A DNA stretch of 64,000 bases from Symbiodinium natans (lineage: Eukaryota > Sar > Dinophyceae > Suessiales > Symbiodiniaceae): NCBI GenBank assembly GCA_905221605.1, contig CAJNDS010002390.1, positions 1,222,813 through 1,286,812 of the forward strand. The letters run 5' to 3'. Each line of letters opens with the position of its first letter. The stretch's first letter is position 1. The notes under the pieces were generated by a model that worked only from the letters and a program-made list of their open reading frames with translations, had not been told where the DNA came from and did no database searches. A program made the translations under genes and the position numbers. This document shows positions 1-64,000 of this stretch, one piece after another.

Positions 1-171
1 CTGCTCTTGCCTTCTTTAGGGTTGAGGGTTTAGGGTTTAGGGTTTGTTCCAGCCAGGTTGTGGGCTTTCAGGTGTAGGGTTGAACCCTCAGCCCTCAACT
101 CAGATACACAAACCCTAATTCAACCCTTACACCTAAACCCTATACCCAGGTACACACACGTACAGAGACAA

Positions 172-233
172 TCCCTAAACCCTAAACCCTAAACCCTAAA
201 CCCTAAACCCTAAACCCTAAACCCTAAACCCTC
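172..233 (-). repeat. Telomere-type array (CCCTAAA)n
   Basis: About eight consecutive CCCTAAA units, followed by degenerate copies to about 250. A further degenerate copy cluster lies at 60-150. Confidence 0.95.
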
Positions 234-302
234 AACCTAAACCCTAAACCCAGGTACACACACACACACCCTCACAAAACCTTTCACCCACAAAACTCTG
301 AG

Positions 303-379
303 CTTTTTGGATGCCCTCCCAAAAGCCGCACTCCGAACAGTGGCCTCTCCAAACTTAGCTTGGGGCTGAAAAGTGCAGG
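303..379 (+). CDS. Exon-like island, unknown protein
   Basis: An open frame (SRTPNSGLSKLSLGLKSA near its end) lies between an AG at 301-302 and a GT inside the next GTTTAGG unit. A CCCTAAA array precedes it and a TTTAGGG array follows, the pattern seen around the securely identified exons further right. There is no family match, and the frame is short enough to be chance. Confidence 0.35.
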
Positions 380-547
380 GTTTAGGTGCTTGTGTTTAGG
401 GTTAAGGGTTTAATGCCCTTTCTCATATCTTTGGGTCAGGCCTGCAGGTTTCAGCTCCACGAGAAGGTTTGCCCGCATTCTGTTGCATCCTTGGAAGTAA
501 AGTACTAGGTTTAACAGGGGTTTATGTGAAGGATGAAGGGCTCAGAG

Positions 548-662
548 GGTTTAGGGTTGAGGGTTTAGGGTTGAGGGTTTAGGGTTTCGGTTTAGGGTTT
601 AGGGTTTAGGGTTTAGGGTTTAGGGTTTAGGGTTTAGGGTTTAGGGTTTAGGGTTTAGGGTT
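548..662 (+). repeat. Telomere-type array (TTTAGGG)n
   Basis: Degenerate TTGAGGG/TTTAGGG units run into about ten perfect TTTAGGG units. Confidence 0.95.
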
Positions 663-681
663 CTCAAGCCCCAAGCTCCAG

Positions 682-756
682 ACTCTCTGAGCCCTGGGCT
701 CCCGCGTGCCAAGGCTCGCCAGGCAGCCGAGGAGCTCACAGAGGCTTGGGACACTG
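682..756 (+). CDS. Exon-like island, helical alanine-rich peptide
   Basis: After an AG at 680-681 one frame reads LPRAKARQAAEELTEAWDTG, a charged helix-like composition, up to a possible GC donor at 757. It lies directly after a TTTAGGG array. No family is recognised. Confidence 0.4.
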
Positions 757-777
757 GCCAAACCCTGTTTTAAAGAT

Positions 778-1015
778 AAATAGTAGGAATAATCAGAATA
801 TATATCAGATAATATTTATCATAGTAATAGTAGTAATAAATATTAAAAGTAATAACAATAATCACAATAATAATAACAATAATAAGAATAAGAATAAGAA
901 AAAGAATAATAAATACTAATGAAAAATACTCACAAAAATAAAAGAAATAAAAACTAAATAACAATAAGAATAGTAATAGTGATAATAATAATAACAATAA
1001 TAACCATAATAGTCA
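778..1015. repeat. AT-rich simple-sequence tract
   Basis: Almost pure A/T with ATAATA, AATAAG and AATAAC trinucleotide-like runs, in contrast to the GC-rich surroundings. The minus-strand ORF across it (Leu/Ile/Tyr runs) is a low-complexity artefact. Confidence 0.8.
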
Positions 1016-1819
1016 TCAACCCCTAGAACCCGTATAAGAACCTAAACCCTAAACCCTACAGGGTTATAGGGGAGGGCTGATGAACATGGTTAGGATCGAA
1101 CCCTAAGGCCCCCCCCCTCCCCCCCCGCCACGAACTTGTGCCTCCCATCGTGTTCGGGTTTAGGGTTTAGGGTTAAGAGACCCCTGGGATATCTCGATCT
1201 TGCCCTTCTCTTGACGTCAAGAGGGTGCTATTTTTGGGCTCAACGTGCCAATCTGGTGGGCCTTGGCCACACCCTACACCCCACATCCCTAGATGTTTGC
1301 TTTTAGGGCTTCATACGGCTCGTGTATAGGGAACTAAACAGAAAGCCCCTAAACATCCAGGAGTCTTTGCTAGCGCCTGCAAAGGTACCCAGTCCTGTGA
1401 GACGCACGGAAAAGTGCGCAGCGTGACCTGGCAAGCGGAGTCATGCCTGGGGGTGTGGGGTTGAGGGCTGTTGCGGTTCAATCTTCTCCTGGAGTATTCC
1501 CGTGGTAAAGACTTCATGGAAAGAAGGATACCCTAAACCCTATCCTAAACCCCCTTACTGCATCCGCAAGTCTTCAATACCCTAAGCCCTAAAGCCTATC
1601 TTCATTCGATGGAGTTGCTTCTAGGGTGCTCTCGAACTCAATGGCACTTAGAGTTCAGGGTTTATTTGGGTTTCGGACCGTGGGGAGGCGTGTGGTGACA
1701 TCGGTGGGTGTTGCTTCATTGCCCTGTCTTTGCTGCCAGCCCTAACTTCTACGCCCTGAACCCTAAACCCTAAACCCTAAACCCTAAACCCCAAATTGCC
1801 CCAAACCCCTGACCCTCAG

Positions 1820-1886
1820 CCCGGCTGCTGCGTATCTCGAGAGCCTGAACGCCATGTCCTTTGGCAGAAGAAGACCTCTCCGCCAG
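1820..1886 (+). CDS. Exon-like island, unknown protein
   Basis: After the AG at 1818-1819 one frame reads AAAYLESLNAMSFGRRRPLR and stays open to 2042, where it degenerates into repeat-encoded proline/lysine. The real 3' border is unclear. Confidence 0.35.
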
Positions 1887-2538
1887 CCACACCAACCTCA
1901 ACAAAAGCGACCCAAAAACCCGCAAGCCGGAACCCGAAACCCTAAAGCCCTAAGAGCCTACAAAGGGTGTGTGTTTGTGCCCCCACTACCCCAGCTGGCC
2001 CCTGACCCGAAACCCCAGAACTCTCAACACCTGAAGCCCTGAAACCCGAAACCCTGACCCTGAAAAAACCCTAAACCCTAAAAAGTCCTAAACCCTAAGC
2101 CCGAAACCCTAAACCGTAAACCCTAAACCCTAAACACTAAACTACCCCGCACCCCCCGGCCAACAGAGACTGTGGCACCCCCAAAGGCCCAACTGCCGGG
2201 CGCTTCTCAGTGTTCCCAGCCCCAGGATCTCGAGGGCGGTTCTCAGTGCTCAGGGGTTTAGGGTTTAGGGTTTTAAGGGTTTTAAGGGTTTTAAGGGTTT
2301 AAGGGGTTAACGGCGTGAGGGTGCTAGCGTGTACGGGTTTGGGGATTAAGGCTGCAAGCCCTAAACCCGAGACCCTAGACCCTAAACCCTAAAACCCAAA
2401 CCCAGAACCTTAAACCCTAAACCCTAAACCCTAAACCCGAGACCCTAAACCCTAAACCCTAACACCCAAACCCAGAACCCTAAATCCTGATTGGGCTTTG
2501 GGGGGTTCAGCCCGAAGTCTCAGTCCTAACCCCCCTGA

Positions 2539-2632
2539 ACGGTTTAGGGTTTAGGGTTTAAGGTTTAGGGTCTAGGGTTTAAAGTTTAGGGTTTAGGGTT
2601 TAGGGTTTAGGGTTTAGGGTTTAGGGTTTAGG
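2539..2632 (+). repeat. Telomere-type array (TTTAGGG)n
   Basis: About twelve units, the right half perfect, followed by a G-rich tract (2632-2668). Confidence 0.95.
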
Positions 2633-2878
2633 GGCGGGGAAGGGGAGGGGTGGAGGGGGGGGGGGGGGTAGCCCGAATATACTTCCCCAAAAATGCTACA
2701 CCGTATAGGTATCCACACAAAAAAGGCGACGTTAAACCCCAAACTCTATTTTGGGAGGCTCCCCCCCCACTCCCTCTCCGTTTTTTCTGGGCTTCGGGTT
2801 TCGGGTTTAGGGTTTAGGGTAATAGGGTGAAGGATTCAGGTTTCCTTTAGGGCTGACAGGCTTTAGGGTTTCATCAAG

Positions 2879-2926
2879 GCTTTGGCCGCGACATGCGGAC
2901 CTCTGAACCAGTGGCTTTCTTTTCGG
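2879..2926 (+). CDS. Exon-like island, unknown protein
   Basis: The island reads FGRDMRTSEPVAFFS between AG (2877-2878) and GT (2927-2928). The donor overlaps a GTCTAGGG heptamer. No family is recognised. Confidence 0.35.
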
Positions 2927-3122
2927 GTCTAGGGTTTAGGGTTTAGGGTTCCTGATTCGATTATGTCCCTTGACTGCCGCAGCGTGGCTTGAGCACAATA
3001 GCGAGGGAGAAGCCAATGCTAAACCCTGCTACACCCCCAAGAGGTATCTCAAAGTAGGGGCCGCAGCCGAAGTTCATTGTTGAATTTAGCCTTGGCGCTC
3101 TGGAAGAAACAAATCCAGCAAG

Positions 3123-3258
3123 ATTGCATTAGTTGTGGTGCCCCCACACCCTTCTGCGCTGCCGTGGTGGCATCGTCTGCTGGTGGCTGGAGGCTGCTAG
3201 AACCTCTGAACCTTTCGGAGCTTGAAGTTGTTCTTGGATTCGCTAGCTTTCCTGTCCG
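3123..3258 (+). CDS. Exon-like island, unknown protein
   Basis: A 136-nt open frame from AG 3121-3122 to GT 3259-3260, containing LEPLNLSELEVVLGFASFPV near its end. Composition looks coding. The following intron would start with a GTTGAGGGTTTAGGG array. No family is recognised. Confidence 0.45.
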
Positions 3259-3443
3259 GTTGAGGGTTTAGGGTTTTTTTTTGGGGATTTACCTACACCA
3301 TGGGCCCTACTCCCTGACCTCGAAATCCTATAAAATCTACAGACCAGTCGTTGTTGGCGCGCACTGGCCCAAAAAAATATTCGGAATCGGGACGCCTTTC
3401 GACCTGCCATTCTTTGCCTGGACGCGCAGTCTGCCTTATTTGA

Positions 3444-3562
3444 TGTGAAGCAGGGTTTATATTACTGTTCTTGGTGAGTGTATAGAAGGTTCCTTTTCAA
3501 TATTGGTGAGTGTATATACCTTGTGTCCTTCTGGGGGTACAAGAATTATGTACCCTACTTCA
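3444..3562 (+). mobile_element. Dispersed repeat family G, copy 1
   Basis: About 120 bp containing two GGTGAGTG-centred subrepeats. It is closely matched by 29936-30055, including the order of its GTATATACC and GGGGGTACC/GTAC segments. A partial third copy is near 50283-50335. Inverted ends are not obvious. ORFs crossing it (3478-4049) are not supported as genes. Confidence 0.7.
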
Positions 3563-3804
3563 TGTATGTGTTTGGGGCTTTGAAGGAATGCTGTCTGCAA
3601 CCGTGTTCTTTTTTCTGGGGCTTGAGTTTCTTGCTTTGGTGCGTTGTTTGTCTCTTTTATGCATTCATGCGCAAGTCGAGATTGCAGCACAGGGCGTGGG
3701 TACTTTGCGGGAGGAGCTATACATCAATCAGTCTAAACATAAGCCCTATTTTACTTCGGACATCCCCAGCCTGCAGGCTTGGAATCTGCGAGCTCACTCA
3801 GGGG

Positions 3805-3890
3805 TTGGGCACTCCAGGGACACTCTTTTGGGGCATTGGATAGTCCAGGGACACTCTGGTGTTGGGCACTCCAGGGACACTCTGGAGATT
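3805..3890 (+). repeat. Local tandem repeat with GGGACACTC units
   Basis: Three imperfect copies of a roughly 30-bp unit containing TCCAGGGACACTCT. Confidence 0.7.
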
Positions 3891-4387
3891 CTCTGGGATA
3901 AGATACCGGCGAGGGGCGAGGAGAAGAGTCTGTATAGTTTGGAATACAACAACCCCACACTGAGGGTAGGGAAACAAGCCCTTTGCATGTGTGTGGATTG
4001 TTTATATCTTGGGATACCACCCCCCCCCCTGGGTTCCCCCCTTAACTAACCTCAAGGGTTACTTCTGGGAGGAACATTTGGGGATTTGAAAAGAGGCGGG
4101 TAGCGGGGGAACCCATGTTTATATGGTATGTATTCATAGTATATCTATATATATACACACGCGCATACATACATGTAACACATTTTAAGGTCTAGTCTAG
4201 GTTGTATTACGCATCCAAAAACAGCTGGTCGCAAATCCGTATAATAGCCCAGCCCCAAACAAAACCAACATCACTTCGAACCGACAACCCTGACAAACAC
4301 GCCTGAGGCTGCAATAGCCCTAAACCCTAAACCCCAAACCCCAAACCCTAGACCCTAAACCCTAAACCCTAAACCCTAAACCGACAG

Positions 4388-4497
4388 GCTTCGACTCCAT
4401 GCTCCAGCTCACGGCAGCGCCTGCAGCGCCTGCCACCCCGGTTCCGAGGCCGCTGCTGCCTCGGGCGCGCGCACAGGAGCTTCTTGGGCTCTTGGGG
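4388..4497 (+). CDS. Exon-like island framed by telomeric arrays
   Basis: This is the clearest unassigned exon. A CCCTAAA array ends in CGACAG, and an open 110-nt frame follows (FDSMLQLTAAPAAPATPVPR, then PLLPRARAQELLGLLG). The donor GT lies in the first GTTTAGGG unit of the next array. The Ala/Pro/Arg-rich composition would fit a targeting or linker segment. No family is recognised. Confidence 0.5.
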
Positions 4498-5230
4498 GTT
4501 TAGGGTTTGGGGTTTGGGGTTTAGGGTTTTGGGTGGTTTGGGGTTTAGGGTTTTGGGTTTACAGGGTCTAGTTTTAGGGTTTAGGTGTCAGGGTTAGGGT
4601 TTTGGGCGTTTGGGGGGTAGGGTTTAGGGCTTGGCCGAAAACTGTTTAGGGTTTTTTCGGTTCAGGGTGAAAGGGTTTAGGATCTAAGATGTAGGATTTA
4701 GGGTCTAAGGTTCGGGGTTTGGGGTTTGGGGTCTTGAAGCGTCAGGGTTTAGGGTAGCAGGCACCTAGTCGCGCAGCTCGGTCAAGTCACAGAGAATTAC
4801 CGCCTATTAAGCCCAGCATGAGGAAGATATGGGCATTTCCCAAAATAGGGGTACCCTTTTCTTACTCCGAATAGAATAGAATCTCCCCTTAAAGGGACCC
4901 CCACAATCGGTACCCCCCATGTTCGCAAACCCCCAGATTTTACTGCAAGGTTGTAAGGTTTGGGGATCAGGGTTTCTGCTACCCTATCCTCAGACTTTTC
5001 TGCCGTCACGTTTGGGGTTTATTGGGGACCCTGGTAGCCTGGAGGGGGTCTCAATGTTAAGTCAGCGGACAACAGGAAACGAATCATGCTGACTTCTGTT
5101 GTTTGGAGGCCTACATGTGGTGGCGGCACCCCAAACCCAGACCCAAAGCCCTCAAGCATTATCCAGGACCCTAATTAGGGCCTAAACTTCAAACCTTAAT
5201 TAACCTTTTTCGCGGCGTCTGTGCTGCCAG

Positions 5231-5294
5231 GAGCATGGGGGAGCGCCATGGGTTGGCGTCCGTGAGTCCACAGCAGTTGCAGTCCGTGCCCCAG
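5231..5294 (+). CDS. Exon-like island, unknown protein
   Basis: The island reads SMGERHGLASVSPQQLQSVP between CCAG (ending 5230) and CAG|GTTGTA. An in-frame GTGAGT inside could be an alternative donor. Confidence 0.4.
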
Positions 5295-6023
5295 GTTGTA
5301 ACCCTACACCCTCAGCCCACACAATTTACGGGTCGGGGTTTGGGGTCCCACCGTCCCATCGCGACGTCAGATTTCCGGCAGGCGTCGCCAGAGCTACTTA
5401 GTGTTCGAAGCCCAAGGCTATCCAAACCCCAAGCCTAAACCAAAAGCCCGTATCCTGGACAGACTGCTGAAACCCGAGAACCCTAAACTAACCTATACCC
5501 GATACCCCATACGAGGCACTCTTTGCGTGGCCATGATTGCCCGTGAGTATTGGTTCGCTGCCATCTGTGACACTGACAAAATTCAAGCTGCAGGCGCCTC
5601 AATACAGAGGTGACACGGTGTCGTTTGGCCTATTTATGACGAGCTAAAGAACGTGATCCAGATTGTCCTTGCCAACCGTCCCTGTACCTGTGCAACCCTA
5701 GAGCCCACCTGAAGCACCAAAACCTACTTGTCATTGTTTGCAGGCTCTTATTATACAACCCTCCATGTTTTTTTGGCTTCTTAGGTAGCCTACAAATAAA
5801 AGCACGTTTTGGGTTCTTAAGATATAAACAGTAACCTGAACCCGACAAGTGTTCTAGCAAATGGCTGGCCCGATCATACTATTCCTCTAAGCCATAAGAT
5901 AAGTTGCAGCAGGTTTGAGAGTTGATGGCCCATTTGGGCTGTATAATCCCTGCGCCGAACAGCCCTAAACCCTAAACCAGAAACCCTAAACCCTGAAAGG
6001 GCGTGCGGGGCTTCTGGGTTTAG

Positions 6024-6099
6024 CCTCGAGGCCGCCACTGTCGTCGCAGCGGCCAGGCAGGCGCGCGCCGGCCGCACGCGCGTGAAGGCGAGAGAGGAG
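6024..6099 (+). CDS. Exon-like island, Ala/Arg-rich helix
   Basis: After a TTTAG acceptor one frame reads LEAATVVAAARQARAGRTRV and then KAREE up to GT at 6100. The frame remains open well beyond (to about 6190), so the 3' limit is uncertain. GC content is high compared with its surroundings. Confidence 0.45.
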
Positions 6100-6455
6100 G
6101 TTTCTGCAGAAGGCTTTAAGAAGTCTGGGCTTTTCGAGAAAACAAAACCTTCCGATTTGGCCACTAAAGCCCTCCTGAGACCCTCATACTCTTGACGGAC
6201 CTGAACCTTGAAACCAGCCTGCGAACCCTAAAATGCTCCGCCACCCAGCTCCGAAGACCCGGCTAGGGGTTTAGGGTTTAGGGTTTAGGGTTTAGGGTTT
6301 AGGGTTTAGAGAGGGTTTAGGGATTCAGGGTCAGGGCTTTGGGGCCATAGGGGTTTCGTGCTTCAGGTGGAGGTTGTCCTTAGGCGCTGCGAGCTTTGAG
6401 GGGATTAGTCTCGTGTGGAGTTGAGGTGTCGGCTTATGCTCGATCAGAAAATAAG

Positions 6456-6490
6456 GTTACTACTATTTGCTTAAACCCCCAGAAAAAATG

Positions 6491-6542
<52 letters not shown>

Positions 6543-6615
6543 AAAAAACAAGTCCCTTCTTATGAGGGTACAATAGGGACATGTGCTTTGTTGAGGTTCT
6601 TGAGCAAATAGTAGG
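6456..6615. mobile_element. Inverted-repeat element family L with a poly(A) insertion
   Basis: The ends TACTACTATTTGCTTAA and TTGAGCAAATAGTAGGA are imperfect inverse complements. The same ends occur at 18648/18903 and 58736/58853. A run of about 50 A residues (6489-6540) occupies the interior. Confidence 0.6.
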
Positions 6616-7234
6616 AGAAGGTTTTGGGTTTAGGGTCTTGCCATGCTTCTTCACCGTGGCTCCTATACGTCCTTGTTTATGGGGCACCTATCGGAGTTTT
6701 TGTTGACGCACCCTATCTGGTCACATGTCTAAATCATGGTCCCTTCTTGGGGTTGCTATTCTCAGGCAGCCCCTTATATTTAGGACACCCAACACGGGAC
6801 CATAATTTTGAGAACTGACCACATCATATCACACGCTTGAACACGCCGAGGAACGGAATGCATTGGAACGGCAAGAGGGCCCGTTTGCCTGTTCCAAAGC
6901 AATGCCCATGAGAACCGAGGGGAACGCAAAAGCACATGCATACGCCCTAAAGCCATACCCTGAACACCCCAATTTTTATACCCCATGTACACCAGGACCA
7001 GTTGCAAGTAGGGTCCATATGTACCTTACTTGAACTCCCTTGTTCTTCGTCTTAGTGTCGGGACTTGAATGAGCTATACCTTATCTTCCCATACTGGCCC
7101 TTCAAGGGATCAGATGGGGGGGCACCTCCCACAGCATCCCCTGCGCCCTAACCCCTACTGGCCTTCCCCAGTTCGACAACACAATTTCCGTGCCCCAAAG
7201 CCTAAACCGACGCGAACGGAGGCAATGTCATCAG

Positions 7235-7269
7235 GCTCGCTGCAGGAGCTTGACCGATTGCTTAGGCCG
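7235..7269 (+). CDS. Exon-like island, unknown protein
   Basis: SLQELDRLLRP lies between AG (7233-7234) and GT (7270-7271). The frame stays open on both sides. Confidence 0.35.
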
Positions 7270-7737
7270 GTTTTGGGCTGCCGGGCTGGACCATACACTT
7301 GTAAACCGGGGGATGGGACAGAGCAAAAGCCAGCAAACCCTACACCCTCAACCCGACCGTAAACCCAAAAGCCTAGCCCGAAACCTGTGACACACCCTGA
7401 ACCCAGGAGAAACCCGAATCCCTAAACCTGCCATGCAACCACAGGGATATCATGTGTTACCAGCCCGGGAGCACATATGCACTGTATTGAAAACAGTGAA
7501 CTAGATCATGTGTAAATAAGTACATACATATATGTAGATAAAACGATATACACACACACCATTTCTGCATTCCCCGCACAAGTACTGCGTGACAGGTTGC
7601 AGAGATGTGAAAATATCTACAAGATGCACATGGCGAGAGCATGCAAGAAAGAGGGCATGAGCTAGTCTCTAGGAAAAGAGCGAGAAACTTCTAAAACAGG
7701 GCATAGCATGGAATTTCAAGAGCCTGGCTCTCTCTCC

Positions 7738-7790
<53 letters not shown>
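7738..7790. repeat. (CT)n microsatellite
   Basis: About 25 uninterrupted CT dinucleotides. Confidence 0.95.
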
Positions 7791-7894
7791 CGCATAAAAG
7801 AAAGTATGTGTATTACAGCTCCGCCGCTCAAAAGCTTAAATCCTAAACCCTAAACCCGAGCTCAGCTCAAAACACCCTAAACCCCAAACTCTAA

Positions 7895-7960
7895 GCCCTA
7901 AACCCTAAACCCTAAACCCTAAACCCCAAACCCCAAACCCCAAACCCCAAACCCCAAACA
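7895..7960 (-). repeat. CCCTAAA array grading into CCCCAAA
   Basis: Perfect CCCTAAA units change abruptly to five CCCCAAA units, one of several homogenised variant blocks in this window. Confidence 0.9.
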
Positions 7961-7970
7961 CTGGCTGGAG

Positions 7971-8236
7971 GCGATTGGTTGAGGCAGAGGTGGCGGAAGA
8001 GTCGACCAGAAGTCGAGTGCAGGCGCAAAGTCCACCTTGAGCGTAGCACTCGCAACCTTTGAGGACTTTAGGTAGGCTTCTAGGGTTTAGGGTTTAGGGT
8101 TTAGGGTTTAGGGTTACGGTTGGAACTTCCCACGCAGCTCCACGGTTACGCACCCATGAAAGTGCAGGTAAGCCAGGTACAAGCTCCGAAGTCTCTTCAC
8201 CGCAGGTGCAAGACGACGTCATGAAGCTGTACCTCG
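7971..8236 (+). CDS. Three phase-compatible exon-like islands
   Basis: Candidate exons 7971-8022 (RLVEAEVAEESTRSRVQ, GC donor after CAG), 8138-8167 (LHGYAPMKVQ, donor GTAAGC) and 8206-8236 (VQDDVMKLYL, GC donor) all join in phase 0. Three small islands with matching phases are better support than one alone, but no family is recognised. A minus-strand ORF covers 8094-8360, so the strand is not beyond doubt. Confidence 0.5.
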
Positions 8237-8845
8237 GCTTATTAGGGTTTAGGGTTTGGAGATTTTTGGGTTTCAGAAGGTCACCCACGGATGGGACCCG
8301 TTGACCCAGAGCCGGTATATGTACAGACACATATATATATATATATGTATATATACACATCTACACAGTCTACTTATTTACTGTTTTAACACCTGCATTG
8401 CCTTTTCAATGCGGCCATGCAACTTGAGGGACCCAACATCGTGGTGTGGGGCAGGAAGGGGGACAGGGGGTAGGAAACCGGGAAAGCCGGAGCAAGTGGG
8501 GCCAGGTAACACACATGCTTTTTCATAGATCGATAGATAGGTGTATAGACATCGACAGACAGATGTAATATGTAGATCGCTATGCAACTATACAAATATA
8601 CAGATAATTTCGGCTGGCACACCGGCTTGAGACTTCCTAAGTCTTGAAAGATGCCGGGGCGACAACACGCTACACACCCCCAAGCCCATCAATCTGCACA
8701 GTCCAGTAGGGTTCAGGATACGGCATAGGGTTGGGAAAGGGTTTAGGGTTTAGGGTTTATTGTCTAGGGTTTAGGGTCTAGGGTCTCGGGTTTAGGGTTT
8801 AGGGTGTAGGGTTTAGGTCGTCTAAAACCATTCTTCACAGTACTA

Positions 8846-8930
8846 TATCCCCCTTGGGAACTATTTCTTGTTTCTATAAAACCCAAGATGATAGTAAACA
8901 CATTATGTTTACTTCTAAGGGGAGTATAGG
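8846..8930 (+). mobile_element. Inverted-repeat element family H, copy 1
   Basis: It starts TATATCCCCCTTGGGAAC and ends AAGGGGAGTATAGG, imperfect inverse complements. It closely matches 39600-39699, where the same element is a precise intron of a coding region. Confidence 0.8.
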
Positions 8931-9218
8931 TAAGGACCCCTGTAAAAAAGGCAAACGCAAGGTCTCTAAAACTTACAACCCAGAGCCCTAAATCCTAAAG
9001 CCTGCGTTCCTTGAGGAGTTTTGGTCTCTTTCAACGACCCCTATGTAGTTCAAGGTCTGACAACCCCAAAAACCCTACCTCCTAAGCCCTAAACCCTGAA
9101 CCGTCCACCCTAAACCTTACACCCTCAACCCTACACCCTAAACCCTAAACCCTACACCCTACACCCTAAGCCCCAAAACCCTAAACCCTAAACCCTAAAC
9201 CCTAAACCCTAAACCCAG

Positions 9219-9302
9219 GGCCTCCCCAGGCTCGACACCTCACTCCGAAGTCAGCTGCGCGGCTTCGGTGCCGGAGAGCGGAAGGTGCACCGTCTTTGCA
9301 GG
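9219..9302 (+). CDS. Exon-like island framed by telomeric arrays
   Basis: A CCCTAAA array ends CCCAG. 84 nt of unique GC-rich DNA follow, then GT in a perfect GTTTAGGG array. All three frames are open, so the peptide cannot be fixed (one option contains LDTSLRSQLRGFGAGERK). The borders are a clean example of telomere repeats meeting both splice sites. Confidence 0.45.
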
Positions 9303-9720
9303 GTTTAGGGTTTAGGGTTTAGGGTTTAGGGTTTAGGGTTTAGGGTTTAGGGTTTAGGGTTTAGGGTTTAGGAGGGTTTAGGGTTTAGGGTTTAGGAGGG
9401 TTTAGGGTTTAGGGTTTTGGAGTTTCAAGAGGTTTAGGGTTTAGGGTTTAGGGTTGAGGGTTGAGGGTTTTGGAGTTTCAATAGGTTTATGGTTTAGGGT
9501 GTAGGGTTTAGGGTTTAGGGTTTCGAAGTGTCAAAAGGTTGAGGGTTGAGGGTTTAGGGTTTCGAAGTTGCTCAAGGTTTCGGGTTGAGGGTTTAGGGTT
9601 TAGGGCTTTGAAGTTTCAAAAGGTTTAGGGTTTAGGGTTAGGGTTTAGGATTTGAAAAGGGTTCAGGGCTTAGGATTTCAATGGTGTTAGGGTGTATAGG
9701 GTTTAGAGGGTTTAGGGGCT
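9300..9720 (+). repeat. Long degenerate TTTAGGG array
   Basis: Ten perfect units are followed by a higher-order pattern in which blocks of TTTAGGG alternate with a GAAGTTTCAAAAGG-like spacer recurring roughly every 60-70 bp. Confidence 0.85.
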
Positions 9721-9780
9721 TTACAGGGTTCATCGGGTGTAGTGTTGAGGGTGTAGGGGTCGCGGCGTTCTGTCTGCCAG

Positions 9781-9819
9781 GTTGCGAAACGCTTGTATTC
9801 GCTACAGGCCACTTGGGTG
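9781..9819 (+). CDS. Exon-like island, unknown protein
   Basis: After CTGCCAG one frame reads VAKRLYSLQATWV up to a GC donor. The same frame continues to 9850. Confidence 0.4.
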
Positions 9820-10027
9820 GCAAGGAGGGGATTCTTGAGCCTTAAGCGCTGAAATCCTAGGGTTTATATAGGGTCTACGGTTTAGGGTTTGGCGCTGAAA
9901 TCCTAGGGTTTAGGGTCTAGGGGTTAGGAGGAATCTCCATCTCCTGTCACCAGCCGAGAACCCGAGACCGTAAAACCTAGAATGAGCTCTACTATCTGTC
10001 TTCCCCTGTTGTGCCATTCGATGTGAG

Positions 10028-10160
10028 CTTACTTGGAGGTACCAATTATAACCGTACATAAAAATGTACTTATATCCTTGTTAGGGTACTTAAGGGGCTT
10101 AAAAGTGGGTTATAAGTTTTTGTTATATAATTGGTTAATAAGTACCATGAACCTCTAAGT
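10028..10160. mobile_element. Inverted-repeat element (ACTTGGAGGT...ACCTCTAAGT)
   Basis: An AT-rich stretch of about 130 bp with inverse-complementary ends and a duplicated TACT/TA at the borders. Related ends recur near 15437, 32502 and 51788. It lies between two exon-like islands and could be an introner. Confidence 0.55.
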
Positions 10161-10178
10161 ACTCATCCTTGCCACGAG

Positions 10179-10224
10179 GAAATGAAGGACAACGGCGTGG
10201 ACGCGACTCAGTTTCTGATCCTCG
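10179..10224 (+). CDS. Exon-like island, unknown protein
   Basis: EMKDNGVDATQFLIL lies between AG and GGTCC after the inverted-repeat element. Composition is coding-like. Confidence 0.45.
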
Positions 10225-10380
10225 GTCCATCAAAGGTTCCCCCCTCCCCCACCCCCGCAAGAGCTACAGCAAAGCCTCAACCCTAAACCCTAAACCCTAA
10301 ACCCTAAACCCTTACCCCTTAGCAACAAATCGAAACGGGGCTGGACCGTCAGCACCCTCTTACCCCAGGCCCAGGGCAAG

Positions 10381-10645
10381 GTGGTTACAGCGGCACCACT
10401 CCTCCGACATGCACAAGCAACTTCGAGGAGCACAGATGTGCCAGATGTGGTTGGCCCTAACAGACTCTTGTGTGGCACTCCCTTTCGTGCACATTGGGCA
10501 GCTCAGCGATACAGGTGGGGACGACATGAGCACCCAGGCAAGTCAAAGGCTACGACTTCCAGGGCTAAGAAAAGAAAGGTCCACGTGGGCAGGATATGAG
10601 CACTGCAAGGTGTGCCGGCCATGGGGCGCAATGGAGAGCTTTTGA
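10381..10645 (+). CDS. Open region, frame unresolved
   Basis: Two + frames (10381-10599 and 10409-10645) and a - frame (10290-10478) are open over the same unique, moderately GC-rich DNA. The 10409 frame ends at a TGA after CKVCRPWGAMESF. I cannot choose between them. Confidence 0.25.
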
Positions 10646-11329
10646 GGTTTTGGGGGGTTAAGGGTAGCAAAGGGTAGCTTTTTAAGGTTTGGGGGCTAAG
10701 GGTAGCAATGGGTAACTTTTTAGGGTTTGCGGTTGAGGGCATATTTGAAGGAGAGCGGGTACTCACAAGTTGAACAAGCTGTAGTTATTGTAGTCTGCTT
10801 CAGGTACATGCTGCCCTATCTACAACTAGTTACCCATCACCCTTTTAAGTTTCGAACGATCGGGTCCTCACTCTAAACCCTACACCCCTGAACCCTAAAT
10901 ACACTCCAGACCTAAGCCGTCAATCCCTGGACACTATATGAAGCAATGAAGCTCCAAAGCAAGAAATCCGGGTTCAAAGCCTTAGACCCTAAACTCGAGA
11001 GGCTCAGGGTTAAGGGTTAGGGGTTCAGGGATGTAGAGGCGTGGAGGTTGAGGGGCTGTGGGGTTCAGGACCAAGGGCTCGGGATTTGGCATTTAGGATT
11101 CAGGGCTTCGGTTTCAAGATGGGGGGGGGAGGGGGAGTGATAGCAGAAGCCCTAAACCCTAAACCCTAAACCCTAAGCCCCCTGCCGACCTAAGCCCAAA
11201 ACCTCATCCCAGAAGCCTGAAGCCCTCCCAAAGCCCAAACCCCCACCAGAAACCTTAAGAAAGAGCCCTGCAATGAAGCCAACCTAGGATGCACCCCCGA
11301 ACCCTATAAGACCCCCCCCCCCCTCACAA

Positions 11330-11443
11330 CTTGGTGGTGCTTTGCTGTAACTTTAGATCCTTAGCCTTTTTGGGTTTATTGGGGTTCTTACTTTAAGGCA
11401 GCTAAAAGTTGATTTTTTTGCTAGCCTCCTAAGTGCAGCCAAG
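11330..11443 (+). mobile_element. Introner-like element family A, copy 1
   Basis: About 114 bp from CTTGGTGGTGC to GTGCAGCCAAG. The ends are imperfect inverse complements, and the interior carries conserved TAACTTTAGATCCTTAG and AAGGCAGCTAAAAG blocks. It shares this structure with nine other copies in the window. Confidence 0.85.
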
Positions 11444-11561
11444 AAAAGAAAAGAGAGAAGCAACCTGCCCGAAAATCCGAGAAACTGTTCAAGGCATCTA
11501 AGCTTTATGTTTCGCGTCTAGGGTTTAAAACCCTAAACCCTACATGGTTTAGGGCGCCGAG

Positions 11562-11691
11562 GAACCCGAAGGACAGCACTTTGGACACCATCCGCATGGG
11601 TTTGACTGGAAGTGCCTCGCTTGCGGCGGTTTCCCTTTGTCTCACAAGTTCTTACGAACTCAAGGAATTCACACCTCAAGTCTAAACGCTA
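11562..11691 (+). CDS. Exon-like island with Cys/His pairs
   Basis: An open frame with HFGHHPHGFDWKCLACGGFP followed by LSHKFLRTQGIHTSS. The CxxC followed by spaced His residues looks like a small zinc-binding module, but the spacing matches no family I can name. Confidence 0.45.
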
Positions 11692-11786
11692 GACTTACCC
11701 TAAGCCCTAAACCCTACGTAAATCCTAAACCCTAAACCCTAAACTACCCTTTTAGGGAACGTGAAAGGGAACCTGACTTGAACTAG

Positions 11787-11856
11787 TATGTTGTTCGAGG
11801 GCAGTGGAGCCCAGAAGCCAATCCTAGGACGCGGAGAGGACACCTATTCCCTGTTA
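11787..11856 (+). CDS. Exon-like island, unknown protein
   Basis: MLFEGSGAQKPILGRGEDTY lies between an ACTAG acceptor and a GTTTTTAGGG donor. Confidence 0.45.
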
Positions 11857-12005
11857 GTTTTTAGGGCTTAGGGTTTAGGCTTTAGGGTTTAGCGTTTAGG
11901 TTTTAGGGTTTAGGGATTTAGGGTTTAGAGTTCAGCAAAACAAGGGGGTGCCCCTGACCTATTCCTGCAGAAACTCTGGGGCCTAGCCTGAGCACCCGCC
12001 GACAG

Positions 12006-12045
12006 CCTCAACGATGCTGCTGAGGCGCCCACGGGCTGAAAGGAA
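12006..12045 (+). CDS. Exon-like island, unknown protein
   Basis: STMLLRRPRAERK lies between GACAG and GTTTAG. It is short, so confidence is low. Confidence 0.3.
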
Positions 12046-12058
12046 GTTTAGTGGCTTT

Positions 12059-12212
12059 TGGGGTTTAGGGTTTGGGGTTTAGGGTTTAGGGTTTAGGGTT
12101 AGGGTTTAGGGTTTAGGGTTTAGGGTTTAGGGTTTAGGGTTTAGGGTTTAGGGTTTAGGGTTTAGGGTTTAGGGTTTAGGGTTTAGGGTTTAGGGTTTAG
12201 GGTTTAGGGTCA
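12059..12212 (+). repeat. Longest perfect TTTAGGG array in the window
   Basis: About twenty nearly uninterrupted units, followed by a GC-rich palindromic stretch (CGCGCGCTCG ... GCGCGCTCGCG, 12217-12262). Confidence 0.95.
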
Positions 12213-12377
12213 GGGGAGGGCGCGCGCTCGGGTGTGAAACACCCCGGGCCGCGCGCTCGCGTTGCCCGTCAACCCACCCCGGCCACCCAAACTATACTCT
12301 ATTAGGGTTTAGGGTTTATGGAATTTATTTTCTTGTGCTCTGATGCTTGCTTTGATGTTTTTAAAGTTGCGCTGTTA

Positions 12378-13700
12378 GGGTTTAAGCTGGGGTTGGGGGT
12401 AGCCTCGGCCCTTTTCGGGCCTTCGGCGTGTCAGGGCCCGTAGAGGCCCTTATTTATTTGAAGGTCAGGGAAACCCTTTGCGCCTGCTCCTGGATTCCCC
12501 TTCTTTAAGGGCCTCAAGCCTTTTGGTGGCTCTTGGGGCCTTTTGGGGGCTTCCTGGGAGCTTCCTGGCCCTTCCGGGGTAAAATGAAGGACCAAAAAAT
12601 CGCATTTTTCATAGGGGGTACGGGCATCCTGGGGTCCCCCTTCTTTTAGGGGGCCTTTTGTTTTTTTTTGAAGCCTTTTGGTGGCTCTTGGGGTCTGTCG
12701 GGGCCTTGTTCGGACCTTCGGCATGTCAGGGGCCGTAGAGGCTTTATTCATTTGAAGGTCAGGGAACCTATTAATTTTTTTCGCCAATGAGTATTTCAAT
12801 CGCCAGGGTTTAAGCTGGGGTTCGGGGTAGCCTCGGCCCTTTTCGGGCCTTCGGCACGTTAGGGCCCATAGAGGCCCTTATTTGCTTGAAGGTTTTTGCG
12901 GTGCTAGGGTTTAAGCTGGGGTTCGGGGTAGCCTCGGCCCTTTTCGGGCCTTCGGCACGTCGCCCGCCTGGAGCTTTCCTGGTCTTTTGGGGTGAAATGG
13001 AGGGGTGCCCAAAGCCATCGATTTCAGTACTAAAAAACAACATTTTTCATTGCGGGCAGGGGTGCCTAAAACCATCGTTTTCAATATTCAAAAATCGCAT
13101 TTTTCATTGTGGGCACGGACAAATCTTGTGGTCCCCCTTCTTTTTGGGGGCCTCTTGAAGCTTTTGAAGCCTTTTGGTGGCTCTTGGCGCCTCTTGGGGG
13201 CTTCCTGGGCTTTCCTGGCGCTTCTGGTGTGAAATGGAGGGGTGCGCAAAACCATCGAGTCCAGTTAAAAAAAAAACCATTTTTCATTGATGGTACGGCC
13301 CTCTTTGCCCGGGGGCCCTTTGGCGCGGGGGGCCTTCCTCTAGCCCTGAATCCGGCCCTTCCAGGTCCCGGGGTCTGGTGTAAAATGGAGGGGTGCGCAA
13401 AACCATCGATTCCAGTTTAGAAAAAATTTTTCCATTGATGGTACGGCCCTCTTCGCCCGGGGGCCCTTTGGCGCGGGGTGCCAAGAAAATTCTTTGTTGT
13501 TTGCCGCCCTTGGCCCGGGCGGCCCTTGGGGGGGGGGCCCTTGGCGGACCCCTTGGCCCGGGGCCCTTGCGCCGGGGGCCCTTGGCCCGGGCCCTTTGGC
13601 CGCCCGACCTAAAGGGCCGTTTTGGCCCAAAATCACGAAATTGAGCAACCAGCCTGCCTGGACCCCTCGCCAGCCTCCTGGTCCAGGAATCCAGCTAGCA
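12378..13700. repeat. GC-rich degenerate tandem repeat region
   Basis: A block beginning GTTTAAGCTGGGGTT and including CCTCGGCCCTTTTCGGGCC occurs three times (about 12378, 12807, 12907). A second block (GGAGGGGTGC ... AAACCATCGA ... TTTTTCATTG) recurs at 12983, 13232 and 13382, the last two 150 bp apart. GGCCCTTGG repeats fill 13490-13610. Long ORFs on both strands reflect the lack of A/T-rich stops, not genes. Confidence 0.75.
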
Positions 13701-13749
13701 GGGGCCAGGGGGACCCCGGGGGGGGGGGGGGGCCCGGCAAACCCTTCAA

Positions 13750-13985
13750 CCACCCCAGAGGTAAGGGGATTTGGGGTTATACTTTAGCTACGCTAAAGGT
13801 GGTCTGGGTGCCGGCCATCCCTTAGCCGAGTACTGACGTTGTCGTAAAAAAGGCCGATGTCCGTTGGCCTGTCCAGGACAGACGGTGAGGCTTAACCCTC
13901 ACCTTTCCGTTTCTCTTTTCGGGCTGTAAGGCCCTCGGCCGAGCGTTCGGGGTCTGTCGCTCGACGGAAGCGACCCCTCTTAGGG
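13750..13985. other. Hairpin-rich unique stretch, function unknown
   Basis: Perfect short stems lie at 13782-13798 (CTTTAGC/GCTAAAG, 3-nt loop), 13884-13903 (GGTGAGG/CCTCACC), 13921-13934 (GGGC/GCCC) and 13956-13974 (GTCGCT/AGCGAC). No telomeric units occur until 13980. A structured RNA or an organelle-derived fragment is possible; nothing is identified. Confidence 0.4.
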
Positions 13986-14228
13986 TTTAGGGTTTAGGGT
14001 GTAAGTATGGCTTAGGGTTTGGGGTTTAGGGGTGTATGGTTCAGGGTTTGGGGCTTAGGAGCGGTCTGAAATTAACAATTCCGGCTGGAACAATGTATAA
14101 CGAGAAGACTAGGTACCCAGAAACAGGAACCAGCAGTTGGGCTTAAGGGAGTGTGTGTTTCCACCGTGCTGTCATACAGTGGATTCAGCCTAACTCCCTG
14201 CACTCACAGCTCCCCCGCTGAGTTGCAG

Positions 14229-14292
14229 CTGTTGGTGGTGCCATCTTCATCCTACTCTTCAAGCCAGGTGGTCTTACTGGGCAGAGTGGCCT
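14229..14292 (+). CDS. Exon-like island with hydrophobic segment
   Basis: VGGAIFILLFKPGGLTGQSG lies between TTGCAG and GTGAGC. It is a membrane-like helix. Together with 15223-15281 it may form the 5', membrane-anchoring part of the metallopeptidase-like gene to the right, whose relatives are membrane proteins. Confidence 0.5.
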
Positions 14293-15222
14293 GTGAGCCC
14301 TAACCCCCAAAGCCCCTTAAACCCTAAACCCTACACCCTGTAGGGTTCAGGGCTGAAACTTTCGCAACACACCCAGTCGAAACGGTTGAGGGTTTAGGGA
14401 TTAGGGGTTTAGTGGTTTAGGTGTTTAGGGAGGAGTTAGGTAGGGTTTAGGAAGTTTAGGATTTCCTAGGTAGGATACAGGGGGCTCTTAAAAGGGAACC
14501 CTTCTTAAACGTCTTCTGGCTCGCTTAAACAGGGACCTTATTCAGAGGGTCTATATCCCCAAGGGTCCCCGCAATCCTATCCCTAGGATTGCTCCGGCCG
14601 GTCAAACGATGTAGGATCCTCTGTGACTTCCGTTAGGCCCTCCACTTCAGGCCTACTGCAGCCCGAATGCTAAATTCCACACTTTGAAAAGGGCCAATTT
14701 CAGGAGGCTCCTATCATGGGCAGAGTCCTATCGGGGGGGGAGTCTGTACCCGAAGGGCAAGGGGGCAAGGGGGCTGCTAGTTGTTTGTATGGCACTCTTA
14801 AGCCATGTTTTCCTTTTAGGAGACCGTTTTGAAGGTCACCTGCCGGTGCTCCCTGAACATACCCTCTCTTTCCCAGGTTGCAGGGTTTACTGTTCTGGTT
14901 TAGGGTTCAAGGGTTTTGTTTAGGGTAAAATTGGTGTAGGGCCATGTCCACTTGCGACTCACAGACATGACCGATGGCCGTCGGGCCCACAGTCCAGCAC
15001 CCCATGTTCGTCAATCCGAAAGTAAGCCATACGCAACCCTAAACCCCAAACCCTAAACCGAGTTTCAAGATTTTCGCCCGCAGTGACAACCTCCCAATCC
15101 CCTAAGTCCCAATAAACCCGAAACGCAGGGGTTTGGGGTTTAGGGTTTCCGGGTCAGGGTTTTGGGTTTGGGTTTAGGGTTTAGGGCCCAAAAACCCCCA
15201 CAGCCCGAGTATCTAAGCGCAG

Positions 15223-15281
15223 GGACTGGGTTTGTGGTGTTCCTGGCGCTGCTGACTATTCTGACCCTCTTCCTGGACCAG
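15223..15281 (+). CDS. Exon-like island encoding a transmembrane helix
   Basis: TGFVVFLALLTILTLFLDQ lies between GCGCAG and CAG|GTGTGA. It is strongly hydrophobic and bounded by convincing splice sites. Possible 5' exon of the HEAGH gene; not proven. Confidence 0.55.
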
Positions 15282-15597
15282 GTGTGACGCAGGGTGCATT
15301 CTCAAATTCAAAGCACCTGTGTGCTGTTTTTGTTTGGGGTTTTGGGGTCAGGGTTCGTCTGGGTTTCTGGGTTTGGGCTTAGGGAGCTTCGTGCTCTGGC
15401 ACGATTCAGGGCTCAGGGGGGGAGACCTGCTTGGGAGGTTCATGAAAAGTTTTTGTTACAAGTAAGGCAACTACAAAAAACAAAACTGCTTATGCCCTTT
15501 TTTAGGGTTCTTATAACCTTACTTATCACCCTACTTATAACTCACTCATAAGCCTGCTTCTAGCCCTGGTTAGAACTACCCATGCACCTTCAAGCAG

Positions 15598-15681
15598 GCC
15601 ATCAACAATGGATTCGGCGTTGGGCTCAGTGGAGCTGCGTGGCTTCGGGCTTCAGAAATCAGGCCACTTCCCTGGTGCAGG
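15598..15681 (+). CDS. Exon-like island, unknown protein
   Basis: A 28-codon open exon (AINNGFGVGLSGAAWLRASE at its start) between CAAGCAG and GGTTCAGGG. The preceding stretch 15437-15597 has the look of an inverted-repeat element. Possible 5' exon of the HEAGH gene. Confidence 0.5.
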
Positions 15682-15750
15682 GTTCAGGGTTTAGGGTTCA
15701 GGGTTTAGGATTTAGGGTTTAAGGTTTTTCGATGGTTCCTCTTTTTGTAG

Positions 15751-15821
15751 CGCGTGGGCAGAAGGAGATCCCTGCAAACCCGGTCTATAATGCGAGACTT
15801 CCCCCTGAAGTTGAAAAGGAT
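15751..15821 (+). CDS. Exon-like island, unknown protein
   Basis: RGQKEIPANPVYNARLPPEV then EKD lies between TTTTTGTAG and GTGAAG. Composition is coding-like. Possible 5' exon of the HEAGH gene. Confidence 0.5.
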
Positions 15822-16114
15822 GTGAAGCATTTGGGCCGCTAGGCCCTTGGGACACTTTATTTTCCCCTTATTGGGTTAAGAGGATCATATTGAGGAACAT
15901 GTTTCAGAGGGTTTTAAGGGCCATCCTAGCAAGGGTCTGGGGGGTAGGGGTTTTGGGCATTAGGAGTTTGGGCCTTGCCTTAAGAACCCAACACCGACTT
16001 TTTGTAGGCTACCTGTTTTGGGGGCCCTCGAAAAGCAAAACATTCCCCCTGATAAGCGCAATACAGGGGATTCTTATCCAATTTGTTTGGTTGGGCGGTT
16101 TCTGAAGCTAATGG

Positions 16115-16273
16115 TAGTTTCGGGGGGGGGGGGGGGGGGGGGGGGGGGGGTGGGGAGGGGGGGGTGAGGGTTTAGGGCTTAGGGCGCAGGGATTAGGCTT
16201 AGGGCTTTAGGGCTAGGGTTTCGGTGTAGGGTAGGTTTTTTTTTGGGGGGGGGGGGGGGGGGGGGGTTTTAGG

Positions 16274-16305
<32 letters not shown>

Positions 16306-16306
16306 A
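16115..16306. repeat. Poly(G) tracts
   Basis: Three G runs of about 20-30 nt (near 16123-16150, 16245-16266 and 16279-16305) separated by degenerate TTTAGGG. This stretch is prone to assembly and sequencing error. Confidence 0.9.
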
Positions 16307-16316
16307 GACCCCGCAG

Positions 16317-16397
16317 AAAGCACAGAACCACAGACCAAGGCGAGCTGTTAGTTGTCGACTCCCTGGGACGATGGTTCAACTCTGAGTGTCCTGGCCT
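16317..16397 (+). CDS. Exon-like island, unknown protein
   Basis: KHRTTDQGELLVVDSLGRWF then NSECPGL lies between CCGCAG and GTGAAG. It is followed by a long CCCTAAA array. It would be the exon nearest to the HEAGH exons, but the phase to the next exon needs another, unseen exon or another donor. Confidence 0.5.
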
Positions 16398-16423
16398 GTG
16401 AAGGCCCTCAACCCGAAACCCTG

Positions 16424-16567
16424 AACCCTAAACCCCAAACCCTAAACCCTAAACCCTAAACCCTAAACCCTAAACCCTAAACCCTAAACCCTAAACCCTA
16501 AACCCTAAACCCTAAACCCTAAACCCTAAACCCTAAACCCTAAACCCTAAACCCTAAACCCTAAACC
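16424..16567 (-). repeat. Telomere-type array (CCCTAAA)n
   Basis: About twenty units, nearly all perfect. Confidence 0.95.
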
Positions 16568-17052
16568 TACATTTTTCGTAGGCTCCTCTTTTTGTTAACC
16601 TCTTTATCGGATTCTTAGGTAAACCAACAGAAGAGTAGGTTTTGGGTTACTAAGGTAAACCCTCAACCCTAAGCCCTTTAGGCTTGTGGGTTGTGGTATT
16701 GGGTGTAGGGGTTGCGGGTTTATAGGGGCCCGAGGGAAACCCTATGTAATATGGGGGTCGGAACAGTTACTAGTAGTATTCCCTTTTGGTCTCTTTAACA
16801 ATTATACTATAGTACCCCCCCCCAAATCTAATTATCAAGGCTTCTCTATGTAGATCCAGGAATGTGCGAAAGGCAGCTTTCTAGAAGCATCCAAGGGCCA
16901 CCTCATATAGGGGCCGGAATAAATACGAATAGGATTCCCATATTCTGGTCCCTTTATAATTCTAGTATAATACCCCCCCCCCCCCCCAAAAAAAAAAAAA
17001 AATATATTCTAGTTACTCAGGCCCGTATATCACCCAGCTGAGGTATCCCCAG

Positions 17053-17070
17053 CGCGTGGCCAGGCATGAG
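17053..17070 (+). CDS. HEAGH gene exon: RVARHE microexon
   Basis: 18 nt, phase 0, acceptor CCCCAG, GC donor. It supplies the His-Glu of the HEAGH motif; the intron splits the motif between HE and AGH. Confidence 0.75.
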
Positions 17071-20000
17071 GCTGGAACACCCGAAATGTCCGAAGCATGA
17101 ACCACCCAACCCGGCCCCTAAACTTTGAACCCCCGTATGCCCTAAACCCTAAACCCTAAACCCTGAACCCCCAAACCCCCAGAACCCGAGACCCTAAGCC
17201 CCTGAACCCCACACCCTCCACCAGGCCGGGCACTTCCTAGTGGCCTACCTTCTGGGCATCATGCCGAAGGCAACAGCACCATGTTTCTGTTTAGGGTTTA
17301 GGGTTTAGGGTTTAGGGTTTAGGGTTTAGGATTTCGGGTTTAGGGTTTAGGGTTGAGGAGTGAGGCTGAATTTTCATACAGTCCCCAAAAAAAGAGGGTC
17401 CCCCACCCCTGATGCCCTTGTAACATGGCAGAGTTCTCTCTACATGACCGCAAGAAAAGGGGCCCGAAACCCACAGGAGCCGACCCCCTTGAGCACTTGT
17501 GCATCCATGTCGGAGTGGGGGTGGTCTTGTGCACGTTCTAAAAAAGGGAATGCCCGCAAATGTTTTTCGGGTTGACTTGCCTCGTTTGGTGACTTACTGG
17601 GATACTCTCTCGGTAGACTTATGGAGTTTGGCAGCTTCTCGCTGGGGAACCGGATCCGGCGTGGGACCTGAAAGCACAGCGCCGAAAGATAGGAACAAGA
17701 CTCCAATCCAAGTGTCTCTGTGTCCCTCCCCTCCCCCCTCTCTCTTCTTCCCAACTCTCTCTCTCTCTCTCTCTCTCTCCCTCTCTCTCTTTCTCATATG
17801 TTTTAAGGAAAAAGACTTGCCTATGTACATGCTGAATATAGGGCCACAAGTCGGCACGTTTTTTCCTTTTTTAGGTTTGGGGTTCCCTTATAATTCCCTT
17901 AAAACCAAAAAGGGTACCCTTTTATTCCTGTTACTCCTGGGTCGAGCAAACCCGAAACCCTCAACCCTAAACCCTGAACCCTGAATCCTAAACCCTAAAC
18001 CCTAAACCCTAAACCCTAAACCCTAAACCCTAAACCCTAAACCCTAAACCCTAAACCCTAAACCCTAAACCCTAACCCCTAAACCCTAAACCCTAAACCC
18101 TAAGCCATGTCTCTATGACTATGTAAAGATTTGTCCAAAAGACCGTCAGCCACTACTTCGCAGTTTGGAGCGCCCGGCTAATGAACCTCAGCGCCTGGCC
18201 CGTGAGTTCAAGTTGGGTTTGGGGTTTAGGGTCTAGGGTTTAGGGTTTAGGGTTTGGGGCTTGCCGACCGCATGGTACTTGCCTCGCTCGCTTTAAGCAG
18301 CTCCCGAGCTCCAGACACTTGCAGATTGCAGCTGGTAAGGTTTAGGCCTTAGGGTTTAGGGTTGATAGGGCCTGGGGCCTACAGGTCTTGGGGTTTAGGG
18401 TTTAGGGTTTAAGGTTTAGGGTTTAGGGTTTAGGGTGCGTTTCTGGACAAGGCCTACACGCTGAGTGCTTGGGAAGCCTTCTCCAAGTACAACTCGATGT
18501 CAACTCAGGCGCGCCCCTATGCAATTGCTGCGCTGCAATGAGCAGTGTTAGCGCAGGGATTGCAGGGTTTAGGGTTTAGGGTTTGTAGGGTTAGTTCGGT
18601 TCGGGGTTCAAGCACAGCTATTGGCAGACACGGGCTCGCTGAACCCAAAGCTACTACTTGCTAAAGGACCCCTTGGTAGGCCAGTGGAACCCTTTTTTTA
18701 AGGGTTTGGGGTTTAGGGTTTAGGGTCCCTTTTTTTGGTTCAAGGTTCCCTTATAAAGTAACCAACCCCAAAAAAGGGTGCCAGAAAATCATAATGTGGT
18801 TACTGGGCTACCAAGACCCCAAGAGATGGTTAACACATGTGCTTCCTTAATGAAGGGATTGTTGTCTTTCGTTTTTTGTTTGGTGTTCTTAAGCAAATAG
18901 TAGTTCTTCAGCAACGCCCTCATGGCTTTGTAGGGTCGTTTGGGCGTTTTAGGGTTTATGGAGTTCAGATTTGGGGGGGGGGGGGGGGTTAGCGGATGAG
19001 GCGTTTGACTTGTGTTTGGTGCACGGGTTCGGTGGCTTGTGTGCTTGGTGTATAGGGTTTAGGGTTTAGGCTAGCTGTGGTGTAGGAGGGTTTAGAGCTC
19101 AGGGTTAAGGGTCCATGTGGTACTATGTAGGAATCCCATAATTAAAAGTTGAGGGAGCAGCATTAGAAGACATTGGCTTATGCACCTTTCTTCGACACCC
19201 CTTCCCCAAGAACACCTGCACGTAGCCCCTAACAAACCCTCAACCCTAAACCCTAAACCCTAAACCCTAAACCCTAAACAGGGGCAAGAGAGGCCCAGGC
19301 TCACGACACAAGGGTGCCTGAATCGATATGTTCCCTGTCTTAGTTTTGGGTTCCCCAGACCTTTCAAACCAAATAGGGCACCCCTTTTTACTCCTAGGTT
19401 CCTAGTAGAACTAAACCTTTTTTTTATTTCGGTACAACAGGTCTCACGCCGTCTCGCTGGGGACTTCTTCGCTGTGCATATTTCTTTTGTTAAGGCAGAA
19501 CCCCCCCCCCTAAAATGAGACCCTAAACCCTGGAGGCTGGAACGGTCTTTCTGGACGAGGTCCTGGGCTCAAAGCTAGTTAGCGATGCGGGTTAAGGTGG
19601 GAGAGGGGGAGTGGGAGGAGTCAGCGTGTAGGGTGGGGAAAGGGAAAGCTCCGAAAGTTCTGCATTCAACAGGGTGGAGGATCTATCCCAGAGGGTCCGT
19701 TTGTAGTATTATCATGGATTTAGGTAATGCCACAATAGTACTACAAGTGGACCTTCTGGGTATGTTTTGGAGTCTAGAGTTCAGATTGAGAGTCGCAAGT
19801 TTAACTTGGTCACCCGTTGCCTATCTGTTGTCTATCACTTCTACTTGGCTTGCAGCCCTTTTCCCCCCCAACCCTAAGCCTGTGGGAGATCCCGGGGTTT
19901 AGGGTTTAGGGTTTAGGGTTTAGGAATGCTACCCCTTGGGCGTGTGGTTTTGTGAGGTTGGGATGTTGGTGGTTTGGGGTTTAAGGTTTAGGTCTAGGGA

Positions 20001-23000
20001 GGGACTGGGGAGCTGCTTGCTGCTTGCCTGAACCTCCCGTCCCAGGTTGTATTCTTTCTGCTTTGGGGGGTCGGGGGGGGCGGGGGGGTTACAACATTTT
20101 CTTGCTATATCGTACTAACTAACCATATTATAGAAGTATGAACACTCCGAATATGAACTGCACAAGAACCCTAGCTGAACCCTGAACCCCGTTTGTCCTT
20201 GAGCTTACCATGCAGGGTTCAGAGACGTAGAGTTTGCAGCTGCGAGGGGAGACTGGCAGGCGACTGCTTCTGTTCGGTGGCATGCCTGGGTCCAGCCCTA
20301 AACCCAAAACCTAAACCCTAAACCCTAAACCCTAAACCCTAAACCCGAACACCCGAAGCCCTTAGGCTCTAGGGCTCTGTCCCCAGGCAATTCAGCGCGA
20401 AGTGCAGTCTGGGAAGATCTCGGGCAAAACTCTTGCCGGGGGCTCGGGGGGTTCGGCACCCCAACTTTAGGGTTCATTTGGTCCCCACAGAAATGGAATA
20501 GAGTGGCTAGCGGCGTTAGACGACGTGGGATGTGGGAGATGGTGTGTGATCCCTCCACAGTCCGGCCACAGTTTAGGGTTTCAGGGTGTTTAGGGTTTAG
20601 GGTTTAGGGTTTAGGGTTCGCATATTCCGAAGCACCCGAAGCTCATCCCATGTTTTTTCTGGCCTTCACAGATCTGCGCATTACAGCACTACACCCCAAA
20701 CCAATATGGGGAGTGGAGCGTTTAGTCATGGCTTGAGAGATAAGGTTGGTTTGGGTGTATACAGCCGGAGGTCAGCAGTGTCTCATGCAGCAAAAGTAGG
20801 GTGTGTGACCACAGCCGATATCCCCTTGATTGAACCCCTGTTCCTTTGAAAGCATTCGGCTCGGTGGTAGGGGTTAACAGAGAGCAATTCTTGTTTGCCT
20901 ACCGCCCGCTGAGGATGACTTTGTTTGTGAGTCTTGGTGGCATCTTAGTGACCTGCCGGGATCAATCGCCGGATGCGCGCTTTGCAACGTGTGTGCGTGT
21001 GGAAAAGTACCTAAGCTTAGGTGTGCAGCAAGTAGGATTGAGCTCCTAAATCATGTAGCAGCACCCTAAGCCTTGAATTGAAAAACCCTAAACCTTGGGA
21101 TGTTCCCCCTTATACTAGCAGTCCTTAGTCGGGATGAGATAGGGGGCACTAGAATCCCTATTAAGGACTGTTTGTATAAGGGGGAAACTGCCAACCCCAA
21201 ACCTTACACAGCAAACTCCCCCTTTTGTCCTTACCGCAGGTGGCGCTGGGGGGAATTGCAGCTGAATACATCACCTATGGACAGGCCGTGGGGTGGGTGG
21301 AGGGGGGGAGGGGGGAGTGGCTACCTCAAGAACCCCAAAACCTATGTTTTGCACGTTTGTGTTTTGTAATAGTATAAGTTGCAAAAAGTTTGGTTTCGGA
21401 ACCTGAAGGTAAGATTTGAGGTTTAGGGGGTGGAACGAAGCGTCGGCTACTGGGAGGTTTTAGTTTCAGGGTCGACAGAATAAACCCTTCTAGTAGTACA
21501 GGACGACTTTGCCAAGTCCAAGCTACCCCCAACATCAAGGTTAATCTCGGTCAATGCTACGACATCCCGCGACAGACATGGATCAATCTAGGTAAGTATA
21601 TCCAGACCGCGCTTTCTCGGCAACACCCCCATACCCGTGAGCCGCCTCGAAACCCAAACCCTAAACCCGAAACCCTAAACCCGAAACCCTAAACCCTAAA
21701 CCCTAAACCCTAAACCCTATGCCAGGCCAATGGCGGCATGTCCGACCTTCTCCAATTGGAGGCACAAACTCAAGACAAGATTGCTTATGTACCTAAGGCT
21801 CCGATTTAGGGTTTAGGGTTTAGGGTTTAGGGTTTAGGTAGTACAATTTTAGCGCTAGTATATTGGGATGTTCCCTTTTATACTAGCAGTCCTTAATAGG
21901 GATTCTAGTACCCAGTATGATAGTCCCTAGTATAAGGGGGAAAATCCCAAGTAGTATACTAGAAACCCGCCCCCCCCCCCCCCCCCCCCCCCCCCCCAAC
22001 TATAGCTAGCCCAAGCAAGGGAGCTGCGTTAGAGCCTTCAGTGCGTTATCAGTCACATGGAGTGTCGCTTCACCTCGCCAAACAGTTCCCGTGCAAACCC
22101 TAAGCCTGAAAACCGCAACCCTCTGCGCGCGGCCTGTGTAATCCCGGACTTCCTCTCATATGCAAGTTGTACCCTAGTTCTTGCTCGAGAAGCACACCCT
22201 TGCGTAAGGTAAGGATTACTTTATACAGGTGTTGTGTAGGGTTTTGGGGGGTACAAGACGGCCTCCCAACCGATGGAGCACCATGTAGATGCCTTCAAGT
22301 GCTTTGCTTCTCAGCAATGTGGCCATGAGCCCACATACATTAGGGTTTAGAGTTTAGGGTTTAGGGTTTAGGGTTTAGGGTTTAGGGTTTAGGGTTTAGG
22401 GTTCAGTTTACGCGCGCCTAGATTCCGGGATGTCTACTGCTCAAGCACGGCTGAAGGGAGTGTTGTGGAGGGGAAGACTGCTGCTGTCGCCGTTTCAGGA
22501 TAGAAACTAAACCCTAAACCCTAAACCCTAAACCCCAAAGCAAGTTGTGGAGCCTTAAGCCCCGAGGAACTTCATGCCCTAGATCAACCCTGGGAGCCCA
22601 AAAGCCCTAAATCGAAAAAAGCCCAACTATATATCGTAACACAAAAACCTTATTAGGTTATTTGTATTTTCTAATGAGTTTGTTGTGGGTTAGTCCACAT
22701 TTTCGAAGTCCCACCAACCTGGGGGGGGGGGGTAGACTGTGATCATGTCTACCCTGAAAAAATAAGCAGTTGTACCAGCGTGCCATATATATATATATAT
22801 ATTATACATATATAGATGTATATATTATGTATATTTTTAATTATATTTACATTGCTGTACTTAAAATCTCTCTTCTAAGGTCCACAGGCAGCTCGAAGAG
22901 AAAAATAGCCCGAAGCCCCGATTCGCGAGGCCCTCTTCGGAGCTTTGAAGTTCGATCAGCAGCAGACAAACGTCCTGCTTCGCACGAATGTCATGAGCCT

Positions 23001-32450: not shown

Positions 32451-32546
32451 CCACCTTTAGGGTTGTTTTAGCTACCGCCCCTCAAGCCCCGACGACTTGG
32501 AGGATCATAGGTAGTTATTTTAAGTGGGTTATAAATAAGGTAATTG

Positions 32547-32658
32547 CTTGGTGGTGCTTTGCGGTAACTTTAGATCCTTAGCCTTTTTGGGTTTATTGGG
32601 TTTCTGAATAAGGCAGCTAAAAGTTTAATTTGTTGCTAGCCTCCTAAGTGCAGCCAAG
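32547..32658 (+). mobile_element. Introner-like element family A, copy 4
   Basis: CTTGGTGGTGCTTTGCGG ... AAGTGCAGCCAAG. Confidence 0.85.
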
Positions 32659-32687
32659 ATTATATTGTCATCGGACCCTGAGACCCT

Positions 32688-32760
32688 ACCTAAAGGCTTT
32701 AAGGAAGTTCCTTTTTGGTTAGTTAAATGGATCTTAGTATACTAGCCCGAAACCCTACAA
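32688..32760. mobile_element. Family C element, truncated copy
   Basis: CTACCTAAAGGCTTTAAGG ... GTATACTAGCCCG; the right end is lost. Confidence 0.6.
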
Positions 32761-33133
32761 ACCCTGAAGCCTAAACCCCAACCGTCCAGCTCCTCGAAAG
32801 CCAGTGATGCTTCAACGCTCATCTGCAAACCCAGACTCCCTAAAAAACAATCTCCCGAAACCCTGAACCCTAGCCCGAAACCCTAAACTCTGAACACTGA
32901 AACCCTAAACTCCTACAGCCGCGGCTTGCAGACATCCCAAACCATTTCTGCGGCAACAAGCTCTCACAACCGGGTTTACGGTTGAGGGTTTCGGGTTCAG
33001 GGTTTTGGGTTTTGGGTTTCGGGTTCAAGGAGGATTCCCCATCAACACCCTGGCCAGGCGGCTTCACCGAGGAGGAAGACTGCTACGTCGGGGCCCCCGA
33101 CAGAGTGCGAGGGAGGGTTTGAAGTTGAAGGTT

Positions 33134-33228
33134 TACCTAAAGGCTCTAATGTAGTTCCTTTTTGGGTTAGTTAAATGGGATTTTAGTATACTACCCAAAG
33201 AAGGTACTACAAAGGAGCCTTTGGGTAA
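33134..33228. mobile_element. Palindromic element family C, copy 7
   Basis: TACCTAAAGGCTCTAATG ... GGAGCCTTTGGGTAAGG. Confidence 0.85.
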
Positions 33229-34290
33229 GGTCTCTCACTTTTTCCGGAGATAAAAAAGCAAAAGCATCCCCACGCTCCCAAAAGATGTGTGGCCCCGGAA
33301 AAAAAACCCCAAACCGTAGGAAATAACCATGGCCCAAGCAGCTCGAACAACCCAACATACCGTGTGTTTCAAGACCCCCGAGTGCAATTTTCGCAGGCTT
33401 CTACCCCGACGAAGCTCAGAGACAGGGAGCTTCCCTAAACCCTAAACCCTAAACCCTAAACCCTAAACCCTAAACCCTAAACCCTGATTATGAGGAAGAA
33501 GGGGAGGGGGGGACTCGGGGGGACAGGACAGGGGGGAGGAGGGGAGGAGGGGCTTCAGGCTCCAAAGCCCCCAGCGCCCAAGGCCCCCTTTAGGAAAACT
33601 TAATGTTTGTCTCTAAACCCCCCCCTTAAACCCCTCAGCCCAAAGATTGTTTAGGGAATTGGGTCTCGCTAAGGACCTGGAGTACCTTCAAACCAAAAAG
33701 GGTACCCTTTCTATTCCTGGGTTACTCCCGGGTCTAGTTAGGGTTGGTTGCAGGTCTGTCCGCCTTCGGCAGTTGGAGCCTCAGGAGTCTGCCCCCCCCC
33801 CCCCCCCCCGGTCTCCCCCCTCCGCCCCCTATAAACCCTAACATTGTGAAACCCGAAATGGGGTGGGTTTAGGAAAATATTTGGGACGCCCAAGATAGAC
33901 TCGAAGTAGTAGGTTTCCCTCATGATAAGGACCCCCAATAAGGTACCCCTAATTTCGGAAACCCCTAAACCCTAAACACTAAACCCTAAACCCTAAACCC
34001 CTATATCCTAAACCCGAATATCCCAAAACCCTGGTACTACTGGGGATTCGAGCTGTGCACTTGAGTGGGCCATACCTTGGGGTTGGGGGTAGCTCTAAGC
34101 CTTAAACCCGAAAGGGGTAAAATAGAAATAAATAAGCAACAAATGAGTAAATACAAGTTAGTACACATAAATATATCTACATAGAAGTAAACTTAGGTAA
34201 ATATATGTAAATAATTTAATTATATATATATACATATCATAAACCCTAATTCAACCCAAAACCCTAAACCCTAAACTCGGGGCAGTAAAG

Positions 34291-34356
34291 GATTCGCGTG
34301 GAGCCAAGGACCTTTCCACCATGCGGCGTGTCTGCGCGCAGCTGAAGGCTCTCCCG
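34291..34356 (+). CDS. Exon-like island: GAKDLSTMRRVCAQLKALP
   Basis: 22 codons between AAAG and the consensus donor GTAAGG. The peptide faintly recalls the DLS-x-M segment of Sec1/Munc18 proteins, too weakly to name. With 35002-35049 and 35200-35247 it may form an unrecognised gene. Confidence 0.5.
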
Positions 34357-35001
34357 GTAAGGCTTATAGGGTTTAGGGTTTAGGGTTTAGGGCTTACAGG
34401 GCTTGAAGGGTTTATGGGGTTTAGAGGGGTTATAGCGCTTATGGGGTTTGAAGAGTGTATAGGGCTGATAGGGTTTAGAGGGCTTGTAGGGTTTATAGGG
34501 TTTAGAGGGTTCAGTGTAGACAATGCGGTTCATTTAAGACATGGCCTCGGCGCCACAATCTAGAAAAGACAAGTGGAGGTGTAAAACAGCAAAAATGGAA
34601 ACCGTTGTCTTGATCAAATGCCAGTTTGAAGGGCTTTCTGGGTCTCACTTAGAGTTTTGGGGCTTCGGATTTCGGATCTCGTTGGCACGCTGCAGTCCAG
34701 GAGAATAACCTGCCGTTGTGTCTAGGGGGTTAAGGGTTTAGGGGTTTAGGGTTTGGGGTGTAATCTAGGGTTTAGGGCTTGTAGGGCGTAGGCGACGGAA
34801 CTGGCCTCATGGCCCTGTGTTTTACTCGGTTTCATTGTGAGATATGTTCAGTTTTCAGAAGTTCTGCTTATTGGGGTTCACTTCCAACAGGAATGACGCC
34901 AACAGCAAGTGTATGGCCTTGCTGAATTGCTAAAAACGCAGGGCGATTAAAAACCTGAAACCCCTTATATAAAACCCTAAACCCTTAGACTCACCGTACA
35001 G

Positions 35002-35049
35002 AAAGGAGATGTACCTCAATCACTGCGTCGATGTGCTTGCTCTTTGCGG
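35002..35049 (+). CDS. Exon-like island: KEMYLNHCVDVLALCG
   Basis: Between CGTACAG and GTGATA. Coding-like, family unknown. Confidence 0.5.
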
Positions 35050-35067
35050 GTGATACAAGCAAGCCTA

Positions 35068-35187
35068 CCCTAAACCCTAAACCCTAAACCCTAAACCCTA
35101 AACCCCAATCCCTAAACCCTAAACCCTCAACCCCAATCCCTAAACCCTAAACCCTAAACCCTAAACCCTAAACCCTGAACCCTAAAA
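35068..35187 (-). repeat. Telomere-type array (CCCTAAA)n
   Basis: About fifteen units with CCCCAAT variants. Confidence 0.95.
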
Positions 35188-35199
35188 GTTGTCCCCAAG

Positions 35200-35247
35200 A
35201 TGGAGCTCCTGGGAGGCCTTGCCACCGGCGGCCGGAGGACGGTGACG
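35200..35247 (+). CDS. Exon-like island: MELLGGLATGGRRTVT
   Basis: 16 codons between CCCCAAG and a GTTTAGGG donor. Confidence 0.45.
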
Positions 35248-35262
35248 GTTTAGGGCTTCCCA

Positions 35263-35289
35263 CTTGGTGGTGCTTTACTGTAACTTTAG
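35263..35289 (+). mobile_element. Family A element, 5' fragment
   Basis: Only the first 27 bp (CTTGGTGGTGCTTTACTG...CTTTAG) remain, cut off by TTTGGGG/TTTAGGG units. A full copy starts 65 bp further on. Confidence 0.75.
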
Positions 35290-35353
35290 CCGGGTTTGGG
35301 GTTTAGGGTTTGGGGTTTAGGGTTTAGGGTTTGGGGTTTGGGCTTTTTGTTTA

Positions 35354-35465
35354 CTTGCTGGGGCTTTGCTGTAACTTTAGATCCTGAGCCTTTTTGAGTT
35401 TATTGGGTTTCTTAATACGGCAGCTAAAAGTTTAATTTCTTGCTAGCCTCCTAAGTGCACCCAAG
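35354..35465 (+). mobile_element. Introner-like element family A, copy 6
   Basis: CTTGCTGGGGCTTTGCTG ... AAGTGCACCCAAG. Confidence 0.8.
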
Positions 35466-36137
35466 CCCAAAGGCCCCAAGACACCTACCAAGGACACCCT
35501 AAACAGCCCTAAGCCCGGCAACCATATACCCTGAAATCCCCATGGCGCTAAAAAAAGGACACCCTGAACCCTAAGCCCTAAACACTAACACCCTCCATGC
35601 CTGAAAAGCATACGCCCCAAGATGGTTGGGGGGGCAGAGTTCGGGGGGGGGTTGTTGCAGAATGCTGCGATTACCGGGTAGGCTTAGGGTCCTCAGGCGA
35701 AGGCTGGAAGGGGGTTTGGGCTTCTGCCCTATATCCCTAAACCCTAAACCCTAAACCCTAAACACTAAACCCTAACCCCCCCCCCCCAAAAAAAAAAAAA
35801 ATAAAGAAAAAACTGAACCCTACAATGCAATATCAGCTTAAACTTGTGCCTTGCTACTTCGGCTCTCGGGGGGAATTTGTCGGATGTTCAGGTTTTGCGG
35901 TTCACTCGTGTATATACGAAAGCCACAAGCAAGAGGAAACACGCGTGTGCATAACTGTATATAACCCTAAACCCTATACCCTAAACCCTAAACCCTTGTA
36001 TACACACTTTTACACAAACGCGTAGATATGCATGCGCATGTATGCGTGTCCATCAGCGTTACTTCTTAACTTCTTGAGCTCGCCCCTCTCCCAAGCCCAG
36101 AAACCTAAACGGGGGTCCCTTTCAAGGGAATGCTATT

Positions 36138-36638
36138 ATGCTTACTACCTCAGGACAAAATGACACAGTGACAACCCTCTCTCCCGTAGACTCCTATAGC
36201 GCACGTCCCGGCGGAGCAAGCTTTCTCCGCCGGGATCTCGAGTTGTCGCAGGTGTCGCGTTCACGCCACGGCCGTCCTTTTGACTTACCAGAGCCTTCCG
36301 GCTTTGGCGCTGTCACTTGGGGCGACCTTCTGCGACTTCGTCACGGCCCACATAGCGTGCGGCGTGAAGCACTGGACCGCGACTATGGAGTCCAACGCAG
36401 CCCGGAGAGCACCACCTGCATCTTCTGCTGCAGTTCGGCACGACTGCTGGCTTCCCGGCGAACCGCTTCATTTTGGCGCGCGGCCCAACGTGAGCTCGCA
36501 AGTCCGCTGCCACGCGGCACATGTGCCTACAAGAAATTCCACTTTGCCGTGCCCATCGCTGTGATGCCCGCAACTTCAGCACACGGGGCTTTCGAGAAAC
36601 CTGCCGGGATGTCGTTGCTAGAAAGACTGCGTGGCTAA
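36138..36638 (+). CDS. Unassigned GC-rich ORF, 166 codons
   Basis: One of the longest ORFs here outside simple repeats, and without telomeric units. Frame 36138 contains GFGAVTWGDLLRLRHGPHSV and ESTTCIFCCSS. A second + frame (36280-36564), a third (36521-36715) and a - frame (36313-36660) are also open, so it may be a non-coding GC island or a degraded retrogene. Flanks are AT-rich. Confidence 0.35.
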   Translation: MLTTSGQNDTVTTLSPVDSYSARPGGASFLRRDLELSQVSRSRHGRPFDLPEPSGFGAVTWGDLLRLRHGPHSVRREALDRDYGVQRSPESTTCIFCCSSARLLASRRTASFWRAAQRELASPLPRGTCAYKKFHFAVPIAVMPATSAHGAFEKPAGMSLLERLRG

Positions 36639-37345
36639 AGCATGATGCCGCTGCTCTCACAATTGCGTGCGAATTGACGGCAAACCCTGGGCTGCCCGCT
36701 GTAGTTGAGCTGTAAACAGGGGTACTCCTAGTTTGGGAAGTATTCTACTCTATGGGGGTTTTAGGGTTTAGGGGTTTAGGGCGTATGATTTGGAATTATG
36801 TTTAAGTTCTGTGGGTACCCAATCACGGGATCCGGGGGTGGGGTATGCAGGGGGGAGGGATGCCATGCCCATAAATAAGGCAGCAAGCTGGCGGTCACCT
36901 CACGGTTGTCCAAAACAAAGCTGAAGACATAGAGTCCAAATATGCCCGGAATAGCCTAAGAAAAAAAAGCCTGAACAAAACCTCAAAATAAGCCCGAAAT
37001 AAACCGAAATAAGTTCAACATAAGGCTTGTTCTAGCTGAGGAATTCCCCTTAAATAACCATGGCTCCCCCCCCCCCCCCCACTGTCGCATCCTCTCCAAG
37101 GATTGCATGTTCAATACCTTACAACCCGAAAACGCTCATGCAAATGTATTGTTTATAGGTTTAGGGTTTAGGGGTGCAGGAAGAACTGCCGGTTAGAAGT
37201 TAGAAGCGCTAGCATGAACACCCACCAGCCTTCCTAAGCCCTCCACCCCAAACTTTCTTAGCGGCTCCTGCACATCTCATCTCCGAGGCGTCCGGGTAGT
37301 GGACGGGGTGATCCAACGGCCAGCCAAGGCCTGCCGGCGCTTGAA

Positions 37346-37404
37346 TTAGGGTTTAGGGTTCAGGGTTTAGGGTTTAGGGTTTAACCCTAAACCCTAACCC
37401 TAAA
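37346..37404. repeat. Head-to-head telomere-repeat junction
   Basis: TTTAGGG units run directly into CCCTAAA units at GGGTTTAACCC (37378-37388), forming a near-perfect palindrome of about 60 bp. This is the arrangement expected of a telomere-to-telomere join. Confidence 0.85.
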
Positions 37405-37716
37405 TTAGGCTCGAGGGAGGGCTTTGGCGCTTCAGGGGCTTGGGGTTATCAGCTTAGGGATTTGCATCTTTGCGGTTGGAGGGCTTAATCCCACACTGAA
37501 GGCCTGCGAAACACAAGTCCCAGCCATGAAGCCCGAAGCCGAATAAGTTCACAAGCCTCCAGGGTTTATGGGGTGTTTTGGGTTCTTTTTAAGGTTCACA
37601 GGGTATATGGGGTTTATAGGTCTTGTTACAAGGTGTATACGGTGTACAGGATGTTTTGGGTCTGCGCAGGGTGCTTAGGGTCCCCACACATATCGACCTC
37701 GAATCCGCCCGCGCAG

Positions 37717-37760
37717 GCCGAAACGCAAGAAGCGACGTCGGCATCGCCAGCCAAAGGCAG
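37717..37760 (+). CDS. Exon-like island: AETQEATSASPAKG
   Basis: Between GCGCAG and GTGCAG; it could be a 5' exon of the membrane protein gene to the right. Confidence 0.4.
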
Positions 37761-37913
37761 GTGCAGGGTTTTTTTTTTGTTTTGTGGCCTGATTGGGCTA
37801 CTTTTATACTCCAACAGCCCTTCACGAGGCCCTTCAGAAGCCTTACTAGTCATCCTCATAGGGTGTAACTGGGATAATAATTCTCGGAGATGTTGCCCAA
37901 ACTTTGGTTCCAG

Positions 37914-37953
37914 AAAACTCCAACCGATCCTGCATGGCGATGGGTGCATCTTG
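37914..37953 (+). CDS. Exon-like island: KTPTDPAWRWVHL
   Basis: Between TTCCAG and GTGAAC. Possible 5' exon of the membrane protein gene. Confidence 0.45.
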
Positions 37954-38184
37954 GTGAACAGACAAGCAGCACATATGGAGCCACCTAGTGACTTAGTGCG
38001 ACGCATGCCCGAGTTTTTGACACAAAGTACGCTGGGTTAGCCAAAGGCTTGGGAACATTCATGCGCCATCACATCCCGAACCCTATAAGCTAGGATGCCC
38101 AGTAGTACCCTTATTCCCTTTTGGGGGGGGGGGGGGGGGTTAGGTTCCCTTATAAACCCACCCATCTTAGGGTCTAGGCTTCAG

Positions 38185-38224
38185 GTGGAAGCCTCTGCCT
38201 GGGTCATGGAGCTCAAGCAAATAT
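38185..38224 (+). CDS. Exon-like island: VEASAWVMELKQI
   Basis: Between CTTCAG and a GA (or earlier GC) donor; a TTTAGGG array follows. Confidence 0.4.
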
Positions 38225-38299
38225 GAGAGGGTTTAGGGTTTAGGGTTTAGGGTTTAGGGTTTAGGGGTGAGCCCCATGAGTTGTCAGGTTGTCCCGAGC

Positions 38300-38498
38300 C
38301 CAAGTCTCTTGGAATCCTTAGTGATTGCACAGCTCGTCATGCATGCGAGAGCTGAGTATAGCTTCGGTGAGGTGTTCTTTCAACGGTTCGTGGGTCCACA
38401 TTTGCGTTCGAGAGAGATTTTCACCGGGTCTAGTGCAAAGCTGTGGAGTCTGATTGGGATGCAGCTCCGGAAGTCTCTGTGTGTGTGTGAGAGTGTTG
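38300..38498 (+). CDS. Open region before the membrane protein gene
   Basis: One frame (from an upstream ATG at 38267 to 38515) holds HARAEYSFGEVFFQRFVGPH and IFTGSSAKLWSLIGMQLRKS. Coding-like but with no family; a possible 5' exon. Confidence 0.4.
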
Positions 38499-38507
38499 CA
38501 CTGTTTC

Positions 38508-38569
38508 AACCCTAAACCCTAAACCCTAAACCCTAAACCCTAAACCCTAAACCCTAAACCCTAAACCCT
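38508..38569 (-). repeat. Telomere-type array (CCCTAAA)n
   Basis: Nine units. Confidence 0.95.
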
Positions 38570-38597
38570 GTTCCAGTCGCAGCCTGGCTTATAGTAG

Positions 38598-40231
38598 CGC
38601 CTGGACGAGCTAGATGTGAACATGTCTTTGTGGTACTTATTACCGTAACTTTAGATCCTTACCCTTTTCGGGTTTATTGGGGTTTCTTAATAAGGCAGCT
38701 AAAAGTTTAATTTATATGCTACCCTCCTGAGTGCAGCCAAGATGTGAACGTGGAAAGCCCTGCTTTGGCCCTTTGCTGCGCCTTGCCTTCCTTGCTGGAA
38801 GCGGTCGGATGCAGCTGCTTTTGCTCTTGCGGCCGTCCTGCAGTGCAGCGGTGAGGCATCAGGCACGGCTGGACTTGGTGTTCGTTTTCTTACCGCTGAC
38901 TGCTTCGGGCGCTTTCGCCGCGTCCTACTTCGAGGATGCTGGCCGCTTTGCCGCGTTCATCAGAGCATATCTCAGCATTCACATGGGCATTGCTTTGTCC
39001 TTCTTGCCTTTTGGCATCTTCTTGCGGAAGACGAACTGTTTGCACTATGCGGCTCATTATTTGGAGGATCCGCGCTGCAGCAATTTGCTCTGCGAAGGTT
39101 TAAGCTGGCTTCCACTGTTTGTGATCTCTCCTACATTGGTGACTGGAAGCGTGCAGGACATTGCTGACACTTTTGTGGAGGTCTACGCAAATATCATGAT
39201 GTATGTGCCCTTGTTTGAGGAGCCTCTCTCGCTGATCCTCCGCTATGCTGCCTACGCTAGCCTTGCCTGGGTCAGAATGTTGTATTTGAGCAGTTCAGAA
39301 GAAGTTCTTTCCATCAGCCTCAACCCCTTCCTTTGCCAGGTCGCTCTTATTGTAACTGTTTCTGCCGCGGTTTTGCGGATCAGGATGCAATGCTTAAGCC
39401 TGAAATTGACGCAGCTGACACCAGACAACCTAGAAGAGCACACCAGGATGGAGCCTGAGAAAGATGCGTCCAGGCAACATCGGCAGATGCTGAAGTTGCC
39501 ACTTGCTTTACAAGCGGACCGGGCCGATGGCACGGCCGTCATGAGAGAACGGGAGGTTAGGAGACGTAGGCAGCTCTACAAAGAAGAGTTGGCGAGCCGG
39601 CTTCTATATCCCCCTTGGGAACTATTTTCTATGTTTATTTGTATAAAACCAAGAGGACATTTAAACAATGTTTTTGTTAAGTTTCTAAGGGGAGTATAGG
39701 CTTCTGTGGGCCATCCACTTCTGCCGGCAAAGGGTGCTGACGTCTGATCTGTTAACCCACGTCCTCACTTTCCTGCACGAGTTCGACCGGCCTGTGGCCA
39801 ACTACGTCGGCCTGTTACACGATGACGACCGATCCATGATCTCAAGCTTGCAGCCAGCCTCCAGTTCCGGTGCCCCTTCATCGCTCTCTTCCGTTGCCGT
39901 ATTGCGCAAGGCGCTGTCTGCACGATGCTGGATCACCTTCGGGCGCCCTCCATGCCCTCCAGCGGCAGTCGAGTCCGCGGTTGAGCAAGCAAGCAGCTGG
40001 GATGTGCTTCTTGGCAGCCCAGTGGTACCTTTTTTGTTTTTTGGTTTAAGGTTCCCTTAGAAGATAACCAACCAACAAAGGGTGGCCTTGTTATAATATT
40101 ACTGGGGTACCAAGGCTTGTGCAAGCTTTATGCCGGCGTATGAGGATGTGAGGCCGAGAGGCCAGTTTTTCCGGTCTCCTGGCTCTGAGCGGAGTTTTTC
40201 TAGAGATCTCCTCCTGCGCCAGAGGGACTGA
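38598..40231 (+). CDS. Multi-spanning membrane protein, unknown family
   Basis: Exons 38598-38623, 38742-39599, 39700-40024 and 40115-40231 (TGA at 40229-40231) join in one open frame of about 440 codons. The long exon has about five hydrophobic segments (LDLVFVFLPLTASGAFAA; HMGIALSFLPFGIF; WLPLFVISPTLVTG; LILRYAAYASLAWV; CQVALIVTVSAAVL), then a charged Arg/Lys/Glu helix. The last part is Ser/Pro-rich and ends FSRDLLLRQRD. The first short exon is tentative; translation may instead begin at ATG 38809 (MQLLLLLRPS). There is no telomeric repeat inside the gene, and each intron is a 90-118 bp inverted-repeat element, unlike the other genes here. I recognise no family; function unknown. Confidence 0.7.
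38624..38741 (+). mobile_element. Introner-like element family A, copy 7, as an intron
   Basis: GTCTTTGTGGTACTTATTAC ... GAGTGCAGCCAAG. GATGTGAAC stands on both sides (38613-38621 and 38741-38749), a target-site-like duplication. GT-AG borders are present. Confidence 0.8.
38742..39599 (+). CDS. Membrane protein gene, long exon
   Basis: 858 nt, by far the longest exon in the window, encoding the membrane-spanning part. It ends ...ELASR with its last codon split by a GC-AG intron. Confidence 0.75.
39600..39699 (+). mobile_element. Inverted-repeat element family H, copy 2, as a GC-AG intron
   Basis: Removing the 100 bp from GCTTCTATATCC to AGTATAG restores the frame (ELASR then LLWAIHFCRQ). 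GGCTTCT occurs on both sides, so the element arrived by insertion with target duplication and created the splice sites. The other copy is 8846-8930. Confidence 0.85.
39700..40024 (+). CDS. Membrane protein gene, penultimate exon
   Basis: LLWAIHFCRQRVLTSDLLTH, an amphipathic stretch, then a Ser/Ala-rich part and SSWDVLLGSPV. Confidence 0.75.
40025..40114 (+). mobile_element. Inverted-repeat element family E, copy 1, as a GT-AG intron
   Basis: 90 bp from GTACCTTTTTTG to GGGTACCAAG. Splicing joins LLGSPV to ACASFMPAYE in frame. Related copies are 18680-18815 and 41963-42069. Confidence 0.85.
40115..40231 (+). CDS. Membrane protein gene, last exon
   Basis: 39 codons including the TGA: ACASFMPAYEDVRPRGQFFR then SPGSERSFSRDLLLRQRD. 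Confidence 0.75.
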   Translation, partial: ACASFMPAYEDVRPRGQFFRSPGSERSFSRDLLLRQRD

Positions 40232-40415
40232 AGCCAAGTTTGTGTTGAACCTAGACTTCGAGCAATCATGGCGGGCGTACCAAAGCCTTAACATGTGAGG
40301 ATGGTTAATCTTAAGGGTACTTTCAAATAATGTTTAATTTTTGGGGGCACTAGAATTCCGAAGCAAGAGCACAAATTGTTGTGATTTTTGCTCGGGTTCC
40401 AAGTTCAGTATAGTA

Positions 40416-40529
40416 CTTGGTGGTGCTTTGCTGTAACTTTAGATCCTTAGCCTTTTTGGGTTTATTCGGGTTTCTTAATAAGGCAGCTAAAAGTTTATTT
40501 TTTTTGCTAGCCTCCGAAGTGCAGCCAAG
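40416..40529 (+). mobile_element. Introner-like element family A, copy 8
   Basis: CTTGGTGGTGCTTTGCTG ... GAAGTGCAGCCAAG. Confidence 0.85.
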
Positions 40530-40680
40530 AGTAATCGGTGGAGGGCAGATGTCCAGTTTGATCCATGCCATCGCCCCAAGATTCGGGGTAGGGTTTAGGG
40601 TTCCCACCCCAGACTCTCCACTGAGATTTCCCTTTATGAATATGAGCACGACTACCCAAACGACGTTTTGGATTCAACTA

Positions 40681-40850
40681 AGCCCTAAGCCCTAAGCCCT
40701 AAGCCCTAAGCCCTAAACCCTAAACCCTAAGCCTAAACCCTAAACCCTGAACCCTGAACCCTCAACCCTAAACCCTAAACCCTAAACCCTAAACCCTAAA
40801 CCCTAAACCCTAAACCCTAAACCCTAAACCCTAAAACCCTAAACCTTAGC
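40681..40850 (-). repeat. CCCTAAG/CCCTAAA array
   Basis: Five CCCTAAG units then about eighteen CCCTAAA units. Confidence 0.95.
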
Positions 40851-41005
40851 CTTAAACCCTATAGGGTTGAGGGAAACTGCAGCTTAATCTTGGCACTTTG
40901 GGAGCTCCGATTCCAGAGCTTCAGCAGATTCCGGCCCCGAGCTTCGGTTTTCTTGAGCCTCGGGCTCAGATAGGGCTCAGGGTCTAGGGTTTATTATTAG
41001 GGTTT

Positions 41006-41140
41006 AGGGTTTAGGGTTTAGGGTTTAGGGTTTAGGGCTCAGAGTTCAGGGTTTAGGGTTTAGGGTTCAGGGTTTAGGGTTTAGCGTTTAGGGTTTAGGG
41101 TTTAGGGGTTCAGGGTTTAGGGTTTAGGGTTTAGGGTTGG
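41006..41140 (+). repeat. Telomere-type array (TTTAGGG)n
   Basis: About eighteen units with TTCAGGG variants. Confidence 0.95.
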
Positions 41141-41365
41141 GGTCTAGGGCATGTTCTACCTTTGCGAGAAGCGCTGAGAGAATTTCCGGTTGCCGTGTGG
41201 GGTCTTACGGTTTTAGGGTCTCAGGCCCTTTCGGGAATTGGGCTCAGGTCTCCCCTGCGGCATATAGCTTAAGACAAGAGGCCTACGCATTGAAGCTACC
41301 GGGCTTCCTTGGGGACCATATGAACCCTAAAAGCGTTTAGGGTTTAGGGTTTAGGGGTTCTAGTA

Positions 41366-41475
41366 CCCAGACCCCTGGGAGGATCCAAAAAGTAGATCCC
41401 GTTCCCAAGAATGACCCACTTGTAGTATGGGATACGATTTGGGGGTTCTACTTTGGATCCTCCCAGGGGTCTGGG
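41366..41475. mobile_element. Inverted-repeat element family D, copy 2
   Basis: CCCAGACCCCTGGGAGGATCC and its exact complement at the right end. Confidence 0.9.
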
Positions 41476-41962
41476 TATGCAGGGTCTACGACCCCCAATT
41501 TTTAGGGTTCGTTTTAACTCCTAAACCCTCAACCCTAAAGCATAAACCCCTAAGACCCCAAGGTTTACAGGATTCAGGGGTTGTTCATTTTAAACCCTAA
41601 ACCCTAAACCCCTAAAACATAGGATTCGGGGCTTCCACGCCCTTCTAATCTGATTGGCCGCTGGACAGGCTACGCATCGGCGAGGCAGACTTGCGGTTTT
41701 TGTTTTATGCTTTAGGGTTTAGGGTTTGGGGTTTGGGGTTTAGGGTGTAGGGTTTAGGGTGGGGGATGCAAGCCCGGGCAAAGAGGGATTCAGAAAACAC
41801 CAGGCGAATTCGGATAAGTCATACTGGGAAGCCTTAGCTCAGGGCTTAAGGTTTAGGGTTTAGGGATTAGGGAGATTCTGAAAAGTTCGGCAGACAAATG
41901 TGGACAATCAACTGGAACCAAATCAGACAGCCTCGGAGTGCAACATTTCCATGGTGCTGGAG

Positions 41963-42069
41963 CCCAGTGGTACCTTTTTGTTTCTCCATTTTTGGGTTCA
42001 AGGCTCTCTTATAAAGTAGTTGAATGTGCAAAGGGTGGCCTGATGACAATATGGTTACTGGGATACCAG
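41963..42069 (+). mobile_element. Inverted-repeat element family E, copy 2
   Basis: CCCAGTGGTACCTTTTTG ... GGTTACTGGGATACC. Confidence 0.75.
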
Positions 42070-42583
42070 TCCTACTTCAGGTTCTTAACAGGGCATGTAG
42101 TGAATGCGTGTTCCGTTTTTGTGTTTTTTAGGGATGCGTTTCTTGCGCTTGTGGTTTAAGGGTTGTTGTTTTTTTTCAGCCAGAGTTTCTATTATTAGTG
42201 TGTTGGGATGTTTGTGTTTTGGTTCTTGGTTTAGTGGTTTAATTGGGGCTTGCAGAGAGGGCTTTCAGAGTTTAATGTCTTTAGGGTTGGGGGATTTCGG
42301 GTCTTAGTCAGTTTTTGAGGGATGGGTCTTTTTGGCTTCGGGTTTGGCTGTCGGCTTTCTCACTTTTCCCGCCTCTTTTGTTGCCCCAGCTTATCCGATG
42401 TCATGTTTTGTGTGTTCCGGTTTTGCCTGCGTAGTGCTGACTTGCTTGCTGATCTTTTTATGACGTCCTTGGTCGCCCCTCCCCCATCCTCGACTACAAA
42501 GTAAATACAAGTGAACCCTTTCAATGCAGCACCCCTTCCTCCTGAAATAAGGCCTAATTTCTTCGACTAAGACAAAGAACCCG

Positions 42584-42592
42584 GTATATATG

Positions 42593-42624
<32 letters not shown>

Positions 42625-42645
42625 GTCACATATATATATATATAA
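42584..42645. repeat. (TA)n/(TG)n microsatellite
   Basis: Alternating TA and GT dinucleotide blocks. Confidence 0.95.
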
Positions 42646-42736
42646 CTATAATGTATATGTATCTGTATATACACTTGTTTCCAGTTTAGGGTGTATGCCC
42701 GGGCATTCTTTTCACTTAGTTTGGCTGACTTGCCAG

Positions 42737-42832
42737 ACAAGGGGCGCCAGGAAGAGCCATATGCTTGCCTGGTACATGCCACAATGCAGGGAGCACACCC
42801 TGAGCAACGCTTGCGGCTCCACCGAGACACAT
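42737..42832 (+). CDS. Exon-like island: KGRQEEPYACLVHATMQGAH
   Basis: 95-96 nt between TTGCCAG and GTACGTGG, continuing PEQRLRLHRDT. Good composition, family unknown. It may precede the aquaporin gene or belong to a separate gene. Confidence 0.5.
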
Positions 42833-43239
42833 GTACGTGGACATTTCCCGAAACCCTACACCCTAAACCCTAGCCCTAAACCCTAAACCCTAAACCCTGG
42901 AAAACATCGGGGGCCTTGTGGCGGCGCCGAGAAGAATGGCTCAGGCGCGGCGGAGTAGGAGGGCCAAAGGAAAGGGACCCAAAAGCCCCAGTACCCCTTA
43001 AACTCTGGACTTAAGGCCCAGGGTTTAGGGTTTAGGGCTCAGGGTTTAGGGTTTGGGGTTAACAGTTTAGGGTTCAGGGTTTAAAGGATTTAGGGTTTAA
43101 CGTTCAGGGTTTAGGGCCAGGGAGAGTCCAACACTCCTGAAGTTCGATGTTTACGCCTCGACACTGCGCAGGGGTTAGGGTTTAGGGTTTAGGGTTTAGG
43201 GTTTAGGGTTGAGGGTTGAGGGTTGAGGGTTGAGGGTTT

Positions 43240-43375
43240 AGGGCTCTTGTTAGGAGTTCAAGTCTCGTCCTCAATGTCTCGGTTTTGGGGTGGCGGGACC
43301 TGGAGCTTCGAGTCCCTAGGCCCCCAGGCCCTAAACCCAATTAGGGTTTAGGGTTTAGGGTTTAGGGTTTAGGGT

Positions 43376-43421
<46 letters not shown>

Positions 43422-43530
43422 GATTTAGGGCTCTTGTTAGGAGTTCAGGTCTCGTCCTCAATGTCTCGGCTTTGGGGTGGCGGGACCTGGAGCTTCGAGT
43501 CCCTAGGCCCCCAAGCCCTAAACCCAATTA
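43240..43530. repeat. Tandem duplication of about 190 bp
   Basis: The unique block TCTTGTTAGGAGTTCAAGTC ... GCTTCGAGTCCCTAGGCCCC occurs at about 43247-43340 and again at about 43432-43526 with few differences. TTTAGGG and TTGAGGG arrays separate the two. Confidence 0.85.
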
Positions 43531-43700
43531 GTTTAGGGTTTAGGGTTTAGGGTTTAGGGTTTAGGGTTTAGGGTTTAGGGTTTAGGGTTTAGGGTTTAGG
43601 GTTTAGGGTTTAGGGTTTAGGGTTTAGGGCTTAGGGCTTAGGGCTTAGGGCTTAGGGCTTAGGGCTTAGGGCTTAGGGCTTAGGGCTTAGGGCTTAGGGC
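43527..43700 (+). repeat. TTTAGGG array followed by TTAGGGC variant array
   Basis: About thirteen TTTAGGG units switch sharply to about eleven TTAGGGC units. Confidence 0.95.
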
Positions 43701-43927
43701 TTACGGTTTCGGGCTTATAGGGTGGGGAAACCCGGTCAGGGTGTAGTGTTTAGGGTTTGAACTTTGGGTTTTAGGGTTTTCTTAACTTTAGATCCTGTCT
43801 CCCGAAAGTTCAACCCCTTCCTGAATCCCCTATCTTGCAAATTAGCCGACCCGCTTGTGGGTTTATGGTTTAGGGTTCAAGATTCACGAGGTTTAGGGTT
43901 GTTTAGGGTTTAAATTTAGGGGGCTGC

Positions 43928-44045
43928 GTGTGTGTAGTACTCGACATGCTTGCCAAACAATGCTGCCACATGGTCCAAGCTTTCGAGCACACGTTCCATT
44001 CATCCTACAATCGCGCACTGCGCGAATCCGGCCGACGCCCGAGAG
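43928..44045 (+). CDS. Exon-like island: LDMLAKQCCHMVQAFEHTFH
   Basis: One frame continues SSYNRALRESGRRPREG and is open to 44137; a second + frame is also open. Coding-like, family unknown. Confidence 0.4.
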
Positions 44046-44098
44046 AAGGGAACCTTCTCAGGATTTATCGGGGTTGTGGCCAAAGTAACCATAACCCT

Positions 44099-44221
44099 AC
44101 AAGGAGGGGGCCCCCTTGCTATACTAACTGTAGTTAAGGGACTTATAACCTAGTTTAGGGTCCTTATAACCCAACTTAGGGCTCTTGTAGCTCTACTTAT
44201 AACTAGGGGGCCCCTCCTTGT
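44099..44221. mobile_element. Inverted-repeat element (ACAAGGAGGGGGCCCCC...)
   Basis: The ends ACAAGGAGGGGGCCCC and GGGGCCCCTCCTTGT are inverse complements. The interior has a repeated ACTTATAACC motif, similar to 10080-10130 and 15510-15560. Confidence 0.8.
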
Positions 44222-44570
44222 ATCAACCCTAAGACACAAAACTCTAAACCCTTTTTCACGGATCACTGTAAGGCACCTCGGGCGAACTGTCCCATGAACG
44301 TTTAGGGGCTGCTTCCCGGGTTTGGCAGTGGGTTTAGGATCTTTAGGGTTTAGGGTTTAGGGTTTAGGGTTTCGGAGAAGCAGCTGCACCACGTTGTGTT
44401 AGACTTGTAGTTGCCATGCTGCATGCTACCTGCGTCAATGGAAGCCATCCAGAGGACCCCAACCCTAAACTCGATCCATAGTCAAAAGGCTCCCCTCACG
44501 CAGGCGCTGTCTCCCAAAAGAGGACTGAACCTCACAAGCCCACCCCCCCCCCCGCCCCCGCCCCTCCTAA

Positions 44571-44648
44571 ACCCTAAACCCTAAACCCTAAACCCTAAAC
44601 CCTAAACCCTAAACCCTAAACCCTAAACCCTAAACCCTAAACCCTAAC
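44571..44648 (-). repeat. Telomere-type array (CCCTAAA)n
   Basis: Eleven units. Confidence 0.95.
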
Positions 44649-44750
44649 AGGGGTGTAGGGTCTAGAGATTTCGTTTTCTTTTTTGGGGCCGGGGGGGGGG
44701 TGGGGGGTAATATCAACCCTGGAGCCCGGAACCCTCAGAAACTGCCAGGT

Positions 44751-44879
44751 TTGGATGTTCCCCCCTTAAACTAACAGTCCTTCCTAGGGTTTAGGGTCTA
44801 GGGTCTAGGGTTTAGGGTTTAGGGTTTAGGGTTTAGGGATTATCCTACCCCCCCGAGTAGACTCCCGGGAACATCCCAA
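44751..44879. mobile_element. Family B element with a telomeric array inside
   Basis: The left end TTTGGATGTTCCCCCC and right end GGGAACATCCCAA belong to family B, but the centre (44786-44838) is a TTTAGGG/TCTAGGG array of about seven units in place of the usual palindrome. Confidence 0.75.
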
Positions 44880-44916
44880 CTGCCAGCTAAACCCTAAACC
44901 CTAAACCCTAAACCAG

Positions 44917-44977
44917 GTATCGAAGATCATGGCAGCTGAGCCGAGCATGCGCGCGAAATGCGTGGCCGAGTTCGTCG
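44917..44977 (+). CDS. Aquaporin exon 1
   Basis: [16 protein letters not shown] from ATG 44929. The acceptor CCAG follows a CCCTAAA array. GC donor at 44978. Confidence 0.85.
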
Positions 44978-47900
44978 GCGCCTGTGCCCGATTTCAGCTC
45001 GAGGGGCGGAGCCTGCGCAAGCCTTCCACAGGTTATCAAGCTGAAGCTGCCCTAAAAACACCCTGCACAGGGTTTAGGGTTTAGGGTTCAGGGCTAGGGT
45101 TTAGGGTTTCGGGTTTAGGGTAGTTCAAGGCTTGCAGTTCTATCGCGCAGATGCTGTGAAGGTTGGGATGCTGAATAGGCTCGAAAGCTTCGTCTGGTGC
45201 GAGAAGCGGATATGGCCCGATCGTGGAGGGCCATCTAACACTTTTCTCCCACCCCGCGCCATATCAGTCGGCAACACCACCCTAGCTTATTCCTTTGAGG
45301 TTTAGGCCTAAAATCAATTCATTTGCCTGCTTCCAAAAGCTTTTCCCGTCCAGTGGGCGGTACCGATGGTATGCCAGGCCAGTTCCAGAGGGTCCAGTAG
45401 AAGGAGGAGGGGGACACTATATACACCCTAAACCCTCAACCCAAAACTCCTAAACCCGAAACGGGTTTAGGGTTTGGTTTCGAGTTTAGGGTGTCTTCTT
45501 GCTGCTTGCCTCGCGCACTCTCAGGGCTTGGGTTTCAGGGTTTCAGAGTCTCAGGGTTTCACAGTTTCAGGATTTCAGGGTTTCAGGGTTTCAGGGTTCG
45601 GGGTTTCGGATTATTTAGGGGGGGCTAAATTATGGTCCGTTTTAAGGGTTCCCCTATAAAAATGCGGTGCCAAGCATATTTGGGGTACCAAAAACACAAA
45701 GGGACCACCATGATTCAGATACCCCCCCAAAGAGTTCTACCACCAGGGTTACGATACAGAGTGTGTGAGGATTCACTGCCTTCGATGCCCTTACGTTAAG
45801 GAATGCACTCCAACGCAAACATACTTCAAGAAACAAGAGCCCATGATTCAGTCAAAGGTGCATGCCCTAAATCCCAAACCCTAAACCCTGAACCCTGCCC
45901 TAAACCTTAAATGGGCTCTCTAGAAAGCTGACCCCCGGAAGAGCCCAGGCACGTTCCTGCTTATCTTCACCGCCTTGACCTTGGCGTTTAGGGTGTAGGA
46001 TGAAGAGTGTAAGGTTTTAGTGATTAGGGCTTAGGGTTTAGGGTCAATTCCTCTGATAAGTTGGGTTGAGAGCTTGTAGGTTGACCTAGACCCCTGAATT
46101 ACAGTTCCGTTTTTGTGGGTGTCTGCAGGGAGGCATTTACTGTGCTAGCTGTGTCGGTTTCGAGTTTGGGAAATTCGGGGTTCAGGCGCTTAGGGGTTGG
46201 GAGGGTTTTGGGTTAGGGTTTACGGTTTAAGGTTTAACTAGGGTGTACCTAAGACTCTAATGTAGTTCCTTTTTGGGTTAGTCAAATGGGATTTTAGTAT
46301 ACTACCCAAAAAAGGTACTACATAGGAGCCTTTGGGTAGGGTTTAGGGGAGGGTTATAGGTGTATCAGGGAACCCAGTTGTTCGAAGATCGACCACCCAA
46401 CGCAGACCTTTGACTCAATGGTGAGCTGAGTTGATTCTAATTTCTTCATGTAGCCGCTTAGAGAAAACCCGTATGATACTAGATGTCCGCCCAGGTGGTA
46501 TGCAACCTGGCTACTGGTTCGCCGCTGTTCGGCGGCTTCTCCATTGGCACCGTGCTGTTTGTGATGATCCAGCCGCGTGTTTGCCAGTTCACTACGGGAC
46601 CTAAAGCCCTGAACCCTAAACCCTGAGCCCTAAACCCTAAACCCTAATCCCTTCCCCCTAATATAAAAGCCCCCCCCCCCCCCCCCCCCCCCCAGTATAA
46701 AAACCCCCCAAAACCCCTAAAGGTTTTTTTAGTATTAGGGAGGGTTCTGATCGGCCTAATAAGTTTCAGGCTTCCCCGCCCCCTAATTCTGTAGAGATAC
46801 TAAAAGGGGCGACTGCCGGACCGGGTTTTGGGTCCAGAGGGTGTTTATATTAGGGGTGTATTAATATTAGGGGGAAGGGATTAAAACCCACACCCTAAGC
46901 TTGTCTGGTGCTGGCATCGCTGGAGGGGTGGGAGTCGAGAGGGGGCCAAACCTCAGGCCATGAAGGGATTCTCGTCAAGGATATTTCTCTAGGGTTTTAG
47001 GGTTTGGGGTTTTAGGGTTTTGGATTTATGGTCTTAGGGTTTAGGGTCTTAGGGTTTAGGGTTTTAGAGGGTTTTCTTGGATGCTATGATACTTACCAAC
47101 TACCATGAAACCCATTATGGTATGTGTTTGGGATGTTCTCCCTTCTACTCACAGTCCTTAGCAGGGATGATGGTAGGGGGTGCTGGAATCCCTATGAAGG
47201 AGTGTTAGTTTAAGGGTGAACATCCCAAGTTGAAATCATCAACTCCTGCTTCTGCAGCAAAAACGGGGGGGGGGGGGGGGGACCTTGGCAAACCATGCCC
47301 AGAAGCGTGCGTGCGCAAACAGACCTGGTGCACATCATCATATGGCACATTGCGGCTTCTCTTTGGCTACCCTAAATGGCGGGGCGCGCATGCAGCCCTA
47401 AACCCTAAAAACTAAACCCTAAACCCTAAACCCTAAACCTTAAGTTCCCTCGCAAGAACCCAGACTCGCTTGACCCATGCCAGGCAAGAGCCCAAACCTG
47501 AGGAAATCTCTTCGTGGTTTTAGGGTTTACGGTTTAAGGTTACCACCCTAGACCCCTTAAACCCTCAACTCTTAAACCCTCAACTCTTAAACTTTAAACC
47601 TTTAAACCCTAAACCCTACACCCTGAAACCGTTTCAGGGTTTAGGATGTTAGGGTTTGGGGTTTTAGGGTTGAGGGTTTAAGAAGTCTAGGGTTTGCTTC
47701 AGCCAGCAAAATTCCGGAACCAGGATCTAGGGATTATGGCTTGTATTGTTGGGGGTTTAGGTTCTCTTAACCCTACTTAGACCCCATACGTCTAACCAGT
47801 ACAATCTTCGGGGAGCGTTTCAGGTTCGGAGGGGTTCTGAGCCTACAGCGACTGGCCCCTTACTACTGACTTAATATGCTTTTTTTACGGGATGGCTAAC

Positions 47901-50900
47901 ACCAAAGACCGAAACACTAGAATCGCATGGCTGGTTAGGGTTTAGGGTTCAGGGTTCAGGGTTCAGGGTTCAGGGTTCAGGGTTTAGGGTTTAGGGTTTA
48001 GGGTTTAGCGTTTAGGAAGCGTTTAGGGTTTAGGCTTTGGGCCTTGAGATGGCTAGGAGACCCACGCCCACACGCCCTAACGCCTCCACTCAACCACCCT
48101 TTTGCCTTGGTGGTGCTTTACTGTAACTTTAGATCCTTAGCCTTTTTGGGTTTATTTGGTTTCTTGTAACTTTAGATCCTTAGCCTTTTTGGGCTTATTG
48201 GGTTTCTGAATAAGGCAGCTAAAAGTTCAATTTTTTTGCTAGCCTCCTAGGTGCAGCCAAGTTGCCATAGCCTTTCGCACTGTGAATCAATCGGGAATAA
48301 GAGAACTAGGGGGGTTTAGGGTTTAGGGTTTCGGGTTTAGGGTTGTCTCTATATCTGAGGGTCTGCGATGGTAGGGGGCCCCTAATATAGAGTAGGATCT
48401 CCTGATAGTACGGACCCCAATGCCGTACCCCCTAATATGGGGGTTAAATAGACCCCCAAATAATAAGGTTCCCTTACCCATATTCATATAACCCTAAACC
48501 CTCAACCCCAAGAAGGTACCCACTAATATCGGAGAAACGCCCCCACATCTTCCCTTAAATGCTGAGGCCAGGATCTAGGAGCCAATAAAGGAAGAGTTTA
48601 GAGCTTGGGTTGAGGTTTTAGGGTTTTTGGGTTTAGGGTTTAGGGTTTGGGGTTTAGGGTTTAGCGTTTAGGGTTTCGGGTATGTTCGGGCTTTTGGGAC
48701 AACCCGCTTGCGAGGATACTTGCACCGGCTGAGGCTCAACAACGGGTTTAGGGGCTTGGGTTTATGGTCGTGGGGTGCTAGTTGGGCTGTACGGCAGCAG
48801 GCAGCAAGCCTGACGATATGACTCGAACACAGGGGCTACCCTTGTCAGACACTTCCCCAAACTTTAGACCCCAAACCTTTGTTGTCTTACTTACACCGTA
48901 AACCTACCCCAAACCATATAAACCCTAAACCCTAAACCCTAAACCCCAAATCGTTCCCTTGAGCCCAAAACGGCAGCCCAGGTCCTTCGGAAACATCTCC
49001 GGCGGAAATTTCAACCCAGCGGCTGGGCCGAGAGCATGGGAGGGCCATGTCAAGGAAAGCAGCGACGGCTGGGTTTAGGGTTTAGGGTTTAGGGCTTAGG
49101 GTTCAGGGTTCAGGGTTCAGGGCTTAGGGTTCAGGGTTTAGAGTTTAGGGTTTAGGGTTTAATTAGGCTTTGTACTTGTATGTCAAAAGTGAGTGTTTGC
49201 ATGTGTTGAGGGTGTAGGGGATATGTTCAAGCTGGAGGGTGGCATGTAGGCCAGGCTATACGCCCGGACTCACATTGTGGCAGGGAACATTCGCACCAGA
49301 CCCTATGCCTGAACCCACATCAAAAACCCTAACTCTTTATCTTAACACCTGAACCCTCCCTCTCCCGCCCCAAACCCTGAATCCTGGATCTTTCCTGAAG
49401 CGCTTGCTCACAAGTAGTGACGTGGAGTTGTGTTCCTCTGAGGCCTTATGGCTTTGGAAGCTCAGATCCTAACCCGAACTCCCTACCACCAACATTCCTA
49501 AAACCCTACACCCCTGTAATAAACCTTAGAACCTTAGAACCCTAAACCCAAAGCCCAAAGCCCAAACCCCGAAGCCCAAAGCCCCAAGCCCTCGGCCCTA
49601 CACCCTACACCCTACACCCTAAACCCTAAACCCTAAACCCTAAACCCTAAACCCTAAACCCTAAACCCTAAACCCTAAACCCTAAACCCTAAACCCTAAA
49701 CCCTAAACCCTAAACCCTAACCCTAAACCCTAAACCCTAAACCCCAGGCGGTCTCGGTGGCCTTGGGCTGCACCAAAACCCTGGGCGGCCCCGGCATGGA
49801 GTGGAGCCAGGCCGACTTGGGTGTTGGGGTTTAGGGTTTAGGCTTTAGGCTTTAGGCTTTAGGCTTTAGGCTTTAGGCTTTAGGCTTTAGGCTTTAGGCT
49901 TGAGGCCTTAGGCTTTAGGCTTTAGGCTTTAGGGTTTAGGGTTTAGGGCTTCACATGTGCTTAAGGTCCTTCAAAGGGATGGACCATGGGGCAACGGTCC
50001 TTTCTCTAGGACCAGAGCAGGCCTTCGGGTTCCTTAGAAGGGCCCGGTAAACCAAAACGTGTCTAGTCTTGGTGGCACCGGAATTAAACAACTACCAGTT
50101 CTGGTACTTGAAAGGTTCACGGGTTGCCAGAAGTAACGTTGTTTAGGGCTTGTAGCTTTGATGGAGTTTAGGGCTATGCGAACCTCAAGTAGTTTGAGAA
50201 ATAAAGTTATCAGAACATGGGCCTTTGTATAGGATTATATAGCCTGAACCTCCCCCCCACCCATTCTCGTGCGTTTTCTGTAGGCTTCCTTTCAATATCG
50301 GTGAGCGTACGCATTGGGCGTCTTTGCGGGGAGAGTCGAACACCCTAAACCCTAAACTTTAAACCCTAAACCCTAAACCCTAAACCCTAAACCCTAAACC
50401 CTAAACCCTAAACCCTAAACCCTAAACCCTAAACCCTAAACCCTAAACCTTTCTAACTTTTGGTAAGGGCAAGTAAGGTTAACTGCGGTTAACTTTGGCG
50501 GACCCCTGGGCTAGGGTCTTCTGGTTATGGTATTGGGCTTCGGGCTCAGGGGGTATGAGCTTGTAGGCTTGAGAGTTTGAATCCCCAAGCCCTAAACCCT
50601 AAACCCTAAACCCTAAACCCTAAACCCTAAACCAGAAGAGGTCCAGAAGTGACATTAGAGCTCCCTCGATCTCGAAGGCCTGTGAAGCCTTGGTGCAAAC
50701 AAGAAACACACTAGGCCCTACAGATCCTGAGCGTTCAGACCCTAAACCTTAAACCCTAAACTCGAAACCCTCAACCCTAGTCTGGAGAAAAGCTCACCCT
50801 AAACCCTCAACCCTAAACCCTAAACCCTAAACCCTAAAACCTAAACCCTAAAGAGTTGGAAAGGTGCTCATCTACTGTGTGGTCCAGATTGCGGGCGGCA

Positions 50901-52930
50901 TCGCTGCGGCCCTGATTGCGACCTTCATGTGCCACTGCGGATTGGGTCTTTGAAGCCCAAACCTGGGAACTCAGGATCTGGAGGAGGGTTTCGAGGGTTT
51001 AGGGTTGAGGACGTAGGATTTAGGGTTTGGGGTTTAGGGGTTCTTGTCGTTTGTTCACATAGAATCCGGGGGAAATGATGCAGCGTAGTATGTGATGGTG
51101 GTTGGAAGGGGAGTATAGAGTGGAGGTTTAGGGTTTAGGGTTTAGGTTTAGGTTTAGGGATCAGGGTTTGGGTTTAGGGTTGCTCATGGGGTTCAACCCT
51201 TCAAAGAACCCAAAACCTGCATCTTTAGTAGGTGCTGATTACAGAACCTCTTATTGTAGGATTCTTAGGCAAACCCGAAACCCAGAACCCAAAACCCTGA
51301 ACCCAAACAACGGCAGGTGTTGGCTGCTTATTGGGGGATTGAAGGTTGAAGCCTCCACGGCCTGGGCCGTCCCTAAACCCTGAAACTACCAACAAAGACC
51401 TGGGTTATTTGGGGTTCAGGGTTTAGGGTTTAGAGGTTAGGGCTTTAAGTTTACGTTTTAGGGTTTAGGGCTTAGGGTCTTTAAGTTTAGGGTTTAGGGT
51501 TTCGGGCTTAATGGAAGCCGCCAGGCTATAGAGCCCACTAGGCTTCGCGCGAAGTGCCTCCGCGATTCACCCTAAACCCTAAACCCTAAACCCTAAACCC
51601 AAAAACCGAAACCCTAACCCCTAAACCCTAACCCTAAACCCTAAACCCTAAACCCTAAACCCTAAACCTAAACCCTAAACCCTAAACCCTAAACCCTAAG
51701 GCGGCTGAGGGTTTAAGGCGTCTAGTCGTCGAGGGTGATCGGGTTGAAGGGCTTGGAAGGAAGCGGGCCCTAAACACCTAAACCCTACTTGGAGGTTCAT
51801 GGTAGTTCTAAGTGTGGCTAAAAGTCAGGTAGCAATAATTATAACTGGTTGTAACCCTATTTAGGGTACCTGTATCCCTAACATTAGCTACCCCTGAAAC
51901 TTCAAATGCACCCCTGTACCCTGTTTCACAATCCGCGTCTGTCGCAGACTAGACTGCAAAAGCCAGAGAGCTAACTACCCAACAAGCCCCCTTAATTAAC
52001 ACACAGAATATACCTTAAATCATATTATGGCTTCCTTATATAACTTAAGGAGTATTCCCCAATTAAGGGGTATTGGGCTCTGTGGGTAAGCTCCCATATG
52101 ATCCCGGGCGTCCGAAACCACGCTCACAGCTGTAAACCCCAAACAGCACGAAACCTGGAGAATTGCCCTCAACCCTAAAGCCTCAACCCGAAACCCTAAA
52201 CCCTAAACCTGCACCCCTGAAATGCCAGGTGTGGCAAGTCCTTCCCGGTGGCCGCCACGCCGGGGTACTCGACGATGTCGGCAGGTCTCGAGGTTTATTT
52301 GGGGTTTGGTCATGTCTTTAATAACTCCTCAAAAAGGGACCCTAATTTAGAGAACTGACTGTTTCTGGCTTCGGACTGAAGGTTTGGGGTTTGGGTTTGC
52401 CTGGCCGTGCAGTTGTTGTCGGGCAATACCTCTCAATCCATGGGGCTCTTTAGCGCCCCTAAACGCTTAACCCTACAGGGTTGAGACTTGGGGTGTTGGG
52501 GTTGGGTTGGGATGTTCCTGCTTGTCCTAACAGTCCTTAATGGGATTCTAATAGGGGTACTAGAATCCCTATTAAGGACTGTATGTATTTTCATTAATGA
52601 CTTATACATATGAGTATAATTTTAAGCTAGAAATACGTAAATATCTACATATATCTCAAAGTTCCCGGTCATTCTGGTTAAGCCCCCCCCCCCCCCCCCG
52701 CACCCACCATAAGCCCCATCTTTGCTATAGGCGTTGCACTGATAGTTCGGGCTGGGCGGACGAAGCTACAGCGAACAACACAGCAGAAGTACGCACGTGA
52801 CAAAGAAGCACCGGAGTTCTCCTCAAAGCAGGTCTCTGCGAGTACTTCTACACCTTCATGCTGACCTTCGTGGTCCTGAACGTAGCCGCTGCAAAGAAGA
52901 ACGCCCAGGAAATCTTGGGGTCGAACTTTG

Positions 52931-52962
<32 letters not shown>

Positions 52963-55900
52963 CGGGAGACAGACAGACAGACAGACAGACGGACAAACGG
53001 ACAGAGGTCGGCTCGAGCAGATGACAAACTTCGATGATAACGTTCATGTATATGTCTATATACATATATATATATATAGTTTTTTTATACTGATTTGTTT
53101 TGCCCCTGACTCATATTCTGTGTGTTTGTGTGCATATATATATATATATGTGTTTTTTATTTGTATGTATGTAGGTAGGTCGGTCGGTCGGTATGTATGT
53201 ATGCATGCATGTATGTGTGTATGTGTGTATGTGTGCATACATATACATATATATATATATATATTGTGTGTTCATGTCTGTTTACATGTGCATGTCCTGG
53301 TTTGGTTTGTGGGGCCAAGGATTTAAGATTCGGCTACAGGCTTCTGGAAGTGGCATGGTGTAGCAGCTGTAGGTTACTGGGGATCCAGAGAGCGGCCTTA
53401 TTCCTTGTTTTTTAGGATCGGGGTTCTCTGCTAACCCCAAGCCAAGAAGGGCACCCGTTTTGTTCCTAAGTTACTCCTGGGTCAATTTACTGCGGATCCT
53501 AGTTGACTGCTGTTGTGGAAAAGGTTTAGGGTTTTGGGATTTTAGGGTTCGGGGGTTTCGGTGGGCTGTCTTAGGTTGCTGAGGGACCTAGCGGTCGGCG
53601 GTGGATGGGTTTAGGTTAGGGTTTAGGGTTTAGAGTTTAGGGTTTAGCATTTAGGACTTAGGGATGGTCAGGAGGGCGGCCAGTACTACGGCCTGGCGAT
53701 CGGCTTCACTGTCATCGCGGGTGCCTACGGAGGAGGTTGCCCGATTGCCTAGCAGCCCGAAACAGTCGAGCCCAGACCCGGAAAAGTTGCACCACAAAAC
53801 CCTAAGACAATAGGATCTGGGATGTTCCCCCTTAGACTAACTGTCCTCAATAGGGATTAGAGTACCCCCTATTGGAATCCCTATGAAGGACTGTTAGTGT
53901 ATTTAAGGGGGAACATCCCAACCTAAGATCCTAAACCATAATCCCTCAACCCTAAACCCTAAACCCTGATCCCTAAACCCTACACCCTACACCCCAATCG
54001 CCAAACTGGGAGCCCAGTCACAAGTCGGCGATCTCCTTACATGATGCATCCCCCTCACCTATCCCAACAAACGCTCCTTATTTTGCAACGATTGAGGGTT
54101 TGGGGTTTAGGGTTTAGGCTTTGGCGTTCGTCTATAGAACGACCAAACGTGCATTTTGGGCGTGCATTGTGGTTCTAAGTGGAGCCTAGTAGCGCTTGCA
54201 GTCGCAGCCCTTTTCTTGTTGCAGGGTATATGAAGGGTATGTAAGGGCCCAACAATAGAGGCCGCTTTGGGGACCCACATTTTCAACCCTAGAAAAGACT
54301 TAGCATACAGGTTCGATTTACCTCAGTCGTGAGGAACCTTCATTCCCCAACTTCAAAAAGAATCAATATCATGACGACTCCTCGATGCGAGGGAACCTTT
54401 TTTTTGGGGGGTAGAGGGCCTTTGCACCGTGCTTCTTGAGTGTTGCGCTTTAAGCGTTCAGGGGTTTAGGCTTTGCCGTTTTTCGAGGGTTCAGGTTGGT
54501 TCTGAAGGCCCTGGGACTGTGGCCCCACACAGCACAGGACGTCTGGTGCCCACATAGAGGTTTTGGCCCTTCTGAACGGTCTCCGTGATAGTATCCTGGG
54601 TCCTCTTGAGTACCCAGAAGTGCATAGCATCTGGATCAGTCCTCACATCCTATGCTTATAGGGTCCTTGAGGGAGGGGGTGTCGGGAACCTTAGGGAAGC
54701 TTAGGGACCCTTAGTAAGGAGAGGGAAGAATGGGTTACATGCCCCCCCCACCCCCCGTGAATCCCCTTTCCTTAAGGAGCCTAGAAAAAAGCTTCAGGTT
54801 AACTGTACCCCATACCCTAAATCCTAAACCCTGAACCCTAAACCCTGTAGCCAGGTTTATGAAACTTCGAAAATTGCCTCTTCCGAACCCCGACAGGGTT
54901 TTTGTGCCCAAATAGTATGTAGTTGGGCCCTAAAGCTACCGGCAAGGAACCCTTGATTTTTACTAGATGGGTACATGGGCCTACGAAATACCCTTTAAGG
55001 GATGTTATAGGATGCCACATTACCTAAATTCCCCCTAAGAACCAGGAACCCTAAGCCCCCCCCCCCCCCCCCCCCACAAAAGAAATGTGTGTATGTATGT
55101 ATGTATGTACGTATGTATGTCTGTATGTATGTATGTATGTATGTATGCATGTATGTATATATTAAATATATACATATATATATATATGTATACATGTGTA
55201 TATATATATAGTTTAAACATAAATATCCCTGACCCCAACCTCCCAACCCGAAACGTGCTAAGGATGAATCTCGTGGTTTGCAGCTGCTATTTGTTGAAAA
55301 ACCCACGAAAAATAGAATGCAGTAATCCTGATTTTAGCCTTAAAAAGGAACAGTATGCTTGTCTTCTGGGGGTTCTTAAAGCAAATAGTAGGTAGATAGG
55401 TGGATTCTCCATGGAAGCTGGTAGGCTTCATTTCTGGCGGGTGCTTCAATCCGGCGGTCGCCATTGCGTTGGACATTACCAGCACCTGGGCTCACAAGGT
55501 TCTTATATGCGCGGTTCCCTGACCTTGACGACACGAACCCTAGAAGGGTTCATGGCCCATATACCCTCATAAGGATGAATTGCACACATGTATATATATA
55601 TATATACTATAGGGCATATGCTCCGAATTTTAGGGTTGATCTAGGCCACCAAGGAAATGACTCTGTTTGGCTGCACTTTCTAGAGGGCTCCATGCTACCC
55701 CGCAAAAAGGGACCAACATTTCGAGAAGCCCCCCCAATGCTACTACTTGCTTAAGAACCCCAAAACAAATTTAATAAAATCTTCCTAACAAGGTCTTCTC
55801 GGTTTTCCGGGTCGCTACATGGGACCTTAGTTTGGGCCCTTCAAGGACGACCCCTTTGCATACCCTACGCAACCGAAGGTCCCATACTTCAGAACCCTTT

Positions 55901-58900
55901 CAAGGAGGGGTCAGGGCCCAAAGTAAGGGACCGTGAAACTACCCCTAAACCCCGAGCCCGAAGCCCGTCAAAGGAAGGCAGGGGACCTTAAGGGACCATG
56001 AAACTACCCTTAAAGCCTTTACCCTTTAAAGGAAGGTAGGGGACTTTCAGGGACCATGAAACTATACCTAAACCCCAAACCCTAAGCCCTAAACCCTAAA
56101 CCCTTGACCCTAATTAAACCCTAAACCCTAAACCCTAATAGTTTAGGTCTGGCCACCTTGCTGCTGCCTCGCTCTTTTGGGGGGCTGCTGGGATCTGAGG
56201 CCTTGACAAGGGCTTCGGCGTCTCATTTGTGCAACCGGACCGAGACCGCGTGTGGGATCGTGTGGGTCGTTCTCTGAAATGGGGCTTTAGGGTTTTAGGG
56301 TTTACAGGGTTTATAGAGTTTATAGGGTTCATAGGGTTTTCAGGGTTTTTAGGGTTTTTAGGGTTTTTAGGGTTTTTAGGGTTTTTAGGGTTTTAGGGTT
56401 TAGGGTTTTGGGGTTTTAGGGTTTTAGGGTTTTAGGGTTTTAGGTTTTTAGGGTTTTAGAGTTTTAGGGTTTTAGGGTTTTGGGGAGGGCTCTGCTTTGC
56501 GATGCGATGCCCTCAATAAGTAGCCCCCCCCCGGCCCCCACAAGGGACCTCTAGGCTTGTTTCGATGTGTTGCCCCAGTGGCCCGGCTAGATTCGATGGT
56601 CTGGTCCATTGGATTAGGGGTTCAGGGGTTTAGGGTTTCGGGCTTCGGAGGGCTTCGGGCGGATTTCAGGAGGATCCGCTCGGCCTGGGCATAGAACCCG
56701 CTGAATTCACCTTGTCTGTCCCTAAAGCCTAAACCCCAACCCTAAACCGCACTAGACCCTCAACCCAAAGCTTTTGAAGTAGAAAGGTTCTCCGTCCTTG
56801 TTGTGAAGGGGCGGTGTAGGGTTGCTGGGTGTAGGCCGCAGGCCCTTGAATCAAGCTCTAAAGGCAATGCGTGTTCGCACGGGAAATGCGGGTTGCAGAT
56901 GGTTGCAGGATAGTGTTGAGGCAACACCCTAAACCCTAAACCCTAAACCTTAAACCCTAGACCCGATGTTTGGGGTTAGGTACATCATCTTCCAGCTCTT
57001 GGCGGCACTCGCCTCGGCAGGTATCTTCGCGAAGGCTGCCGGGGCCTGCACCGAAAACCCGAACCGACAACCCTGGAGCCCTACTGTATGGTTCTTACTT
57101 ATAGGGTTTAGGGTTTAGGGTTTAGGATTTAGAATGAGGGAACGAGGGAATGTGCCCGTCGGTAGCACTACTTTTGGGAAGAGATGAGCAGGTGGACAAT
57201 ACTTACTGTTGGTTAGTCGGGAATGTGGGATTTAGGGTTTAGGGTTTCGGGAATGAGGTACCCTATGTAATCCATTAAAGGGTATATACAGGGCTCTAAT
57301 TCCCTCATTCCCTACTAAGAACCAGCCAGACCTTCAGAACCCAAAGCCTGCTTTTTTGCAGGTTCTTCTTTGGGATGCTCCCCCTTATACTGACAGCTCC
57401 GTAATAGGGATTCTACTACCTCCGATTAGAATCCCTGTTAAGGACTGTTAGTATAAGGGGGAACATCGCAAGAACTCTTCTTACAAAAAGAAGGAAACCT
57501 TACAGGATTCTGAGGCAATTAACTACAGAAAAGTAGGTTTAGGGTTTAGGGTTTAGGGTTTAGGGTTTAGGGTTTAGTGTTTAGGGTTTAGGGTTTAGGG
57601 TTCGTAAGGTCGAACTCCAAGATGCACGAGCCGACACCTATTGTCCAATGTTGTTCCTGCTCCAACCCCGAAACCCTAACCCAATCCCTAAACACGAAAC
57701 CTTGAATCCGAAGCCCTAAAGAAATAGGTTTGGGGTTTGGGGTTTAGGGTTTAGGGTTTAGGGCTCAGAGGGTTACATGACCACGGAGAACTTCAAGGAG
57801 TGGCCCCGACCCGAAGTTCCAGCCGTGGCGCTTTCAAGGTTTCGGGGGTTCCCTTTTCGTCGAAGTGTGAGAGTCCTCAACCCTAAGCCCTACTCTAAAT
57901 AAACCCTCATTCATAAACCCTAAACCCCTAAACCCCAATCCCCAAACCCCCAAACCCCCAAACCCCCAAACCCCCAAACCCCAAACCCTAAACCCCCAAG
58001 CCCCAAACCCCAAACCCCCAAGCCCCCAAACCCCCAAACCCCAAAACCCCTAGCCTGAGCAGCTCTAAGTTCACTGGTCGCTGGTGAAATGTCTAGCTGT
58101 CTTCGAGCAGACTCCAAGAAGCAGCTTCCATGGCTACCATTTGAGCCCCCAAAAAGCCCAAATCTAACCCTAGGCCCTACAAAAGGAGCCCAAAACCTAC
58201 TGTTTCGTAGCTTACCTAAGAACCCTATAAGGGGTTTTAAATACGAAGAACCTACAACAAAAAGGTAGGTGTTGGGTTCTTCAGGGTAGGCACTAAGGCC
58301 AGAAGACCCCAAACTCTAGAACCGAAACCCTGCTTCCTAGACTGTCTAGGGTTTATGGGGTTTAGGGATGTTTACGGTTTATGGTTTAGGGTTTAGGTTG
58401 AGGGTTTAGGGTTTAGGGTTTAGGGTTTAGGTTTTAGGGTTTAGGGCCAACCTGAACCGGGCTGCTGCTTTTGCAGATTCGGCCGGAAGACTTCGACAAG
58501 GCCCCAAGCACAGGCGACGCGACGAAGGGCGACGCCGGGTGGAGAGTTTGGTTTTTATACATGGGATTTATAGGGTTTAGGGTTTAGGGTTTAGGGTTTA
58601 GGGTTTGGAGCTATGGAGTTTAGGTTTCCCTTTCGAATGTGAGCACTTTCATTCTATTTGCCACTCCGTTGCACGTATTTCTGCCTGCCGGCAGGCAACC
58701 GCATACGTATGCAGGTTCCTATGTGTATTCTTGTATGTACTACTAATTGCTTAAGAACCCCCCCAAATAAAAATACTCTTCCTTACTAAGGGTAATATAA
58801 GGATTGTTGTTTTTTATTATCTTTTGGGGGGTTCTTAAGCTTAGTAGTGTAGGCCCTAAACCCTAAACCCTAAACCCTAAACCCTAAACCCTAAACCCTA

Positions 58901-61900
58901 AACCCTAAACCCTAAACCCTAAACCCTAAACCCTAAACCCTAAACCCTTAACAGGCGTGCCTGGTATGGTTCGGGTACAGCTTGTATTATTTGGGTTGTT
59001 GTTCGGGCCTTTCGTTCGGCTCACGGCTACTCTTCTTGCCCAATCCCACCTGAAAGCGAGAATCCTGTGCTCTTACTTTCCCACCGGTTAAACCCTAAGC
59101 CCTCCCTAAACCCTAAACCCTAAACCCTAAACCCTCTCTTCAGCAGTTGCTCTCCATGGACATAGCGCCGAGTCACGAGTCACGAGAGCCTTCTGGTGAG
59201 GCAAGGCGACTGAGCAGCTGCTGAGCGAGTTCGTGGGAACCTTCATGCTGGTGCGGGGCTCGATTTGATGGTAAAGCCCTACGCTTAGAACCCACAACCT
59301 GCTCTTTTTTTAGGTTGCCTAAGAATCCTACGAGGGTCTTGTACGAAGAACCTACAAAAGTAGGATTTGGGGTTCTTAAGGTAAACCCTAACCCCCTAAA
59401 CCCTAAACCCTAAACCCCATACCCTCAACCCTAACCCCTAAGCACTAAGCCCTAAACCCTAAACCCTAAAGCCTAAACCCTAAACCCTAAACCCTAAACC
59501 CTAAACCCTAAACCCTAAACCCTAAGCCGGCCTAAACCCTAACCCCAAAAAGGTCACCCCCTGAACAACCCTAAAGGGGATGCATACCCTCAGCCAGCCC
59601 CCCGCGAGACCCCAAGATGTCCCAGGAACCCAGAAATGGCACAACCACAGCTGTATTTTAGGGTTTGGGGTTTGGGGTTTGGGGTTGGGGTTTGGGGTTT
59701 GGGGCTTGGGGGTTTGGGGTTTGGGGTTTGGGGTTTAGGGTTCCCTCCTATGGGTTCGTCTACCTCCACAGGGGCGGCCCCTTCGAACATCCTTGCAAGC
59801 GCCGAAAAGGCAGTTTCCAAAATCTCGGGACCTCCGGTTTAGGGTTTAGGGTTTAGGGTTTTGGGTTTAGGGTTTAGGGTCTCTATACCATCAACTGCAG
59901 CACAATCTCCCTTGCAGGAAGGCGCCTAGTCTTCGGAAGCCCCGAAACTGAAGCCCCAATAGAAATGATGCTTATTCTGTTACAATGAAACCGAGAGGCA
60001 GGGTTCTAAGGCGTGGAATACCGAAATCTAAAAGACCGAGCCTGCTAGGTGTTCACCGTAGCGTGCAACATCTTCGCCCTCTCTGCGATTGCGGCACTCT
60101 CTATCGCGGCCTCCCTGGCAAGCGCTTTGGCCTTTTAGGGGTTTATGAATCTAGACCGGTAAGGCCCTAAGCATGTCCCTAAACCCTAAACCCTAAACCC
60201 TAAACCCTAAATTAGGATTAAGATTTCCAGGCAAATTGGGACAGAACGTGCGCATGCTTTTGGCAATGAGGGATATACTGAAACAGGGTCTACCTGTAGC
60301 CTAAGCAACAACATCTCTGGGGTTCTTTATTGTTTAGGGTTTAGGGTTTCCTTACATGTTCCCCTGAAAGCCGTATGTTTCCTTATATGTTCCCTGTAGA
60401 ATTGCAGGTGCGCTAGCGTAAAAACCCTAAAAACCGTACACGACCCAACAAAGCCCCTCGAAGCTGTAAACCCTAAACCCTAAACCCTAAACCCTAAGCC
60501 CTAAGCCCTAAAGCCTAAACCCTAAACCCTAAACCCAGTCAGGCATGATCTATGCCACGGGAGACGTCTCCGGCTGCCTGGCAGAAACCCAAAACACCCA
60601 TGCTCTTGTAGGCTACCTATAAGAATTTTAGAAGGGGTGTTAGAAGAAGAACCCACAAAAAGTAGGGTTTTTGGGGCTCTTAAGGCAGGGAATAAAAGGG
60701 TTTGAGGTTTAGGCCCTTCGAGTCCCCCTGAAGACCTTGAACCCCCAAGCTCTTCATTCACTTTCTGAGGACTTGGGCTTTGGAGTACTATGCTTCAATA
60801 CTTTTTTTTTGGGTTTGGGGTTCCCATTATAGCTACTTATACCTAAAAAGTATATACTTTTTTTTTCTGGGTCTACTCCAGAGGTAGGAGACTACGCTTC
60901 CCGCATACTCTCCGAAGCCCCAAGCCCTAAAGCAGAGAAGGGTACGCTCAAGCCCTAAACATTGTGATGTTCCCCCTTCTACGAACAGTCCTTCATAGGG
61001 AATGTAATAGGGGTGCTATCCTTTCGATTAAAGGACTGTTAGTATAAGGGGGAACATCCCAACATAAACCCCAAGTGCTCTCATAGTCTTGGAGCAAAAG
61101 GCCCAGAACCCGTTTTTGTTTGCGTTGCGGCCCGCGGCTACAGAAAAGAAAGCTGCCCCGCAGCAGCAACCCAAAACAAAATACACCCCGCTGCTACATG
61201 CTCGTACAGCAGAAAAAGCACACCCCCCCCTTGCCACGACTACAGAGAAAAACGCAAGCCTGCGAGTGCGTGAGTGAGTGTGCCCGAGGCCCGCAGCAAC
61301 AGCACAAATATGAAGTGCCCCCACTGGCACAGATAGAAAAAACTGAGGGTCCGCGAGTGAGCGCTAGAAACAAAAGGGGTGAGAGCGGGGGGCAGGGCTG
61401 CGACTTTTCACCCGTGCAAGTTTACCTTGTGAAGCACATAAGCCCATGAAGAGGACTCGTATTTAACAACGTTGTGTATCGCAAATGGCAGGGGGGCCCC
61501 CCACCCTGCCGGTCAGCCTGACATGCAAATATAAGCAGACACGCTACAAGCCATACACCCGTAAAGCCTTTAAGCCACAAGTAGCCCGAAAGCATCAATC
61601 CTACACCCTTTAACCCTAAACCTTGAATACCCCTCAATGGCCCTTAAGCGACCCTTAGTATCCTCAATGACCTTAACGACCCTTCATGACCCTAAACCCT
61701 AAACCCCAAAACCCTTAACCACGCTTTCCTGAGCCTTAAAAAGCCCCCAAAACTGGGTGGTGCTTTACTGTAACTTTAGATCCTTAGCCTTTTTTGGGTT
61801 TACTGGGTTTCTTAATAAGGCAGCTAAAAGTTTGATTTTTTGCTGGCCTCCTAAGTGCAGCCAAGAAAACCCCAAGGGGGCCACTTCAACCCGGCAGTGA

Positions 61901-63803
61901 GCCTGGCAGTGTACTTGAGCGGTGTCTCAGCTGATAAGGGTTTACAGTTGGGATGTTTTTCGTTCTGCTATGACAGTCCTTGATAGGGATTTCTAGTACC
62001 CCCTATGATATTCCCTAGTAGGGGGTACTCTAATCCCGATTAGTGTACCTGAGCGGTGTCTCAGCTGGCCCAGCGGCCCTTCAACCTGGTCTACAGGGTG
62101 TAGGGTTGAGGGTTTAGGGGGTTTAAGTGGGTTTAAGAGCGTTTAGGGGGTTTTGGGTAGTTTTGGTGGTTTTGGGGGTTTACAGGGTTTACAAGTTTCA
62201 CAGGGTTTACAGGGTTTACAGGGTTTACAGGGTTTGCAGGGTTTACAAGGTTTACAGGGTTTACAGGGTTTACAGGGTTTACAGGGTTTACAGGGTTTAC
62301 AGGGTGTACAGGGCTCATGCTCCCCACCCCCAAAATTTGAGGGCTTAGGGCTTAGGGCTTCGGGCTTCGGTCTTCAGTCTTAGGGCTTAGAGACCTTCTA
62401 GGTACGGGTACGATCACTGTATGCACAAGGGAGGGAGCTAGCGGTAGGAGGCTTTAGGGCCCCAAAGGTCTTTGTGTTCAGGTTCGGACCCCTTATATTT
62501 TACCAGCAGGCCTTCATCGAAATTATAGTACCCCCCCATTAGGACTGATAGTACAAAGGGTGAGCATCCCAAGGCTTAGGGCTCATCATGTCGTTTATGT
62601 GTATGGCTTGAAGACACCCAGAGGTCGAGGGTGGTAAAGCCTCGCCAGTTATAGCTGCCTCCAGGCAGGGTCTTGGGATGACTTTTGGGGGGGTCCTCGA
62701 GGGTATAGGGTTTAGGGTTTAGGGTTTTGGATGATTCGAACCACGGACGCCTGGGCTGGCAGCATGTGCCAGGTTTGGGGGATGTTTTCGGGTTCAGTGT
62801 GCTTTTTGGGTTCAGGGTTTAGGGCTTGGGGCAAGCCTCAAACTTAAACCATTTTGAATTAGGGCTCGTAAGGCTTGGAGTAGTCGGGCTTGTCATGGTA
62901 GATGCCCACCATTCAACAGCCCTAGGCCGAGACAGCCTCTTTACCGAGAGAAAGTGCGTCCTCTACATGCTGTCGCAGGCCCTAATCGTAAACCCTATGC
63001 CCCTGTAAACCCTATAGACCCGAGAACCCTAAGCTGTCGGTGGAAGTCCTTGTGTGGGCCAAGATGTTGCTTTTGGGGGTTGACAGGTTCAGGGCCAGCA
63101 GGAGTTTTCCTAAACCGTACCCCCTAAACCCTGCACTCTTAACACCCTAAAACCCCCCAAAAACCCTAAACCCTAAACCCTAAACCCTAAAACCCCCAAA
63201 CCCTTAAGCAAAGCCTGTCCTCGAAGTGCTGATCTTGGCTTGGGGGTATCGGGCTTGTGATTCAGGCTGTTGGAGTGAGCCCCAGGCGTACTCTGAAATC
63301 CGAAACTCAACGGGAAAATCTCAGCTTTGAATTGAAGCCCTAAACCCTAAACCCCGAAACCCCTAAACCCTAAACCCTAAAAACCCTAAACCCTGTAAAC
63401 CCAAAACCCCTGATTGTGGCATTGAGAGCATGGGGACCTTTGGGATCCTGAGTGCGATAAGAGGCTTGTTAGGCCTCTTGGGCCGAGCGTGCAGGGGTTT
63501 GGAGGCCATGAGGTGTATGTAGGCTGTAGGGTTCATAGGGTTTCGAGGGTTTCGAGGGTTTCGTGGATTTACAGGGTTTGGAGGGCTTAGAGGGTTTATA
63601 GGGTTTCCAGCGTTCGTAGGGTTGCCTCGAGTTTGTTTCGAACCCTTCCTAAACCCTAAACCCTAAACCCTAAGCCCTAAACCCTAAACCCTAAACTCTA
63701 AACCCTAAACCCTAAACCCTAAACCCTAAACCCTCCATGTGTTTTTTCCAGACCCTCGCCGGCCTCCTGGCAGCTCTGATCGCGGGGAGCGCGGCCCGGC
63801 CTA
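44917..63803 (+). CDS. Aquaporin (MIP family), probably a fused double aquaporin, 3' end beyond window
   Basis: At least seventeen tiny exons joined by phase and family match. First domain: N-terminal [28 protein letters not shown], then NPA motif 1 in [11 protein letters not shown]. The mid-domain reads [16 protein letters not shown], loop [14 protein letters not shown] and helix [17 protein letters not shown]. Then come [22 protein letters not shown] motif 2 in [32 protein letters not shown] and the linker [15 protein letters not shown] second domain follows in phase: [36 protein letters not shown] in [23 protein letters not shown] and [15 protein letters not shown] proteins carry water or small solutes through membranes. 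Met 44929 is the likely start, 12 nt after an AG that could be a cis or spliced-leader acceptor. Val replaces the usual Arg after NPA 2. Alternative: two tandem single-domain genes. Confidence 0.9.
45949..45971 (+). CDS. Aquaporin exon 2 (23-nt microexon)
   Basis: Completes Gly, then TFLLIFT; acceptor GCCCAG, GC donor. It exactly fills the gap between EFVG and VVCN expected for helix 1 of a MIP. Confidence 0.8.
46246..46339. mobile_element. Palindromic element family C, copy 8
   Basis: TACCTAAGACTCTAATGTAG ... GGAGCCTTTGGGTAG, inside aquaporin intron 2. Confidence 0.85.
46495..46571 (+). CDS. Aquaporin exon 3
   Basis: [18 protein letters not shown] then TVLFVMI; acceptor GCCCAG, GC donor. 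End of helix 1 and helix 2. Confidence 0.9.
46670..46693. repeat. Poly(C) tract
   Basis: About 24 C, inside aquaporin intron 3. Confidence 0.95.
47128..47228. mobile_element. Palindromic element family B, copy 5
   Basis: TTTGGGATGTTCTCCC ... GGGTGAACATCCCAA, inside aquaporin intron 3. Confidence 0.8.
47938..48015 (+). repeat. TTTAGGG array with a TTCAGGG variant block
   Basis: Six consecutive TTCAGGG units between TTTAGGG units. Confidence 0.95.
48116..48261 (+). mobile_element. Introner-like element family A, copy 9, internally duplicated
   Basis: 146 bp instead of about 112: the block TAACTTTAGATCCTTAGCC occurs twice, 47 bp apart. The ends are CTTGGTGGTGC and GTGCAGCCAAG. Confidence 0.85.
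48982..49018 (+). CDS. Aquaporin exon 4 (first half of NPA 1)
   Basis: [12 protein letters not shown], 37 nt, acceptor GCCCAG, GC donor. The intron lies between Pro and Ala of the first NPA motif. Confidence 0.85.
49611..49745 (-). repeat. Telomere-type array ending in a splice acceptor
   Basis: About nineteen CCCTAAA units whose last unit runs into CCCCAG|GCGG, the acceptor of aquaporin exon 5. Confidence 0.95.
49748..49810 (+). CDS. Aquaporin exon 5 (second half of NPA 1)
   Basis: [19 protein letters not shown] then SQ, GC donor after CAG; re-entrant helix and loop before helix 3. Confidence 0.85.
49826..49950 (+). repeat. TTTAGGC variant array flanked by TTTAGGG
   Basis: About thirteen TTTAGGC units between TTTAGGG units, at the 5' end of aquaporin intron 5. 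Confidence 0.95.
50338..50449 (-). repeat. Telomere-type array (CCCTAAA)n
   Basis: About sixteen units. Confidence 0.95.
50864..50928 (+). CDS. Aquaporin exon 6
   Basis: [20 protein letters not shown] then FM; acceptor AAAG, GT donor. Helix 3. Confidence 0.9.
51571..51702 (-). repeat. Telomere-type array (CCCTAAA)n
   Basis: About eighteen units, some CCCTAA or CCCCTAA length variants. Confidence 0.95.
52229..52284 (+). CDS. Aquaporin exon 7
   Basis: [18 protein letters not shown]; acceptor TGCCAG, GT donor. Loop C and start of helix 4; phases 2 and 1 match both neighbours. Confidence 0.85.
52507..52585. mobile_element. Family B element, right end missing
   Basis: TTGGGATGTTCCTGCTTGTC ... 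TATTAAGGACTGTATG; the right arm is replaced by AT-rich DNA. Confidence 0.7.
52832..52908 (+). CDS. Aquaporin exon 8
   Basis: [18 protein letters not shown] then AAKKNAQ; acceptor AAGCAG, GA donor (GAAATC). Helix 4, the most conserved MIP stretch here. Confidence 0.9.
52936..52998. repeat. (AG)n then (GACA)n microsatellite
   Basis: AG repeats followed by GACA tetranucleotides just after aquaporin exon 8. Confidence 0.95.
53056..53270. repeat. TA/TG/TATG microsatellite cluster
   Basis: Several (TA)n, GTAT and GGTC tetranucleotide runs. Confidence 0.95.
53672..53735 (+). CDS. Aquaporin exon 9
   Basis: [19 protein letters not shown] then GG; acceptor GGTCAG, GT donor. Helix 5; the phase-1 end is completed by exon 10. 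Confidence 0.9.
53818..53920. mobile_element. Palindromic element family B, copy 7
   Basis: CTGGGATGTTCCCCCTTAG ... AAGGGGGAACATCCCAA. Confidence 0.85.
55055..55215. repeat. Poly(C) and (GTAT)n/(TA)n tract
   Basis: About 20 C followed by (GTAT)n and (TA)n. The ORFs on both strands across it are low-complexity. Confidence 0.95.
55425..55498 (+). CDS. Aquaporin exon 10 (NPA 2)
   Basis: [20 protein letters not shown] then TWAHK to GT at 55499. A GC donor at 55486 (after ...DIT) would also fit the phase of exon 11. NPA 2 is followed by Val, not Arg. Confidence 0.9.
56300..56485 (+). repeat. TTTTAGGG/TTTTTAGGG variant array
   Basis: About twenty units with one or two extra T compared with the canonical heptamer. 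Confidence 0.9.
56961..57034 (+). CDS. Aquaporin exon 11
   Basis: [20 protein letters not shown] then IFAK; acceptor CCTAG, GC donor. Helix 6 of the first domain. Confidence 0.8.
57330..57540. mobile_element. Family J element interrupted by a family B element
   Basis: The outer element (CTTTTTTGCAGGTTCTTC ... CAGAAAAGTAGG) is of the kind seen at 16568, 59285 and 60590. A family B copy (57370-57470) sits within it. Confidence 0.6.
57370..57470. mobile_element. Palindromic element family B, copy 8
   Basis: TTGGGATGCTCCCCCTTAT ... TATAAGGGGGAACATCGCA. Confidence 0.85.
57920..58055 (-). repeat. CCCCAAA variant array
   Basis: About seventeen CCCCAAAC / CCCAAAC units; on the other strand TTTGGGG. 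Confidence 0.9.
58477..58545 (+). CDS. Aquaporin exon 12 (inter-domain linker)
   Basis: [19 protein letters not shown] then AGWR to GT at 58546, or ending at the GC at 58534. Acceptor TTGCAG. RPEDF is a typical segment after MIP helix 6. No stop lies in frame before the possible donors. Confidence 0.75.
58736..58853. mobile_element. Inverted-repeat element family L
   Basis: TACTACTAATTGCTTAAGAA ... GGTTCTTAAGCTTAGTAGTG, clear inverted ends. Confidence 0.8.
58855..58948 (-). repeat. Telomere-type array (CCCTAAA)n
   Basis: Thirteen perfect units. Confidence 0.95.
59206..59250 (+). CDS. Aquaporin exon 13 (start of second MIP domain)
   Basis: [15 protein letters not shown]; acceptor GCAAG, GT donor. 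It resembles exons 1-2 (AEFVGTFLL). A TGA precedes it in frame, so it must be joined to an upstream exon. Confidence 0.85.
59285..59390. mobile_element. Family J element
   Basis: AGAACCCACAACCTGC ... GAAGAACCTACAAAAGTAGG; matches 58195-58290 and 60590-60690. Confidence 0.6.
59395..59540 (-). repeat. Telomere-type array (CCCTAAA)n, degenerate
   Basis: About twenty units. Confidence 0.9.
59655..59735 (+). repeat. TTTGGGG variant array
   Basis: About eleven GGTTTGG units, the complement-type variant of the block at 57920. Confidence 0.9.
60049..60121 (+). CDS. Aquaporin exon 14 (second domain)
   Basis: [20 protein letters not shown] then ASLA; acceptor GCTAG, GC donor at 60122. Helices 1-2 of domain 2. 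Confidence 0.85.
60543..60572 (+). CDS. Aquaporin exon 15 (second domain, microexon)
   Basis: MIYATGDVS, 30 nt, acceptor GTCAG, GC donor. It joins exon 16 to give the stretch [10 protein letters not shown]. Confidence 0.85.
60962..61062. mobile_element. Palindromic element family B, copy 9
   Basis: GATGTTCCCCCTTCTACG ... AGTATAAGGGGGAACATCCC. Confidence 0.85.
61753..61865 (+). mobile_element. Introner-like element family A, copy 10
   Basis: CTGGGTGGTGCTTTACTG ... AAGTGCAGCCAAG, ending 11 bp before aquaporin exon 16. Confidence 0.85.
61877..61932 (+). CDS. Aquaporin exon 16 (NPA of second domain)
   Basis: [18 protein letters not shown]; acceptor CCAAG; probable GA donor (GATAAG). The 3' border is complicated by a duplicated copy of its end beyond the next element. 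Confidence 0.8.
61948..62040. mobile_element. Family B element flanked by duplicated exon sequence
   Basis: TTGGGATGTTTTTCGTTC ... GGGGTACTCTAATCCCGATTAG. The right terminal arm is atypical. About 24 bp of coding sequence (GTGTAC.TGAGCGGTGTC, continuing TCAGCTG) stands on both sides. Confidence 0.7.
62175..62305 (+). repeat. TTTACAGGG nonamer tandem array
   Basis: About thirteen units of a 9-bp repeat built from the telomere-like GGGTTTA plus CA. It encodes VNPVNP or YRVYRV runs in the ORFs across it, which are artefacts. Confidence 0.95.
62486..62571. mobile_element. Family B element, diverged
   Basis: CCCCTTATATTTTACCAGCA ... GTGAGCATCCCAA. Confidence 0.5.
62936..62978 (+). CDS. Aquaporin exon 17 (second domain)
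   Basis: [14 protein letters not shown]; acceptor AGACAG (or AG at 62947-62948, starting RKCVLYM), GC donor after CAG. Start of helix 3 of domain 2. Confidence 0.75.
63647..63735 (-). repeat. Telomere-type array (CCCTAAA)n
   Basis: About thirteen units immediately before aquaporin exon 18. Confidence 0.95.
63752..63803 (+). CDS. Aquaporin exon 18 (second domain, 3' border uncertain)
   Basis: [18 protein letters not shown]; acceptor TTTCCAG preceded by a T-rich tract. It joins MLSQ in phase 0. Donor candidates: GC at 63789 or 63792, or GT at 63804. The remaining half of the second domain lies beyond the window. Confidence 0.8.
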
Positions 63804-64000
63804 CGTGCTTTCTATGTTCGGGCTGTTCATTTGTTTTGGGCTTTGGGTTTGGGGTTTAGGGTTTAGGGTTTACGGTTTACGGTTTAGGGTTTTAGGGTTT
63901 AGGGTTCAGGGCTTAAAAGTTGAGTGCTCAACTCCAGCCCTACCTTAAGAACGCAAAACTATACTGTTGGTAGGTTCTTCTTTAATCATCCCTTGTGGAA

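Follow-up and report, generated by a model that had tools for sequence, protein, structure and literature searches.

One gene, probably two aquaporin-type domains in one chain: a MIP fusion in the genome of the dinoflagellate Symbiodinium natans

Introduction

A 64,000-nucleotide stretch of the Symbiodinium natans genome (here called the window, on contig C2078) raises the question of whether a single gene can encode two MIP (aquaporin-type) domains in one chain, or whether two neighbouring genes have been read as one. A first-pass annotation, made from the letters of the window, had proposed a complete MIP domain with two NPA boxes, followed by a linker exon encoding RPEDF and by a phase-compatible exon that opens a second MIP domain. 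Proteins with several MIP domains from dinophytes and ochrophytes were reported in 2024 under the name SAR IX, as predicted proteins whose reliability was called hard to assess (PMC11316224). Among dinoflagellates, a study of Karenia brevis describes two MIPs with six predicted helices each (PMC4203930).

Results

A splice model for the window gene

The exons of the window gene lie in changing frames, and their junctions were enumerated with AG on the 3' side, using as template the protein of an intron-free relative on contig C2308; around the TM6 and linker exons, a one-residue offset in two exon cores put a false gap into the scores of three junctions, of which two nevertheless gave the adopted join, and the third, between coding exons 12 and 13 (57034/58477), was placed by hand. 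This procedure gave 19 coding exons on the forward strand between 44929 and 63790 (Table 1), which together comprise 981 bases and 327 residues with zero stops, and have a GC3 of 0.81. Three of them (coding exons 2, 11 and 18) are additional to those named in the first-pass annotation. The spliced residues scored 137.4 bits against the Pfam MIP family PF00230 (cut-off 25), which places the product in the MIP superfamily. In an early hand-spliced version, whose domains were scored apart against the same cut-off, domain 1 reached 72.9 bits and the in-window part of domain 2 reached 36.6 bits. The first domain is present, as had been proposed (44929-57034, with both NPA boxes), and a second domain does begin after the linker, at 59201, with a first NPA box of its own. 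The 18 introns comprise 12 GC-AG, 5 GT-AG and 1 GA-AG, a mix that fits the dinoflagellate pattern, for which these three donor types are given in PMC11453091.

Domain 2 continues past the end of the window, where five downstream pieces on the same contig match C2308 residues 357-452 in order; one of them, NPAVALGL, supplies the second NPA box. Because part of the intervening downstream DNA reads N, at least one group of its exons escaped view. Upstream of 44900, the best tblastn match of the two MIP domain proteins, among the matches listed, had an E value of 0.91, which is a weak sign of absence since the exons are short. The stretch 57771-57824 was considered as a linker exon and rejected; it scores as non-coding (-4.8), has no counterpart in C2308, and its frame runs into a stop.

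Table 1. Coding exons of the window gene and the intron between its two domains (window coordinates).
Feature	Position	Strand	Remarks
Coding exon 1, ATG, start of domain 1	44929..44977	+	donor GC
Coding exon 2, microexon, TFLLIFT of TM1	45949..45971	+	weakest single blastn match to C2308, E 0.37
Coding exon 3	46495..46571	+	
Coding exon 4, first part of NPA box 1 (domain 1)	48982..49018	+	
Coding exon 5, remainder of NPA box 1 (domain 1)	49748..49810	+	
Coding exon 6, TM3	50864..50928	+	
Coding exon 7	52229..52284	+	
Coding exon 8, TM4	52832..52908	+	
Coding exon 9, TM5	53672..53735	+	
Coding exon 10, NPA box 2 of domain 1	55425..55481	+	
Coding exon 11, LDKGFGVSF	56200..56230	+	
Coding exon 12, TM6 of domain 1	56980..57034	+	end fixed by hand
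Coding exon 13, linker	58477..58513	+	exon 12 of the first-pass annotation
Inter-domain intron, GC-AG, phase 1	58514..59200	+	687 bases; in-frame TGA 59197-59199
Coding exon 14, start of domain 2	59201..59250	+	exon 13 of the first-pass annotation
Coding exon 15	60049..60121	+	
Coding exon 16	60543..60572	+	
Coding exon 17, NPA box 1 of domain 2	61877..61921	+	
Coding exon 18	62926..62978	+	
Coding exon 19	63752..63790	+	donor not fixed, may be past 63790

Several other features of the window were recorded. Telomere-type arrays of CCCTAAA/TTTAGGG occupy introns and spacers in positions 1-64000, with 294 exact, partly overlapping matches to the 21-base triple repeat on both strands and 0 in 100 shuffles. 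An inverted-repeat element of about 85-100 bases with GGGATGTTCCCCCTT ends occurs with paired ends at 29551-29648, 47130-47226, 53819-53919, 57372-57469 and 60964-61060, several of these copies lying within introns of the MIP gene; single ends gave 17 matches at up to two mismatches, where shuffles averaged 1.26, and the element looks like a small non-autonomous mobile element. Two further repeats were noticed by eye: a stretch beginning GGTGGTGCTTTACTGTAACTTTAGATCCTTAGCC in two different introns (approximately 48109-48250 and 61756-61865), and a direct repeat, GTAC[T/C]TGAGCGGTGTCTCAGCTG, which spans the end of coding exon 17 (approximately 61911-61933) and recurs in the next intron (approximately 62045-62067). 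Upstream of the MIP gene, 36321-39891 holds an exon-like cluster with the same codon bias, mainly on the forward strand, with an overlapping signal on the reverse strand. Rfam and tRNA scans of the window returned no match.

The join between the two domains

The fusion hinges on the step from the linker exon to the exon that opens domain 2. The top-scoring join, 58513|59201, runs from ACAG|GCGACG to CTGGTGAG|GCAA in phase 1 with GC-AG borders, so that the phase compatibility claimed for these two exons holds and the frame is kept; the best and second-best linker joins scored 116 and 110, and both preserve frame and fusion. It had been argued that the second of these exons must be spliced to something upstream, since it has no start codon in its frame and is preceded by an in-frame TGA. 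Both observations are correct, with the refinement that the TGA (59197-59199) lies inside the intron, whose acceptor AG is at 59199-59200, and that the exon itself begins at 59201. With the TGA directly upstream, domain 2 has no in-frame ATG ahead of TM1.

This lack of a start bears on the reading in which the window holds two separate tandem genes with 687 bases between them, the downstream one opening with a spliced-leader-capped exon of its own. Tandem arrays are many in dinoflagellates (PMC11453091), and an ATG at about 59156 does stand downstream of a pyrimidine-rich AG, but its frame differs from that of domain 2. A reading from this ATG that invoked a single-base indel was dropped once the two-domain frame on C2308 had been found.

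Two-domain relatives in the same genome

The genome (759,417,921 bases in 2543 contigs) was searched with PF00230, yielding at least 33 MIP matches, with 48 candidates scored. The search had no match at the window gene itself, whose exons are too short for it. In four places a single open frame carried two MIP matches that do not overlap, once each on C2308 and C2177 and twice on C2433 (frames of 479, 443, 452 and 440 codons, respectively). The C2308 frame holds a complete two-domain chain of 454 residues from its ATG, with four NPA boxes and no introns, scores 161.1 bits against PF00230 (cut-off 25), and is the only one in which both domains are complete in a single frame. The two C2433 frames contain four NPA boxes, lose homology just past the last one and end inside domain 2, and the C2177 frame contains three NPA boxes and also stops inside domain 2. 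On C1963, one frame of 328 codons contains RPEDF flanked by the second half of domain 1 and the whole of domain 2; on C2131 the two domains lie in two neighbouring frames, and RPEDF is absent; C113 and C1982 carry further MIP pieces. Together, these loci indicate that two-domain MIP genes form a family in this genome and are not a local accident.

Locus L012 contains, at 1928-7541 on the reverse strand, a tandem pair of double-MIP genes with 1165 of 1188 bases identical over their first 396 codons; both lose homology shortly after NPA box 2 of domain 2, a point at which there is probably an intron or a change of frame. At L018 (C113), the order of pieces (D1, D2, D1-like, D2-like) suggests two more double-MIP genes head to tail. 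The best solved relatives of the C2308 protein were NIP2-1 (E 2.4e-18) and AQP4 (E 5.7e-14), and a Kyte-Doolittle scan of it gave 11 peaks above 1.3, not 12.

The spliced window gene aligned to C2308 with zero gaps, sharing 289 of 327 residues and 850 of 981 nucleotides; the differences fell 35/11/85 on codon positions 1/2/3. The lack of gaps is partly by construction, since C2308 guided the choice of splice sites. When taken singly, all 19 exons matched C2308 by blastn (E 3e-27 to 0.37, the weakest over 25 bases). The idea that two MIP domains share one chain is supported by the C2308 frame, and the window gene would probably be translated in the same way. The two-gene reading, by comparison, has to account for both whole domains in that one frame, for three more frames (two on C2433, one on C2177) in which domain 1 and the linker are followed by the greater part of domain 2, for the exact C2308 counterpart of the linker exon with its in-frame join, and for a second domain with no start of its own; we regard it as highly improbable. 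A pseudogene or an assembly artefact would be compatible with a domain 2 that lies partly outside the window, with at least one piece not visible, but this explanation is scarcely credible beside a dN/dS of 0.125 across the visible length, a stop-free, GC3-rich reading of all 327 residues, and the copies on other contigs.

The linker and the possibility of cleavage

The RPEDF exon, which had been singled out as the link between the domains, is present, and the linker of C2308 is the same and of the same length. The dN/dS values between the window gene and C2308 (NG86) were 0.145 for domain 1, 0.084 for domain 2, and 0.103 for the linker (residues 219-240), where 6 silent and 3 amino-acid-changing substitutions were counted; the linker thus looks coding and constrained, on few sites. 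The motif RPE[DE]F was found in six of the seven loci with a readable linker, being RPEDF in the window, C2308, both C2433 copies and C1963, RPEEF in C2177, and absent from C2131.

A chain with a short, hydrophilic linker could also be a polyprotein that is cut there into two ordinary single-domain MIPs, and polyproteins are documented in dinoflagellates, for example for the light-harvesting protein and Rubisco II (PMC11453091). Against this, the linker is under roughly the same constraint as the domains on either side, and its motif is kept in nearly all readable loci, although a conserved cleavage site would look alike on both counts. Cleavage is, in our judgement, unlikely, and an uncut two-domain chain is the reading carried forward below.

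Intron history

The window gene and C2308 differ in their introns, and this difference could have arisen in two ways. The window copy may have taken most of its introns from introner elements, or C2308 may be an intron-free retrocopy. Introner-driven intron gain is reported for dinoflagellates (PMC11453091), and the read portions of several family members have few introns. Moreover, none of the five in-window domain 2 introns falls at an alignment column occupied by an intron of domain 1, and the closest pair is 3 columns apart, so that most introns probably arose after the duplication of the domains, or moved. Three observations speak for a retrocopy instead. The first is a weak spliced-leader-like stretch 82 bases ahead of the C2308 ATG, matching 14 of 21 bases of the dinoflagellate leader printed in PMC7245778 and equalled in 2.8% of 500 shuffles; the last 12 bases matched at 10 positions (1.4% of shuffles) and the last 10 at 9 (0.8%), these figures coming from three queries at three loci and being uncorrected. 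Upstream of the two C2433 copies no spliced-leader relic was found, the best matches being 12 and 11 of 21, which 51% and 95% of shuffles matched. Second, the 3' flank of C2308 matches DNA about 1.25 kb beyond the final coding piece found for the window gene (81% over 53 columns). Third, by eye, one C2131 intron may coincide in position and phase with the intron at residue 190 of the window gene. Introner gain as the main source of the window introns is a possibility that we consider doubtful, and C2308 is likely to be a retrocopy of an intron-bearing gene. The fusion is compatible with either history and does not depend on whether C2308 is a retrocopy.

Origin of the two halves

A tree of 36 rows was built from 14 domain halves, 20 of 80 prokaryotic MIP loci, and 2 single MIPs of the same genome (support given as bootstrap/SH-aLRT). 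All eight first halves formed one clade (96/92), all six second halves formed another (99/99), and these two clades were sisters (99/98). A further supported branch (96/95) separated the halves and 12 prokaryotic rows with NPAV from 8 prokaryotic rows with NPAR and both single MIPs, and the branch linking the halves to the nearest particular prokaryotes was weak (92/62). In reading this tree, it should be kept in mind that domain 2 of the window gene fills 41% of the columns and that long branches lead to both single MIPs and to one bacterial row. The best account of this arrangement is one old internal duplication and fusion, preceding the spread of the family, from which both halves would derive. 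Within C2308, domains 1 and 2 are 36% identical.

Selectivity filters

Positions of the ar/R filter were read by alignment to E. coli AqpZ. At LE2, where an orthodox water-selective aquaporin has arginine, valine was found in 11 of the 14 halves, that is, in every half that covers the position, and the 11 readable second NPA boxes read NPAV. Each domain carries two NPA boxes: C2308 has all four, and in the window gene domain 1 has both, with the first box of domain 2 in the window and the second downstream. The seven covered first domains read I/A/G/V in four (window, C2308, C2433 and C1963), I/G/A/V in two and T/G/G/V in one, and the four covered second domains read I/G/G/V in three, C2308 included, and A/G/G/V in one. 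Of the 12 aligned NPAV prokaryotic rows, eight had I/A/G/V, the others having I/V/G/V, V/A/G/V and, twice, T/Y/A/V; since I/A/G/V is common to most of these rows, the lack of the arginine is probably older than the fusion. The prokaryotic loci L029-L033 and L035-L037, from several phyla, are single-domain MIPs with NPAV in the second box, seven of the eight reading I/A/G/V and L029 reading I/V/G/V. A filter without arginine argues against a strict water channel, and the pores are probably wider, less polar, and suited to small neutral solutes.

Discussion

We conclude that the window very probably holds one gene whose product would be a single chain, in which a short RPEDF linker connects two MIP domains. 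The argument is that C2308 has both domains and the linker in one frame, and that what can be seen of the window gene splices to yield the same protein. Such a gene may have arisen by one internal duplication and fusion. MIP domains in general have six helices and keep both termini in the cytosol. From this topology, a short cytosolic linker would let the two domains lie next to each other in a common orientation, and, judging from the fold, two chains could then assemble into a pseudo-tetramer in which D1 and D2 pores, two of each, occur at a fixed 2:2 ratio. A fuller proposal, which we offer tentatively and rate at somewhat below an even chance, is that two-domain chains may pair into a 2+2 pseudo-tetramer that acts as an obligate hetero-pore channel, with the filter arginine missing from pores of either type, and that this arrangement may have persisted since a single internal duplication at the root of a dinoflagellate, or perhaps dinophyte/ochrophyte, family. 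The protein would then be a naturally occurring aquaporin concatemer whose two specialised pores carry a non-water solute. The intron-free C2308 gene (454 codons) is an exact construct for questions about a natural two-domain aquaporin concatemer and an arginine-free filter.

Compared with known systems, the classical aquaporins AqpZ, AQP4 and NIP2-1 belong, like the present protein, to the MIP family by Pfam, but they are single-domain, and AqpZ has NPAR with the filter arginine where NPAV is found here. The prokaryotic NPAV loci listed above fall on the same side of the 96/95 branch as all the domain halves, but are single-domain and have no linker. Dinoflagellate polyproteins such as Rubisco II, the light-harvesting protein and luciferase (PMC11453091) also carry repeated domains in each chain, whereas the halves of the present gene have diverged. 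The closest likeness is to SAR IX, as described in PMC11316224, which also has more than one MIP domain per protein, three or four NPA boxes, and dinophyte hosts. At least two MIP domains per chain are found here in the DNA, and, likened by description, the window gene looks like a SAR IX-type multi-MIP protein, a kind already noticed in print and hardly studied. The SAR IX members are predicted proteins in that account, whereas here the fusion is seen in DNA, in both an intron-rich and an intron-free copy. What is added is a DNA-level case for a constrained fusion, with a defined linker, a single duplication and arginine-free filters in both halves, so that genome evidence points to a real, constrained two-domain chain where the 2024 survey found reliability hard to assess.
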